Part shown: positions 1-64,000 of the stretch, piece by piece
Layout of the letters: each line of letters starts with the position of its first letter
Numbering within the stretch: position 1 is the stretch's first letter
Assembly (NCBI GenBank): GCA_964036295.1
Contig: OZ038470.1
Coordinates: 14,575,578-14,639,577, forward strand
Reading direction: 5' to 3'
DNA length: 64,000 nt
Source of the DNA: Plumapathes pennacea
Lineage: Eukaryota; Cnidaria; Anthozoa; Antipatharia; Myriopathidae
Position numbers and translations under genes: made by a program
The notes under the pieces: generated by a model
Databases searched by the model: none
What the model saw: the letters and a program-made list of their open reading frames with translations, nothing else
Told to the model about the DNA's origin: nothing

Positions 1-310
1 ATTAGAGGTTTGTGGAAAATGGTAGCGTATCATTCATGTATGAAACACTTTCAACCAACTACAACTACATCTGCTTTTGGTTTTTCTTAGAAAAAGAGAC
101 AATCAGCATTGTGAGGAAACGCCATCACTTACAGTTGTACTAATGCTTGTGTGAGGAGATCACAATTGGGTTTTGACTTTGTTTCTGATTGGCCGAGAAT
201 GCTGCTAAACATTTTTGGACCAATCAAAAAGCATAACTAATGCAAAACTAAAGAAATCAAACCATTTCTTTCAATAGTCATCGAAGACCACTCTGGAGCA
301 ACTTGGGATT

Positions 311-330
311 GGGGGGGGGGGGGGGGGGGG
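311..330. repeat. Poly-G tract (20 G) in last visible intron of gene A
   Basis: Twenty uninterrupted G on the plus strand (C on the transcribed sense strand), eight bases inside the donor of exon 11. A C-run next to a donor may be variable in length and hard to sequence. Confidence 0.95.
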
Positions 331-337
331 TGCATAC

Positions 338-3300
338 CTACTTTGACCTCCCAGGGAGGTACTCTGCTCGGTAACGAAAAGACCTCCCTCCAGCTCCACT
401 GCTGGGGGTGGCAAACTCCCCCGGTAATGAGTTGGTATATAAATAAACATAAATCCAAAGTTGAAGTACTGAGGTAACGAACACTTCGTATCGCAGTGAC
501 GTATTGGAAACAATATTACTGGGAATCCAGAATCTGAATCTGTGGCCCTTGGAATCTTGAGCCAGTAACACATCGTCATCTCCGTCATTTGGGGTAAATT
601 TCCGACCGAAATGTCAGGGGAGTCCTGAGATGACACACCGCTAGGCACCTTTAAGTCAAATGATTCTTAAAGAAAGGAAATATTTTTAGAAACAATTTTT
701 TTTTTCGTTCCTTTACAGTTATAGCTAGTTTTCTGTCAGTTGTATACTGTATAATATTTAGATAGCGATTCAAATCTTGTGCGAAGTTCCTTTACGCCAC
801 CATTTTAAGTCTTGTGACCACACAAGGTCACCATTTTGAAGCTTGTGACGTTGTAAAGTATCCGAAGATGACCGAATACGGGTAACCGACTGTTTCATAC
901 TCGTTATATCTTTTGTAAATAAAGACTTTCTGCGTTCATTTGCTTACTTGCCCTGGACAAACCGTTTAAAAAAAGGTCAATGCTGGTCGACTTTGATAAT
1001 GGCGGAAAACCAAATGTAATTGTCCTATACTGTACGAAAATGTTTTCAGATTTGCTCTTTGGTGAACTTGAATGATGTTAATAGAAAGTAATGCTGGAAT
1101 TTTGTCGCACAAAGAAACAAATTAAATGAAATACTTTATGCCGGGTAATCCCTGGCGGTCACCCATCAAGCACTAACCCTGTCTGACCGGGCTTAACTTT
1201 CGAATTTGTCGCCGCTGGCTAAGCGTATGAACAATAGATAGCAATAAAGAGATAAGCAAGCATCTTAAAGTTTTTAAACAAATTGCTGAAACAAATTTTC
1301 TTGTATTTTACGGGGCCAACAATTATTCGCTGAAGTGGAGGTGAATAGCGGTGCCTGTTTACCGAGCCGCTTCGTCGGAGTAAATATCCACCGCTATTCT
1401 CCGACACTGAGGCGAAAACCTGTTTTAGTATGTAGCACACAAGTTTCATAGCGAGCTCCCAAATTTATGTTTTATTTTCTGGCAAAAATGGGCAAGAGTC
1501 GGGTTCGCGCGCGAGACCTTTTCACCGGAAGCCGCCAGGAGGTTAATAGTACTTGCTATTCCGAGATTAAGTAGCCATTCAGAACGCGCGAAAAGCATTA
1601 TTCACTTGTGTGGTATATACTAGTTTTTAATATTTCTGTTCAGTTTGAGTGCGTCTCTTTGACCGCTTGAAATGGACACGCGGAACCTAATCGGAACTTA
1701 CGCTTGCATGTTTTGTCTGCTCCGACGGGGATGTAGGTTTCAGGGCATGTTGACTTGCATGTGCGTGTGCCATCGTCTGAGACCACCAACGCAAAGCGGC
1801 ATCTATTGCAGTCCGTGGCTCTAGGATTTGCATCCGCTGTACATCCTAAAATAAAACGGAAACGCAAGAACGTAATTCTAGCGGCGTAAAGATTTGACAG
1901 GTGTGACAAAATGGGCGGGCTAAAATTAGAACCCGTCAAGTATCACCTTAATTTCGTCCTTTGCTCAATCAATAACTGCTCAATAACCTTCCAGCTCAGA
2001 GTTTACACTTGGGAAAGGTGAACGAGTTGAATCACAAAGTACCAAAATACCAATCCGAGTCGTGCGCAATAAAAGTTTTTACCACAACACACTAGTTTCT
2101 CGCTCTCTGATTGGTCGATTTACCGTGGTAAATAAGAGTCCAGACAACGATGCTGACGCCAGCTGACGCCAGCATGTCACGTTTTGCAGCGAAATACAAC
2201 GAAAGTTTCCTGTATATTTCTAAATGTTGTGGTAAAAAACAAATTTCCACTGGTTTGCCGTGGTGTGGACTCTTATTTACCACGATTTACGTCATCACAT
2301 GGTCAAAATTAGTTGCGGACTCATTCGGCGAAGCGCCTCGTGAGTCCACAACATTTTGACCATGTGATGACGTAAATCGTGGTAAATAAGAGTCCACACC
2401 ACGGCAAACCAGTGGAAATTTATTAAATTTGCTCAAATCTTTGGCTTATAACGGTCGAACTGTGCTTTTTGTTAAGGTTGTTGCTGTTACTTCAAGGTGT
2501 TGATACGTTCCAGAAGTTAATTTAAGTGACGCTTCCTAATCAATAATTGAAGGGCTATTGCTATTTTCTTATTTCTAGGAATTCTGTACCTGCCATGGGA
2601 TCACAAAGAAAGTGACACCTTTGTCTCTCTGCCATGCACAAATTGGAGAGCTCGTCTTTTACAGTTTCCCCTTTGCAAACCGTGTCGGTCGAGTTTCGTG
2701 GAACCAACTGAGCGTCCATAATCCGCACCACCTCTTCTCTGTTGGCAAAGGCGTAAAAGCGAACATATAAGTGGTCCTCTGTGTCCAAGTAGGTAAGTAA
2801 GATCTCGCCGTTTTCGGAGCTCCCCATGCTTTTTCCATATTCTATCAGCGTAGACTCCTCAGTCTCGTAAATGCAAACAAAGTAGGATTGGTGCAATGTT
2901 TTGTTTCCGATTGCCAAAGCGCTGATATCACTTGTTGACGACATCTTGTCGGTTCCCTAACAAGTCACGCAATGAAAAATACAGTTAGTTCTATATCAGG
3001 CGATATTAGGCATACTGTAGAACCCACTATCTCAAACTCTCAAGGGAAGCGAGAAATAGTTCGAGATAGCGGGGTTCTACCAAGGGAACTTTATACCAAG
3101 TTCATTTCCGAGGGAAATCGGATTCTGTTCGAGATAGCGGGGATTTTGAGATAACCGAGTTCAAGACAGCGAGGTTCTACTGTATTTCCATGCTAACAAT
3201 CCCGCAATAAAATAGGCATGTTTATTACGAGCTATTGCGCAACCCACATTCAAAACTGTAGCAGAAACCAATTCGTATAATCTTAGGGGCTCATCCAATA

Positions 3301-6300
3301 AACTTTATTTGCCACGCCCCAAACACAGAATTTGAGAAGATTAGCAATTGACAAACTGTCCACAGTTACGTCACTGACCTTGTTTATGGACACTTCTTCT
3401 TGACCAATATGAACATAATACCAGGAATCTCTTTGACTTGGTACTGTTGCGAAGACCACAAAAAAGTCTCCATCGGTCGATGCCGTGAAATGCAGACATT
3501 TTCCGCTCGTGTCGCGTGGGTCGAAGCGAAGCGAATTGGACCATTTAACGGGGTTACATATTTGGACAGTCTCCTGGTTGGTCCTCTTTGAAATGGTGTT
3601 ATTGGATGCCCAGTCTACATGTGCTAGAGTGTGCCCCTTCAGATTCTTACTAATAGTCGGATATGCTTTTTTGGATGCCTTGAAGTCACGTGGGTGGAGT
3701 GCCAGAGTTCCTTCTTTCTCGTTGTACGTCAGTATGAGACCCTTGATGGACATTTTTCGCTTGAGAGGATTAGTACTTAATCCTGTGTTGTAGCCGCTGT
3801 ATAGGTGGAAATCCCCATGTTCGTCACTTGTAAACCATGTATTATCAACGTACTGCACAGTACTAGTCATGTTCCAGTGAATAAGCGTTGGGCCATGCAC
3901 AAAGCCTTTTAGATCCTCAGGCATGTCAAACAAAACTTTGACAGGCGTTTTCTCTTTGGTTATTTGTTCCCATGTAGGCACGAGTCTGTCGCTAAAGATG
4001 TCTATCTCGGGCGTAAAGTCATCGTTGACGGTCACCTCACAAGCTGGGACATCAATTTCACTGACAGATATTGGACCCTGGTGAAGACCAGCCATGCAAA
4101 GGTAAAATTGAATCCGTAATTAGGTTAGTTTATCAATCAATCGAAGATAAACAAGTATGAAGCCTTAACTAACCGACTAACTATAGACTAATAGATTAGA
4201 AATGCGGCCAAATAAGAGTTATCTAATTCATGTCTAAATTACGTATTTATATATGACGAAAGTCTAAAACTACGTATTTATATACAGTGAATGTCTTATC
4301 TAAAACTACACAATTATATGAAAAGATTGGTATCTACATTCCAAAAAATATATAATACGGCTTAACTTTGCAACAAAATGTAGTTTTCTCACCTCTTCCA
4401 TGTAAACTTCGATTGCGCGCTTCAAGCTGCTTCTGCGGCGGTTGATTGCGATTTCTAATGACTGTCGACTGTTAAACGAGCAGTACACTTTTTTTGGAGG
4501 ATCCTCCGCGGTATTCATGTAGTAATAATACTCGATACCGTCCTTGACTTCGATTTCAAGAGTAGAGGCAAGTCCGTCACATCCCCAGTCAACAGGCTCA
4601 TCAGGAAACAGATCGTCCGCCCTGAAATTTACCAGGTCCGTGATGGACCCCATCAGGAAGCGAAAGGCTTTGGGGAAGCGAGGAATGCTCCTGAGCCAAT
4701 TTTTGAACTCGTTTTTAAAGGTCGTGGAGTACATATCGGACAAAATGGACGCGATTTCTTGGCTTCCACCGTGCACCGTTATTGAAGTAGAAGTTGTCTT
4801 GTTTTGACTTCTGCTAGAATCTCCACCTTCCGTGCTAGAATACGCTCCAACGCTCGCAAACAGTCCCTTGTATTCCGCTTCCATTTGCACACTAAATGCC
4901 TTCTTATCCGCCACATCTTCTCCGTCCATTGTTTTTCGTATCTCCAATCTGCCGCCAAATTCTGCAGACTTGATATAGTGGGTGCCAAACCGTTGAATAA
5001 AGTTTTCTGATTAACAGAAAAAAGTGAATTGAAGTGAAAATAGAGTTTGACACTTTTTTCCTGGAAATGTGAGTTACACAAGTTTCCCTTTCTTTTCTTT
5101 GTTTTGTATTACTATTATTATTACAAATTATTGTTTCTTTTTTAATGCCTCAGTTTGTGACTACAATCAGTGACAAAAGTCTTGGGACACTCGCACAGTT
5201 TCAGTAATTTCTCTACTGTTTCAGTTGAAAGACAACCCCCCTCCCCCCTTTCAATGTTGAAGTGGCCTGAACTTGTTTTCCCAAACACACGCAACATTGT
5301 ACAGAGGGGAGGTAGGAGAAAAATGGTTTCGTGCCTTTCAGTACGCTTAGTCAATGACTTGTGTCTGAGATACATCAATTTTTGAAAGTGTCCCAAGAAC
5401 TTTTGTCACTGATTGTAGCTTCGATCGTTTTGGTGAAAAACCCGATGTTGATCTGTTGGGAATGCAACTTTGAAACCCTTTACTTTCCTGTTTTCTTCTC
5501 TTGCCTGTTCACCTGCTTCCTTCATTTTGTGTTTTCTACTTACGGTACTTAATTGGCGATCCAGGCGTGTAGTACGACGTCGGCAGGTTCATAAACTCCT
5601 TCAGAAACAGTGGACTTAGATCTTGTGGTCGGACCTCATCCATATAGATCTCGTATCTAAGTGAGAGAAATAACGGAGACTTAAGCTCACCGGGTTTGAC
5701 TATCAGGCTAAACGGGGTTTTCAAGATCTCAGCTATAAGCCCGTTTTTGAAGGACTCAGAAAATATTTGCACTTTCCGTCCGGCCAGTGATTAATTACTA
5801 GGTTAATAGGAAACATACCTGTAGATGTCGACATCGAGAACGGACATGAATGTCTGTCGATTGCTCAGTTGTGATTCGCCGTAAGCACCCTTAACTCCGG
5901 CGTAAAACCCAAAATAACTCCCTGACATTCCTGCTTCTGTTTGAAGAAATTTCTGGTATTCCTGGCGACTCTCGAATGTCGTCATTGAAGCTATCGTATC
6001 GTAGATTCCGTGTACACTCATGGTGTCTGGGACGCTAAATCTGTCGTACCTAATTGATAGAGCAAAAACAAAAATAGAAAATAGAAAATTGAGCAAATAG
6101 ATAATAGTAAGATCAGTTTTGTATTCTAACCATAATCCTGTGCTGTTTTCTTGGGTCCATTTATATCATTGTTTAGAACTTTGCGCATTTGTTATTTCCA
6201 TGAATTCAGTGCAAAAGTCAAGTAAATCATACAGCATACTCACATTTGTAAGTTGGAACATTGCTTCTGGACAATGCTCATCTTCCTCGATTCGGCACTA

Positions 6301-9095
6301 TACGATCCTCGCCCATCAAATCCAACACCAATGAAAGCCGCTCCCTCAATCATGTTCTGAATAGACAAATATTTGGGTCAATGGTCGATTTCTATTACGA
6401 GATCTGACCCCGTTGACTTGCGGGAAATCAAAGTAAGATAAAGCTCTGGCCCCGGTTTTTCGAAAGTCGATTAAGCTAATCCAGGTTTAACGAAATTCTT
6501 TCTCTCGACCTCTCTCCCAATAAACTGCAGGGTTTTGTTCGAAGATTGATTAGAAAGCTTGTTCCAGCTTAAAACGTTATCAAGATAGTCGTTGTGGACG
6601 AAACTTTCACGTTTTCAGGCTAAAAAATGACAAGAAAGTTTAGACCTAATCCAGGATTAGCCTAATCGTGCTTTGAAAAACCGGGCCCTGTGTACTAGTT
6701 AGTAGTAGTAATCTTTATCCAGTTAATTAAAATACCTAATATTTGTACTAATATACGAAATTATAAGTCTGGTGAAAGACAAGCCAGTGACATTGCACGT
6801 TCTGACTTAATACCATGCCACTGATTGCTATGAACGTAATCAAGACCTACGCGTTAAACTGTCGAGGAATATGGGGCGTAGCAAAGTATCAAAGACTTAC
6901 ACTGCAAATAGACATAGCACTTTTATATTGAAAACAAGGGTCGTTAGGCTGGTAGTTGGTCTCCAAGCATCCACTCATCAGCACGTTACCAACTCCCCCC
7001 TCGTAGGTATACGGAGTTTCAGCAGCTTCCAGTGGGGCCACTGTAGTTCCGGTAACTTCAGCATTAACGTGATATCCGGCTGGGGCAAACATATCATCTC
7101 TGACCCATCCTTTGTCAGGTGTAATGTCAATTTGTACCTGTATTAAGCCCAGCAATTGCAAAAACAATGACGAATTATCCTGTCAGTTTCACCTTTAAGA
7201 TGTTTAACCGCATCTCAAAAAAAACAACTAAAGATTATTTATCTATCCATCTATCTAAAAGACCTTACATACCGCTTGTTACCCTCAGACCAGCTGGGGT
7301 TCTTAACAAACTTACGTTCAGTTTATGATATTTGGTTTCTGCATATCAAGTCTTCTCAGTTAGCGCGGCAGTGCTAAACACATTGATTTTTTACCTTGTA
7401 ATTTTATTACAAGGACAGCGGTTTTTCTCAATATTTTTAAACATGAACCCATACCACGAGCACTAGTCCTGGCGATGGATTAACCACTAATAATCGAACA
7501 CAACGTTTACCGTTATTTTATTTTATTAGCGTTTATGCAATTGGTCCACAGAGCTTTTCTGAATTGTGGCATACCAATTACCAAACTCACCCCTTTATCC
7601 AGGAACTCTGCAGCTTTGTTTTGGGCTTCGTCAATGATTTCCAACTGTTTGTCTACCAATTGGCCACCAACTTCGATAATTTTGTTGGTCGCAGCTTCCT
7701 GGACAGCTGCACTTGACATTAGTCCATCAACAGCGTCGGATTCACTGTCTGCTTCACTTTCTTCGTTTGTTTCTCCTGTACTGTCTGGTTCATCTGGTGC
7801 ATCGGCTGTTGCAGGAGTGTTTGCTGCTTCAGTGGTTGCTGGCGATAGAGCAGGCGTGTTTGCTGCTTCAGCGGCTGCCGGCGGTTGAACAGGCGCGTTT
7901 GCTGCTCCAGCGGTTTTAGGTGCTCGAACAGGCGCATCTGCTGCTGGAGCTGGTGGGCTTGCTGGTTTAGACAGAGTTTTTGCTGGTTTGTTTACTTCGG
8001 CCTCTTTGAATATCCCTGTTTGACGTCAGAAACACTATTAGTGGGGGAGGAAGTTTGGCCGGGTGGTTGGGCGCCGGACTTGAAATCCAGTTGGGATTCT
8101 TAACAAATTTACGTTCACTTTACGATGTTTGGTTTCTGACTTTCGCAGAAGTCCGCAAAATGGGACAAAATTCAGAGAGTTCCTAGAATTAACCTTTACT
8201 GTAAAAGACAATGAAAATGCACCCCAAGTAATCATTCAAACCTACTTAACGCTAATAGGCAATGAAAGGACGCCTCAAGGAATCATTCATACGTCTTGGC
8301 TATAGCGGTTTACCTACCAAAATCTACTATCCTTGATTTGGGGTTTCGTTGTGCATGTGTGGTTCTCCTTGCCGGGTTTGAATTATTTCGCATGCCAGCT
8401 CCTTTGCTAAGTCCACCTGTATGGGAGTCAGCAATAGCTGAAAAAAAAAAAAGAAAAGAAAAAAAATATATATGGGGTTAGGGCTACATATATCTCTAAA
8501 TCTAGGAGCGGAGAAGCCATGAAGTAGTTATGGCCTGGTTGTCAGATCAGAAAGTAAATGGATGAACTGAAAGTCCAACGTAAAAGAAATTCGGATATAA
8601 GGAGCAGGATTACCGCTAGCCTACCGGTAACCAGTGGGAACAGATAAATATAAAATAGATTGTGGATTTACGTTAGTGGAAACTATTAGATTCAGAGGTT
8701 TAATCGCACGATGCAATTAACTTACATCGTGTGATTTGTTTCCTTTTATTGAAACAAGGGCTCCAAGTTGTAATAGACACCCTCTTAAGGTGCGAATGGA
8801 CATTTCTTAACCCCTTCGCTCCCAAGCTCAAAAGACAGGTTCTCCCAACCGTTTAAGAAGAAAATGTGTGAGTGATGAAATGAGAAATGATAGTTTAGTC
8901 AGCTTCCATCTGCACAATGTATCAAGCCACAAACTCTCCATACTGTAAAGCATTGTACAAGAGTTGCGTGAGTAGAGTAATCAATCATTAATCGTGTACT
9001 CCGTCAGGTTCTGTTATTGTTTGTCAGAGATCACCTGTTTGAATGAACAATGCGGTCACCAAAACGAGCCACAGACTTGACAGCCAAACTTCCAT
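338..9095 (-). CDS. Gene A: secreted MACPF-FAMeT-like-pentraxin protein (3' end outside window)
   Basis: Exons read on the minus strand: 9095-9035, 8015-7591, 7137-6901, 6356-6244, 6049-5819, 5656-5544, 5006-4393, 4077-3379, 2956-2590, 1845-1702, 665-338. The final exon lies beyond base 1, so about 1110 codons are visible. All junctions have AG/GT and phases 1,0,0,2,2,1,0,0,1,1,2, identical to gene B. Exon 1 encodes a signal peptide (starts MEVWLSSLWL, hydrophobic core, ends QTG). Exon 2 carries a Pro/Ala/Thr-rich acidic linker absent from gene B. Exons 3-7 form a MACPF domain; the signature Y-x6-FGTHY spans about residues 393-404 and is followed by FGG. Exons 8-9 are beta-rich with a probable farnesoic-acid-methyltransferase-like (FAMeT) domain, exon 10 has six cysteines, and exon 11 begins a pentraxin domain (MCYWLKI). 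MACPF proteins insert into membranes as oligomeric pores; this one should be secreted. The role as immune effector or venom/defence protein is inferred. Confidence 0.85.
1138..1203 (-). pseudogene. 5S rRNA-like fragment (5S pseudogene or 5S-derived SINE)
   Basis: On the minus strand this reads AAGTTAAGC, then GGTTAGTGCTTG, ATGGGTGACCGCC and GGGATTACCCGG. These are the same ordered blocks as the 3' half of animal 5S rRNA (loop A/box C region through the terminal stem). The 5' half is only vaguely recognisable and no T-run terminator follows, so this is not an intact gene. It sits in gene A's intron between exons 10 and 11. Confidence 0.55.
2074..2426. mobile_element. Foldback MITE, copy 1 (353 bp)
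   Basis: Contains a nearly perfect inverted repeat of 68 bp (2241-2308 against 2354-2421) around a GC-rich loop with GGCGAAGCGCC. It lies in gene A's intron between exons 9 and 10. It is nearly identical to 17760-18102 apart from a 10-bp internal tandem duplication (GCTGACGCCA). The flanks differ completely, which supports mobility. No coding capacity. Confidence 0.8.
3015..3182. mobile_element. Tigger/pogo-like MITE
   Basis: Ends are CTGTAGAACCC at left and GAGGTTCTACTG at right, flanked by TA. Internal repeats of the GAGATAGCGGGG type occur on both sides. Related copies: 16012-16186 and a partial at about 54546-54628. The family (non-autonomous Tc1/mariner, pogo-Tigger group) is inferred from the terminal sequence style and TA flanks. 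Confidence 0.55.
5161..5418. mobile_element. Tc1/mariner-like MITE in gene A intron
   Basis: Terminal inverted repeats of about 27 bp, CTACAATCAGTGACAAAAGT at left and its complement at the right end. The inner CTTGGGACAC resembles Tc1-type ends. It lies between exons 6 and 7 of gene A. About 260 bp long with no transposase. Confidence 0.65.
6448..6688. mobile_element. MITE with GGGCCCGGTTTTTC ends
   Basis: Left end GGCCCCGGTTTTTCGAAAG and right end CTTTGAAAAACCGGGCCC are inverted repeats, each followed internally by a TAATCC/GGATTA motif. Located in gene A's intron between exons 3 and 4. A differently filled element with similar GGGCCC-type ends is at 16722-16872. Confidence 0.6.
7591..8015 (-). 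CDS. Exon 2 of gene A with Pro/Ala/Thr-rich linker
   Basis: This 425-nt exon is 255 nt longer than its gene B counterpart (14311-14480). The shared part is the C-terminal helix-rich segment (QLEIIDEAQNKAAEFLDKG against QLKIIDEAQDKAESFLDTG). The extra part, about 85 codons between roughly 8000 and 7725, is low complexity: repeated AANAP, AANTPA and PATTEAA motifs followed by an acidic Ser/Glu/Asp run before DAVDGL. It looks like an O-glycosylatable spacer grown from an in-frame minisatellite. Confidence 0.7.
8808..8960. mobile_element. TTAACCC-type MITE, degenerate copy
   Basis: Starts TTAACCCCTTCGCTCCCAAG and shares the following order of short motifs with the better copy at 57570-57771. The right terminus is not clear. 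It lies in the first intron of gene A. Confidence 0.5.
9035..9095 (-). CDS. Exon 1 of gene A: signal peptide
   Basis: A 61-nt exon too short for ORF finding. ATG lies at 9095-9093; the translation is a charged start, a hydrophobic run (LWLVLVTALF) and IQTG, ending in phase 1 at a GT donor (9034-9033). An acceptor-like CCTACAG sits one base before the ATG, so transcription probably starts farther upstream with an untranslated exon. It was chosen because it supplies the signal peptide and the phase needed by exon 2 at 8015, exactly as exon 1 of gene B does. Confidence 0.75.
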
Positions 9096-9173
9096 CCTGT
9101 AGGTGCCAACTGTCTTTTTAAACAAAAAGAACAAAGGAGAATCACGATGTGATGTCTAATATGTGTACACGAC

Positions 9174-9526
9174 TTACACGACTTCACATTTTCGAGTGCA
9201 AATACGGGCCAAAACGAGTGCAAATATGGGAGCGTATTGCACTCGTCAGGAACCAGATCAACTGGTTTATTAGCTTACGTGATCAGTTTTCGCAAGCAAA
9301 GTTTACGAACGCGTCATTTTTTTTGTTCCATTTTGCGCGCGGCGAGAATGTTTGCCCCGCTTCGTTTGTCGTGTAATAAACAATTTATTACACGAAAAGT
9401 CATGCAATACGGCTGTATTTTTACTCGTCAGTTTTATTTTTTCTCGCCTGAAGCAGGCTCGAAAAAATAAAACCGACTCGTAAAAATACTTCGCCGTATT
9501 GCACTCCTTCCCGTGTAATAACCTCT
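9174..9526 (+). mobile_element. MITE-like repeat ending GTGTAATAA, copy 1
   Basis: About 350 bp just upstream of gene A exon 1. It contains a hairpin around CGCCTGAAGCAGGCTCG. It is nearly identical, in reverse orientation, to 15270-15622. A truncated third copy is at 40498-40566. It has short open frames but no recognisable protein. Confidence 0.7.
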
Positions 9527-9680
9527 ATGTATTGTCTTCCTGTTGGTAAAAGCCTTACCAAAATAAAATTGAAAACTAGCACTAAGGGAACTGGATTTGG
9601 ACTGCGTGGGCGTGGAGAAAGACGTGTAAAATGAATCGACTAAGGGTCGATGTATAAACCCAGACGCCGTAAAATAATTG

Positions 9681-9722
9681 GAAACTGACGTTTCGAGCGC
9701 TAGCCCTTCGCTGGAGCAAATC
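9681..9722 (-). ncRNA. Degenerate hammerhead-ribozyme-like motif
   Basis: The minus strand reads GCGAAGGGCTAGCGCTCGAAA then CGTCAG. Penelope-type retroelements carry hammerhead ribozymes with a CUGANGA core, a GGGC/GCUC stem II and a GAAAC core followed by GUC. Here stem II and the GAAACGTC side are kept, but the CUGANGA side reads CCAGCGA, so catalysis is not expected. Recognition is from memory of the motif. Confidence 0.3.
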
Positions 9723-10963
9723 CAAAATAAAAATTTGAGTATGAAGAACATCAGCTTTACAAAGCACAATTAAACTAGCTTGGCCTAATTTTTGTTGTCG
9801 AATTCAAGTTTAAAAACGGTAAGAAACCTACGAAAGATGTCATTTTATGCTGCATATATACACATATTTTTAGGTAAACACGGTTTCGGAAAGATAAACT
9901 TTTGGTTAGATGAACGCACTTTTCAAAGAGTGGCAAAGTGTCTTTTTCAAATTTTTTCCTTTCAAAACGTAATAAGTAGTATCATGGGATAAACACAGTT
10001 GTTGTGAGAACGCGGAGCAAAGTTTACAAATCGCTAGAACTACTGAAGTATGTATAGAGGGCACCAATTCCTAACAAAGCAAGCATCCGCTATATTTAGA
10101 GCTTGGTATATGGCAGTTTGAACTTCGGTGTCCCATATTTCAACTGCTTCAAGCGTACGGACAAATATTAACTTTCTGCATGGGATTCCGAACAATGAGT
10201 AAAACTTTTCTAGATCGTTTCAGGAATGCTATTTTCTGTGACATTGTCACGTTACCAAGTCAGCTGTCGGCAAGTAACAGTGACAATTTTAATCCAAAAT
10301 TCCAGAACTTAAACTTATTTTTCCGCTTTCAAGTTTTTGTAGACCAATAAAAAGATCTTTATGAAAATTTCTGTGGCATAAAAAAAATGTTATGACCACA
10401 GTGAAAGCAAAAAAGATATACTGCTATATTTTGACTACACCTGATTGTCTAACTGTCTTTTGTGTTGGGCCCGGTATTTGAATGAGGACTGACAAACTTA
10501 CGGTGCGTTTCGTGTGATCCTTTCGACTTTGATGTTCTCAGGAAATTGCTTGACTTGGCGAATATCAACGAATAAAACCTTTCTTAGATATTGTCATTAC
10601 GTATTGATGAGGTGCTTAACGTGTCTGCGAAATGGAGTTGATGAGCTTAACAACACCAGTAAACGTACACAGAGTTCATCAGGTAAATTGTGACCTTTGC
10701 CGTGGTGAAGTAAGAATATTTTATCTACAATTTGCAGTTCCAGAAAACGTTTGCGAAAAATCATCTCCACATACTGAGCTTAGTTGCAGTGTTTTTTGAT
10801 AAATCACCTTTTATATACTGGAAATTTGACTCATCTAGTGTTACAAGCCACCAAGAAACGTTTTGATGTGTAAATAAATTTCAGCCTCACATAGCAAAAG
10901 ATAGCGTACAATAAACGCATCTTTCTTTTCAGTTTCCATCAAGCTTTGAGGAGTTTAAGCTTT

Positions 10964-11234
10964 AAGGCCTGGCAAAACGAGGACACATTGTTACGGCAAC
11001 ATTGTGTCCTTCGATGTTGCCAGGGTGGCAAAACGTGTGGCAACAATACTGCGCCGCTCAACGCGGACACAACAAATGTTTCTGAGGTTTATTAAGAAAA
11101 ATTCTTGTGTCCAGGACACAAATTTTGGGTCGTCAACAAATATTTCGTGCGTGGCAAAACGAGGCAACATTTGGGAAACATGCGCGTGCTAGCAACGTTG
11201 CCGCCACAATGTGTCCTCGTTTTTCCAGGCCTTT
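10964..11234. mobile_element. Foldback element, AGGCCTGGCAAAACGAGGAC ends
   Basis: The left end AGGCCTGGCAAAACGAGGAC is mirrored at the right by CCTCGTTTTTCCAGGCCT. Internal copies of the CAACATTGTGTCC motif occur in both orientations. Typical non-autonomous foldback structure, no coding capacity. Confidence 0.65.
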
Positions 11235-11786
11235 AGATTCGTTTGGGGTAAAAGAACACTTATACATTATTCAGCAAAACCGTGTATCTGTCCGCATCAT
11301 TTTAGGAAGCTTCCGTTGGTGAGCTCTGAAATGAATGATTGCATGCGTCGATTTACTTCTTTCGTGGTCGTTTTAACGGGGTTTTCTGATAAGAAAATGA
11401 CTGGGTGTTTGGTCGGGACAAAAAAAGTGGTCGTACTAACGAGGTGGTCGAATTAACGGGCTGGTCGCAAGGCGGGTTCCAAGTGTACTTTCATTGCATA
11501 TTAACTGCTCGTGGAACGGTCAGTGGGGATGTAAAGAATGTCAATTGTTATTTATTTAGTATCTAACTAACGTTTTATTCAGGGCAATGTAATTTCGAGC
11601 ATCGAAAAATATCTGGCAAATAATTTCAGAAAAAGATTACCGGCTGCCAACCTCTGCCAAGCAAGGAAAATATGTTTTAGAACACCGGCAGTAAAGACAC
11701 AAAGAGTTTATGAATGTGTAAAGATGTATCACCAGAAGTTGTCTCGCTTAAGTAAAGACGGCATGACCTGTCAGTGCTCGATATTA

Positions 11787-11935
11787 ACGGTTGCCCACCA
11801 TGCTTGGGCGAACCAAAAATTTTGGTCGGGCAGTTAAATTCAGGGCCGGGCAACTAGAAATTATGAAACTTTGTATTGCTTGAAGTCAATCTACAGTCCA
11901 AAGGGCAACCAACCTAAAACTTTAATGTAGAGCAC
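11787..11935. repeat. GGGCAACC-type repeat, single arm
   Basis: Matches both arms of the inverted-repeat element at about 52519-53003, with shared blocks ATTTTGGTCGGGCAG, CTAGAAATTATGAAACTTT and AGGGCAACCAACCTAAAAC. It looks like a solo half of that element. Confidence 0.65.
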
Positions 11936-12113
11936 TGTCTATATACGAAGTAAGAACATTTATCTACAATTGGTATTTACAAGTAGTATGTAGCATGTCA
12001 AATTTAGTCATGTTTACCTAACTTTCTACGCATCCACCATGACACACCACCTGACAAGCAAACCACCTGGAATCACGCGTGTCGTTATCTGAATAAATTA
12101 TATTTTCACAATT

Positions 12114-12195
12114 ATGACAAATATATTACGCCGTCTTGTTTTCTCGTCAGTTGTTATCTCCGCTGTGTGGAGCAGTCCCAACTTGCACGTTTCAG
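12114..12195 (+). other. Possible orphan signal-peptide first exon
   Basis: ATG at 12114 opens 27 codons with a hydrophobic core (LVFSSVVISAVW) and ends in phase 1 exactly at GTAAGA (12196). Phase 1 is what exon 2 of gene B (14311) requires, so this could be an alternative first exon of gene B, or a remnant of another paralogue. It has no sequence similarity to the gene B exon 1 peptide; support is only splice signal, phase and hydrophobicity. Confidence 0.35.
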
Positions 12196-13703
12196 GTAAG
12201 AACATCGATTTTTCATTTACGTTCAGCAACTGGTTAATACTTAGATTTCACAAAGTTCTCCCGTAAAAAAAGTTACTATTGTATAACTCGCAAGCCTTTT
12301 CCGGCGAAGAACAGCGGAGAAATTTTCCAAGGCACCAATAATTCAAGTCTTGTTTATTCTTTTTGTTTTGTTTTAGCTTAGCAGAACAAAATACAAAAGG
12401 TTAGCGTTACACGAAAGCAACTTCATCTGGTCTCTAATCTGCATTTTCAAAGAGTTATTTTGAAGCTGTTCGGCGAAGCGCCTCGTGGATCCACATCTTT
12501 TTGACAATGTTATGACGCGTTTCATCAGCAATAAGAGGACAGACAAAAACTGACGTCAATTTGTTTTTTACAATAACAAACTCGAACGACGAAGCGGGAA
12601 AAACACGCAAGAAAACTGGATTTTGTTCGATTTGACCGAAATGTTGTCAACAACTTTTCTCGCTTTCTTTGGTCGAGTTTAAAATTCAAGACATTTCATT
12701 GGCCAAAAAGTGACAGCTTGACGTGAGCATTTCGCGCGTGCAAAATAAAATTCTGTCAAAGAAGTTGGAAAGAAATGAAGCTAGACGCTTTACTGCTGCG
12801 GTTTTTTCGACAATTTCAAGACAAAGCTCAAGGAGTTTCGCCTCTGAACACTTCTGGTTCTCTACCAGCCTTCTCTCGTGTAAATAAATATTGCTTGGAA
12901 GTGTGACGCTAAGCGGTTTTGTCTAGGTTCTTAAATTTTTCGGTACTTGATATGTTTAAATTGAAAGTACGTAATCAAATATTTTACTATACGGTCTGCC
13001 ATACGTATTTCAAATAAATTGTGATGTTGGTAGGTTTTCTGCTTGTACCGAGAAGATATAGTGTGTAACAATCATGTTTTGAAAGCGTCAGAAAAAATAT
13101 CTGGGAACTATAGTTGAAAAACATTGTTGGTGACCTGTGCTTTCAGTAAGGGCATTTTATCTACAACTGGCACCTCAAAAATCTTGGAATATTAAATTGC
13201 GTCAAATAAATTTACTTGCTTTGCTGATAAATAATATTTTACTGCACTTTTGACCCAACCACCGTGACAAAACACCGGCAAACTGGCTTGTGTTGTGTGA
13301 ATTAGTTATTTGCACGTGCTGACACAAAACATTTACGTCGTGTAAGATTGCCACCAGTTGCCTTTTCACTGTGCGGGTTCAAGTGTTTTTACGTTTTGGT
13401 AAGGACTTCGGTTTATATTCAGTATAGTTGTGGATCAGAAATTATTGTAAATACTGTCATTACTATTACACAGAAGGAATTAGAGTTCCTTTTGTTTGCA
13501 CTAAAATCTTAACCCACAACTGTCACGTGGAAAAAGCAGAGGTTTTTGCACGTGAAACTCGATTGCCTTTTTCTTTCGATGGACGGAGGTACTAAATCTA
13601 ACTTGTACACATATAGGGATCTGTGTACTGTTCGGGATTTGTAAAATAAATTGGAAAAATACTTAACAGTATTTCTTTGTGTTTTTAGGGTGCAGACTGT
13701 AAT

Positions 13704-13767
13704 ATGGCGGGTGCCAGGGCAACCCCAGTGTTTGTGGTTCTGGTGATTATATTGTCGATGCTTAACG
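13704..13767 (+). CDS. Exon 1 of gene B: signal peptide
   Basis: A 64-nt exon beginning at ATG 13704. It encodes a classical signal peptide (VFVVLVIILSML core) and ends in phase 1 before GTACGT. The polypyrimidine-rich stretch and TTTTTAG immediately upstream (to 13688) mark an acceptor, so a leader exon should splice in here. The likely leader ends near 13398 at a GTAAGG donor. Confidence 0.75.
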
Positions 13768-16700
13768 GTACGTGAATCAAATAGGGAAAGCCTCGCCTCT
13801 ATGAACAACGAGTTTGCATTTTCGTTTCATGAACGGCACGTGCCTCTACAGCTTCAATACACTCGCGCATTTTAATACAAAATCGTTTCATTCCGGCTCG
13901 ACGCTTCAACCCTTTCACTCCCAATAGTGATCCACTTCGATGTTCTCCTTCAGTTTTCCACCAGAAACATATGATACAGTAGAGAGAACTTGACTTTTGG
14001 TACCTTGCTAAAGTGAAAGCTGATTAAAATATAAAAACCCACTACATTACTTATACATTTTACTCTTAAGAGTTTGGGAAAATCTGTATTTTGAGCTTGG
14101 GAGTAAAAATAGGTTGACAAGTGTTTTGAGTTTCTCGGGATTTGCCGCAAAATGCATGGTGTACGCCATGCATATTTAATTTTGTTTAGAAATTTGGACT
14201 GGTTTTCACTCAAAGTTAATGTTTTGTAAGGCATCTTACTTTCTCGGTGTCTTTTGCCTTTTCCTTCTTTCTCTTAACTCGTTTTCATACGGACATTTTG
14301 TCCCTTGCAGGTATTGTGGAGCTGAAGGCTTCTAAGATCATCGACGGACTTCTCAGTAGCGCCTCAATAAAGGAAGCTGCAATCGAAAAGGGCATTGAAG
14401 TCGCCGGCAAGATGATCGATAAACAGCTAAAAATTATTGATGAGGCCCAGGATAAAGCCGAATCCTTTCTGGATACGGGAGTACGATTTTTTTTCTTCTT
14501 TGTCCTCCTGACCCCTCTGAAAACTGTATTTATTTCTACTGCAACGAAACATTTACTCGCATGCAAAGTTTCGATGCCCAGGTTAAGTTCTGATAAGGTA
14601 TCAAAGGGGATCCTGGACTGTCGTCTCTTGTAAATTGAGCACCACATGCTGTTTACAGACCCAAGATGGCGGCACGCGGAAAATGCAAATGAATGTTGAA
14701 TCTGGGTCTAGAAATGGTACTAAGCCAATGAACAATTAATATGAATCTGAAACAGCAATAGATTTATGAAAACCGTTGACTTTGCCTCGCCGTTTCGACT
14801 CGTTCACATAGCCCCTTATGTTAAGCCAAAGATAGTGTCCCACTGAAGTCAATTTCGTGCTCCTGCTGACTCTGCGTTGCTTCGTCTTTTTGTTTTCGTC
14901 CGTTCTGACTAAATCTGCCAACATCGTCACTCACAGACTGACGATGCGCATACATTAACTTTGATCTCTCTTGTTGCCTTGTTGCAGGTCAAAATTGATA
15001 TCGTTCCACAAAAAGGGTGGGCAAGAGACGATATGTTTGTCCCCCCTGGATACCATATTGGTGCGCAATTTACCGGGGGTAGCAGTGCTCCACCGGAAAA
15101 CGGCCAGACATCTTATACATATGAAGGAGGCATTGGAAACACTTTGATGAATGGGTGTTATGGATCAAGCTATTCAGAGGAGGATCCTTGCCATGGAATT
15201 AAACGTTTTGCGACTATATGCACGGTGCGTAATGTGATATATTTCTCTACGGTATAGCATTCAATATAAAGAGGTTATTACACGGGAAGGAGTGCAATAC
15301 GGCGGAGTATTTTTACGAGTCGGTTTTATTTTTTCGAGCCTGCTTCAGGCGAGAAAAAATAAAACTGATTCGTAAAAATACAGCCGTATTGCACGACTTT
15401 TCGTGTAATAAATTGTTTATTATACGATAAACGAAGCAGGGCAAACGTTCTCGCCGCGCGCAAAATGGAACAATAAAATGACGCGTTCGTAAGCTTTGCT
15501 TGCGAAAATTGATCACGTAAGCTAATAAACCAGTTGATCTGGTTCCTGACGAGTGCAATACGCTCCCATCTTTGCACTCGTTTTGGCCCGTATTTGCACT
15601 CGAAAATGTGAAGTTGTGTAATAAGGTCTAATAGTTTTGCACCATGCCAACTGTGACTGAAAGTGATATAATTAGGGTGCGTCCTTTTGGGACTATTCCG
15701 TTTATTCCTATTCCGGAATTGACGGTAATCGTGTTCTTTTGGGACCTATTCTGATTCCGGAATGAACGGAATACTATTCCGTCAATTCTGCTCCCGATAG
15801 CAGAATAGACGGCATAGCAGTTTGTTCGGAATGGACAGAATAGCCGGTAATCGCGTTCTTTTGGTATTTTTGGCCGTATTCTGTCACGTCAGCAATTCTG
15901 TTTTCGGAATAGCGCAAAGTCTGTTCTTTTGGAAACTTGTATTCTGTGTATTCTGTTATTCCTATTCCGGAATAGGAATAGACGGAGTATTCTCAAAAGA
16001 ATGCACCCTTACAGTCGAACCCCGCTATTTCGAAGTCGCACGGAACATGAAAAAAAGTTCGAAATAGCGGGGTTTCGAAATAACCGATAGTAAATGACTG
16101 AAAAAATAAATCTACGGGGATTCGGCTTGACTTCGAAATAACGGGGATTTCGAATTATCCGAGTTCGAAATAGCGAGGTTCGACTGATAGAACTTACTAG
16201 TAATGATAGCAATGAGATGCACACAAAGCATAGTATCAGAGGTATAGGGAAATGTAACTCCGTTGTCTTTTCGAAATTATCCTTGTAGTTTTCTGCGTTA
16301 CTCCAGATTTCTGTTTTGTCCCTATTTGCTCAGTGAGAACTCAGAGTAAAGAAAGAGCCACGAGGATTTTCTGTCGGATTTTTTACTTGCAGTTGCTGCC
16401 CGATGCGTCACGTATGAACATTTATAAGTCCGAACGTTTTGTATAGCTGAGCCTTGGGATACATCTTAACTAAATGACACTGTTTTTTGAGCACTAAATA
16501 ACTGTTTCTTCACAGAACATGATTGACGGAGCGGCTTTTATCGGTGTTGGATTTGACGGACGAGGGTCGTACAGTGCTGAATCCAGGAAAATGAGCATTG
16601 TACAAAGGCAGTGCAGCAAGGGCCAGACGTGAGTACGCTTTAGGATTTGTTTTTAGCCGAGACACTATTAAAAGTTTTGTTTTAAGGAATACCGTGGGCA

Positions 16701-19700
16701 AAAATAAAAAAACTAACACTTGGGCCCAGTTGTTTAACGAGTGGATAGCGCTGTTCACCGGATAAATCCTTATCCAGTTGATAAAATAAGCTTTTAATAA
16801 TTGTTAACACTTATCCACTGGATAGTGTTAATCCCGTGAATAGCAATATCCACTTTTTGAACAACCGGGCCCTGCTCGCAGGATTGGGACTAACATGTGC
16901 TATTCTTACTATTTAGATACGATCGATTTACTGTTCCAGACACCATGAATGTGCATGGCATCTTCGACACTATAGCTTCAATGACAACATTCGAGAGTCG
17001 CCAGGAATACCAGCAATTTCTTCAGACAGAAGCAGGAGTGTCAGGGAGTTATTTTGGGTTTTACGGCGGAGTTAAGGGTGCTTACGGCGAATCGCAACTG
17101 AGCAATCGACAGACGTACATGTCTGTTCTGGATGTCGACGTTTACAGGTATTTCTACAGCTGAGTAGGGCGGAGAAGTTAGTCCAGGCAAATTTTATTCT
17201 TCCTACTACTATTACTACTACAAAAAAAAAAAAAATGTAATAGGTGAAATTTATGTTCATTACGTAGATAGAGATGGCCTAACTGCAGTCAATCCTGACA
17301 CTACTGCTCGAACTCTTTGACAACTATTCATAAAGAATTACGAGATTCCTTTTGTTAAAATGACGACACTCAATTCTCACAAGAATGAACATTGGAGTAA
17401 ACTTACCTTTGTTTAAAATATATTCGAACTGAGCCTCGCCTTGAAACAGAAGCAACAGGCATCAGAAATAGACTACCGTATTGTCTACTTTCCCTACCTT
17501 TGTTTCCGGATAAGTTTTCTGGAGTAAACTGCTGAAAGATTGAAAGAAAAAAGAAGGGATTGTAGTGGAGGCAGGTTGCAATCGTTGATCTCTTTGTATT
17601 TGCTCTCAGGTATGAAATCTTTATGGATGAAGTCCGACCGGAGGACCTAAGTCTTTCGTTTCTAAAGGAGTTTATGAATTTGCCAACGTCTTATTTCACT
17701 CCAGGATCTCCTATTAAGTACCGTAAGTAAAAAATATGTAATAATTATCAAACAAAAATAGTTTTTACCACAACACACTAGTTTCTCGCTCTCTGATTGG
17801 TCGATTTACCGTGGTAAATAAGAGTCCAGACAACGATGCTGACGCCAGCATGTCACGTTTTGCAGCGAAATACAACGAAAGTTTCCTGTATATTTCTAAA
17901 TGTTGTGGTAAAAAACAAATTTCCACTGGTTTGCCGTGGTGTGGACTCTTATTTACCACGATTTACGTCATCACATGGTCAAAATTAGTTGCGGACTCAA
18001 TCGGCGAAGCGCCTCGTGAGTCCACAACATTTTGACCATGTGATGACGTAAATCGTGGTAAATGAGAGTCCACACCACGGCAAACCAGTGGAAATTTATT
18101 AAGTTGTAAGAAGGTCAATGTGATCTTAGCAGTTTTTAAGGGACCAAAAAAAGTTTAGAAAATCAGTGTGATGCACGTACTGTGAATTGGCTTTCTTTCT
18201 TTTTTATTGTTTGTTGTGTGTTGAAGGGAAAACAAAAGTATGTTCGTGTTTTCACATAAGTAAGACATGTCGTTTATACGAAATACGACACAAATCAAGT
18301 CTTTCTCAACCAATTCACTGTCCCAGTACATTGCAAAACAAAGAAAAGAACAGGCACCACTTGTTTTTCTGACAAATCGACAAAAATGTCTTAATTTTCT
18401 ACCTTATTATTACTTATATTATTATTGTTTATATTTATCAGAAAACTTTATTCAACGGTTTGGCACCCACTACATCAAGTCTGCAGAGTTTGGCGGCAGA
18501 TTGGAAATACGAAAAACAATGGACGGAGAAGATGTGGCGGATAAGAAGGCATTCAGTGTGGAAATGGAAGCGGAATACAAAGGACTTTTTGCAAGTGCTG
18601 GAGCGTATTCGAAAACGGAGGGTGGAAGTTCTGGCAGGAATCAAACAAAATCAACCTCCACCTCTATAACAGTGAACGGCGGAAGCCAAGAAATTGCCTC
18701 CATTTTGGCTGATGCGTACTCGCCGACGTTCAAGGACGAGTTCAAGAACTGGCTCAAGAGTATTCCTCACTACCCAAAAGCTTTCCGCTTCCTCATGGGA
18801 CCCATAACAGACCTGGTCAACTTCAGGGCGGACGATCTGTTTCCGGGCGAACCTCCCCAATGGGCGTGTGCTGGAATGGCGTCTTCCTTACAAACCGAGG
18901 TCACACAAGATGGACGCGAGCGGTACTATTACATCAACGCCACAGATCCTAACAACCCCAACAGAGTGTACTGCAAGTTTAACAGTCGCAAGTCATTAGA
19001 AGACGCGATTAGTAGAAGAAGAAGTGGCTTGAAACGCGCCATTGACGTCTACCTTGAAGAGGTCGGTGTTTTACTTTAAGTGTTTCCTGAACCTGGAAAA
19101 CTCAAGCACATAAAATAAGGTGCTAGCCCGGGTTAGATCACCGATCCTGGTCAACCCGTCTTCAATCAATCTTTATGTAAACGCTTACAGAAGATTGACT
19201 GAAGACGGGTTGACCCGGGACGGTCACTTGACCCGAGCTGGCAACCCAACCCGGTGTCGTGTAAGCTTGTTCTTAGTCCTCCGTTTTCCCACTAGGGCCC
19301 TATTTCTACCAGTGACTTCGTGCTAGAAGGCTGCTCACCTCAAAGAGATATCGTGCTTCAAGACGATGTTCTAGAAGAGAATGAAGCGCCCTCTTGGAGT
19401 TTCATGACTGAGAAAAAACTGCCATTCAACGTTGTGTTCGACATGCAGGAAGACTTGCTCGGAGCAAGTCACATTCCAAAAGATATGTCCCGCACTGTTC
19501 GCTTTGCACACAACAAGTGGTTTATCAGTGACGAAAACGGGGGGTTCCGACTCTACAATAGCTTTGCCAACGGATACAGTGGCAACCCTCAAAATCGAAA
19601 AGTCTCTATTAATGGGCTGGTACTGACATATTGGGATAAAGGGCATCTTGTACTCGATCAGTATGATTACAATGTATCAAAAAGTGCATACCCAAACCTC

Positions 19701-22700
19701 AACCCATATCTGATAGGGCTGCCCCTTGCCCGGGTGGGGTGGGCCGTGTCGGAGAAGCAAATTTCCAAAAGACAATCTCCTTCCGTTGCTGTCATGCCAT
19801 GCAGTGGGCTTTGGTCAAACGCGCTTCGCGTCGACCCGACTGTTACGCGCGGCATCTGTCTCCACTTTACTGCATCAACCAGTGGCGATTTGTATGTGGT
19901 TTTTGCAACGATTCCGGGCAGAAGAGAAACCTGGTACAGTGTACGCATTGGCACAGAGGAAGTTTCTATTATCAAGGTGGGTTTTTGATTATTCGAGTAT
20001 ACACGCACAACTGCGTTTACATGGTCATGGAACAAAGATTATGACAAAGTCTAAATCAGATTATTGTTCAGATTATGTTATGCTGACGGTTGGAAAATGG
20101 AGAGGTTTATGAACTTTCTTCTCATTCATACAAACTGCGACCGCAAGGACCAGCCGATACTTTGCTCATTGTCTGTAGTATTTGTAAATTCACGGAGTCT
20201 AGTTAAATTAGTCATGGAAACATTACAATTGGGTAGGCAAATACAAAAGATGGCCACCATAATTTCTCTCCCATTTCGGAACCTCTTAATGTTTCATATG
20301 TTGCTAACGTGTTTTATTTTTATTTTTTTATTTTATTTTATTTTTTTTGCTAGAATTTCTTTTCTTAATCCGTCTGTCCTATTTAAAGTTTTACGAACAT
20401 ACTTCTCCATCTTCATTCATTATCATTTGAAAGGGCGAAGAAGAAGTGGCAACTACCGACGAAACGGCAGCCCTGGCTATGGGAGACAAGCTCCTACACC
20501 AGTCTTACTTTGTTTGTGTCGCTGAGACACGCATAAGCACCGCTCTAGAATATGGCAAGAGTTCGGGCAGTGAAGATGCCGGTGAAATTTACTTAAGTCA
20601 CGTCGACACTGACGATCCACTAAATGTTCGCTTTTACGGTTTTGGCAACAGAGATGACGATGTCCGAGTGATGGATGCCCATATAGTGTCGAGAAACTTG
20701 ACAAATGCCATGTGCAGAGGAGATACCTACCGGGACGACGTCACAAGGATGTGTCTTCAGAGGTGCCATTCATTGTGCGATCCTTTGGCAGGTATTTCAT
20801 TTTAGATATTGAAGGTCTGATCAATTAGATAACTGCGTTCGGTCTCTTACTCGTCATCAGCTTTTTCAAAACAAAGCCAGGCTGCGTGTATAAATTTCTT
20901 GGTGGCCCCTTAATAGGGGTAAAAAACAATAAAACCTTCATCGCGTAGGCCAGAAGGTGGCCGCGACCGCTTAATAGATGTGGCCGCGTAATAGGGGTTT
21001 TGTTTACAGTATTATACTGACATTAGTTTCAGGACTGATAACTGGCCGCTTAATATGGGTTCGACTGTGGTAGTATGTTGGCCGTTTTGCTTGGATTACG
21101 CGTGGCCGCACAGCGATTGCCTCAGCTTTCATTCGCGCAGATAGCTTCATGTTAGCCTTGTGTTTTTAGGTTGCAAAGACGCCGACCCCGACAACGACCC
21201 CGAACCTACGAAGTGCAACGCATGTCGATATGCCGAAGATATTTCCAGAGACCCATCCGAATGTGTGCGGGAATGTCCGGAAAACACTTCCCCCATTGCA
21301 GACAAGACCTGCAAAGGTGACCAAGACAGGCCACGTTTTTAAAACATCCAGGATTCACCAGTGAATATCGTATTTCTCGTAAAGGATCTTTTCCCTCTCT
21401 TTCTTGCTATTGTTTCTTGTTTCTACCCTTCTTTTCGTTTTGTCTCTTGTGCATCTTTGTGCCTTGAACTACAACTATCTTTCCTATTGTTCTAAGTTAT
21501 TTCGTCTTCTTCATCTTCTTCTTTTTCCCGGTGCTTATCATTTTTTCCTTGTGTTTCCTTGGTCGCAAAAACTTAACGAGTAACTCTTTCTGTTCTGTCT
21601 AAAAAGAGACATTTAGCTTGAAGGTCACGGAAGGCTCCACGGACTTTAAAGTCGAGAACCTCCCTCATATGAGAACAATGAGTGTTTGCTTGTGGATCCA
21701 GTTGGCTGTTGCTACAACGGATTTTAAACAAGAAAGGGGAAGTTCTTTCACGTGGCCGATGAGTTTCATGGCATTTCAACACAAGGATGCGCACAATTCC
21801 TATGGCTACTACAACATGAGGTTCATGTTCGAGTACTTCCCAAGTGGACTTCAAGATAACGGCGAAGAAGATGCTTCACACGAACTAAAAGGGTACTTTC
21901 GGATCGCTCAACACAGCCAAACTTTTGGTTTTACACACAGGTAAGACTGGAACAGTTCTAGTAAGATTATGGGTCTTGCCGTTATGGATTTGCCTGCAGT
22001 TTGGGACGTTGAGAAACGTGTACAATATTATTAAAGTGCGACAAGGGTAATTCCATGGCAACATGACAACTGAGCAATAAAGATTACCAAGAAAGTTATT
22101 CACCATTTTGTCATACCAAAAAAAAAAGAAAAGTTAGAAATAATAGAAGCTGCGATACTAAACCGAAATTACCTAAAAACTGACTTGCCCGATAAGTTAA
22201 AAGTAGAAAATCTAACTATTATTTAGCAAAAAGTCTATTAATTAAAGAATAAAACAACCTTTTTATAAACTGCTGAACAGATACAGAGTCACGAACTAAA
22301 GATGGTAAATTGAGGGTCTGCACGGCGGCCATGTTGGATGGCAGGAACAAATATTTTTCCATAACAATAGCATTTCTTTCCCAGAGGAATTAAATTCTAT
22401 TGTTCCTGCCATCCAACATGGCCGCCGTGCAAACCCTCTACTGTTCCAGCCCTTTGAATAGAAAGGCAGTTCTCTGTTGACCCCATTCGATGGAAGTCTA
22501 AACCTTGCAACTTATTTACACAGCTGAGGCAAGCTCCTCCAGCAACATATTTCTCTAAAGCCTTTCTCTACTGTTTTTTCAGGCAATATAATTTTAACGC
22601 TCTAGGAGTAGTCGATGGTGGTTGGCATCACACATGTGTGACCTGGTCCGGCCTTAATGGAGGTGTGCATGTGTATTTTGATGGGAATGACCTGCCTTTG

Positions 22701-23117
22701 TTGGAACCCGACTCCCTCGCAGCTCAGGGGTATCTAAGGGGAGGGGGAATCATAAATGCAGGTAGCATTTATGACGATTATGTTCCTGATTATTACAACA
22801 TAACTGAGTTAAACGTGTGGGATCATGTATTGCTGCCTTCGGAGATTTCTGAATACAAACAAGGATGCTTCAAAGCCACGGGAAACGTCAGAGAATGGAA
22901 TGATTTCAAGCCAACCATTGAAGCACACTCGGCAAACTTTCTTCTGCCGTCGCGTTGTCCAGTAAGCGTGGGTGCCAATCCGACAGAAGATGGAGACGGG
23001 GATGAAGAGGTCACAAGAAGGGATAACAATTTACCTCGCCGAAGAAACGGAACACGCGCACACCAACCAAGCAAAGTTGCCCAAAATGATGCCAAGCAAG
23101 CGAGCAAAACCATGTAG
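13704..23117 (+). CDS. Gene B: secreted MACPF-FAMeT-like-pentraxin protein, complete
   Basis: Twelve exons: 13704-13767, 14311-14480, 14988-15224, 16516-16628, 16917-17147, 17610-17722, 18442-19061, 19296-19976, 20434-20791, 21170-21316, 21607-21940, 22583-23117. The coding length of 3603 nt stays in frame to a TAG, giving about 1200 aa. Residues 1-22 are a signal peptide (MAGARATPVFVVLVI...). Residues 22-78 form an amphipathic helix-rich segment. Residues about 80-516 are MACPF, with the exact signature Y-x6-FGTHY at 309-320 and GG at 327-328. Residues 517-688 are unassigned; about 689-830 resemble the FAMeT domain (Methyltransf_FA). Residues 863-911 hold six cysteines. About 912-1145 is a pentraxin domain: paired cysteines in SVCLWIQ and HHTCVTWSG, then LNVWDHVLLPSEI and GNVREW. 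A basic tail of about 55 residues follows. An acceptor AG just upstream of the ATG (13687-13688) implies a 5' UTR intron. Pathway and target are unknown. Confidence 0.87.
13908..14109. mobile_element. TTAACCC-type MITE in gene B intron 1
   Basis: Left end CCCTTTCACTCCCAATAG and right end GAGCTTGGGAGTAAAA belong to the same family as 57570-57771. It lies between exons 1 and 2 of gene B. Confidence 0.6.
15270..15622 (-). mobile_element. MITE-like repeat ending GTGTAATAA, copy 2
   Basis: Reverse-orientation copy of 9174-9526, here in gene B's intron between exons 3 and 4. With copy 1 it forms a pair of about 350-bp inverted repeats separated by 5.7 kb that brackets the intergenic region and gene B's first three exons. 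Confidence 0.7.
15674..16009. mobile_element. hAT-like MITE (GGGTGCGTYCTTTTGGG ends)
   Basis: Left end AGGGTGCGTCCTTTTGGG and right end TCAAAAGAATGCACCCT are inverted repeats. The inside is built from many copies of ATTCCG/CGGAAT. Located in gene B's intron between exons 3 and 4. The hAT assignment is inferred from the end sequence only. Confidence 0.5.
16012..16186. mobile_element. Tigger/pogo-like MITE
   Basis: Ends CAGTCGAACCCCGCTATTTC and GCGAGGTTCGACTG are inverted repeats; internal sequence is repeated TTCGAAATA/GGGG motifs. It abuts the hAT-like MITE at 15674-16009. Confidence 0.6.
16722..16872. mobile_element. MITE with GGGCCC ends in gene B intron 4
   Basis: Left GGGCCCAGTTGTTTAACGAG and right TTGAACAACCGGGCCC form an inverted repeat; the interior repeats TATCCACTGGATA-type motifs. 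Lies between exons 4 and 5 of gene B. Confidence 0.6.
17760..18102. mobile_element. Foldback MITE, copy 2 (343 bp)
   Basis: Same element and same orientation as 2074-2426, here in gene B's intron between exons 6 and 7. Because this intron does not correspond to the one holding copy 1, the two insertions are independent of the gene duplication. A degenerate trace of the loop region (GGCGAAGCGCCTCGTG) also occurs near 12473-12488. Confidence 0.8.
19119..19268. mobile_element. Foldback MITE (GTAAACGCTTACAG type)
   Basis: Contains GTAAACGCTTACAGA with flanking TTGACTGAAGACGGGTTGACCC and its near complement. Related to the element at about 57787-57985. It lies in gene B's intron between exons 7 and 8. 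Confidence 0.6.
22312..22439. mobile_element. Short foldback element with near-perfect arms
   Basis: The block CACGGCGGCCATGTTGGATG followed by GCAGGAACAA is repeated as its exact complement about 70 bp later; GAGGGT/ACCCTC end the arms. It is in the last intron of gene B. Its perfect arms suggest recent arrival or gene conversion between arms. Confidence 0.65.
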
Positions 23118-24986
23118 AAATCAGGTGTTGACGTAAAGATGAAGTAAAAACGTCGATAAAAAAACAAGTCTCATAAGTAGTCTGTGGATTCATTATTTTT
23201 CATTTCACTCTCTCATCCCATGATGTTAGTATCCCCCACCCCTCCCCCCAACCGTAAGACAGCTACTGTTTGGGACTGCACGTGAAAATTGCGGTTAATG
23301 TAACGGTTAAACTAAACTAAGTTATGAAGTTTGCACGGAAATCTGCAATGTGACAGTTGCGGAATATTCTGTAATTTCTCTCTAGCTGAATTAAAAAAAT
23401 GTTTTGAAAACAGCTACATGAAGTATTGTGCTAACAAAGTCATAAACAATTGCAACATGGAAATTTAGGAACATAAAATAATCAATTATTAATTTCACTT
23501 GATGCAAAGATGCTCACATTCTCAAGAAAATATAGGAAGTTAACACTCAAATCGAGCACGTCATATTGGATTTTGCGAGCAAATGCAAGGTAGGGCGATG
23601 TCTCGATATTTAATGTTTAACAGTCGAAACAGAACGTGTTAATGATGTAAACGTGCATGCAGGGATTTCTTTTCTTTTCACATTTCATCACACTCTGCCT
23701 ATGAATTGTGTTTTGGTGGCAAATTATGCATTTTGACCGCCATCAGGCAAACCAAAAAGGAAAAAACCGTTTTAATGGAATGCTTGTGTTACTCGGTTTC
23801 ATTTGACGCGTATCTCTAGCGTCCAGAAGCTGCAGTTTCAATACTGGAGCTTCTAACAAGGTAAAGCAAGCGCAAGAGAATGGAAAAGTTTTCATTCTCT
23901 TGCGCTTGCGTTTGAGCTTGCTTTACAAATTTTACCGTGTGAACCGGTCGCTTGCGCTCACTCCCAAGAGTGATCAACTTCAATTTTCTCATTCAATTTC
24001 TTACCAAAGATATATCATTATAGTATGGAGAAGTTGGCTTCGATAGCTTGCTAAGATGGCAGCTGATTGAAGTACTAATTCTCCCCACATCTCTCACACA
24101 TTTCATTCTTGAATGGTTGGGAGAATCTGCTTGAACTTGGGAGTGAAAGGCTTAAGTAAATAAAATAAGCTCATTTCGTGCAAATCATATTTTGGCTGTA
24201 ACACAGACAAGTGTAAACACTCCTTTAAGCCTGGTCCTCACTAGCGCATAAGTACAAGCATAAGAATAAGAATAAGAGAGTGACAGTGGCGACATAAGCA
24301 TAAGCATAAGGATCAAACATGTTCGTTCCTTATGCTTATGCTTATGCTTATGTCACCACTGTCGCTCTCTTATTCTTATGCTTATGCGCTAGTGAGGACC
24401 AGGCTTTAGATGCACAATCCTAACGTAACAGTTTTTACACAAAACAGTCTTGATACTTTCAGATTCAAAATTTGGGTGACTGAAATTTTAATTACTGTTA
24501 ATAATTTAACAAATGTTACCATCCGAACACCAAAATTAACCACAATAAATCGATGGAAAAATAAATAAAAAGCAGTTTTAGGCCAAACGAAACTTATCGT
24601 CTTCTCAAAAGAGCCGAGAGAAGGAAGATTTTTAGGACGTATCAGATTTCTGGCGCTCAAATGTCTGTTTGGGCAGGCCCTTTTGAGATACCGGTTAGTA
24701 ATTTGAAGGAATGACTTTTTCTTTTCTTTTTTCTTTTTTTTTTTTCTTTTTTTTCTTTTTTTTCTTTTTGCGGTTTACCACTGGAATGGTTTTGCGATAC
24801 GTAATTTGCACAGTTTCGTTTAGACCCATAATTCCCAAAAGGAACTATTTTTTGCGATCTAAGGAAGAAACCTTATTTTTTGTAAATAAAGTTGTAAATA
24901 AATACGAGATACACTCCTCTGTATTTTAAGTTTTTTTGGCGGGAAACTATAACTTTATATACAGTGTTCATAGTTATTATCTCTAA
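23118..24986. other. Gap between gene B and the PAN-discoidin cluster
   Basis: Holds gene B's 3' UTR, a degenerate copy of a sequence repeated near 29400, 39000 and 40600 (here about 23425-23640), a hairpin at about 23865-23930, a TTAACCC-type MITE at about 23950-24155, the foldback element at 24227-24417 and a T-rich tract at 24716-24770. No coding region is supported. Confidence 0.6.
24227..24417. mobile_element. Foldback element of CTTATG repeats
   Basis: The left end AAGCCTGGTCCTCACTAGCG and the right end CGCTAGTGAGGACCAGGCTT are perfect complements. Inside, AAGCATAAG-type units run toward a central loop, so the 190-bp segment can fold into one long hairpin. Confidence 0.75.
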
Positions 24987-25135
24987 GTTTTTTATACTGA
25001 AACTAGTAAGAAAGTGTTGACTGTGGAGCTATGCCATTACGGAATATTGTAAAACCAAAAAACATTTAGTACCCACAAACATTACCAACTACCCGTACAC
25101 GTTTATCATTGAAATTTTATTCCTCTCACAGTGCA

Positions 25136-26754
25136 ATGTTCCTTGCACAACCAGCTCTAGTTTTTCTTCTTTTGCTGATCACGTGTCCCAAACAAGTAAA
25201 ACTACAAGCTGCCAACATGTGCAGGCGCATCAACGAGGGACAACTGCGCATGCGTGTTCTCACTGGTCACGTGATCTCGACCCAGGCTGCCAACAGTTTT
25301 GATGTGTGTGCTTCACTTTGTGCTGCCAACTCTTCATGCTACAGCGTTAACTACTACGATAGAAAGAGGAAATGCGAGCTGAACGACAAGACGTCCTTCA
25401 ACAATCCAGAACACATGATCACGGACTTGGAAGGCAGTTATCTGGACATTCATCGTCCATACAACGACTGCAGTGATTTGTTCTGTAATCTGGAACAAGT
25501 GTGTAAGATGGACAGGGTTGACCGCGTTATTTGCAAAGGTATATGTTTACAATTAAATCTGCTTTTAGTTACGTGTGTGATAAAGAGTTTGATGCATGTA
25601 TTTTTGCGTAAACACTTTTTTGTTGGTCAGCTTTGTGTTTCATCATTTTATTTCCTTTCTGTTGCCTGTTCCAGCCTGTAACTCGCCCCTTGGCATGGAA
25701 AGCGGCCAAATCAAAGATTCTCAGATAACTGCATCGTCTAGGCGCAGTGAAGATTATATTCACTTGCCCTCCTCCGCCCGACTCAACAATCCGAATGGGC
25801 ACTGGAGACCACTAAACAGTAAGGCCGGTGAATGGCTACAGATTGATTTCCTTCAGAGTACAGTAGTGACACGAGTCGCCACACAGGGGAGGACCACAGG
25901 ACAGTATTACGGACAGAAACATTGGGTAACCTCATACAAAATATCGTCCAGTAAGAACGCTGTTTCATGGGAAGTCTTTGCAGAGAATGGACAAGAAAAG
26001 GTAAAAACATATTTTGCTGAACTATAAAGACTCGATTTAAAAAGCGACGCAAGTGAAAAGAAAAAGAATGATCTTGATCCTTGTCCAGCCTTGCGCTCCC
26101 AACAACAGTTCTTTACGGGCCAAAGTCCACCTCCATCCGCCATTTTCAGAATCCACGAAATTGCAAGCAACAATGGCAATCCTTTTCATCCAACTCGTTT
26201 GGGAAGGTTTGTTTCCTTTGGCCTAAGAGTGCTTTTATCTATTTCGTCGTCAATTTGTGTCTTTTTTCGTCGTGTTGGAACCAAAATCTAATTTTGTGTT
26301 TCAAAACATTTCTAGATATAGTAAACAAAAGCACTGTATCAGTGGCTGAGTAGGCCATGTTCAGGTGAATATTTCTTGAAATATCCCATTAAACATTTCA
26401 GTGCCACAAAGGGGGGTTAACCACCACCTTAAAGCGAGTTACCCTATTACATGAAATCTTCACGACATTTTAATTTCGCCAGTTTAAAAATGTCAAACCG
26501 AATCGAAATTAAAGTGACCCAGAATATAATAATTTTCGAATTTCTCGAAAGTAACATGTCGCAAAAAATTTCATGTAATAAGTTACTTCATTATTTCTAA
26601 ATTGCAGATCTTTGTTGGAAACACTGACTTAACCACAGTTGTGTCCCATGTCCTCGCGCCAAAGATCCACCAGGCGCGTTATATCAAGTTTGTGCTGATG
26701 ACGTGGCACAACGTCCCAAACATAAGAGTAGAAGTGTACGGGTGTGAGGCATAA
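25136..26754 (+). CDS. Secreted PAN/apple + F5/8-type-C (discoidin) protein, copy 1
   Basis: Exons 25136-25538, 25675-26000, 26608-26754 (876 nt, 291 aa, phases 1 and 0). Residues 1-27 are a signal peptide ([17 protein letters not shown]). Residues about 30-115 form a PAN/apple domain with the cysteine pattern [15 protein letters not shown]...CELN; a short Cys-rich link ([12 protein letters not shown]) follows. From about residue 135 to the end is an F5/8-type-C domain opening [11 protein letters not shown] and closing EVYGCEA, whose two cysteines pair in this family. Such domains bind carbohydrates or phospholipids outside the cell; the ligand here is unknown. A TCTCACAG acceptor precedes the ATG, implying a leader exon. 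Compared with copies 2 and 3, about 21 nt of pyrimidine-rich sequence is missing before that acceptor. AATAAA at 27101. Confidence 0.88.
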
Positions 26755-27884
26755 ACGGTCGACAGAAGATATTTGCTACACAGTAAGTCCGCCTCAGTAC
26801 TATAGATCAGTTTTACACACAAGAGTGCGCTTTCCAGGGTGGACGTGACTCATTTGTCAATCCAAAAATTACATTTCCTCACCAACGAGCGCCTACAAAG
26901 TTAAGTAAAGCCTGGTTTTCACGAGGACAAACACTAATACAAGCATAGTCGCACAAGCACAAGAATCCTCATTTCACGTGAAAGCAGACAAGTACATACA
27001 CAAACGCAAGGATCAAAATATTTTGATCTTTCTGCTTGCATCGAGCCTGTTTTCACTGTGAAATAAGGATCACGTTCCACGCATGCATCGAGCCTCATGC
27101 AAATAAACAAAAATCACTGTTCTTTTATTAGCGGGAATAACTTGCTGTCAATTTATTCGTTCTGGAAATAGGCAGTATATAGAACTACAGTATTTAAGAA
27201 ATATAAAATGCGTGCGGTTTTTACATAGCCTGATGCAAACATTAGAGGGAGTTTGGGAGAACGAGAAAGCTTGTGTAACCCGAGCCGCAGGGGCTCGGGT
27301 TTACACAAACTTTCAGTTCTTTCAAACTCATTCGAGTGTTTGCATCAGCCTATGTAAACACGGCAAGCGTTTTGTATTTCTTTTATAAAATAAACGACAG
27401 CAAATTTACCGCAAAAACGACCATTTTATGTGATTATCAGCGGTCCTGAGTGAAATGAACAGTACTTCCGACCGTGTGTGACCGCAATCTAACGAGTCAG
27501 GAATTCTAGTTAACAAAGTGTAGATTGAAAGGCGGGTGTATTTACAGCAGTGCCTCCTAAATTACCCAAAAATTAAAGGAACAACTTTAGTTCATCGATG
27601 GTTTAGCAATTTCAAATTAGCTTGATATGATCAATCTGGCAAGAATAGAGACCCCCGAGCTGTTACGAAATATTCTAAGGCACAACTGGTATGTCTGATT
27701 TGTCATACGTATCACAGTGTCTCATAATTCCATCATTCTAGAAGACCATAATTTTGTTTTGAGGGTAAGAAGGCGACAATTTTACCGATTGTTTCTTTGT
27801 CACCGGAGTGAACAGTTCCGTGCGTGACCGCGATCTAAACTTGAAATGAGTCACGACGTGGATTGAAAGGCGGAGGCATGAACA

Positions 27885-28150
27885 CCCCTCTGCAACAGAC
27901 CTGGTGAAGCCCGACCTGGTGAGATTTTTTCTCCTCCCTGGGGAAATTTACCCTACCTTGGCCCTGGTGAATTTTTTTATTTTACCTGCCCAGTTTTTGC
28001 TCTCCCTGCCTTGGTGTACTTTTTACCTCCCCGGTGGAATCTGAATAAAACATATATAGTCTGTTTGTCTGTGGAAAAATTTCTGACCTGGCGAAGTTTT
28101 TGCCTAAAACCTGTGAACATCCAGATCTCACCAGGTCTGTTACAGAGGGG
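27885..28150. mobile_element. Repeat-bounded element within duplication copy 1
   Basis: The left end CCCCTCTGCAACAGACCTGG is mirrored by CCAGGTCTGTTACAGAGGGG at the right. The interior holds repeated CCTGGTGA and CTCCCTGG motifs. Its counterpart in copy 2 lies at about 37467-37736. No transposase. Confidence 0.6.
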
Positions 28151-31100
28151 TTTCATTTACAGCAGTGCCCGCTAAATTACCCAAAAGGTGAAGTATCGGT
28201 TTATTAGTACTTATTCAAAAGCTAGTTCAGCTACAAATCATTCTGAATGACGACGTTTGCCTTGCTAAAGTGGACGCTTTTCGCGATATATATGCAAATT
28301 TTTAACGATTGTTTACATGCGGAAAACTGATATTAGATCAGGCTTTTTTGTTTGTTTGTTTGTTTTTTATTTTTATTTTTTAGTTCTTTTGTTCAATAAC
28401 CAAATACAGAGTTACTAGAGGTGGCGCAGTTTTAAGAGAAAGTACCTAAAAAGAAATACATTTGTGTTTTTCAATCCACGGGATAACCGAGTTTTGGGCG
28501 AGAGAAACGTCGTTTGCGTGAAATCGAGCAATTTCGCTGACGTTTGTAGAAGAAACGCTCACTGACCCCAAAAAAGAAAGTCGATAGTTTAAAAGATCAA
28601 CATTCACACTAACCTCAGCCAAAATTTCATAGTATAGTCAAGTACCCGCACATGGTGAAAACTTGCTTCATTTTAGACATAAATTATGACAATGAAATGT
28701 GACTGGGAGTGACATCCGTTATTAATTTACCACTAGTTAACAGATAATGGATTCATTTAACAATTTCCTCAGAAGAAAGCTAAAGACCTATTTAACAACT
28801 AAACAACCAGTAAAGAGCCCTTGGTGCAGTTGTGTGTGAGAGCGAGTGATTTTCTTGACCCTTGAGAATTGTTGTTTCCTCTGAGAATCGGCCGAATACA
28901 TTTTGCAAATTTTCTCCCCAAGGAGGTGAAGTCTTGGACAAACTAACTACATCACGTTTTCTTACTTACTAATACCTAAAACTGACCAAAATATTAGGGA
29001 TTTCGGTTTTTTGAGTTTGGCCGTTCTTTTTTCGAGTTTTACAGACATCTGCTCTTAAAAGTGGGACAAACTGGAGAGCGGCTGAAATTCAGGCTAGAGT
29101 TAACAATTTGCAATCTTCCGATAACTTGTACTGGTTAATACCTCGCGCCTTAACCAACTTTGAATTTTCAAAGTTGTTTAGAGCTCAGTTATACAGATAG
29201 CAGATTCAATCTGTAAAATTTCTGGCGAAACAATACGTTTTGAAAACGAAATGCATTCGAGAATATAACCATGATATAATTTTAAATTGTCAGTAGTAAT
29301 TCCGGTTAATAATTAGGGTTACGTGTATAAAATGGTAGCGTTAATGATACGATTCCGCATTTTAAATTGTTTGTACCTTTCGCATTTAATTGTCACTAAA
29401 AAGCCCCATATGAAGTAGTGTCCTATTACAGTCACTGGGAAGGGCAATATGGAAATTTAGAACAAACAATAATTAATTTTTAATTTTACTTAGTGGAGTG
29501 CTAACGTTTGAAAAATCTTTAGAAAGGTACAGGCGTTTAAACTTCAAATTGAAACGAGGACGTCATTGAAGTTCACACAACAATAAGGTAAGCGGTGTCG
29601 CAGTATTTAGTGTACTTAATGTTGAGCAGGACAGGCAGCAGTAGAGTATAGAGCAGTTTTGCAAATTATGAGTTTTGCCTGTCACATACACTGTAAATTC
29701 AAAAGGTCTATTTTGACCCCAAAAATGGGGCCAAAACGGTGACCCCAAAATAGAACCTATTTTTGGGTCTATTTTGGCCCACTTGGCTGGGGCTGTCCCA
29801 ACCCCTAATTTTAGGGTCATTTTGGCCCTGTCAGGTGTTCTAAAAGAGCCCCTTGTGGGCATTTTGGAAAATGGAAGGGTTAAAATGGATTTTTGGGGGA
29901 CTGAAATGATTTGGAACAGGGCTGAAATGGCCCCGCAAACTAGAGCTATTCTGGCTCCATGTTTGTTGAAACAGCCCCAGTGGGAATGTTTTGGCTATAA
30001 ACCAGGGCCCAAGTGATGAGGAAGATAAAGCCAGAGTGATCCCAGCTGGGGAACTAAAACAAAGAGGATGATGGTTTAGGTGATATAGGGCCCATTTGAG
30101 GCTTTAACAAGGCTGGAACAAACATAAAATGGCCTGCATGAAATAATACACCAATTGGAAAAAGAACCAGCCATCTGAAACTCAAAAAAAGAACCACAAA
30201 CTTACAATGCACAAATTTAATAGCAACAAGCAACTTATAAAACAGTTTCGTGATACTGCCCTATGAATTACACTTCCGGTACCCGCTGTTGGACTGTCAT
30301 GTAGTGTTAGCACACCAAAGCAGTAAACAATCATACAACCTTTAAGGGTACAAACGTACACTGTACTTTCAAATAATCAAGTTTAAACATTGTTTCTGAA
30401 AATAAGAATATGAGTTACTATATAATCCTGACAGAGTACTACAAGTTGCTAAGTTGTCCTTTCTGGGAGAGTGATACAATACAAAACATGTTGCCTTCAA
30501 ACAAAGTCATTTCATACTGTACAGCTCCTCCAGAGCTCGACGCTTGAAACTCATCGCCAGAAATTTCAGACATCCGGTTGCGCCATCTCGGAAGAGGCAT
30601 CAGGTTTCACGCTGACAGCCGCTCAAGAAATAACAAAGAAATGTATGGGATCTGATAATAAATTACGCTTTTCGCTTAACTGAAGCACGTTCGTAAAAAT
30701 GTCTGGGCAGCATTCGGAAGAGGAAAGCTTCCTAAACACAACAGTACAAAAAATATTTATCTCCGGTAAAATTCGATGTGTACTTTTTTGAATTTAAAAT
30801 TTCGGCCGACGTAAGAAGGGATTGATAGCAGAATACGCTCAAAACTGGCTACTGTCACTTTTTAAGCTGCATTTAATACAAGAACCTTGGGTATAACGCA
30901 AAATGTCTACCCCGTACCTGATTGTCGAAGGATTGAACATCTCCTGTGAAGCCTCAGTCAGTCCCCTGGAGCAAATTCGATGTGTACTTTTTGTGTTTGA
31001 ATTTGCAGTTCACAGTCCGCCATGGCGAATACCTCCCGTGAAATATGCTGACTTCGGATGTTGATATTTTGGGCTGGGAAGCTCCAAATCGCATGAAAAT

Positions 31101-34100
31101 TGCACCAAACGAAAGCTAATTTCAACTAGGTCGTTCAGCGGCACGTCTCCTAAACGTAGCAGTCTCTTTTTGAACCGGAGAAACCCATCCCTCCCCCACC
31201 CCACTGAGGCAAAGTACGTAACAATGTTGAATGTGTGAATGGCGCATGCTCATACCGCAAGCCGCTGGGAAAGACCGGAAGCAACCGTGGACGCAAAATG
31301 TCCGAAATTTCTGGCGATGCTATTTGTTATTTATTCAACTGCACATTTTCTCTGCAAGGAAGAAAGGAAAATGTTAGTCTGTTTTGTTGTCCCTAGTTTC
31401 TTGAACCAAGTACAAACAAATAACCTGGTGGCTAAACAAAATTTTTGAAAAATGTATAACACACTTGATAATATTTCACTTCAGAGTAATTAAGAAATGC
31501 ATATAAAATGGAAAAAAAAATCTTGCTTAGCCAAGATTCATCTCTATCCTACAGTGTATTGCAAAGTCTTGCTAAGATCTAAGATCGGCCTGGTTTTCCT
31601 CTCCTACACAAAGCTTTCAGGTGGCTCGCCCAAGCTTTTGGAGAGAAAACTGTGGCTTATTTATTCCGACATGTTTTCCGAGCTTCTCGGCCTATTTTTC
31701 CTCTCCTACACAAAGCTTTCAGGCGGCTCGTCGAGGGTGTCTCGAAAACTAAGACCCCTAAATATACGCTAAACAATTCGATTGTTTCTTTTATTCTAAT
31801 TGCTTTTAAGAGAAGCTGGTCGAGGGAGACTTCAAACAAGGCAGTAGCCACTTCGCACATCACGAGCCAGAAGTGCACATTTTCTCCTTCGCAGCAGGGC
31901 CTCCTGGTTGCTACCGATTAATGACAAATCCAACGGGGCTTCTTTTGCCAACTTTGCCAATTAGTAGAGTGATTGTTACGAATCTGTATAAACCGTCGGC
32001 AGGGGTCACAATGTGAAACGCGCATAATTACAAGCGTTTGAAACTATTTCTTTTATACTCATAAAGAGGGTAGATATTAGCTGCTTCGCATGTTGGTGAA
32101 CTTTAAAACAAATTCCGAAGGCGTGCAACATACAAGTATTCATACTACTAAGCTTGGAACTGCGGCCGTGAAAAATATTTAGCGCCGTCCCGCCAAAATC
32201 GGACCGACCCGGGAATACATCTGAGTTAGAGTACCGTCAGATCCGTAGCATCCGCAAAAAGACCAGAAGGTGAGTAAGGGTGATTCCTTCGTGATGGTGT
32301 TTTCTCCAAAAAATTGAAACCACTGCCGAGTGAAGTTAACTTATGTGCCCCGTTCGCAAGGGTTTCGACTAGAGCTACCCGCGTACTTCGAGTTCCGGAG
32401 AATTATTGAATCGTTCACGCTGAATTTATAGGTAGTAAAAAACAGGCGAAACATATTGGCCTTAGCAGTTACTTTTGCATGCGCGACAGTCTTATGAATA
32501 AAGGGTCTTTCTGAAGAGACGGTTCAAACCCAAAAAGTTGCCCGACGGAAGACGGGCTGCGGGCAGGCTGTAGAGGACGACACCTGGAGGATCTTCAATT
32601 AAAAATATTTTGCCACCGTTTTCTTGTTCTGATGTGACTCCTGGCGTATTTGTGGGTTATTTTTTTTATTATAAGCCGGCCCGAGTTAAAAGCTAAAATA
32701 TTTGACCTCAAAATTGAAATCCCAATGAATCGTTTTTGTTGACACAATGTCTTGGCTACGAAACCTGAGTGATCCAGGGATATGTTTGTTTCTGTGGATT
32801 TGTTGTGTGTTTAAGTTCCCGTTAGCGCTTTTGCTAGCGGTTGCGGCGAGCTTAAATTTGCAATTTTTTTTTTTTTTTTTTTTTTCTGGGTCACTAATCA
32901 GTACACGGTGAGTGGTTCACATTGTCACATGATATGCGATGACGTAAATTGACCTCGCAAACAACACAGCTTGAGATGTGGACTATTGAATTGTTCGTTG
33001 CTTGTGGGTTATAGTTAACTGCATCCAAACTCAACACCGTTTGGCTATGTGGAACATGCACGGATAAACTGGATTTTAGGGAATGATTTTGGCTTGTGTT
33101 CCTAAAGTTCACCGCGGAAGCTTTGAGATTCGATTATTTGATGGATACCGGATTGGTAATAACTCTGTCGCCGCTAGTTATTTAGTTCCGACGAAACTTT
33201 CTGTGGCGACACGAAATACTTCTGGGAAGATACCAGACCGAAAACAGAAACCAAAGCTATGATGAGCTTTATAACCGTAAAACAATGACGATTTATGCTT
33301 TACTCTGTACATGACATCTGTTGCCTCATAAAATGCTTCTGCTTATCGTACATTGCCTGATGAAATGTTTCTTCCATTTGGTCACGTAGCCTTTGTTTCG
33401 AAATGGCCATTGTCTACTATAAATGAAAAATACACCGAAATAGTCCTGAGCATTGAGTTTGCAGTCACAGATGGACGGAACGCGCTGTGAACAAAATCGC
33501 AATAATATTGCAAACAAGTCCCGTGTTACACTCCTCGGCTTTAATTTTCTATTTGTTACGATGCACGAATACTCGAACGCCTGATAAAAGAAACGCATTC
33601 AGTTAAAAAAAAGAACAGAAAAAAAGAAACAGACAAGTATTGAAGCGAAGGCTGGATTAATCGTGGCCTTTGATTAAAAAATATGTTACGTATTACTCAA
33701 CTTTTCTTGCTGGCTAACGCTTTCGCTCCTAAACTCAAAATGTAGTCCCTCAACCTTTAAGAAGCAAATGCATGAGTGTTGTAATAATAATTTATAGTTC
33801 AATCAGGTTTCATTTGAGCAAGGAGTCCTGGCTACCAAACCTGAATGCTCCAGGAGACATGAGTTGAATATTTGCTTGTTTCTGCGGATTTCGACCATTG
33901 TAAACACGGACTTTGTTTCTACTTTGTTCTAATGTAGTGCTGCACCCATCAGGAAACGGAAAAAGTATACGAGCATACAAGCACCTTAAGAGGTTTCCGC
34001 TGTAAATTCGAGGAAGTCTGTACCAGAAAAGGAAGCCTCATTTCTGTGATCTATTTTGATTTCCTAGTTTGACTATGTGAGACGATCATGCATGAGTAAC

Positions 34101-34159
34101 ACCGAAAATAATAAAGAAGCGTAGGGGAAGAGTGAGTCTTTTTGGTTGCCTTCCTAGCT

Positions 34160-34330
34160 CAAAATGCGCAATAGTACGTATCATTGCAAAATAAGAGTTT
34201 GATAGGAATATTCGTCCTCCTGTTTCTTGGAGAGTTTTGTGAATTACCTTTCGGTGTTACAGTGAAAGATGCCTGGCATCAAGATCTTCAAGTAAGTGGC
34301 AAAAAATTCTCAATCCCAAATAATTTGTGT
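34160..34330 (+). pseudogene. Orphan signal-peptide-like exon, copy 1
   Basis: An open frame reads IGIFVLLFLGEFCELPFG and continues VTVKDAWHQDLQ before a GTAAGT donor near 34292. It looks like a secreted-protein first exon, but in this frame a TAG precedes it and no ATG is available. The only upstream ATG (ATGCGCAATAGTACG) opens another frame that stops after 12 codons. A near-identical copy lies at about 39497-39664. It may be a decayed exon or a non-coding leader exon of the downstream PAN-discoidin gene. Confidence 0.4.
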
Positions 34331-34500
34331 TAGTGCAAGAATTGTTTCGTTTTACCGTGATCATTACTCAAGTTTACAGCAGAAACCCTCTTAATGTCTT
34401 TTCCTAATACAAGCAGCAATTTTTGCTGATTGGTATTTTCCAGTCAACTTTATTTGCCTACAGCAAGCGGGAGCAAACATCTTGGTTAGTAAGGCATACA

Positions 34501-34507
34501 TATAAAA
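34501..34507 (+). promoter_or_regulatory. Candidate TATA box for PAN-discoidin copy 2
   Basis: TATAAAA within a block starting AAGGCATACATATAAAAAGC, about 210 bp before the start codon. The same 45-bp block recurs upstream of copy 3 (TATA at 42714-42720). Conservation of this block between otherwise diverged flanks supports promoter function. Confidence 0.5.
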
Positions 34508-34545
34508 AGCCTTTGATAAACAGTGGTCACACTGCATCTGCACGT

Positions 34546-37500
34546 TTTTTATACTGAAACTAGTAAGAAAGTGTTGACTGTGGAGCTATGCCATTGCGGA
34601 ATATTGTAAAACCAAAAATACATTTAGCCACCCGCAAACATTACCAACCACCCGTACACATTTATCATTAAAATTTTATTCCTTGTGGAATTCTTTCTGT
34701 TCCTCTCACAGTGCAATGTTCCTTGCACAGCCAGCTCTCGTTTGTTTTCTCTTGCTGATCACGTGTCCCAAACAAGTAAAACTACAAGCTGCCAACATGT
34801 GCAGGCGCATCAACGAGGGACAACTGCGCATACGTGTTCTCACTGGTCACGTGATCTCGACCCAGGCTGCCAACAGTTTTGATGTGTGTGCTTCACTTTG
34901 TGCTGCCAACCCTTCATGCTACAGCGTTAACTACTACGATAGAAAGAGGAAATGCGAGCTGAACGACAAGACGTCCTTCAACAATCCAGAACACATGATC
35001 ACGGACTTGGAAGGCAGTTATCTGGACATTCATCGTCCATACAACGACTGCAGTGATTTGTTCTGTAATCTGGAACAAGTGTGTAAGATGGACAGGGTTG
35101 ACCGCGTTATTTGCAAAGGTATATGTTTACAATTAAATCTGCTTTTAGTTACGTGTGTGATAAAGAGTTTGATGCATGTAGCTTTGCGTAAAGATTTTTG
35201 TGTTGGCCAGCTTCGTGTTTCATCACTTTATTTCCTTTCTGTTGCCTGTTCCAGCCTGTAACTCGCCCCTTGGCATGGAAAGCGGCCAAATCAAAGATTC
35301 TCAGATAATTGCATCGTCTAGGTACAGTGAAAATTATGTTCACTTGCCCTCCTCCGCCCGACTCAACAATCCGAATGGGCACTGGAGACCACTAAACAGT
35401 AAGGCCGGTGAATGGCTGCAGATTGATTTCCTTCAGAGTACAGTAGTAACACGAGTCGCCACACAGGGGAGGACCACGGGACAGTATCACGGAGAGAAAC
35501 ACTGGGTAACCTCATACAAGATATCGTCCAGTAAGAACGCTGTTTCATGGGAAGTCTTTGCAGAGAATGGACAAGAAAAGGTAAAAACATATTTTGCTGA
35601 ACTATAAAGACTCGATTTGAAAAGCGACGCAAGTGCAAAGAAAAAGAATGATCTTGATCCTTGTCCAGCCTTGCGCTCCCAACAACAGTTCTTTACGGGC
35701 CAAAGTCCGCCTCCATCCGCCATTTTCAGAATCCACGAAATTGCAAGCAACAATGGCAATCCTTTTCATCCAACTCGTTTGGGAAGGTTTGTTTCCTTTG
35801 GCCTAAGAGTGCTTTTATCTATTTCGTCGTCAATTTGTGTCTTTTTTCGTCGTGTTGGAACCAAAATCTAATTTTGTGTTTCAAAACATTTCTAGATATA
35901 GTAAACAAAAGCACTGTATCAGTGGCTGAGTAGGCCATGTTCAGGTGAATATTTCTTGAAATATCCCATTAAACATTTTAGTGCCACAAAGGGGGGTTAA
36001 CCACCACCTAAAGCGAGTTACCCTATTACATGAAATCTTCACGACATTTTAATTTCGCCAGTTTAAAAATGTCAAACCGAATCGAAATTAAAGTGACCCA
36101 GAATATAATAATTTTCGAATTTCTCGAAAGTAACATGTCGCAAAAAATTTCATGTAATAAGTTACTACATTATTTCTAAATTGCAGATCTTTGTTGGAAA
36201 CACTGACTTAACCACAGTTGTGTCCCATGTCCTCGCGCCAAAGATCCACCAGGCGCGTTATATCAAGTTTGTGCTGATGACGTGGCACAACGCCCCAAAC
36301 ATAAGAGTAGAAGTGTACGGGTGTGAGGCATAAACGGTCGACAGAAGATATTTGCTACACAGTAAGTCCGCCTCAGTACTATAGATCAGTTTTACACACA
36401 AGAGTGCGCTTTCCAGGGTGGACGTGACTCATTTGTCAATCCGAAAATTACATTTCCTCACCAACGAGCGCCTACAAAGTTAAGTAAAGCCTGGTTTTCA
36501 CGAGGACAAACACTAATACAAGCATAGTCGCACAAGCACAAGAATCCTCATTTCACGTGAAAACAGACAAGTACATACACAAACGCAAGGATCAAAATAT
36601 TTTGATCTTTCTGCTTGCATCGAGCCTGTTTTCACTGTGAAATAAGGACCACGTTCCACGCATGCATCGAGCCTCATGCAAATAAACAAAACTGAACCAC
36701 TGTTCTTTTATTAGCGGGAATAACTTGCTGTCAATTTATTCGTTCTGGAAATAGGCAGTATATAGAACTACAGTATTTAAGAAATATAAAATGCGTGCGG
36801 TTTTTACATAGCCTGATGCAAACACTAGAGGGAGTTTGGGAGAACGAGAAAGCTTGTGTAACCCGAGCCGCAGCGGCTCGGGTTTACACAAACTTTCGAG
36901 TTCTTTCAAACTCACTCGAGTGTTTGCATCAGCCTATGTAAACACGGCAAGCGTTTTGTATTTCTTTTATAAAATAAACGACAGCAAATTTACCGCAAAA
37001 ACGACCATTTTATGTGATTATCAGCGGTCCTGAGTGAAATGAACAGTACTTCCGACCATGTGTGACCGCAATCTAACGAGTCAGGAATTCTAGTTAACAA
37101 AGTGTAGATTGAAAGGCGGGTGTATTTACAGCAGTGCCTCCTAAATTACCCAAAAATTAAAGGAACAACTTTAGTTCATCGATGGTTTAGCAATTTCAAA
37201 TTAGCTTGATATGATCAATCTGGCAAGAATAGAGACCCCCGAGCTGTTACGAAATATTCTAAGGCACCACTGGTATGTCTGATTTGTCATACGTATCACA
37301 GTGTCTCATAGTTCCATCATTCTAGAAGACCATAAATTTGTTTTGAGGGTAAGAAGGCGACAATTTTACCGATTGTTTCTTTGTCACCGGAGTGAACAGT
37401 TCCGTGCGTGACCGCGATCTGAACTTGAAATGAGTCACGACGTGGATTGAAAGGCGGAGGCATGAACACCCCTCTGCAACAGACCTGGTGAAGCCCGACC

Positions 37501-39267
37501 TGGTGAGATTTTTTCTCCTCCCTGGGGAAATTTTAGCCTACCTTGGCCCTGGTGAATTTTTTTATTTTACCTGCCCAGTTTTTGCTCTCCCTGCCTTGGT
37601 GTACTTTTTACCTCCCCGGTGGAATCTGAATAAAACATATATAGTCTGTTTGTCTGTGGAAAAATTTCTGACCTGGCGAAGTTTTTGCCTAAAACCTGTG
37701 AACATCCAGATCTCACCAGGTCTGTTACAGAGGGGTTTCATTTACAGCAGTGCCCGCTAAATTACCCAAAAGGTGAAGTATCGGTTTATTAGTACTTATT
37801 CAAAAGCTAGTTCAGCTACAAATCATTCTGAATGACGACGTTTGCCTTGCTAAAGTGGACGCTTTTCGCGATATATATGCAAATTTTTAACGATTGTTTA
37901 CATGCGGAAAACTGATATTAGATCAGGCTTTTTTGTTTGTTTGTTTGTTTTTTATTTTTATTTTTTAGTTCTTTTGTTCAATAACCAAATACAGAGTTAC
38001 TAGAGGTGGCGCAGTTTTAAGAGAAAGTACCTAAAAAGAAATACATTTGTGTTTTTCAATCCACGGGATAACCGAGTTTTGGGCGAGAGAAACGTCGTTT
38101 GCGTGAAATCGAGCAATTTCGCTGACGTTTGTAGAAGAAACGCTCACTGACCCCAAAAAAGAAAGTCTATAGTTTAAAAGATCAACATTCACACTAACCT
38201 CGGCCAAAATTTCATAGTATTGAAGTACCCGCGCACGGTGAAAACTTGCTTCATTTTAGACATAAATTATGACAATGAAATGTGACTGGGAATGACGTCC
38301 GTTATTAATTTACCACTAGTTAACAGATAATGGATTCATTTAACAATTTCCTCAGAAGAAAGCTAAAGACCTATTTAACAACTAATCAACCAGTAAAGAG
38401 CCCTTGGTGCAGTTGTGTGTGAGAGCGAGTGATTTTCTTGACCCTTGAGAATTGTTGTTTCCTCTGAGAATCGGCCGAATACATTTTGCAAATTTTCTCC
38501 CCAAGGAGGTGAAGTCTTGGACAAACTAACTACATCACGTTTTCTTACTTACTAATACCTACAACTGACCAAAATATTAGGGATTTCGATTTTTTGAGTT
38601 TGGCCGTTCTTTTTTCGAGTTTTACAGACATCTGTTCTTAAAAGTGGGACAAACTGGAGAGCGGCTGAAATTCAGGCTAGAGTTAACAATTTGCAATCTT
38701 CCGATAACTTGTACTGGTTAATACCTCGCGCCTTAACCAACTTTGAATTTTCAAAGTTGTTTAGAACTCAGTTATACAGATAGCAGATTCAATCTGTAAA
38801 ATTTCTGGCGAAACAATGCGTTTTGAAAACGAAATGCATTCGAGAATATAACCATGATATAATTTTAAATTGTCAGTAGTAATTCCGGTTAATAATTAGG
38901 GTTACGTGTATAAAATGGTAGCGTTAATGATACGATTCCGCATTTTAAATTGTTTGTACCTTTCGCATTTAATTGTCACTAAAAAGCCCCATATGAAGTA
39001 GCGTCCTATTACAGTCATTGGGAAGGGCAATATGGAAATTTAGAACAAACAATAATTAATTTTTAATTTTACTTAGTGGAGTGCTAACGTTTGAAAAATC
39101 TTTAGAAAGGTACAGGCGTTTAAACTTCAAATTGAAACGAGGACGTCATTGAAGTTCACACAACGATAAGGTAAGCGGTCTCGCAGTGCTTAGTGTACTT
39201 AATGTTGAGCAGGACAGGCAGCAGTAGAGTATAGAGCAGTTTTGCAAATTATGAGTTTTGCCTGTCA
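34546..39267. repeat. Segmental duplication, copy 2 (about 4.7 kb)
   Basis: Partner of 24987-29686. It is followed at 39269-39664 by a second copy of the sequence that precedes it at 33947-34330, so the unit here is about 5.3 kb and was arranged in tandem. Intronic and flanking DNA is almost unchanged between copies. Confidence 0.85.
34716..36333 (+). CDS. Secreted PAN/apple + F5/8-type-C (discoidin) protein, copy 2
   Basis: Exons 34716-35118, 35255-35580, 36187-36333 (403, 326 and 147 nt, as in copy 1), 291 aa. Domains as in copy 1: signal peptide, PAN with CELN motif, discoidin domain from [11 protein letters not shown] to EVYGCEA. Differences from copy 1 are few but cluster in two discoidin loops: IASSRYSENYVH for TASSRRSEDYIH, and QYHGEKHW for QYYGQKHW. 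An intact pyrimidine tract (TTCTTTCTGTTCCTCTCACAG) precedes the ATG. Candidate TATA at 34501 and AATAAA at about 36681. Expected to be extracellular and lectin-like; the ligand is unknown. Confidence 0.88.
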
Positions 39268-39268
39268 C

Positions 39269-39664
39269 ACCCATCAGGAAACGGAAAAAGTATACGAGCA
39301 TACAAGCACCTTAAGAGGTTTCCGCTGTAAATTCGAGGAATGAACGCAAAAAGTCTGTACCAGAAAAGGAAGCATCATTTCTGTGATCTATTTTGATTTC
39401 CTAGTTTGACTATGTGAGACGATCATGCATGAATAACACCGAAAATAATAAAGAAGCGTAGGGGAAGATGTGAGTCTTTTTGGTTGCCTTCCTAGCTCAA
39501 AATGCGCAATAGTACGTATCATTGCAAAATAAGAGTTTGATAGGAATATTCGTCCTCCTGTTTCTTGGAGAGTTTTGTGAATTACCTTTCGGTGTTACAG
39601 TGAAAGATGCCTGGCATCAAGATCTTCAAGTAAGTGGCGAAAAATTCTCAATCCCAAATAATTT
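39269..39664 (+). pseudogene. Orphan signal-peptide-like exon unit, copy 2
   Basis: Near-identical to 33947-34330, with one extra 10-bp stretch. It carries the same IGIFVLLFLGEFCELPFG frame and GTAAGT donor, again without an in-frame ATG. No partner exon is recognisable downstream before the copy 3 gene at 42901. Confidence 0.4.
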
Positions 39665-39832
39665 AGCTATGTTGCGTAATGTTGATTTTCCAATATTCGT
39701 TACTAGTTTATACTGCTTAAGACTTAATAGCTCTTACACTGGATGGTAGCCCGTAATTCTCCTAAACACTACTCCTGAATTTAGGTTATTTCTTACACGT
39801 TGAATACGTATAAAAGGCTAAAGTTAGAGTTT

Positions 39833-40168
39833 AGGCCCCGTTTACAAAAAGGGAGGGTGACCCTCCTGGGAGGGAGACCCTCCTAAAAGGGTCAAGGGAC
39901 ATCCCAGGAGGAGGCCTTACCCTATCTCCCCATCAGGGACAACTTTTGGCCATGTAAACGCCCGAGGTAGGGTCACCCTCCCAGGAGGGCTAAGTTTAGC
40001 GGTGCCAGGTACTCAAATCTCAAACCTCGCGACCGCGCGATGCCTTCCAGACTCTTGGCGAGATAGCCTTAGGGGTAGCGCTTGGCATGTAAAGGGGGGG
40101 GGGGGGGGGGGGGGCTATCTTCTGACCCTTCAAGGAGAGTGTCCCTCCTTCCATAAACAGGACCTTAG
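39833..40168. mobile_element. Inverted-repeat element with internal poly-G
   Basis: The left end GGCCCCGTTTACAAAAAGGG and the right end CCATAAACAGGACC are imperfect complements. Inside are several GGGAGGGTGACCCTCC-type motifs and an uninterrupted G-run near 40096-40114. Foldback MITE, no coding capacity. Confidence 0.5.
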
Positions 40169-42713
40169 TTCGTAATGTTATTGAACATATGACACTCCGT
40201 AGTCCAATTGTGACCTAGTATTTTACTGGCCTGTAGTCTTGATTGACTGCCTAAAGTGAAGCTTCACTACTTAAGCCGACTCACACCCTTTTCGTTAGAT
40301 TTAGATTTGGAGTATAGTTCGTCAAGAGTGAAGAGCTGTAACACTAGTGACAGAGTCGAATAAACCGGTGTTAGACAAAAAGAAGAAAGGTCTCCGTTCC
40401 TGATCCTCCATTACCTCTCAAGCAGTCACAGCAAGAAATTCTCTCGTATCACAAGGTGAGTGCGCTTCTTAGGGTAGACGTGACTCATTTGTCAAAAAGA
40501 GGTTATTACACGGGAAGGAGTCGGGTTTATTTTTCGAGCCTGCTTTAGGCGAGAAAATAAAACTGACACAGTGGGATATCCTGTAGTTTCTCCCGAAAAC
40601 GAAGTCCATGAAGTATTGTTCCAATAAAGTCATCAAGAAAGGCAATATGGAAATTTAGAAACATACAATTATTAATATTTAATTTTACTCAGTGCACGTA
40701 TGCTATCATCTGAAAGGTCTCTAGAGGGTATACAGGCAATTCACCTCAAATTAAAACGATGACGTCAATGAAATTCACGCAACGGTAAGGTAAGCGGTCT
40801 CGGAGTACTTAGTGTACTTAATATTGGGCAGACGAGCATAAATCAGTTTAGCCCTTCATCAGGAAACAGGAAAGTATACAAGCACCTTAATGTTTTTTTT
40901 TTTTCTAAAACAACCATCATTATTACTGGGTATTTTTAGTTACTCACTCTATTTACGTACAGAAAGCGAGAGCAAACAGCTTGGCAGTGAGAAACTGTAT
41001 CACTGTATCACTGTACACTATATCGAATATGAAGACGAACTGAGGTATCTATCTAAACGGTAACTCAAAAAGACCGGGCCGGAAAAAAAAACAGGGTACT
41101 TGATTTTCTACATTAATCTTTCATGATGTTTTCGACACTTTGAAGCTTATATTTCAGCCCGTATTTCTGGCTGCAAAGCAGGTATAAATGTAAAGCTCTC
41201 TCTGAAACCACAGTCTGAAAGTGAGCATAATTTTCAGATAGACGTGGTGCACATTTCTCTTTACTTTCACAATCAATCTAAAATATGGTTTTGGTTGATC
41301 GAAGCTATTACTAACAGGTGTTTTTTAATTTTGATTAAGGTGGCTCGTAATTATAGTTTCTGGCAGTTTATAGACCAAGAAATGACCTGCTGTTTAGTTT
41401 AATCGGCGTTTACTTTCTCAAAAAGGTTTTTATGTCTATGGCATTGAGTTCTTATGAAGAATGTGTTCTCATAAATTTTGAGCAGATATTGGTTGCCATG
41501 GCGACACAACGTCACATGTTGTGAGTGATATAAAAGTGGGGAAAAGTTAGTTATATTCACATTCCTTCGGTAAATTTTTTTGAAATTTTGCACAATTTTT
41601 TTGTGTACGGAAAGCGACAATGCCAAATGCCAATGAAATTCATTTTATTTTACCCAAAGAACCTCTTTGGTGAACTGTCTTCGAAAATAATATTCAAAAG
41701 TTCAACTGCCTTTTCGTTTTGACAAAATTGCGGAAAGTCTAAAATGTCCTCTCGACCCCTCGAACCGACACGAAAATGGCGCATATTTAACAAGCTCGTG
41801 TAATAAAACGGTAAACAATCTGGCCATTGCAACTCGTCAGTAATTCAAAGTACCTCTTCTTCTTTCTAAAGCACCTAAAATAACTATGGAAACTTGAACT
41901 TGTGGTAGGGTTTCGATTTTTCAAAAAGACTAAGGTAAAACCTCCGAGCGGCAAGACAAATTTTAGCCCATTTTAATTTCATCAGGAATATTTGGTACCT
42001 GTCGTTTGAGCAAAAACCCAACGTCAACTGAACTAATAAACATTTAGATGTCTTGTCTCAAAAGGTTTTCCGCGGCCCGCAAAAAGCCTCGCGTTGAGAA
42101 ACATAAACAGTGAGGGTAGTTTGACACAATCGGCACTGGATGCGGGAAATGGCTTCGACTAAAACAAGCATCAAGTAGGTACACAGATGGGAAAATTATC
42201 AAACGCTTGACAATTTAAAACTCGATTTGCTATATTCTTTTCCAGTGTGTGACTTAGAGTGTCATTTTCGCAGAAAACGGCGATGTTGTAATGAATAATG
42301 AGCACTGATAAGAACCGACGCGGGCACGGATCAGATTACATTTTCCGGAATTCAAGAAATTCTTAATACAGAAAGTTTCAACAGTACCACTGCAGTAAAA
42401 GCAGGTGTATATTTCCAAGTATTTCCACTACAAGCCATAAGAGTGACTGGATGGAGTTAAATCAAAAGCTACAGCACGACTTTCAGACAGACTTCAGTGA
42501 GTTATACACAATAATCCACTTACTGCGGTCAACATAACATCTAATTTGCCAACACCAGCTAACAGTAATACGTACTTGCAAACCGAAATCCTTGCTTTCC
42601 CATTGAAAAGAGCATATTATATCAACACACGAAAGCCCTTTAACAGAAATTTGATGTTTTCGTGACCAATTCGATGTCCCGCAACCCAAGTGGTGGTAGT
42701 ATTAAGGCATACA

Positions 42714-42720
42714 TATAAAA
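42714..42720 (+). promoter_or_regulatory. Candidate TATA box for PAN-discoidin copy 3
   Basis: TATAAAA inside a 45-bp block shared with the copy 2 upstream region (34494-34540), about 185 bp before the ATG. The sequence CAGTGGTCACACTGCATC about 16 bp downstream would contain the start site. Confidence 0.5.
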
Positions 42721-42900
42721 AGCCTTTGATAAACAGTGGTCACACTGCATCGATCAGGAAGGCAAACTGAAGTATCTACCTAAACGGTAACTAAAGGCTA
42801 AATTCAAAAAGACCGAGAAAAAAACAGCAGCCTTTCTAGCTAATGCTTGTAAAGAAAATTTAATTCCTTTTGGAATTCTTTCTATTCCTCTCACAGTGCA

Positions 42901-44444
42901 ATGTTCCTTGCACAACCATCTCTCGTTTGTCTTCTTTTGCTGATCACGTGTCCCAAACAAGTAAAACTACAAACTGCCAACATGTGCGCGCGCATCAACG
43001 AGGGACAACTGCGCATGCGTGTTCTCACTGGTCACGTGATCTCGACCCACGCTGTTAACGGTTTTGATGTGTGTGCTTCACTTTGTGCCGCCAACTCTGT
43101 ATGCTACAGCGTTAACTACTACGATAGAAAGAGGAAATGCGAGCTAAACGACAAGACGTCCTTCAACAATCCGGAACATATGATCACGGACTTGGAAGGC
43201 AGTTATCTGGACATTCATCGTCCATACAACGACTGCAGTGATTTGTTCTGTAATCTGGAACAAGTGTGTAAGATGGACAGAGTTGACCGCGTTTACTGTA
43301 AAGGTACATGTTTACAGTTTATTTTTGGTAATGTGTTCTTTTGTGGGACTTAAATAGATACTATGACGTATGTGGTCACAACACGTTCTAGACGTCACTT
43401 CCGGTGGTAAAGCGTTCTAAAACGGACAAATGTCTTCGACCTGACAATCCTAGACATAATGAAAAATATATACTTCCTCTAATGTTACCATTTTGCAGCC
43501 TGTAATTCGCCCCTTGGCATGGAAAGTGGCAAAATCAAAGATTCTCAGATAACTGCATCGTCTGTCAACAGTGAAAGATATGTTCACCAGGCTTCCTCCG
43601 CCCGACTCAACAATCAGTTAGGGCACTGGAACCCGATGAAGCTTAACGTTAATGAATGGCTGCAGATTGACTTCATCCAGGAAGTAGCGGTGACTAAAGT
43701 TGCCACACAGGGGAGGAGCCTTGGCGAGTACAATAATGAACAACATTGGGTGACGTCATACAAGCTCTCGTTCAGTAAGAACGCCATTTTGTGGGAATTC
43801 GTTACAGAGAAGGCACAAGAAAAGGTACTGAAGCCTTAGCAATTAACCTTAAAGGCCTTTTCGATCAAAGTCTATTGCGCGCCAAAACAAGCTATTGGCA
43901 GAAAAAATTAAAAAATAAAAAAATTCAGGGGCAATACATTCAGAAGGTTATTTTGGGTAAGTTTAGACGAACTCTTTAATTAGATTGGGAGCAACAATAC
44001 TGTGGAATATAAGCAACTTTCTAGCGCTATTCGGCAACTTTTTCGATTATTTTAGCAACTTGTGAGGAACATTTTAGCAATTTATGGCTAAGACTAGTCA
44101 TATGACCAGACCCTGCAAAGAGCAGTATATTAATATGTGTTTTCTTGTTGGGAATAAAACCAGTCAACGCAATTTACTCATTTCCAGATCTAAATAAGAA
44201 CATCGGATTGGCTGAGAGGGGTCCTTTAACGACCTTGATAACACGATAAGCGCGATATCAGCACACAACGCGTCTTACTGCAGATTTATAATTTCAGATT
44301 TTCACTGGAAATACAGACAAAGGCACAGTTGTGTCCCATACCCTCGCGCCAAAGATCCGCCAGGCGCGTTTTGTGAGGTTCGTGCCGATGACGTGGCACA
44401 GGAGGATCAACATGAGAGTAGAAGTGTACGGTTGCGAGGAATAA
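42901..44444 (+). CDS. Secreted PAN/apple + F5/8-type-C (discoidin) protein, copy 3
   Basis: Exons 42901-43303, 43499-43824, 44298-44444, with the same lengths and phases as copies 1 and 2 (291 aa). The PAN half is almost unchanged, while the discoidin half has diverged: [14 protein letters not shown] in the first loop, [13 protein letters not shown] in the second, and [14 protein letters not shown] at the C-terminus. Introns are unrelated in sequence to those of copies 1 and 2, so this is the older paralogue. The acceptor TTCTATTCCTCTCACAG precedes the ATG. A possible AATAAA is at 44748. The gene converges with SLC33A1. Confidence 0.87.
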
Positions 44445-45093
44445 ACCGATAGACGATAATACAATTAGGTAGATTAATGTACTAGTTCAGTCTAAACGCG
44501 AGAGCGTGCTTTTACAAGAGAACGTAGTTTACTTAATTGGCTAGCAACTTTAATCATTGGCACTTTACACATGCCAGGGTTTCACCCGGTTGATGTACAT
44601 CCACAGGTATCATTAAAACAACAGCAAAATTCCAATGACAAGCCTCAAACTTTTTCTGAGATAAATATTGGGATTATAGTTGGGTGGTCGCTCACCGGAG
44701 ATGGCCATTCGCGAAAGTTCCGTCTTGTAACAATTGTTTCCTATATAAATAAACTCAATTTCATTCCCTTTTCCTTTTCTTTTATCTGTCTGCCCTGCAT
44801 TTGTTGTTTCAACTACTTTAACTTCCCTTCTTTCCCGTTCCTCTTCTTTCATTCTTTCATTTTCCTCCATCATGGTTTCCATGTGGCGCAATGCGGCCGT
44901 GTTGGATCGACAAGGTTTATCTTCAGTGTCTGTTGTAAGTGGCTCGAACATGGCCGCGATGTCTCTGTACTCCGACTCTCCAGGGATTGGTACAAACCAA
45001 GAACTTTCTTTCTTTCCTTCTTTCTTCGCTCCGTCTTTCCTTCGCTTTCTATGAAAATTCAAAATGTGGCATCCTGGTAATAAAAAACTCGAG

Positions 45094-49135
<4,042 letters not shown>

Positions 49136-49564
49136 TTTCTTTGCTCGTTAAAGACAGACTTTTGAAATATGCTGTTTTTGAAAGATACGTGGCGATCGCT
49201 AAAGAACTTTTCTATGATTTCTGAGCCCACAGTACCCCCATCGTGCGGTTTTAAGCTACTCCATTTAAGCCCAAACTTAATGTTTCCCAAGCAAATGATA
49301 AATCGGGTTCGTTTACGGCGACCGAAACAAAAACAGGAAAAGATCAAGGACTGATAAAGGTTTGAGAGCAGCAGTCTTAATACTGCAGATGTTTTTGTTG
49401 TTTTTGATATCGTTGCTGGCATAATTAGTCCATTCCTCGCTCCCATACCTCTTGTGTACACTGCAAGTCTCATTCATTGTCTTGTGCAGGCATTGTCTTA
49501 GTCACACTTGTCACTAAAAAAGACTTTTTTTTTTCCGTGCGGCTTTTTTGTCTTTTCGAAGAAT
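49136..49564. promoter_or_regulatory. Shared divergent promoter region, SLC33A1/RCC2
   Basis: Only 429 bp separate the two start codons on opposite strands. No TATA box is evident, and the region contains a CTTTTTT-rich stretch next to RCC2. A bidirectional housekeeping promoter is the simplest reading; start sites cannot be placed by eye. Confidence 0.5.
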
Positions 49565-52500
49565 ATGCCTCCAAAGAAACGAAAGGAAAACGAGGAATCC
49601 TCGGAGCAAGTTCAAAAGAAATCCAGGCCGGAAAACACGGAGGTCGATCAAGCAGCGACCACGGACGCCTTGAATGAAGAGGCCCAGCTGAAAGACGAAA
49701 CGGAAAAGGTATCGTAGAATGTTACAAACCGCAGTTCTTAGCTATTAACTAAAGTTCATGAGAGCCAGTTTTGTAATTTGATCGCGTTACTAACAATCTC
49801 AAAAACGCAGTGGTATAACTTCATGGGGTGTCCGTCTTTTATTTGACCGCCGTGATTCTAATGTCGCCAGTGCACGTTGAGTCGGTTTTATACATGTGGT
49901 AGCGTGCGCTGTAGTCTAGAGTAGAATACCGAAGGCTTATATCATCTAGAATTCGCAATACTGACCAGAGGTGCTCGTGAACGTATTCTTCGTGAACGCG
50001 ACCTTAGAAAATATATAATTTTACTGCAGTTCCGTGACAGTGTGAATAATCTATTTTGTTGATCTTGGCGGATCCAATGACCCTTGCAAAATCTTATTTT
50101 CCTTCATTTCCCTCTTTCTTATTTTTGTTTTTCATGTATTGATCAGTGCGCTGTGAGTGAAAGTCATCAAATCCGTCGCCACCTGCCCTAGCTTATAGCT
50201 ATAGATTTGTGTAGTGTACACATAATCAGCTTTCTCTATTTAATCAGTAAAGTTCTTTCAGAATTCAGATTTTCTCGATTGTGATATTGTTTAGTCTACT
50301 GCATATCTTATTTCTGATAGACAGTGTTGGGTAGGAAAAGAACACTGCACAATACTATGGCCCTGGTATTGTTTAGGGATATTTAAATTCTCATATTTCT
50401 ATACACATTATCTGGAACAACTCTAGAATAAATTTTCTAACATTGAACATGTATTATGATCTCGTCCAGGTTTTCTGTTAATTGCTGCATCAATCAGAAC
50501 AGTGATTGTGCAATGTACTGTAATCAGTATGTCACATTAAAAAAAAAAATAGCTGGCTGGTATGCTACTATACAGAACATTTAAACTTTATATGGAGCAT
50601 TTAAACTGCCAATTAGTATGACATTTAATTTACTGGCAGGGATTTTCATCTCGGTAATTGACATGAATTCATATATTTATACACAATCATATTAAATGAT
50701 TTGCACCGATCTACAAAACAGCCAGTCCAGTTTCCACAAAACTTCCTGCAGTGATTCAGGTTTTATTCCCAGGAATTGTTCAAGCCAAGAAATTAACAGA
50801 AAAGGGAGGAAAAGCTGTGTTTCTTAATTGTTAGACTCTATTTACAAGATGTACTAATTTGCATTTTACCTTCAGGTTAGATCTTTGGGTTGGGACTGAC
50901 TGTCATTGTTTTTGTGCATAATGATTTTTTACATTTTTTTAGCGATGACATTTCTCAGTGTAAAAACTACACTCTACATGACTGTACAACGTTCACCTGT
51001 TTTCCTGTCTGATAATTATTATAAACTAAACAAGCATTCTTTGTAACAGATTCCTCAATCAGGCACCTGCGGCATGCTTTTAATCTCTGGAGGAACCAAC
51101 TGGGACCTCATTGGACGAAAGGAGGCACCAAAAAACTCAGGTAAGTGGGTTGAACACCTCTAAAGTGGACAGAAGGGTGGGCTACTATATTGCACCAAGG
51201 TGCTTCAGGACTAATATTGATATTTTTTTTTGGAAGCTAAATGAACAAGTATATATACTGTAATGGGGCAGTTGCATACTCAAATTATAATAGTTTGATT
51301 GTTTTGTACAATATCCAGCTCTGCTAAAAAAAAAAGAGCATGGCTTGAGATTTGTGACAAATTTAATTTGGAAACATTAAGCATGGCTAGAATACATGTA
51401 TTTTCAAAGAATGTTAAGATAAATAAACAGTGTGAGAGAAATGAGTTCAGGCTAAAACACTAAAATTACATTCATTTCTGAAATATGTGAAATGACAGAT
51501 CCCATCTTCCCACACCCCATTCTACTCAATGAGAGACTGATAAAAGAAAATCTGTGTGGTGCCCCCAAGAGTACAGTGTTGATCAAACTGAACTCTGAAG
51601 CCTAAGCCTGTGTTATCTCTAGGGAGTTCTGGTGGTCCTAACTTATGGGAGCCCCACTTGATGTCCTCTTTAAAGGGGGTGCGTATCAGGCACATTGCAT
51701 CTGGGCCCAGTGCATGCCACAGCATTATTGTCACTGAAGATGGGACTGCAATGAGCTTTGGTAAGACAAGTTATACTGCAGTCAGTAGAGCCATTTTTCA
51801 GATGAGTAGAAGATTGTATAATGATTGTGTAATTGCTTTTGAGACACTTGGATTGGTACAAATAAGTTAAGCAGCATTCCTGGCTAAGCGGGAACAAAAG
51901 CCAAACCCACTATGCTCCCCTCAGGCAAGAAGGTGGCAATATGACGCTAGTACCATGCAGTAATGACCAGTTAGGATTAGGAAACATCTACACATCCATG
52001 CAAAATTGAAGTACGAAATCCACCTATGATGAGCAGTAAAAACTGTTTATGTCTGTGATCTGCAGGGAGAAACGACAAAGGCCAGTTGGGGCATAACAAC
52101 ACGGAGCAGTGTGGCATCCCTAAAGTTATTGAAAGCCTGAAGAACCACACTGTAGTGCAGGCAAGCTGTGGAAAGAACCACAGCCTTGTGTTAACAGGTA
52201 TGGTACACTTGACTCCAACGCTGCTTGAATCACAGGCGCCCAGCAATCAGTAAACTATTCAAATTTTGTTCAGTCAACTCCCTCTTAATGGACACCCATC
52301 TAAGATGGACACTTCTCAAGATGGACACCTACAGTAGTAGGAGCGATCTCTGCCATTTCTTCAGTCATTCACTCTCACTGACCCCTCTTTAAGATGGATA
52401 CCTCTCTAAAATGAACAGTTGGAGCTGATCCTGAGGGTTGCCATCATAGAGGGAATTGACTGTGCTGCTTACTGTATATTTGCTTCTGTCTCAAGACAAG

Positions 52501-55500
52501 GCCTCAGCGCTCTACATGAACGGTTGCCCGCTTGCCCGGGGCAACCAAAACTTTTGGTCGGGCAGGTAAATTCTGGGCCGGGCAACTAGAAATTATGAAA
52601 CTTTCTATTACTTGAAGTCAATCTACATTCTGAAGGGCAACCAACCTAAAACCTTAATGTCGAGCACTGGGCCTGTAGTGCTCTGCCCTTCATACATAAA
52701 TTTAGTTTCTTCCCATGTTTATTTTCATACAGATCATTCTCAATTTCATATAGACGGCTTTACACTCAGCCTTGTTTTAAAACAGAAGCATACACAAGAA
52801 AGTTCCCTATTGGTTTAACTGTTAGTGCTACCCAGTGCTTGACATTAAGATTTTAGGTTGGTTGCTCTTTGGACTGTAGATTGACTTCAAGCAATAGAAA
52901 GTTTCATAAATTTCTGGTTGCCTGACCCTGAATTTACCTGCCCGACCAAAATATTTGGTTGCCCCGGGCATAGCGGGCAACCGTTAATGTCGAGCAATGT
53001 AGTAACACCAATTCTGGTTTCCAAGTGATGGACAAACATTAAAATCAACTCTTTTGGTGCTCTAAAATATTTTGTATCTTCGTTCTTATTTGGTCGATCT
53101 GTGCCATTAGAGCAAGTATCAGTATTGGGTGAACTTGAAAATGTACAGGTTGTACATTGCATTGAAGCTGCCCTTCTCTGCAAACTAATTACCAGCTGTG
53201 GAATATACTGTATCATTGATGTTAGGAGAATCCTCCCTATATATCTATAACACTCAGATCGAAGAGATTGAGGGTAAAATCAAGATTACACGCAGCTGAT
53301 TATGCAGAGGGTGTAATGATCATTTCTCTTTTCACAGATAAAGGACTAGTGTTTGGATTTGGAGAAAACAAAATGGCACAGTTGGGTCAGGGACATCAGA
53401 AACCAGTAATCACCAAACCTGTGCAGGTATAGTGCCCTGATGCGCCTAAATGAAAGCTCTCGCGTCGCGCGAGTAACGAGCGCGTAACGCGAGAGCAGCG
53501 CGTGCATCGACGCGAATAGAAGACAGCAGATTTTCAATGGTTTTCTTGTTCTGTTGGTTTCGTGTTGTAGGAATCTTGTAGTGCCAAGCACGAGAATCGT
53601 AGAAAGCGCAAAACCAGATACGTTCTTGTTGGGTTACCGACAGGATAAGGACAAATATTGATGTTTTCAGCTTCCGGGTTTCTCTTTCTCTTTCCGTTGT
53701 CCCCCATGTTATTCCCACGCGCTCGACTCGACATCCCGCTTTTTTGCATGGCCGGAAATCCTCCATCGGCCATTTTGCGGGGCCTCGAACATCGGAAACA
53801 ATTGGCGAGCCATGTCCATTCGATTTGTTTGGAAAAAAGATGAGCTTCGTTTTGTAAAACCTACTTTGCCATCGATCTTTTGTTTTGTCGAGTTGGAAAC
53901 CAAAACCAAACTACCGTTTTCATTTTGTTGTTGTTTGTTTGTTTGTTTGTTTGTTTGTTTTACACTTTTCCAAACTTAGAAAGGGAAGCATTTTCGGGAA
54001 CCAACTTTTGTGTTTTGATCTTTTCAAGGTTGTTCACCCAGAAAACAGGAAGATTAAGAAAGTCGCTTGCGGGGCCGAGTTCAGTATGTTCATCGATGAG
54101 AAGCACATGCTCTATTCGTTTGGCAGCCCAGAGCACGGACAGCTGGGACACAACACCGATGGACAGTACTTTGTGTCTGCAAATAAACTTGGTTTTGATT
54201 GCGAGGTGCTGCCTAGGCATGTGGCTGTCTTTGTGGAGAAACACAAAGATGGATTTGTGAATGTTCTGACTGATGTTAGGATTGTTGATGTGTCCTGCGG
54301 GAACAACCACACAGTAAGTCATGTTGTGTCATCAACGCTCAATCGTTTTACACTTCATTCGCTCGCTTTCTTGCTGAACCACCAAATCAGTTTCGTAACC
54401 CACATCTGTTGTACTAACCCACCCACTCACTCATTTACTACTGCAACTCGCTCATTTATTCACTGATTCACTCGTTCATTTACTTACTCACTCATGTATT
54501 AATTCATTCATCCACTTGAAATGAACTTGGTAGACAGTTCCCTTGGTAGAACCCCGCTACCTCGATCCCCCGCTTTCTCGAACTATTTCTCGCTTTCCTT
54601 GAGAGTTCGACACAGCGAGGTTCTACTGTATGTACATTTGCTGCTCTCGTTCGCAGTTGTGTACTGAGCTCTTTCTTTGTGTTGTACTCACCAGATTGCT
54701 AGAGATGATAAAGAGCGCGTATTTACGTGCGGTTTCGGTGGTTACGGGCGCCTGGGACACCAACAACCGAAAGACGAACACGTGCCGCGCTTGCTTACGT
54801 ACTTTAATCACAGAGGTACGAAACACAATCACGCTTTTTGTTGTTGTTGTTGTTGTTGCTGTTGTTTTTGTTTTATGGTTTCCGCTAATCATATAACTAC
54901 GTGTATGGGCTATAGACCCGCTGCGGAAGGCATTATTTACCCTTCACCACAACCGGGTTTTCAGTTCAGAGCATGTGCCAAGCAAGACTTAAAAAGTAAC
55001 GCTAACCCTAATTCTAATCCGTCAGCGTGCCATGTTGAGCTATAGAAACGCGAGGGAATTTACAGTAACAAGAGAAGTGTAGAGAACTACGACGGCGCTA
55101 AGATAAGGCAGGATAAACGATAACTTAAAATCAAATGAACTCGTGGACGTAAAATTCTACTAGTCAACTATTTACTTGATGTAGAATCGAATTTAATGTT
55201 TATATATTTGGGTTGAAAAGGCACTTTAAACTGGGGCTGGTGTTTCCTTCCAGGAGCGTCAACAATTTTCGCGGGCTCAACTTATACGATGGCGTTGAGT
55301 ATGACGCAGCTATTCTTCTGGGGTCAAACAAAGAGCGCTGGCGAGGCGACCATGTACCCCAAACCCGTGCAGGACCTGAGCGGATGGGATGTACGAAGTG
55401 TCGGCTGCTCGTGAGTTCTTCTTATTTCCTTTTCTACATGACAAGCTTACAAACGCAATGCGAAGGGCGTGGGGACGAGCTCGACGCTAGCCAATGTAAT

Positions 55501-56386
55501 GTGGGCGCATCAATGAGACCTGTGTGAACGTAACTGGAGAAATGTGACTAAAAAGAAAGCGGTTAGGTTAATATGACTCTGTTCTTAGGTTTTCAAGTAG
55601 TTTACAAGTGTTTGGACAGTGTTTGGATAACCGCTAACCAACGGAAGTGGCGTCAGAACGTATTTCCGGGTTTCCCCTGTGCTGTATTTATTGCTGATTG
55701 GCTCTTCGTATCTGTTTATGTCTTCTTTCCTTTGTTGACAGAAAAACCAGCATAGTGGTGGCAGCTGACGACAGTGTAGTGAGCTGGGGGCCGAGTCCAA
55801 CTTACGGGGAACTGGTAACTGATCATTTCTTACTCCAACAAATGTGTCCTTTGGTTCTGTTAACTCTTTCACTCCCAAGCTCAAAATGCAAATTCTCCCC
55901 GCCTATTAAGAGTAAAATGTATGAGTAATGTAGTGAGAAGGGATAGTTTATTCAGCTTAAATCATCTTAGCAAGGTATCAAAAGCCAATTTCTCCCACAA
56001 ACTCAATCCATTCTCTCGCGGTTTTCGGAATTGTTTTCGGAAGATACTCGGAAAAACAGAGCAGAACCAGAGTGAATTTACTGTCAGGGAAAGCATTGGG
56101 TTATTTTGAACAAACAAAAGTCGTTTTAGGCTTTAAAAAGCTGATCCAAACCCACACCAAACTGAGTTCACAGAGAGGAATCATTTCGCGTCCACAGGGT
56201 TATGGTTTAAAGAAGGGAGGACAGAAGTCATCAACCAACCCCAAGATAGTAAACCCGTTGGAGGGCGTGTACATCCACGCGGTGACATGTGGCTATGGCC
56301 ACACCCTGTTTATCGCACGAGACGACCAGGAAGGCGACAAAGAGAAACTAGCCAAGCTTCCCGTGTTTGATCCCGCTAGTTTGTGA
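49565..56386 (+). CDS. RCC2: RCC2 (TD-60): RCC1-repeat beta-propeller protein
   Basis: Ten exons: 49565-49708, 51050-51140, 51623-51760, 52066-52197, 53338-53426, 54029-54313, 54695-54815, 55254-55410, 55742-55814, 56198-56386 (1419 nt, 472 aa; the human protein is 522). The N-terminus is a basic nuclear-localisation-type tail (MPPKKRKENEES). The propeller begins LLISGGTNWDLIGRKEAP, which is diagnostic for RCC2, and ends VTCGYGHTLFIARDD. RCC1-type blade motifs (GRNDKGQLGH, FGSPEHGQLGH, GFGGYGRLGH) mark successive repeats. Known RCC2 acts in the nucleus and at centromeres and the spindle midzone, and in small-GTPase (Rac1/RalA) signalling. Introns hold several MITEs. The 3' UTR may reach the AATAAA at 57379. 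Confidence 0.95.
52271..52462. mobile_element. MITE with CAGTCAACTCCCTC ends in RCC2 intron
   Basis: Ends CAGTCAACTCCCTCTTAATG and AGAGGGAATTGACTG are inverted repeats, and ATGGACACC motifs recur inside. Same family as 46457-46619. Lies in the RCC2 intron between exons 4 and 5. Confidence 0.6.
52519..53003. mobile_element. Inverted-repeat element (GGTTGCCCG arms of about 150 bp)
   Basis: The left arm (about 52519-52672) and the right arm (about 52838-53003) are imperfect complements containing GGGCAACCAACCTAAAA and ATTATGAAACTTTCTATT motifs. A single arm is also found at 11787-11935. It is in the same RCC2 intron as the preceding MITE. Confidence 0.65.
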
Positions 56387-57565
56387 TCACAGTCAAGAGT
56401 TGTGTCCAGTCGTCTCTTTTGATGAGTGTTTGAAGTGCGACAAGGTCAATGCATTCGTGAATCAATTTTCACTTTAGAGTATGTGCCAACCATCTAACCT
56501 TTGGCTTAAGATAAAGCTTATTTCTAGTGTTAAGTTTACGGTTAAACTTAAGTCTGGTAAGTACGTACTCGGAAGTGGAAATCTAATTTTGACGTATGCA
56601 ATGTACTAGTCACTACCCTTTGACTTACTTAGACTGATGTTGTTCGTTTGTTTGTTTGTTTAACGAAAGTTTGCTAATTGGTGGCGGCCAGTCTACTTTG
56701 CGTAAATATTAGAGTCGAATTAAGTTACATTCATGTTGATGGGAAACCGCCAAACCTTACGGCTGGCCCGCCGTCTTGTAACTTGATGAAGATGAAAGCT
56801 GTCCTGTACATTTAGTTGTTTATTCCAGTGTTAGTTGTTTGTTTAGTTTGATTTGTTTTCTTGCAAGCACAAGTACTGGATTGGTAAGAACCTGAATAAC
56901 GCCGAAAGCTCTCACTTAGTACATTCTAACAGCAGTGTTCACTTCCAACTTATGAACTGTTAAAACTTAAAGGTGTGACCACTCAAATGGAAGCTCTCCG
57001 TACATTCTAACTGCAGAGTGTTCACATTGTTGTTGATCGAAGTTTGATATTCTAAGTTTAGTTTAGACCATGAAAACACTGTAGTGAAAGGGTTAAACTG
57101 CTCAATTTCAACATGCCACCTAAATTGTTTGGACTCCTTAGTTGCAGCAGGCGATCTTCAGGTGTTAACAATCTAGTGTGTTTAAAATGTGTATATTGTG
57201 TAACGTTCATTTTCTATTTTACATCAAACAGTGTAATTATTTCAGCTTGCTACTTTGACCGAAAAGATAAAAATGGTTTATTGATTTTTAATTTACGAAA
57301 TGTTATTTATTTTCCAGAGCTTAATATTACATCCGAAGAAAAAAAGAGTTGTGCAAATCATAGCTTCAACTTATGCAAAATAAAATTGAAACAAAACATT
57401 GTTTTGCTGAGAATAGTTGAGTTTGTTTGCAGGGACATTCTGTTCTCGCTTCACCTTAGCATGGTGAAGAAAGTCAATCAACAGATTGCAGTAGCGACTG
57501 GACGCCATTGCTATTGAAGCCTTGCTGGCCACACGACGTGTTAGCATACGCACACGTAAGTAATG
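56387..57565. other. RCC2 3' flank / probable 3' UTR
   Basis: Follows the RCC2 stop codon. Contains AATAAA at 57379-57384 and no conserved coding frame. The longest open frame here has no recognisable domain and lies in AT-rich sequence, so I treat it as untranslated. Confidence 0.5.
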
Positions 57566-57569
57566 TTAA

Positions 57570-57771
57570 CCCTTTCACTCCTGAGCCCAAAATACAAATT
57601 CTCCTAATCGCTCAATAAGAAAATGTATGAGTGGTACAGTGAGAATTGATAGTTTAATCAGCTATCATCTGAGCAAGGTACCAAAGCCAAGTTCTCCTTA
57701 CTGTATGATATAATTGTGCTGCCAAAATTGAAGGAGAAAATTGAACTTGATCACTCTTGGGAGTGAAAGGG
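57570..57771. mobile_element. TTAA-flanked MITE (CCCTTTCACTCC ends), best copy
   Basis: Exactly flanked by TTAA (57566-57569 and 57772-57775). Ends CCCTTTCACTCCTGAG and TTGGGAGTGAAAGGG are inverted repeats. TTAA target duplication with CCC ends is typical of piggyBac-type elements. Relatives in this window lie at about 8808, 13908, 23950, 33718 and 55861. Confidence 0.7.
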
Positions 57772-57786
57772 TTAAAACGTGTAAGG

Positions 57787-57985
57787 CCTTGTTTACACGA
57801 CACTGGGCTGGGTCAGATCACCGACTCTGGTCAAAAAATCTTCAGTCAATCTTTCTGTAAGCGTTTACATGAAAAATGCTTTCTTCGTGTAAACGCTTAC
57901 AGAAAATTGACTGAAGAAAGGTTGCCCCGGGACAGTCACTTGACCCGAGTCAGCACCCAACCCGGGGTCGTGCAAATATGGCCTA
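57787..57985. mobile_element. Foldback MITE (GTAAACGCTTACAG type)
   Basis: TTCAGTCAATCTTTCTGTAA, a GCGTTTACA core and the complement TGTAAACGCTTACAGAAAAT occur around a short loop. The outer part CCTTGTTTACACGACAC is typical of this repeat class. Same family as 19119-19268. Confidence 0.6.
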
Positions 57986-59809
57986 GGATTGGAGACTTCA
58001 TTTCGTTTCGCTGATATTTGCACGTGCTTCGGCCTGTGTTTAATTTCGTTCCCAGAATCTTGTGATTGCTAACGCCGTTATATACTTACAGTTCCAGGCC
58101 TGCGCACTCAACAGAGGGAGAACGGGGCCCACACTACTATAATCAGGTATGCGTTTTTCATTTGTTCTTTTTTTTTTTTCGGAGAAGAGTTGAACACTCA
58201 CGTATGCTTTCCCTAGACGGGCCGCCATATTTGGTTCTTTGTGACTTGAGAACCGCGCCTAGTAGTTTAGACCTCGGGGAATGTGACCGAGCAAGACACT
58301 ATAAGTGTCCACTTCCGATTGTCAATTGAATACAAAAGCTGCCGTCACCAAGCAAATGAAAATTTAATGACAGCGTCATTCTTTAGTTTGTGTTAAAGTT
58401 TAAATTTGGACAGGGAAAGATGAATATCTTTGATGTTTTTTTTTAGCGTATTTTATATATTAAGAGCCGTTGTCTGAGAAAACCGGGCAGGGTCAAAAGA
58501 TGGGGGTCGGCCGAATTTCATAAAATTACCAACATATGATGTCTATCTAGTATGATTATAAACGGTGGCATTTGAACGAATTTTGGGTCTTTAGTTTCGG
58601 AGATTGACCACCTCCCTTGGTTTTGGGACCGCGGGAGCCAAAATGGCGTCCGAAATTAGACCAACTTCGAGACAAAAAAATACCAACTTCCCGACGGATT
58701 TTACCAGCGAGTTTTTCTACACTATTTCCATGAGTATATTTCCCTTAGATTACAGTTTCAAATTCAGATTTTATCAGTGCTTCCTTTTTGGCGAGCGGCT
58801 TGAAACAGTAGAGGTCAAACAAAAATTCAGACACGTCAGATTTTTAATGTTTTTGAACGTTGTTTTCTCAAAAGTGCGGTTGTTTATTTTTCATTTAAGA
58901 CCTGATTTTGGTAGTACATTGCCATCTAAACCAATTTAAAAAAAGAATTGATTGGGGGAAAAAGCCGTTCCCGCTTGATTCACATTTAAATTACTCCAAA
59001 TTGCGGTTAGAGAAGTTTTCCCGCCAAATTAATTCTACATTATACTGTACCACAAAAGCAGTCGGTTCCCCGTAAAACTACTCCAAAAGACATTTTATTG
59101 AACAAATACAGTATTCACAACTATATTTGGCAAATCAACGGCTGTTAATGTCATTCTTCGGTCTAAATACTCAAAATAGTTTTCCCGCCAAATTTCTCTT
59201 ATACTACAATGTGCCACAAAAGCCGCTCCGTTCTCCATAAAAACCACTCCAGAAGACACTTCATCGAATAAATGCAGTAATCACATTCCATTTTGGCAAA
59301 TCGAGGGCTTTGTGGGTCTCTTTGTTGGTTGCAAATACTCAAACAAAATATCTTGGAAGTTGATCCGCGTATGGTGTCACGCTCACGCCTACGTTTCGTG
59401 TCACCCTTACGACCACCATATTTACGATTGTTCAACTGGGCTTTTTTTCCTACTTTTCGTGTATGTGTATGTGTATGTGTATAGTGTGTGAAATGTTCTT
59501 TTCAATAAGTATAAAGATACAGTTGCGGTAACGGAATTTCGACGCCCGACGATTATGTTATAGCTTAAAATTGGAGTATCTTCCCTTAGTTTTGGAAGCG
59601 AATAAATTGAATTGGAGTTCTTTTGTTGACAGTTGGAAGAGTTAGTATAGATGTTAAATCAAATGGTACGTGGTTGTTTATAGTGATTAACACTGTGGCC
59701 TTCCTCAGGATCAAGTTACTTTATTGTGCAAGGCAACGCATTTCGCAAACACGCTGTCTGCATTTATTATCGAGTCAGATATACATTTGCTCGGATAGCC
59801 GTATAAAAT

Positions 59810-60226
59810 TGCTCGTTCGGTTCACAAACTTCACCTTGTGGAGCAGTCGGACCAGACTCTCTCCTACTTCCATTAGAGGGTTGCAAGGCTGAAGTAACAT
59901 CCCACTTCGCTGCTCTTGGTATAAGCAGCAAGCGAGGATGGCATATTCGCGGTACAGTGATTAGCGAGAAAGACCTCATACTGAACAGAGCTGGACATTT
60001 TTGCCTCCCGGATGAGAGAGTGGCTGTTATGACCATCTGTCCTAAACACAGACGGGATTTAACAGTGAACTGGCCAGGACGAAAACGACGAACGTGTGGC
60101 TATCCTACACATAAAGGCCAGCGTAAACAAATGCGCAATCCCAGGTGGATCAATTTCGCAACGTCCCAAGAAATCTTCAATCGTTATGGTGCTACGGTCG
60201 CACAAGTCCTATACAGTCAACGCTGA
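59810..60226 (+). pseudogene. Gene fragment 1 inside the long-TIR element
   Basis: An open frame without an obvious ATG at its start encodes a cysteine/histidine-containing segment: TICPKHRRDLTVNW, then RRTCGYPTHKGQRKQMRNPR and FATSQEIFNRYGA. The spacing C-P-x-H...C-x-x-P-x-H looks zinc-binding. From memory, similar segments occur in multicopy uncharacterised cnidarian proteins, but no family name can be given. It ends at a stop and is separated by frame changes from the next fragment. Confidence 0.4.
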
Positions 60227-60311
60227 ACACGTCCTGGCATGCTCTCATCGACCCAGCAAAAATATTACCAACGGAAGGCCAAGGAAACTATCATCGCGGC
60301 TCTCTCAGTAA

Positions 60312-60627
60312 TTAGTTCCGGTTAAGAACAGGAGTCTGGGCTAATGTCCGCAAGGAGGTGAGACTAGAATCAGCTGGTGAAAGTGCGTCCAGACGCAAAA
60401 GCTTCGATCCCTCCTCTGGCGTCATTGAATCTCTCGTCAAGGCATACAACCAAGCTGAGTCGTGGCAAACAAAGCGACAAATTCTCTCGGTCTTCGCCAA
60501 TGATTTCAGTGCGTGCCTGCTCATATGTGACCTGCTTGGATCTGGTAAGCTGAGCACATTGAAGCTTGTCCTGTTGCGAGATATCTGCTCGGAGTTGAAT
60601 CTCCAGACGCCAGAACGTGGGTTCTAG
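60312..60627 (+). pseudogene. Gene fragment 2 inside the long-TIR element
   Basis: A frame open after a TAG at about 60311 encodes NVRKEVRLESAGESASRRKS, then YNQAESWQTKRQILSVFAND and a diverging end. It lacks a start codon. It probably continues the protein of fragment 1 after a frame break and is truncated, so I call it a pseudogene. Confidence 0.4.
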
Positions 60628-61975
60628 AAAGCGTACTTTCATCGATCCATTGGAGGCCTTTGCGAACACTTGTTCTTGTCGTGAATAAGAAGTATCGTAT
60701 AGACAAGTACACACGCAGGTACAAATTTATCGTTTTTATATAGTTATCCGTCGTTTGTCAAGTGGAATTGCTTTGTTTCCACCACGGCGGCTGATTTCAT
60801 ACATAAGGATACAAGAAGCTTTAATCATAGTACAATTGTTCCCACTGATATCGTTGATTACCGTTCGTGAGGGCCGTTCTAGCTATAAACGCGGAATGTA
60901 TTATGCAATTTGATTTTGAAATGTCGGGCGTCGAATCTTTGTCACCGCATGCAACGATACTTTATTTATCAAAAGCACGTTTCACACACACGAGAAGCCC
61001 AGTTAAACAATCGTAAATATGGTGGTCCTAAGCGTGATACGAAACGTAGGCGTGAGCGTGACACCATACGCGGATCAACTTCCAAGATATTTTGAGTATT
61101 TAAATCAAATAAAGAGACCCACAAAGCCCTTGATTTGCCAAAATGGAATGTGATTACTGCATTTATTCGATGAAGAGTCTTCTGGAGTGGTTTTTATGGA
61201 GAACGGAGCGGCTTTTGTGGCACATTGTAGTATAAGAGAAATTTGGCGGGAAAACTATTTTGAGTATTTAGACCGAAGAATGACATTAACAGCCGTTGAT
61301 TTGCCAAATATAGTTGTGAATATTGTATTTGTTCAATAAAATGTCTTTTGGAGTAGTTTTACGGGGAACCGACTGCTTTTGTGGTACAGTATAATGTAGA
61401 ATTAATTTGGCGGGAAAACTTCTCTAACCGCAATTTGGAGCAACTTTAAATGTGAGTCAAGCGGGAACGGCTTTTTCCCCCAATCAATTCTTTTTTTAAT
61501 TTGGTTTAGATGGCAATGTACTACCAAAATCAGGTCTTAAATGAAAAATAAACAACCGCACTTTTGAGAAAACAACGTTCAAAAACATTAAAAATCTGAC
61601 GTGTCTGAATTTTTGTTTGACCTCTACTGTTTCAAGCCGCTCGCCAAAAAGGAAGCACTGATAAAATCTGAATTTGAAACTGTAATCTAAGGGAAATATA
61701 CTCATGGAAATATTGTAGAAAAACTCGCTGGTAAAATCCGTCGGGAAGTTGGTATTTTTTTGTCTCGAAGTTGGTCTAATTTCGGACGCCATTTTGGCTC
61801 CCGCGGTCCCAAAACCAAGGGGGGTGGTCAATCTCCGAAACAAAAGACCCAAAATTCGTTCAAATGCCACCGTTCATAATCATACTAGATAGACATCAAG
61901 TGCTGGTAATTTTATGAAATTCGGCCGACCCCCATCTTTTGACCCTGCCCGGTTTTCTCAGACAACGTCTCTTAA

Positions 61976-63509
61976 GGTCAAAAACGTATTCACACGCTTG
62001 TTTTACATCAATAATTTATTAATGTAGTAAGCTTTTTACACATTTGTGTTTTGTTTTTTTAACTCGACGTCAAAGCTGGAGCCCACTGGTTAATTAAACA
62101 TCTTGCTATTAATATATCGATCAATCTTCGAACAGCGACGTTCTAAACTTGTTGAAGGGGGCATCTTCCTGTTGAACATCTTTGTAACTGCGACTCGATA
62201 ATCGTCTGTATAATGAGCCTTCAGATGCCACTGGGACTTCTTTTTGCTGAAATTAAAGAAGGGAAATGATTATTTTTTAATTGCTTTTTTGAATGATACG
62301 TGCTTGGATTCAAATTAGATTAAAAATATTATATAAACCTTTCACTTGATGTATTGTACTTCTATGCATGAATTCCCACATCAACGTGCAGGTGGAAATC
62401 ATGTCCTTTTGAAAAGCCGTTGTTTAGCCGATAAGCGGCTTTAGAAAATGAATTTTCAAAGGAAAGAATTGCAACCAAACATGCTGATTGTCGCTTGCAA
62501 TAGGATACAGTATATGTTAACGGCCGATTCCGGCCCTTCGGTCATTAAGTCCTTTTGCCCACAACATTGCCTCACTAAGACGTCGAGAGAAATAATTTGG
62601 TTAGGCTTTCAACAACCCAGGCCGGTCGACCAATTTATTCGTTGATTTCAACGTCAGCTTCTAATTCTTTTGCGACGTCTAGGTTTCATACATCGCCACT
62701 TAGTCGATTCATTTTTTACGTGAACATCCAATCAGTATTGACCTGAGTCGAAGCACGCATGTGCTAAGTTGGGTGTCCACTGTCGGATGAATTGAGGCTC
62801 GTGTTATTGTGTACCTCTGGATGAACAAAGAATATAGTGGATATTCTATTAACGCGCTAGGTTATGCTTAAATGTTAGGTTGACTGGTAACTTTGTCGTC
62901 TATGGTGACTATATGAAATCATATGAATGTACACTGGAAATTAGGTAGGATCTATTGACTTGCTGTAAAATGTGACGTACTCGAGGCAAGACGCGAGCCA
63001 TTTTTAGATTACTGTCAAAATTAATCGTGTGATTGGTTGGTTTTGCGTTTGATAAGCTTTCCGATTGGTCCAAAGATGTTTGGCAGAATTCTTGGCCAAT
63101 CAGCAACAAAAGAAAAACTCGATTGCGAATTGTTCACACAAGCTAGCCACCATGAGTGCGGATGGCGTTGAAAGTGTTTTCGCTTTTTTTTTTTTTTTTT
63201 TTTTTGACTTTTTAGCACAAAAACTGCGCCTCTTAAGAGCAGGTTTAAGAAAGTTGTATTATTTTACACTCGTTATGCTTATGAAGCTGATTTTAGTTCA
63301 ATCTAACGAAAGCTTCAAAAAAAAAAAAAAAAAAAAAAAAAAACACGTTGATAAGCTGTGTACGTTTAGAATCCGGCCCTACATGCTTAAGGCATCATCT
63401 ACATTTACGTCACCGGCGTAGGGAAAAGAATAAAATTGGGTGAGTGGGTGCCCCAAAATTCCTCATCTTTTCTGCGTTTTTCCAAAATTAAATAGAAAAA
63501 CCCACAAAC
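61976..63509. other. Intergenic region before the last gene
   Basis: No coding region is supported. About 63040-63180 resembles 45590-45700 (shared TAAGCTTTCCGATTGGTC and GGCCAATCA motifs), a dispersed repeat. A T-run (about 63186-63205) and an A-run (about 63319-63342) lie near the right end. Confidence 0.5.
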
Positions 63510-63626
63510 CTCGCTCTTGAAATTCCTCCTACACGCGGATGGAGAATATGCGCACTTAAAGGACTGCGCGTCATACAGTGGTACAAGAATAGCGAAGATT
63601 GCGATGAATAAGTACGCGCTCTTCAT
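63510..63626 (-). CDS. First coding exon of a small secreted, cysteine-containing protein (partial)
   Basis: ATG at 63626-63624 opens 39 codons: a signal peptide (MKSAYLFIAIFAILVPLYDA) followed by a mature start with two cysteines, ending at phase 0 before GTTTGT (63509). Read-through gives a tail without similarity, so a splice donor is likelier. Later exons would lie at lower coordinates on the minus strand, but none was identified. Small cysteine-rich secreted cnidarian peptides include toxins and mucus/skeletal proteins; nothing here decides between them. Confidence 0.45.
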
Positions 63627-64000
63627 GTCGATAGCTGGACGATACTTTCCTCTGTGAATATTCTTTTATACACAATTCAGCTGTGGACAGAACAGAACTA
63701 ATCTTGTAGTTATAGGCTAGGAATATACTAGCTAATTAACGAAGTTTTTAATTTCATTAGTGGAATCAACACGTACATGATTGGGGAATAACGGATGGAC
63801 TGCGTTCGACAGCTGTTGTATTTCTATTAAAGCCTTTTAAGGAAATAAACACCCCAAGGTACAAAATTTGTCGAATTAATGCTAACTAGGAAATATGGGA
63901 AATTCCCACACTTAACGAATCATTTTGTTCAATTGGTGTCATTATCGGAGCGCCGGCCACAATTGGCTTCCTAATTCAAGAAAATAACCTTCATATGTCT

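What the first reader, a model, noticed from the sequence alone, without database searches (positions are those of the whole stretch)
13704..23117. One secreted polypeptide joins a MACPF effector to a C-terminal pentraxin recognition domain
Seen: gene B carries an exact MACPF signature (Y-x6-FGTHY, then FGG) and, about 600 residues later, a pentraxin fold with paired cysteines (SVCLWIQ, HHTCVTWSG), NVWDHVLLPSEI and GNVREW. Known: in vertebrates pentraxins are separate opsonins that recruit complement, whose terminal MACPF proteins are separate polypeptides. Inference: here target recognition and membrane attack are pre-fused, a complement-like module in one chain. I do not recall this architecture being described.
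Basis: partly seen in the sequence, partly recalled or inferred. Interest (0 to 1): 0.88.

Follow-up and report, generated by a model that had tools for sequence, protein, structure and literature searches.

The report
Pore-forming protein with swappable head
This coral or sea-anemone gene appears to make one protein that joins a membrane-attack domain to a lectin-like recognition domain, and relatives in other marine animals carry the same attack part with different recognition ends, as if the target-finding part were interchangeable.

Summary
The gene at 13704-23117 has 12 exons (GT-AG introns) and reads through 1200 aa: MACPF (aa 259-437, E 9.6e-19) and, 600 residues later, a pentraxin-fold domain (Pfam Pentaxin 25.0 bits, exactly the cut-off). 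A head-to-head paralog (gene A) repeats exons 2-12 with the same phases. Nine of 34 homologs, in four anthozoan genera, carry both Pfam domains; two relatives are uninterrupted frames on short, apparently cDNA contigs.

Corrections. (1) The head is a pentraxin-fold domain, not a classical pentraxin: it lacks the QExD calcium loop, as do all 20 directly attached heads aligned. (2) Between MACPF and head, a homolog's model shows a CBM66-like, lectin-type beta-sandwich. (3) This is one version of a modular family: the same ~880-aa chassis carries fibrinogen, C-type lectin, F5/8C, D8C, chitin-binding or calcium-loop pentraxin heads in other members, from sponge to amphioxus. Head labels need at least 11 changes on a 34-row tree, and two Oculina proteins 95% identical in the chassis have different heads.

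I found no description of the MACPF-pentraxin fusion in ten searches of an open-access library; a MACPF + C-type lectin combination is mentioned once. Secretion, pore formation, ligand and immune role are inferred.

The parts
13704..13767 (+). gene B exon 1: start codon and hydrophobic leader (signal peptide judged by eye)
   Evidence: gene model, GT donor; no signal-peptide predictor was run
14311..14480 (+). gene B exon 2: N-terminal helical segment of the chassis
   Evidence: a long helix (residues 82-118, low confidence) is predicted in homolog P0002
14988..15224 (+). gene B exon 3: conserved pre-MACPF segment, aa 79-157
16516..16628 (+). gene B exon 4: start of the MACPF fold, aa 158-195
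16917..17147 (+). gene B exon 5: MACPF, aa 195-272
17610..17722 (+). gene B exon 6: MACPF, aa 272-310; carries the Y of Y-x6-FGTHY
18442..19061 (+). gene B exon 7: MACPF signature FGTHY...FGG and rest of the domain, aa 310-516
   Evidence: MACPF aa 259-437, E 9.6e-19
19296..19976 (+). gene B exon 8: first part of the CBM66-like lectin-type beta-sandwich, aa 517-743
20434..20791 (+). gene B exon 9: second part of the CBM66-like domain, aa 744-863
   Evidence: homolog
21170..21316 (+). gene B exon 10: cysteine-rich linker, aa 863-912; phase 1 at both ends; last exon shared by most members with other heads
21607..21940 (+). gene B exon 11: first half of the pentraxin-fold head (SVCLWIQ), aa 912-1023; enters at a phase-1 intron
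22583..23117 (+). gene B exon 12: second half of the pentraxin-fold head (HHTCVTWSG, NVWDHVL, GNVREW), basic C-terminal tail, stop
338..8015 (-). gene A: head-to-head paralog, exons 2-11 (8015-7591, 7137-6901, 6356-6244, 6049-5819, 5656-5544, 5006-4393, 4077-3379, 2956-2590, 1845-1702, 665-338); exon 12 lies 53-560 bases outside the window; exon 1 not placed
   Evidence: same intron phases as gene B

Best explanation
A secreted, pre-targeted pore-forming effector of an anthozoan. Anatomy (shown by sequence, or by the model of a homolog where marked): leader (by eye), N-terminal segment, MACPF domain, CBM66-like beta-sandwich (homolog model), cysteine-rich linker, pentraxin-fold head. Mechanism (inferred): the protein is secreted in soluble form; the C-terminal head, perhaps with the CBM66-like domain, binds a surface glycan or glycolipid of a microbe or other target; this concentrates the protein so that the MACPF domains assemble into a ring and insert a beta-barrel pore, with no C3-type cascade needed. 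Diversity (shown at sequence level): the chassis through the cysteine-rich linker is conserved, while the head diverges fastest between paralogs and differs in kind between close relatives, with modules joined at phase-1 introns in the exons inspected. Hence a genome holds several copies of one attack machine with different heads.
Against: No assay of pore formation, binding, secretion or expression. Some MACPF proteins do not lyse cells (recalled). The calcium loop of pentraxins is absent from the head, so ligand binding is unproven. A beta-strand amphipathicity scan did not single out the expected membrane-inserting segments (inconclusive). The fast head could reflect relaxed constraint rather than selection: pN/pS is below 1 (0.45-0.63) with saturated synonymous sites. 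Head labels are clustered on the tree (11 changes against a shuffled mean of 12.8, as low in 2 of 200; the least possible for nine labels is 8), so exchange is repeated but not free, and the homologs are predicted gene models. Gene B itself was not modelled in 3D; the homolog's model has mean pLDDT 70 and pTM 0.46.
Confidence: 0.6

Rival explanations
1. A venom protein of nematocysts or gland cells: the head binds prey or competitor cells and the MACPF domain lyses them.
For: Anthozoans use MACPF proteins as nematocyst venom (titles in the reference lists of PMC6626399 and PMC1896004). A MACPF-plus-lectin partnership acts as a toxin in apple snail eggs (PMC7082926, passages).
Against: The same chassis occurs in sponge, hemichordate, amphioxus and annelid, which have no nematocysts. 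The heads are types common in innate immunity (recalled). In Stylophora single-cell data secreted Perforin/MACPF proteins mark an immune cell type (PMC8162421, passage), though whether this family is meant was not checked.
Confidence: 0.2
2. An extracellular adhesion or developmental protein whose MACPF domain does not form pores; the lectin-type domains bind matrix or glycans.
For: Non-lytic MACPF proteins exist (recalled). Pentraxin, F5/8C and PAN modules also occur in matrix proteins such as polydom (PMC12549020, passages). The calcium loop is lost in the head.
Against: The MACPF part is the most conserved between genes A and B (84% identity against 38% for the head). Repeated change of recognition modules fits a targeting role better than a fixed structural role (inference).
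Confidence: 0.18
3. Two adjacent genes wrongly joined: exons 1-10 and exons 11-12 belong to different transcripts.
For: No transcript of this species was available. The Pentaxin score of gene B alone is only at the cut-off.
Against: Frame and phases run through. Gene A on the other strand repeats the whole order. All 5 copies on C5 have the module downstream. Two relatives, P0003 and P0030, are uninterrupted on short contigs.
Confidence: 0.02

Closest known systems
Terminal complement components C6-C9
   Same: MACPF domain (C9, C8 alpha and C7 among the sequence matches; C8 alpha in the fold match); presumed membrane attack
   Different: No TSP1, LDLa or EGF match by Pfam; recognition is in the same chain and no C5b-like trigger is implied
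Perivitellin-2 (PV2) of Pomacea snails
   Same: A MACPF protein combined with a lectin that delivers it (PMC7082926, passages)
   Different: PV2 joins two polypeptides (PV2-31 tachylectin, PV2-67 MACPF); different lectin type; egg toxin; here one chain with heads that differ between relatives
Predicted MACPF + C-type lectin proteins of Montipora capitata and Pocillopora damicornis
   Same: Recognition domain and MACPF in one predicted protein; perhaps the C-type-lectin-headed branch of this family (compare P0016 of Montipora capricornis)
   Different: Mentioned in one sentence (PMC8260672, passage); their sequences were not compared here; that passage describes no pentraxin-fold head, chassis or head exchange
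Cnidarian MAC/PF classes MPEG, TX-60A and apextrin
   Same: Cnidarian MACPF proteins (PMC1896004, passages)
   Different: Not compared by sequence. Nine other MACPF matches in this genome are 24-30% identical to the gene B MACPF segment, against 49-97% for exon 7 of this family's 11 copies
Neuronal pentraxins, CRP and SAP-like pentraxins
   Different: Calcium loop QExD absent; attached to a MACPF chassis

Membership tests
MACPF superfamily | Significant MACPF profile match | tested here: met
   PF01823 E 9.6e-19, 68.8 bits, cut-off 21.5
MACPF superfamily | Signature motif Y/W-G-T/S-H-F/Y followed by GG (pattern recalled) | tested here: met
   Gene B reads Y-x6-FGTHY...FGG in the spliced protein; F stands where Y/W is usual
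MACPF superfamily | MACPF fold | tested here: met
MACPF superfamily (pore-forming members) | Oligomeric pore | not testable with these tools
   Needs purified protein
Pentraxin family | Pfam Pentaxin gathering score | tested here: met
   25.0 bits against 25, marginal; homologs reach 44.8 (P0002) and 363 bits over three copies (P0013), while P0008, P0018 and P0020 have no Pentaxin match
Pentraxin family | Pentraxin beta-sandwich fold | tested here: met
Pentraxin family | Calcium-binding loop (QExD; role recalled) | tested here: not met
   Absent in gene B; present in 0 of 20 directly attached heads and in 3 of 3 aligned heads of P0013 and P0015. Own genome: 0 of 7 direct heads, 4 of 4 pentraxin modules of the C10 copies
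Pentraxin family | PTX signature H-x-C-x-[ST]-W-x-[ST] (pattern recalled) | tested here: not met
   Gene B reads HTCVTWSG; the last position is G
Pentraxin family | Cyclic oligomer of the pentraxin domain | not testable with these tools
   No oligomer prediction was possible
Terminal complement components | TSP1, LDLa and EGF modules around MACPF (layout in PMC11312191, passages) | tested here: not met
   No such Pfam match in gene B at E up to 1; the program's filters drop most weak matches
MPEG/perforin-2 | P2 domain and transmembrane anchor after MACPF (PMC7424014, passages) | tested here: inconclusive
TX-60A / apextrin classes | Sequence relationship to those proteins | not tested
   No reference sequences were fetched

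The most novel reading that the evidence does not exclude
An ancient animal family of single-chain 'guided perforins': one conserved MACPF plus CBM66-like chassis fitted by phase-1 exon shuffling with at least seven kinds of recognition head, so that a species without adaptive immunity keeps a germline panel of pre-targeted pore formers that works without a C3-type cascade. Here recognition specificity evolves by exchanging the head while the attack part is held constant, perhaps by gene conversion between paralogs.
Probability: 0.45. Interest if true: 0.82.

Novelty: new variant of a known kind. Interest (0 to 1): 0.66.

Why it matters
In vertebrates recognition (pentraxins, ficolins, collectins) and membrane attack (C6-C9) are separate proteins linked by a cascade (established knowledge). 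Here both lie in one chain, and the recognition end differs between close relatives. If the inferred function holds, this offers a directly testable model of how innate killing can be re-aimed in evolution, and of how corals and anemones may tell microbes and symbionts apart. It also exposes a misleading database name: a Stylophora member is called 'C-reactive protein 1.1' although it carries MACPF.

Tried and rejected
Gene-fusion artefact: rejected on paralog A, the C5 copies and the uninterrupted contigs.

'Classical calcium-dependent pentraxin': rejected for this head. A pentraxin with an intact loop exists on the same chassis in Oculina (P0013, P0015) and, after D8C modules, in this genome.

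One clade for all directly attached pentraxin heads: rejected by the AU test, a comparison of two trees. Their presence on both sides of the anthozoan tree, octocoral P0025 included (labelled by its tail alignment), suggests an old head replaced several times; the tree alone cannot tell gain from loss.

Beta-strand amphipathicity as a sign of membrane-inserting hairpins: no clear signal. Gene conversion of the MACPF exons: pS is 0.52 over aa 158-516 against 0.75-0.90 in the exons outside it, but introns hardly align beyond exon edges, so only suggested. Signal peptide: no predictor on hand.

A first tree (76 rows, 51 labelled, 17 changes) labelled own copy C10-a as D8C only; later sequence showed D8C plus two pentraxin modules, so the 34-row tree without those copies is the one used. 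It holds genes A and B and 32 of the 66 proteins fetched. The 34 left out: amphioxus, annelid and sponge rows, the unnamed rows P0059-P0065, truncated P0021, P0022 and P0046, and P0034 (no MACPF).

A whole-genome count of pentraxin and fibrinogen families was not obtained: the tool was busy. The species was not identified.
Full report
WHAT IS THERE. The gene on the plus strand from 13704 to 23117 was modelled by splice sites. All 12 exons have GT-AG introns and join to 1200 codons without a stop. Pfam finds MACPF at aa 259-437 (E 9.6e-19) and Pentaxin at aa 1036-1132 (E 1.8e-5; 25.0 bits, exactly the family's cut-off); Laminin_G_3 matches below its cut-off. Against solved structures the whole protein finds bacterial MACPF proteins (Mpf2Ba1, E 6e-9), neuronal pentraxin-2 (1.1e-6) and complement C9 (2e-4); the tail alone finds neuronal pentraxin-2 at 1.4e-8 and -1 at 1.4e-7.

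A SECOND COPY IN THE WINDOW. tblastn of gene B against the window shows a head-to-head paralog on the minus strand between 7740 and 337. Its exons 2-12 are open and have the same phases as gene B; exon 12 lies just outside the window and exon 1 was not placed. Between the paralogs the MACPF part (aa 158-516) is 84% identical, the middle (517-863) 50% and the head (912-1160) 38%; pN is 0.092, 0.315 and 0.429, pS 0.52, 0.82 and 0.81. pN is below pS in every part; synonymous sites outside the MACPF exons are saturated. The low pS of the MACPF exons suggests, but does not show, gene conversion; introns hardly align beyond exon edges. Concerted-like evolution of MACPF genes is described for anthozoans (PMC6802032, passages).

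RELATIVES. A search of about 5.8 billion proteins gave 34 hits. By precomputed Pfam 15 of 34 carry MACPF plus Pentaxin or Laminin_G_3, and 9 of 34 MACPF plus Pentaxin, in Oculina, Actinia, Nematostella and Stylophora. P0003 (1160 aa) and P0030 (831 aa, starting inside MACPF) lie on contigs of 3922 and 2827 bases, so they are probably cDNA. A profile search, in which only the 7992 candidates sharing most words were scored, gave 62 hits at E <= 1e-20 and added further hemichordate and amphioxus members and an annelid. Alignments of gene B to members with another head or none end at gene B aa 850-915 (the truncated models P0021 and P0022 end at 743-748), close to the exon 10/11 junction (aa 912, phase 1). 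My own Pfam scans of 15 homologs gave fibrinogen-C in P0005 and the sponge protein P0033, EGF plus C-type lectin in P0016, two F5/8C in P0019 and in amphioxus P0032, two D8C in P0024, and pentraxin in P0001, P0002, P0013 (three copies, with EGF) and P0023; P0008, P0012, P0018, P0020 and P0027 had no head family above its cut-off.

HEAD EXCHANGE. On a 34-row maximum-likelihood tree of the chassis (31 anthozoan rows, two of them from unnamed sources, and 3 hemichordate rows) nine head labels, 'none' and 'unknown' included, need at least 11 changes; the least possible is 8, shuffled labels need 12.8 on average and were as low in 2 of 200. For the 21 directly attached pentraxin-fold heads well-supported branches force at least 4 changes, and the AU test rejects one clade (p 2.5e-62). 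Some of the 21 were labelled by alignment of the tail, not by a Pfam match. P0001 (pentraxin) and P0005 (fibrinogen) of Oculina are 94.6% identical over 821 chassis columns and lie on contigs of different length. Hemichordate P0038 (chitin-binding) and P0039 (C-type lectin) are likewise close in the chassis. These are predicted gene models, so single cases may be mis-joined; the pattern does not rest on one.

THIS GENOME. The window lies in a 290-Mb assembly with 39 MACPF matches, a lower bound. Eleven copies have the chassis exon 7: two here, five on C5, four on C10; all eleven also match in exons 8 and 9. Downstream DNA shows pentraxin-fold modules in the five C5 copies and in gene A, and two D8C modules and a pentraxin in C10-b and C10-c; C10-a has two D8C and two pentraxins; C10-d has two D8C and no pentraxin in the roughly 12 kb read. 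So 10 of 11 copies, gene B included, have a pentraxin-fold module. Phases were inspected in 10 exons of four of these copies: the best acceptor by eye is phase 1 in 10 of 10, though in 6 of 10 a weaker acceptor of another phase was also listed; only one of those 10 is a pentraxin exon, besides exon 11 of genes A and B.

TWO KINDS OF PENTRAXIN HEAD. In an alignment of 23 heads the QExD loop that binds calcium in classical pentraxins (role recalled) is absent from all 20 directly attached heads and present in the 3 heads of P0013 and P0015 that were aligned. In this genome it is absent in 7 of 7 direct heads and present in 4 of 4 pentraxin modules of the C10 copies. In 10 of 10 pairs of direct heads that I chose, some sharing a member, the head is less conserved than MACPF; in the one pair with calcium-loop heads it is more conserved.

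WHAT IT MOST LIKELY DOES. Shown: architecture, duplication, conservation, change of heads between relatives, absence of the calcium loop. Inferred: secretion, target binding, ring assembly and pore formation, and a defensive role. Secreted Perforin/MACPF proteins mark one immune cell type in Stylophora (PMC8162421, passages); I could not check whether this family is meant.

LITERATURE. Ten searches of the held library were made. The MACPF + pentraxin search lists 12 papers; of those I opened two on cnidarians by passage: PMC3204972 lists MACPF apextrin and pentraxin as separate transcripts, and in PMC6626399 MACPF occurs only in reference titles. The 2007 survey sorts most cnidarian MAC/PF proteins into MPEG, TX-60A and apextrin types (PMC1896004, passages). 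One survey notes predicted MAC/Perforin + C-type lectin proteins in two corals (PMC8260672, passage). The library lacks most subscription papers, and papers were read by passage only, so absence there is weak evidence of novelty.

Noticed in passing
25070-26024, 34578-35604, 42853-43350 (+): Three reading frames with a PAN domain, followed at the first two by an F5/8C domain in an overlapping frame next to it, like tandem genes; at the third only the PAN frame was checked. They sit beside the MACPF pair.
   Followed up: partly
47914-49147 (-): Exons of an acetyl-CoA transporter (Pfam Acatn).
   Followed up: no
53858-55042 (+): Exons with RCC1 repeats.
   Followed up: no
17914-18100 and 2238-2424: A repeat 90% identical in non-corresponding introns of genes B and A, with inverted halves by eye; looks like a small transposon.
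   Followed up: no
7591-8015 (-): Exon 2 of gene A carries a long Pro/Ala-rich stretch absent from gene B.
   Followed up: no
homolog P0029 (Stylophora pistillata): Named 'C-reactive protein 1.1' in the source although it carries MACPF; the name hides the family.
   Followed up: partly
homolog P0002 residues 560-887: CBM66-like beta-sandwich between MACPF and head, not found by Pfam in gene B; a second lectin-type domain in the chassis.
   Followed up: partly
homolog P0027 (Nematostella), about residues 797-967: A head with no Pfam match on the same chassis.
   Followed up: no
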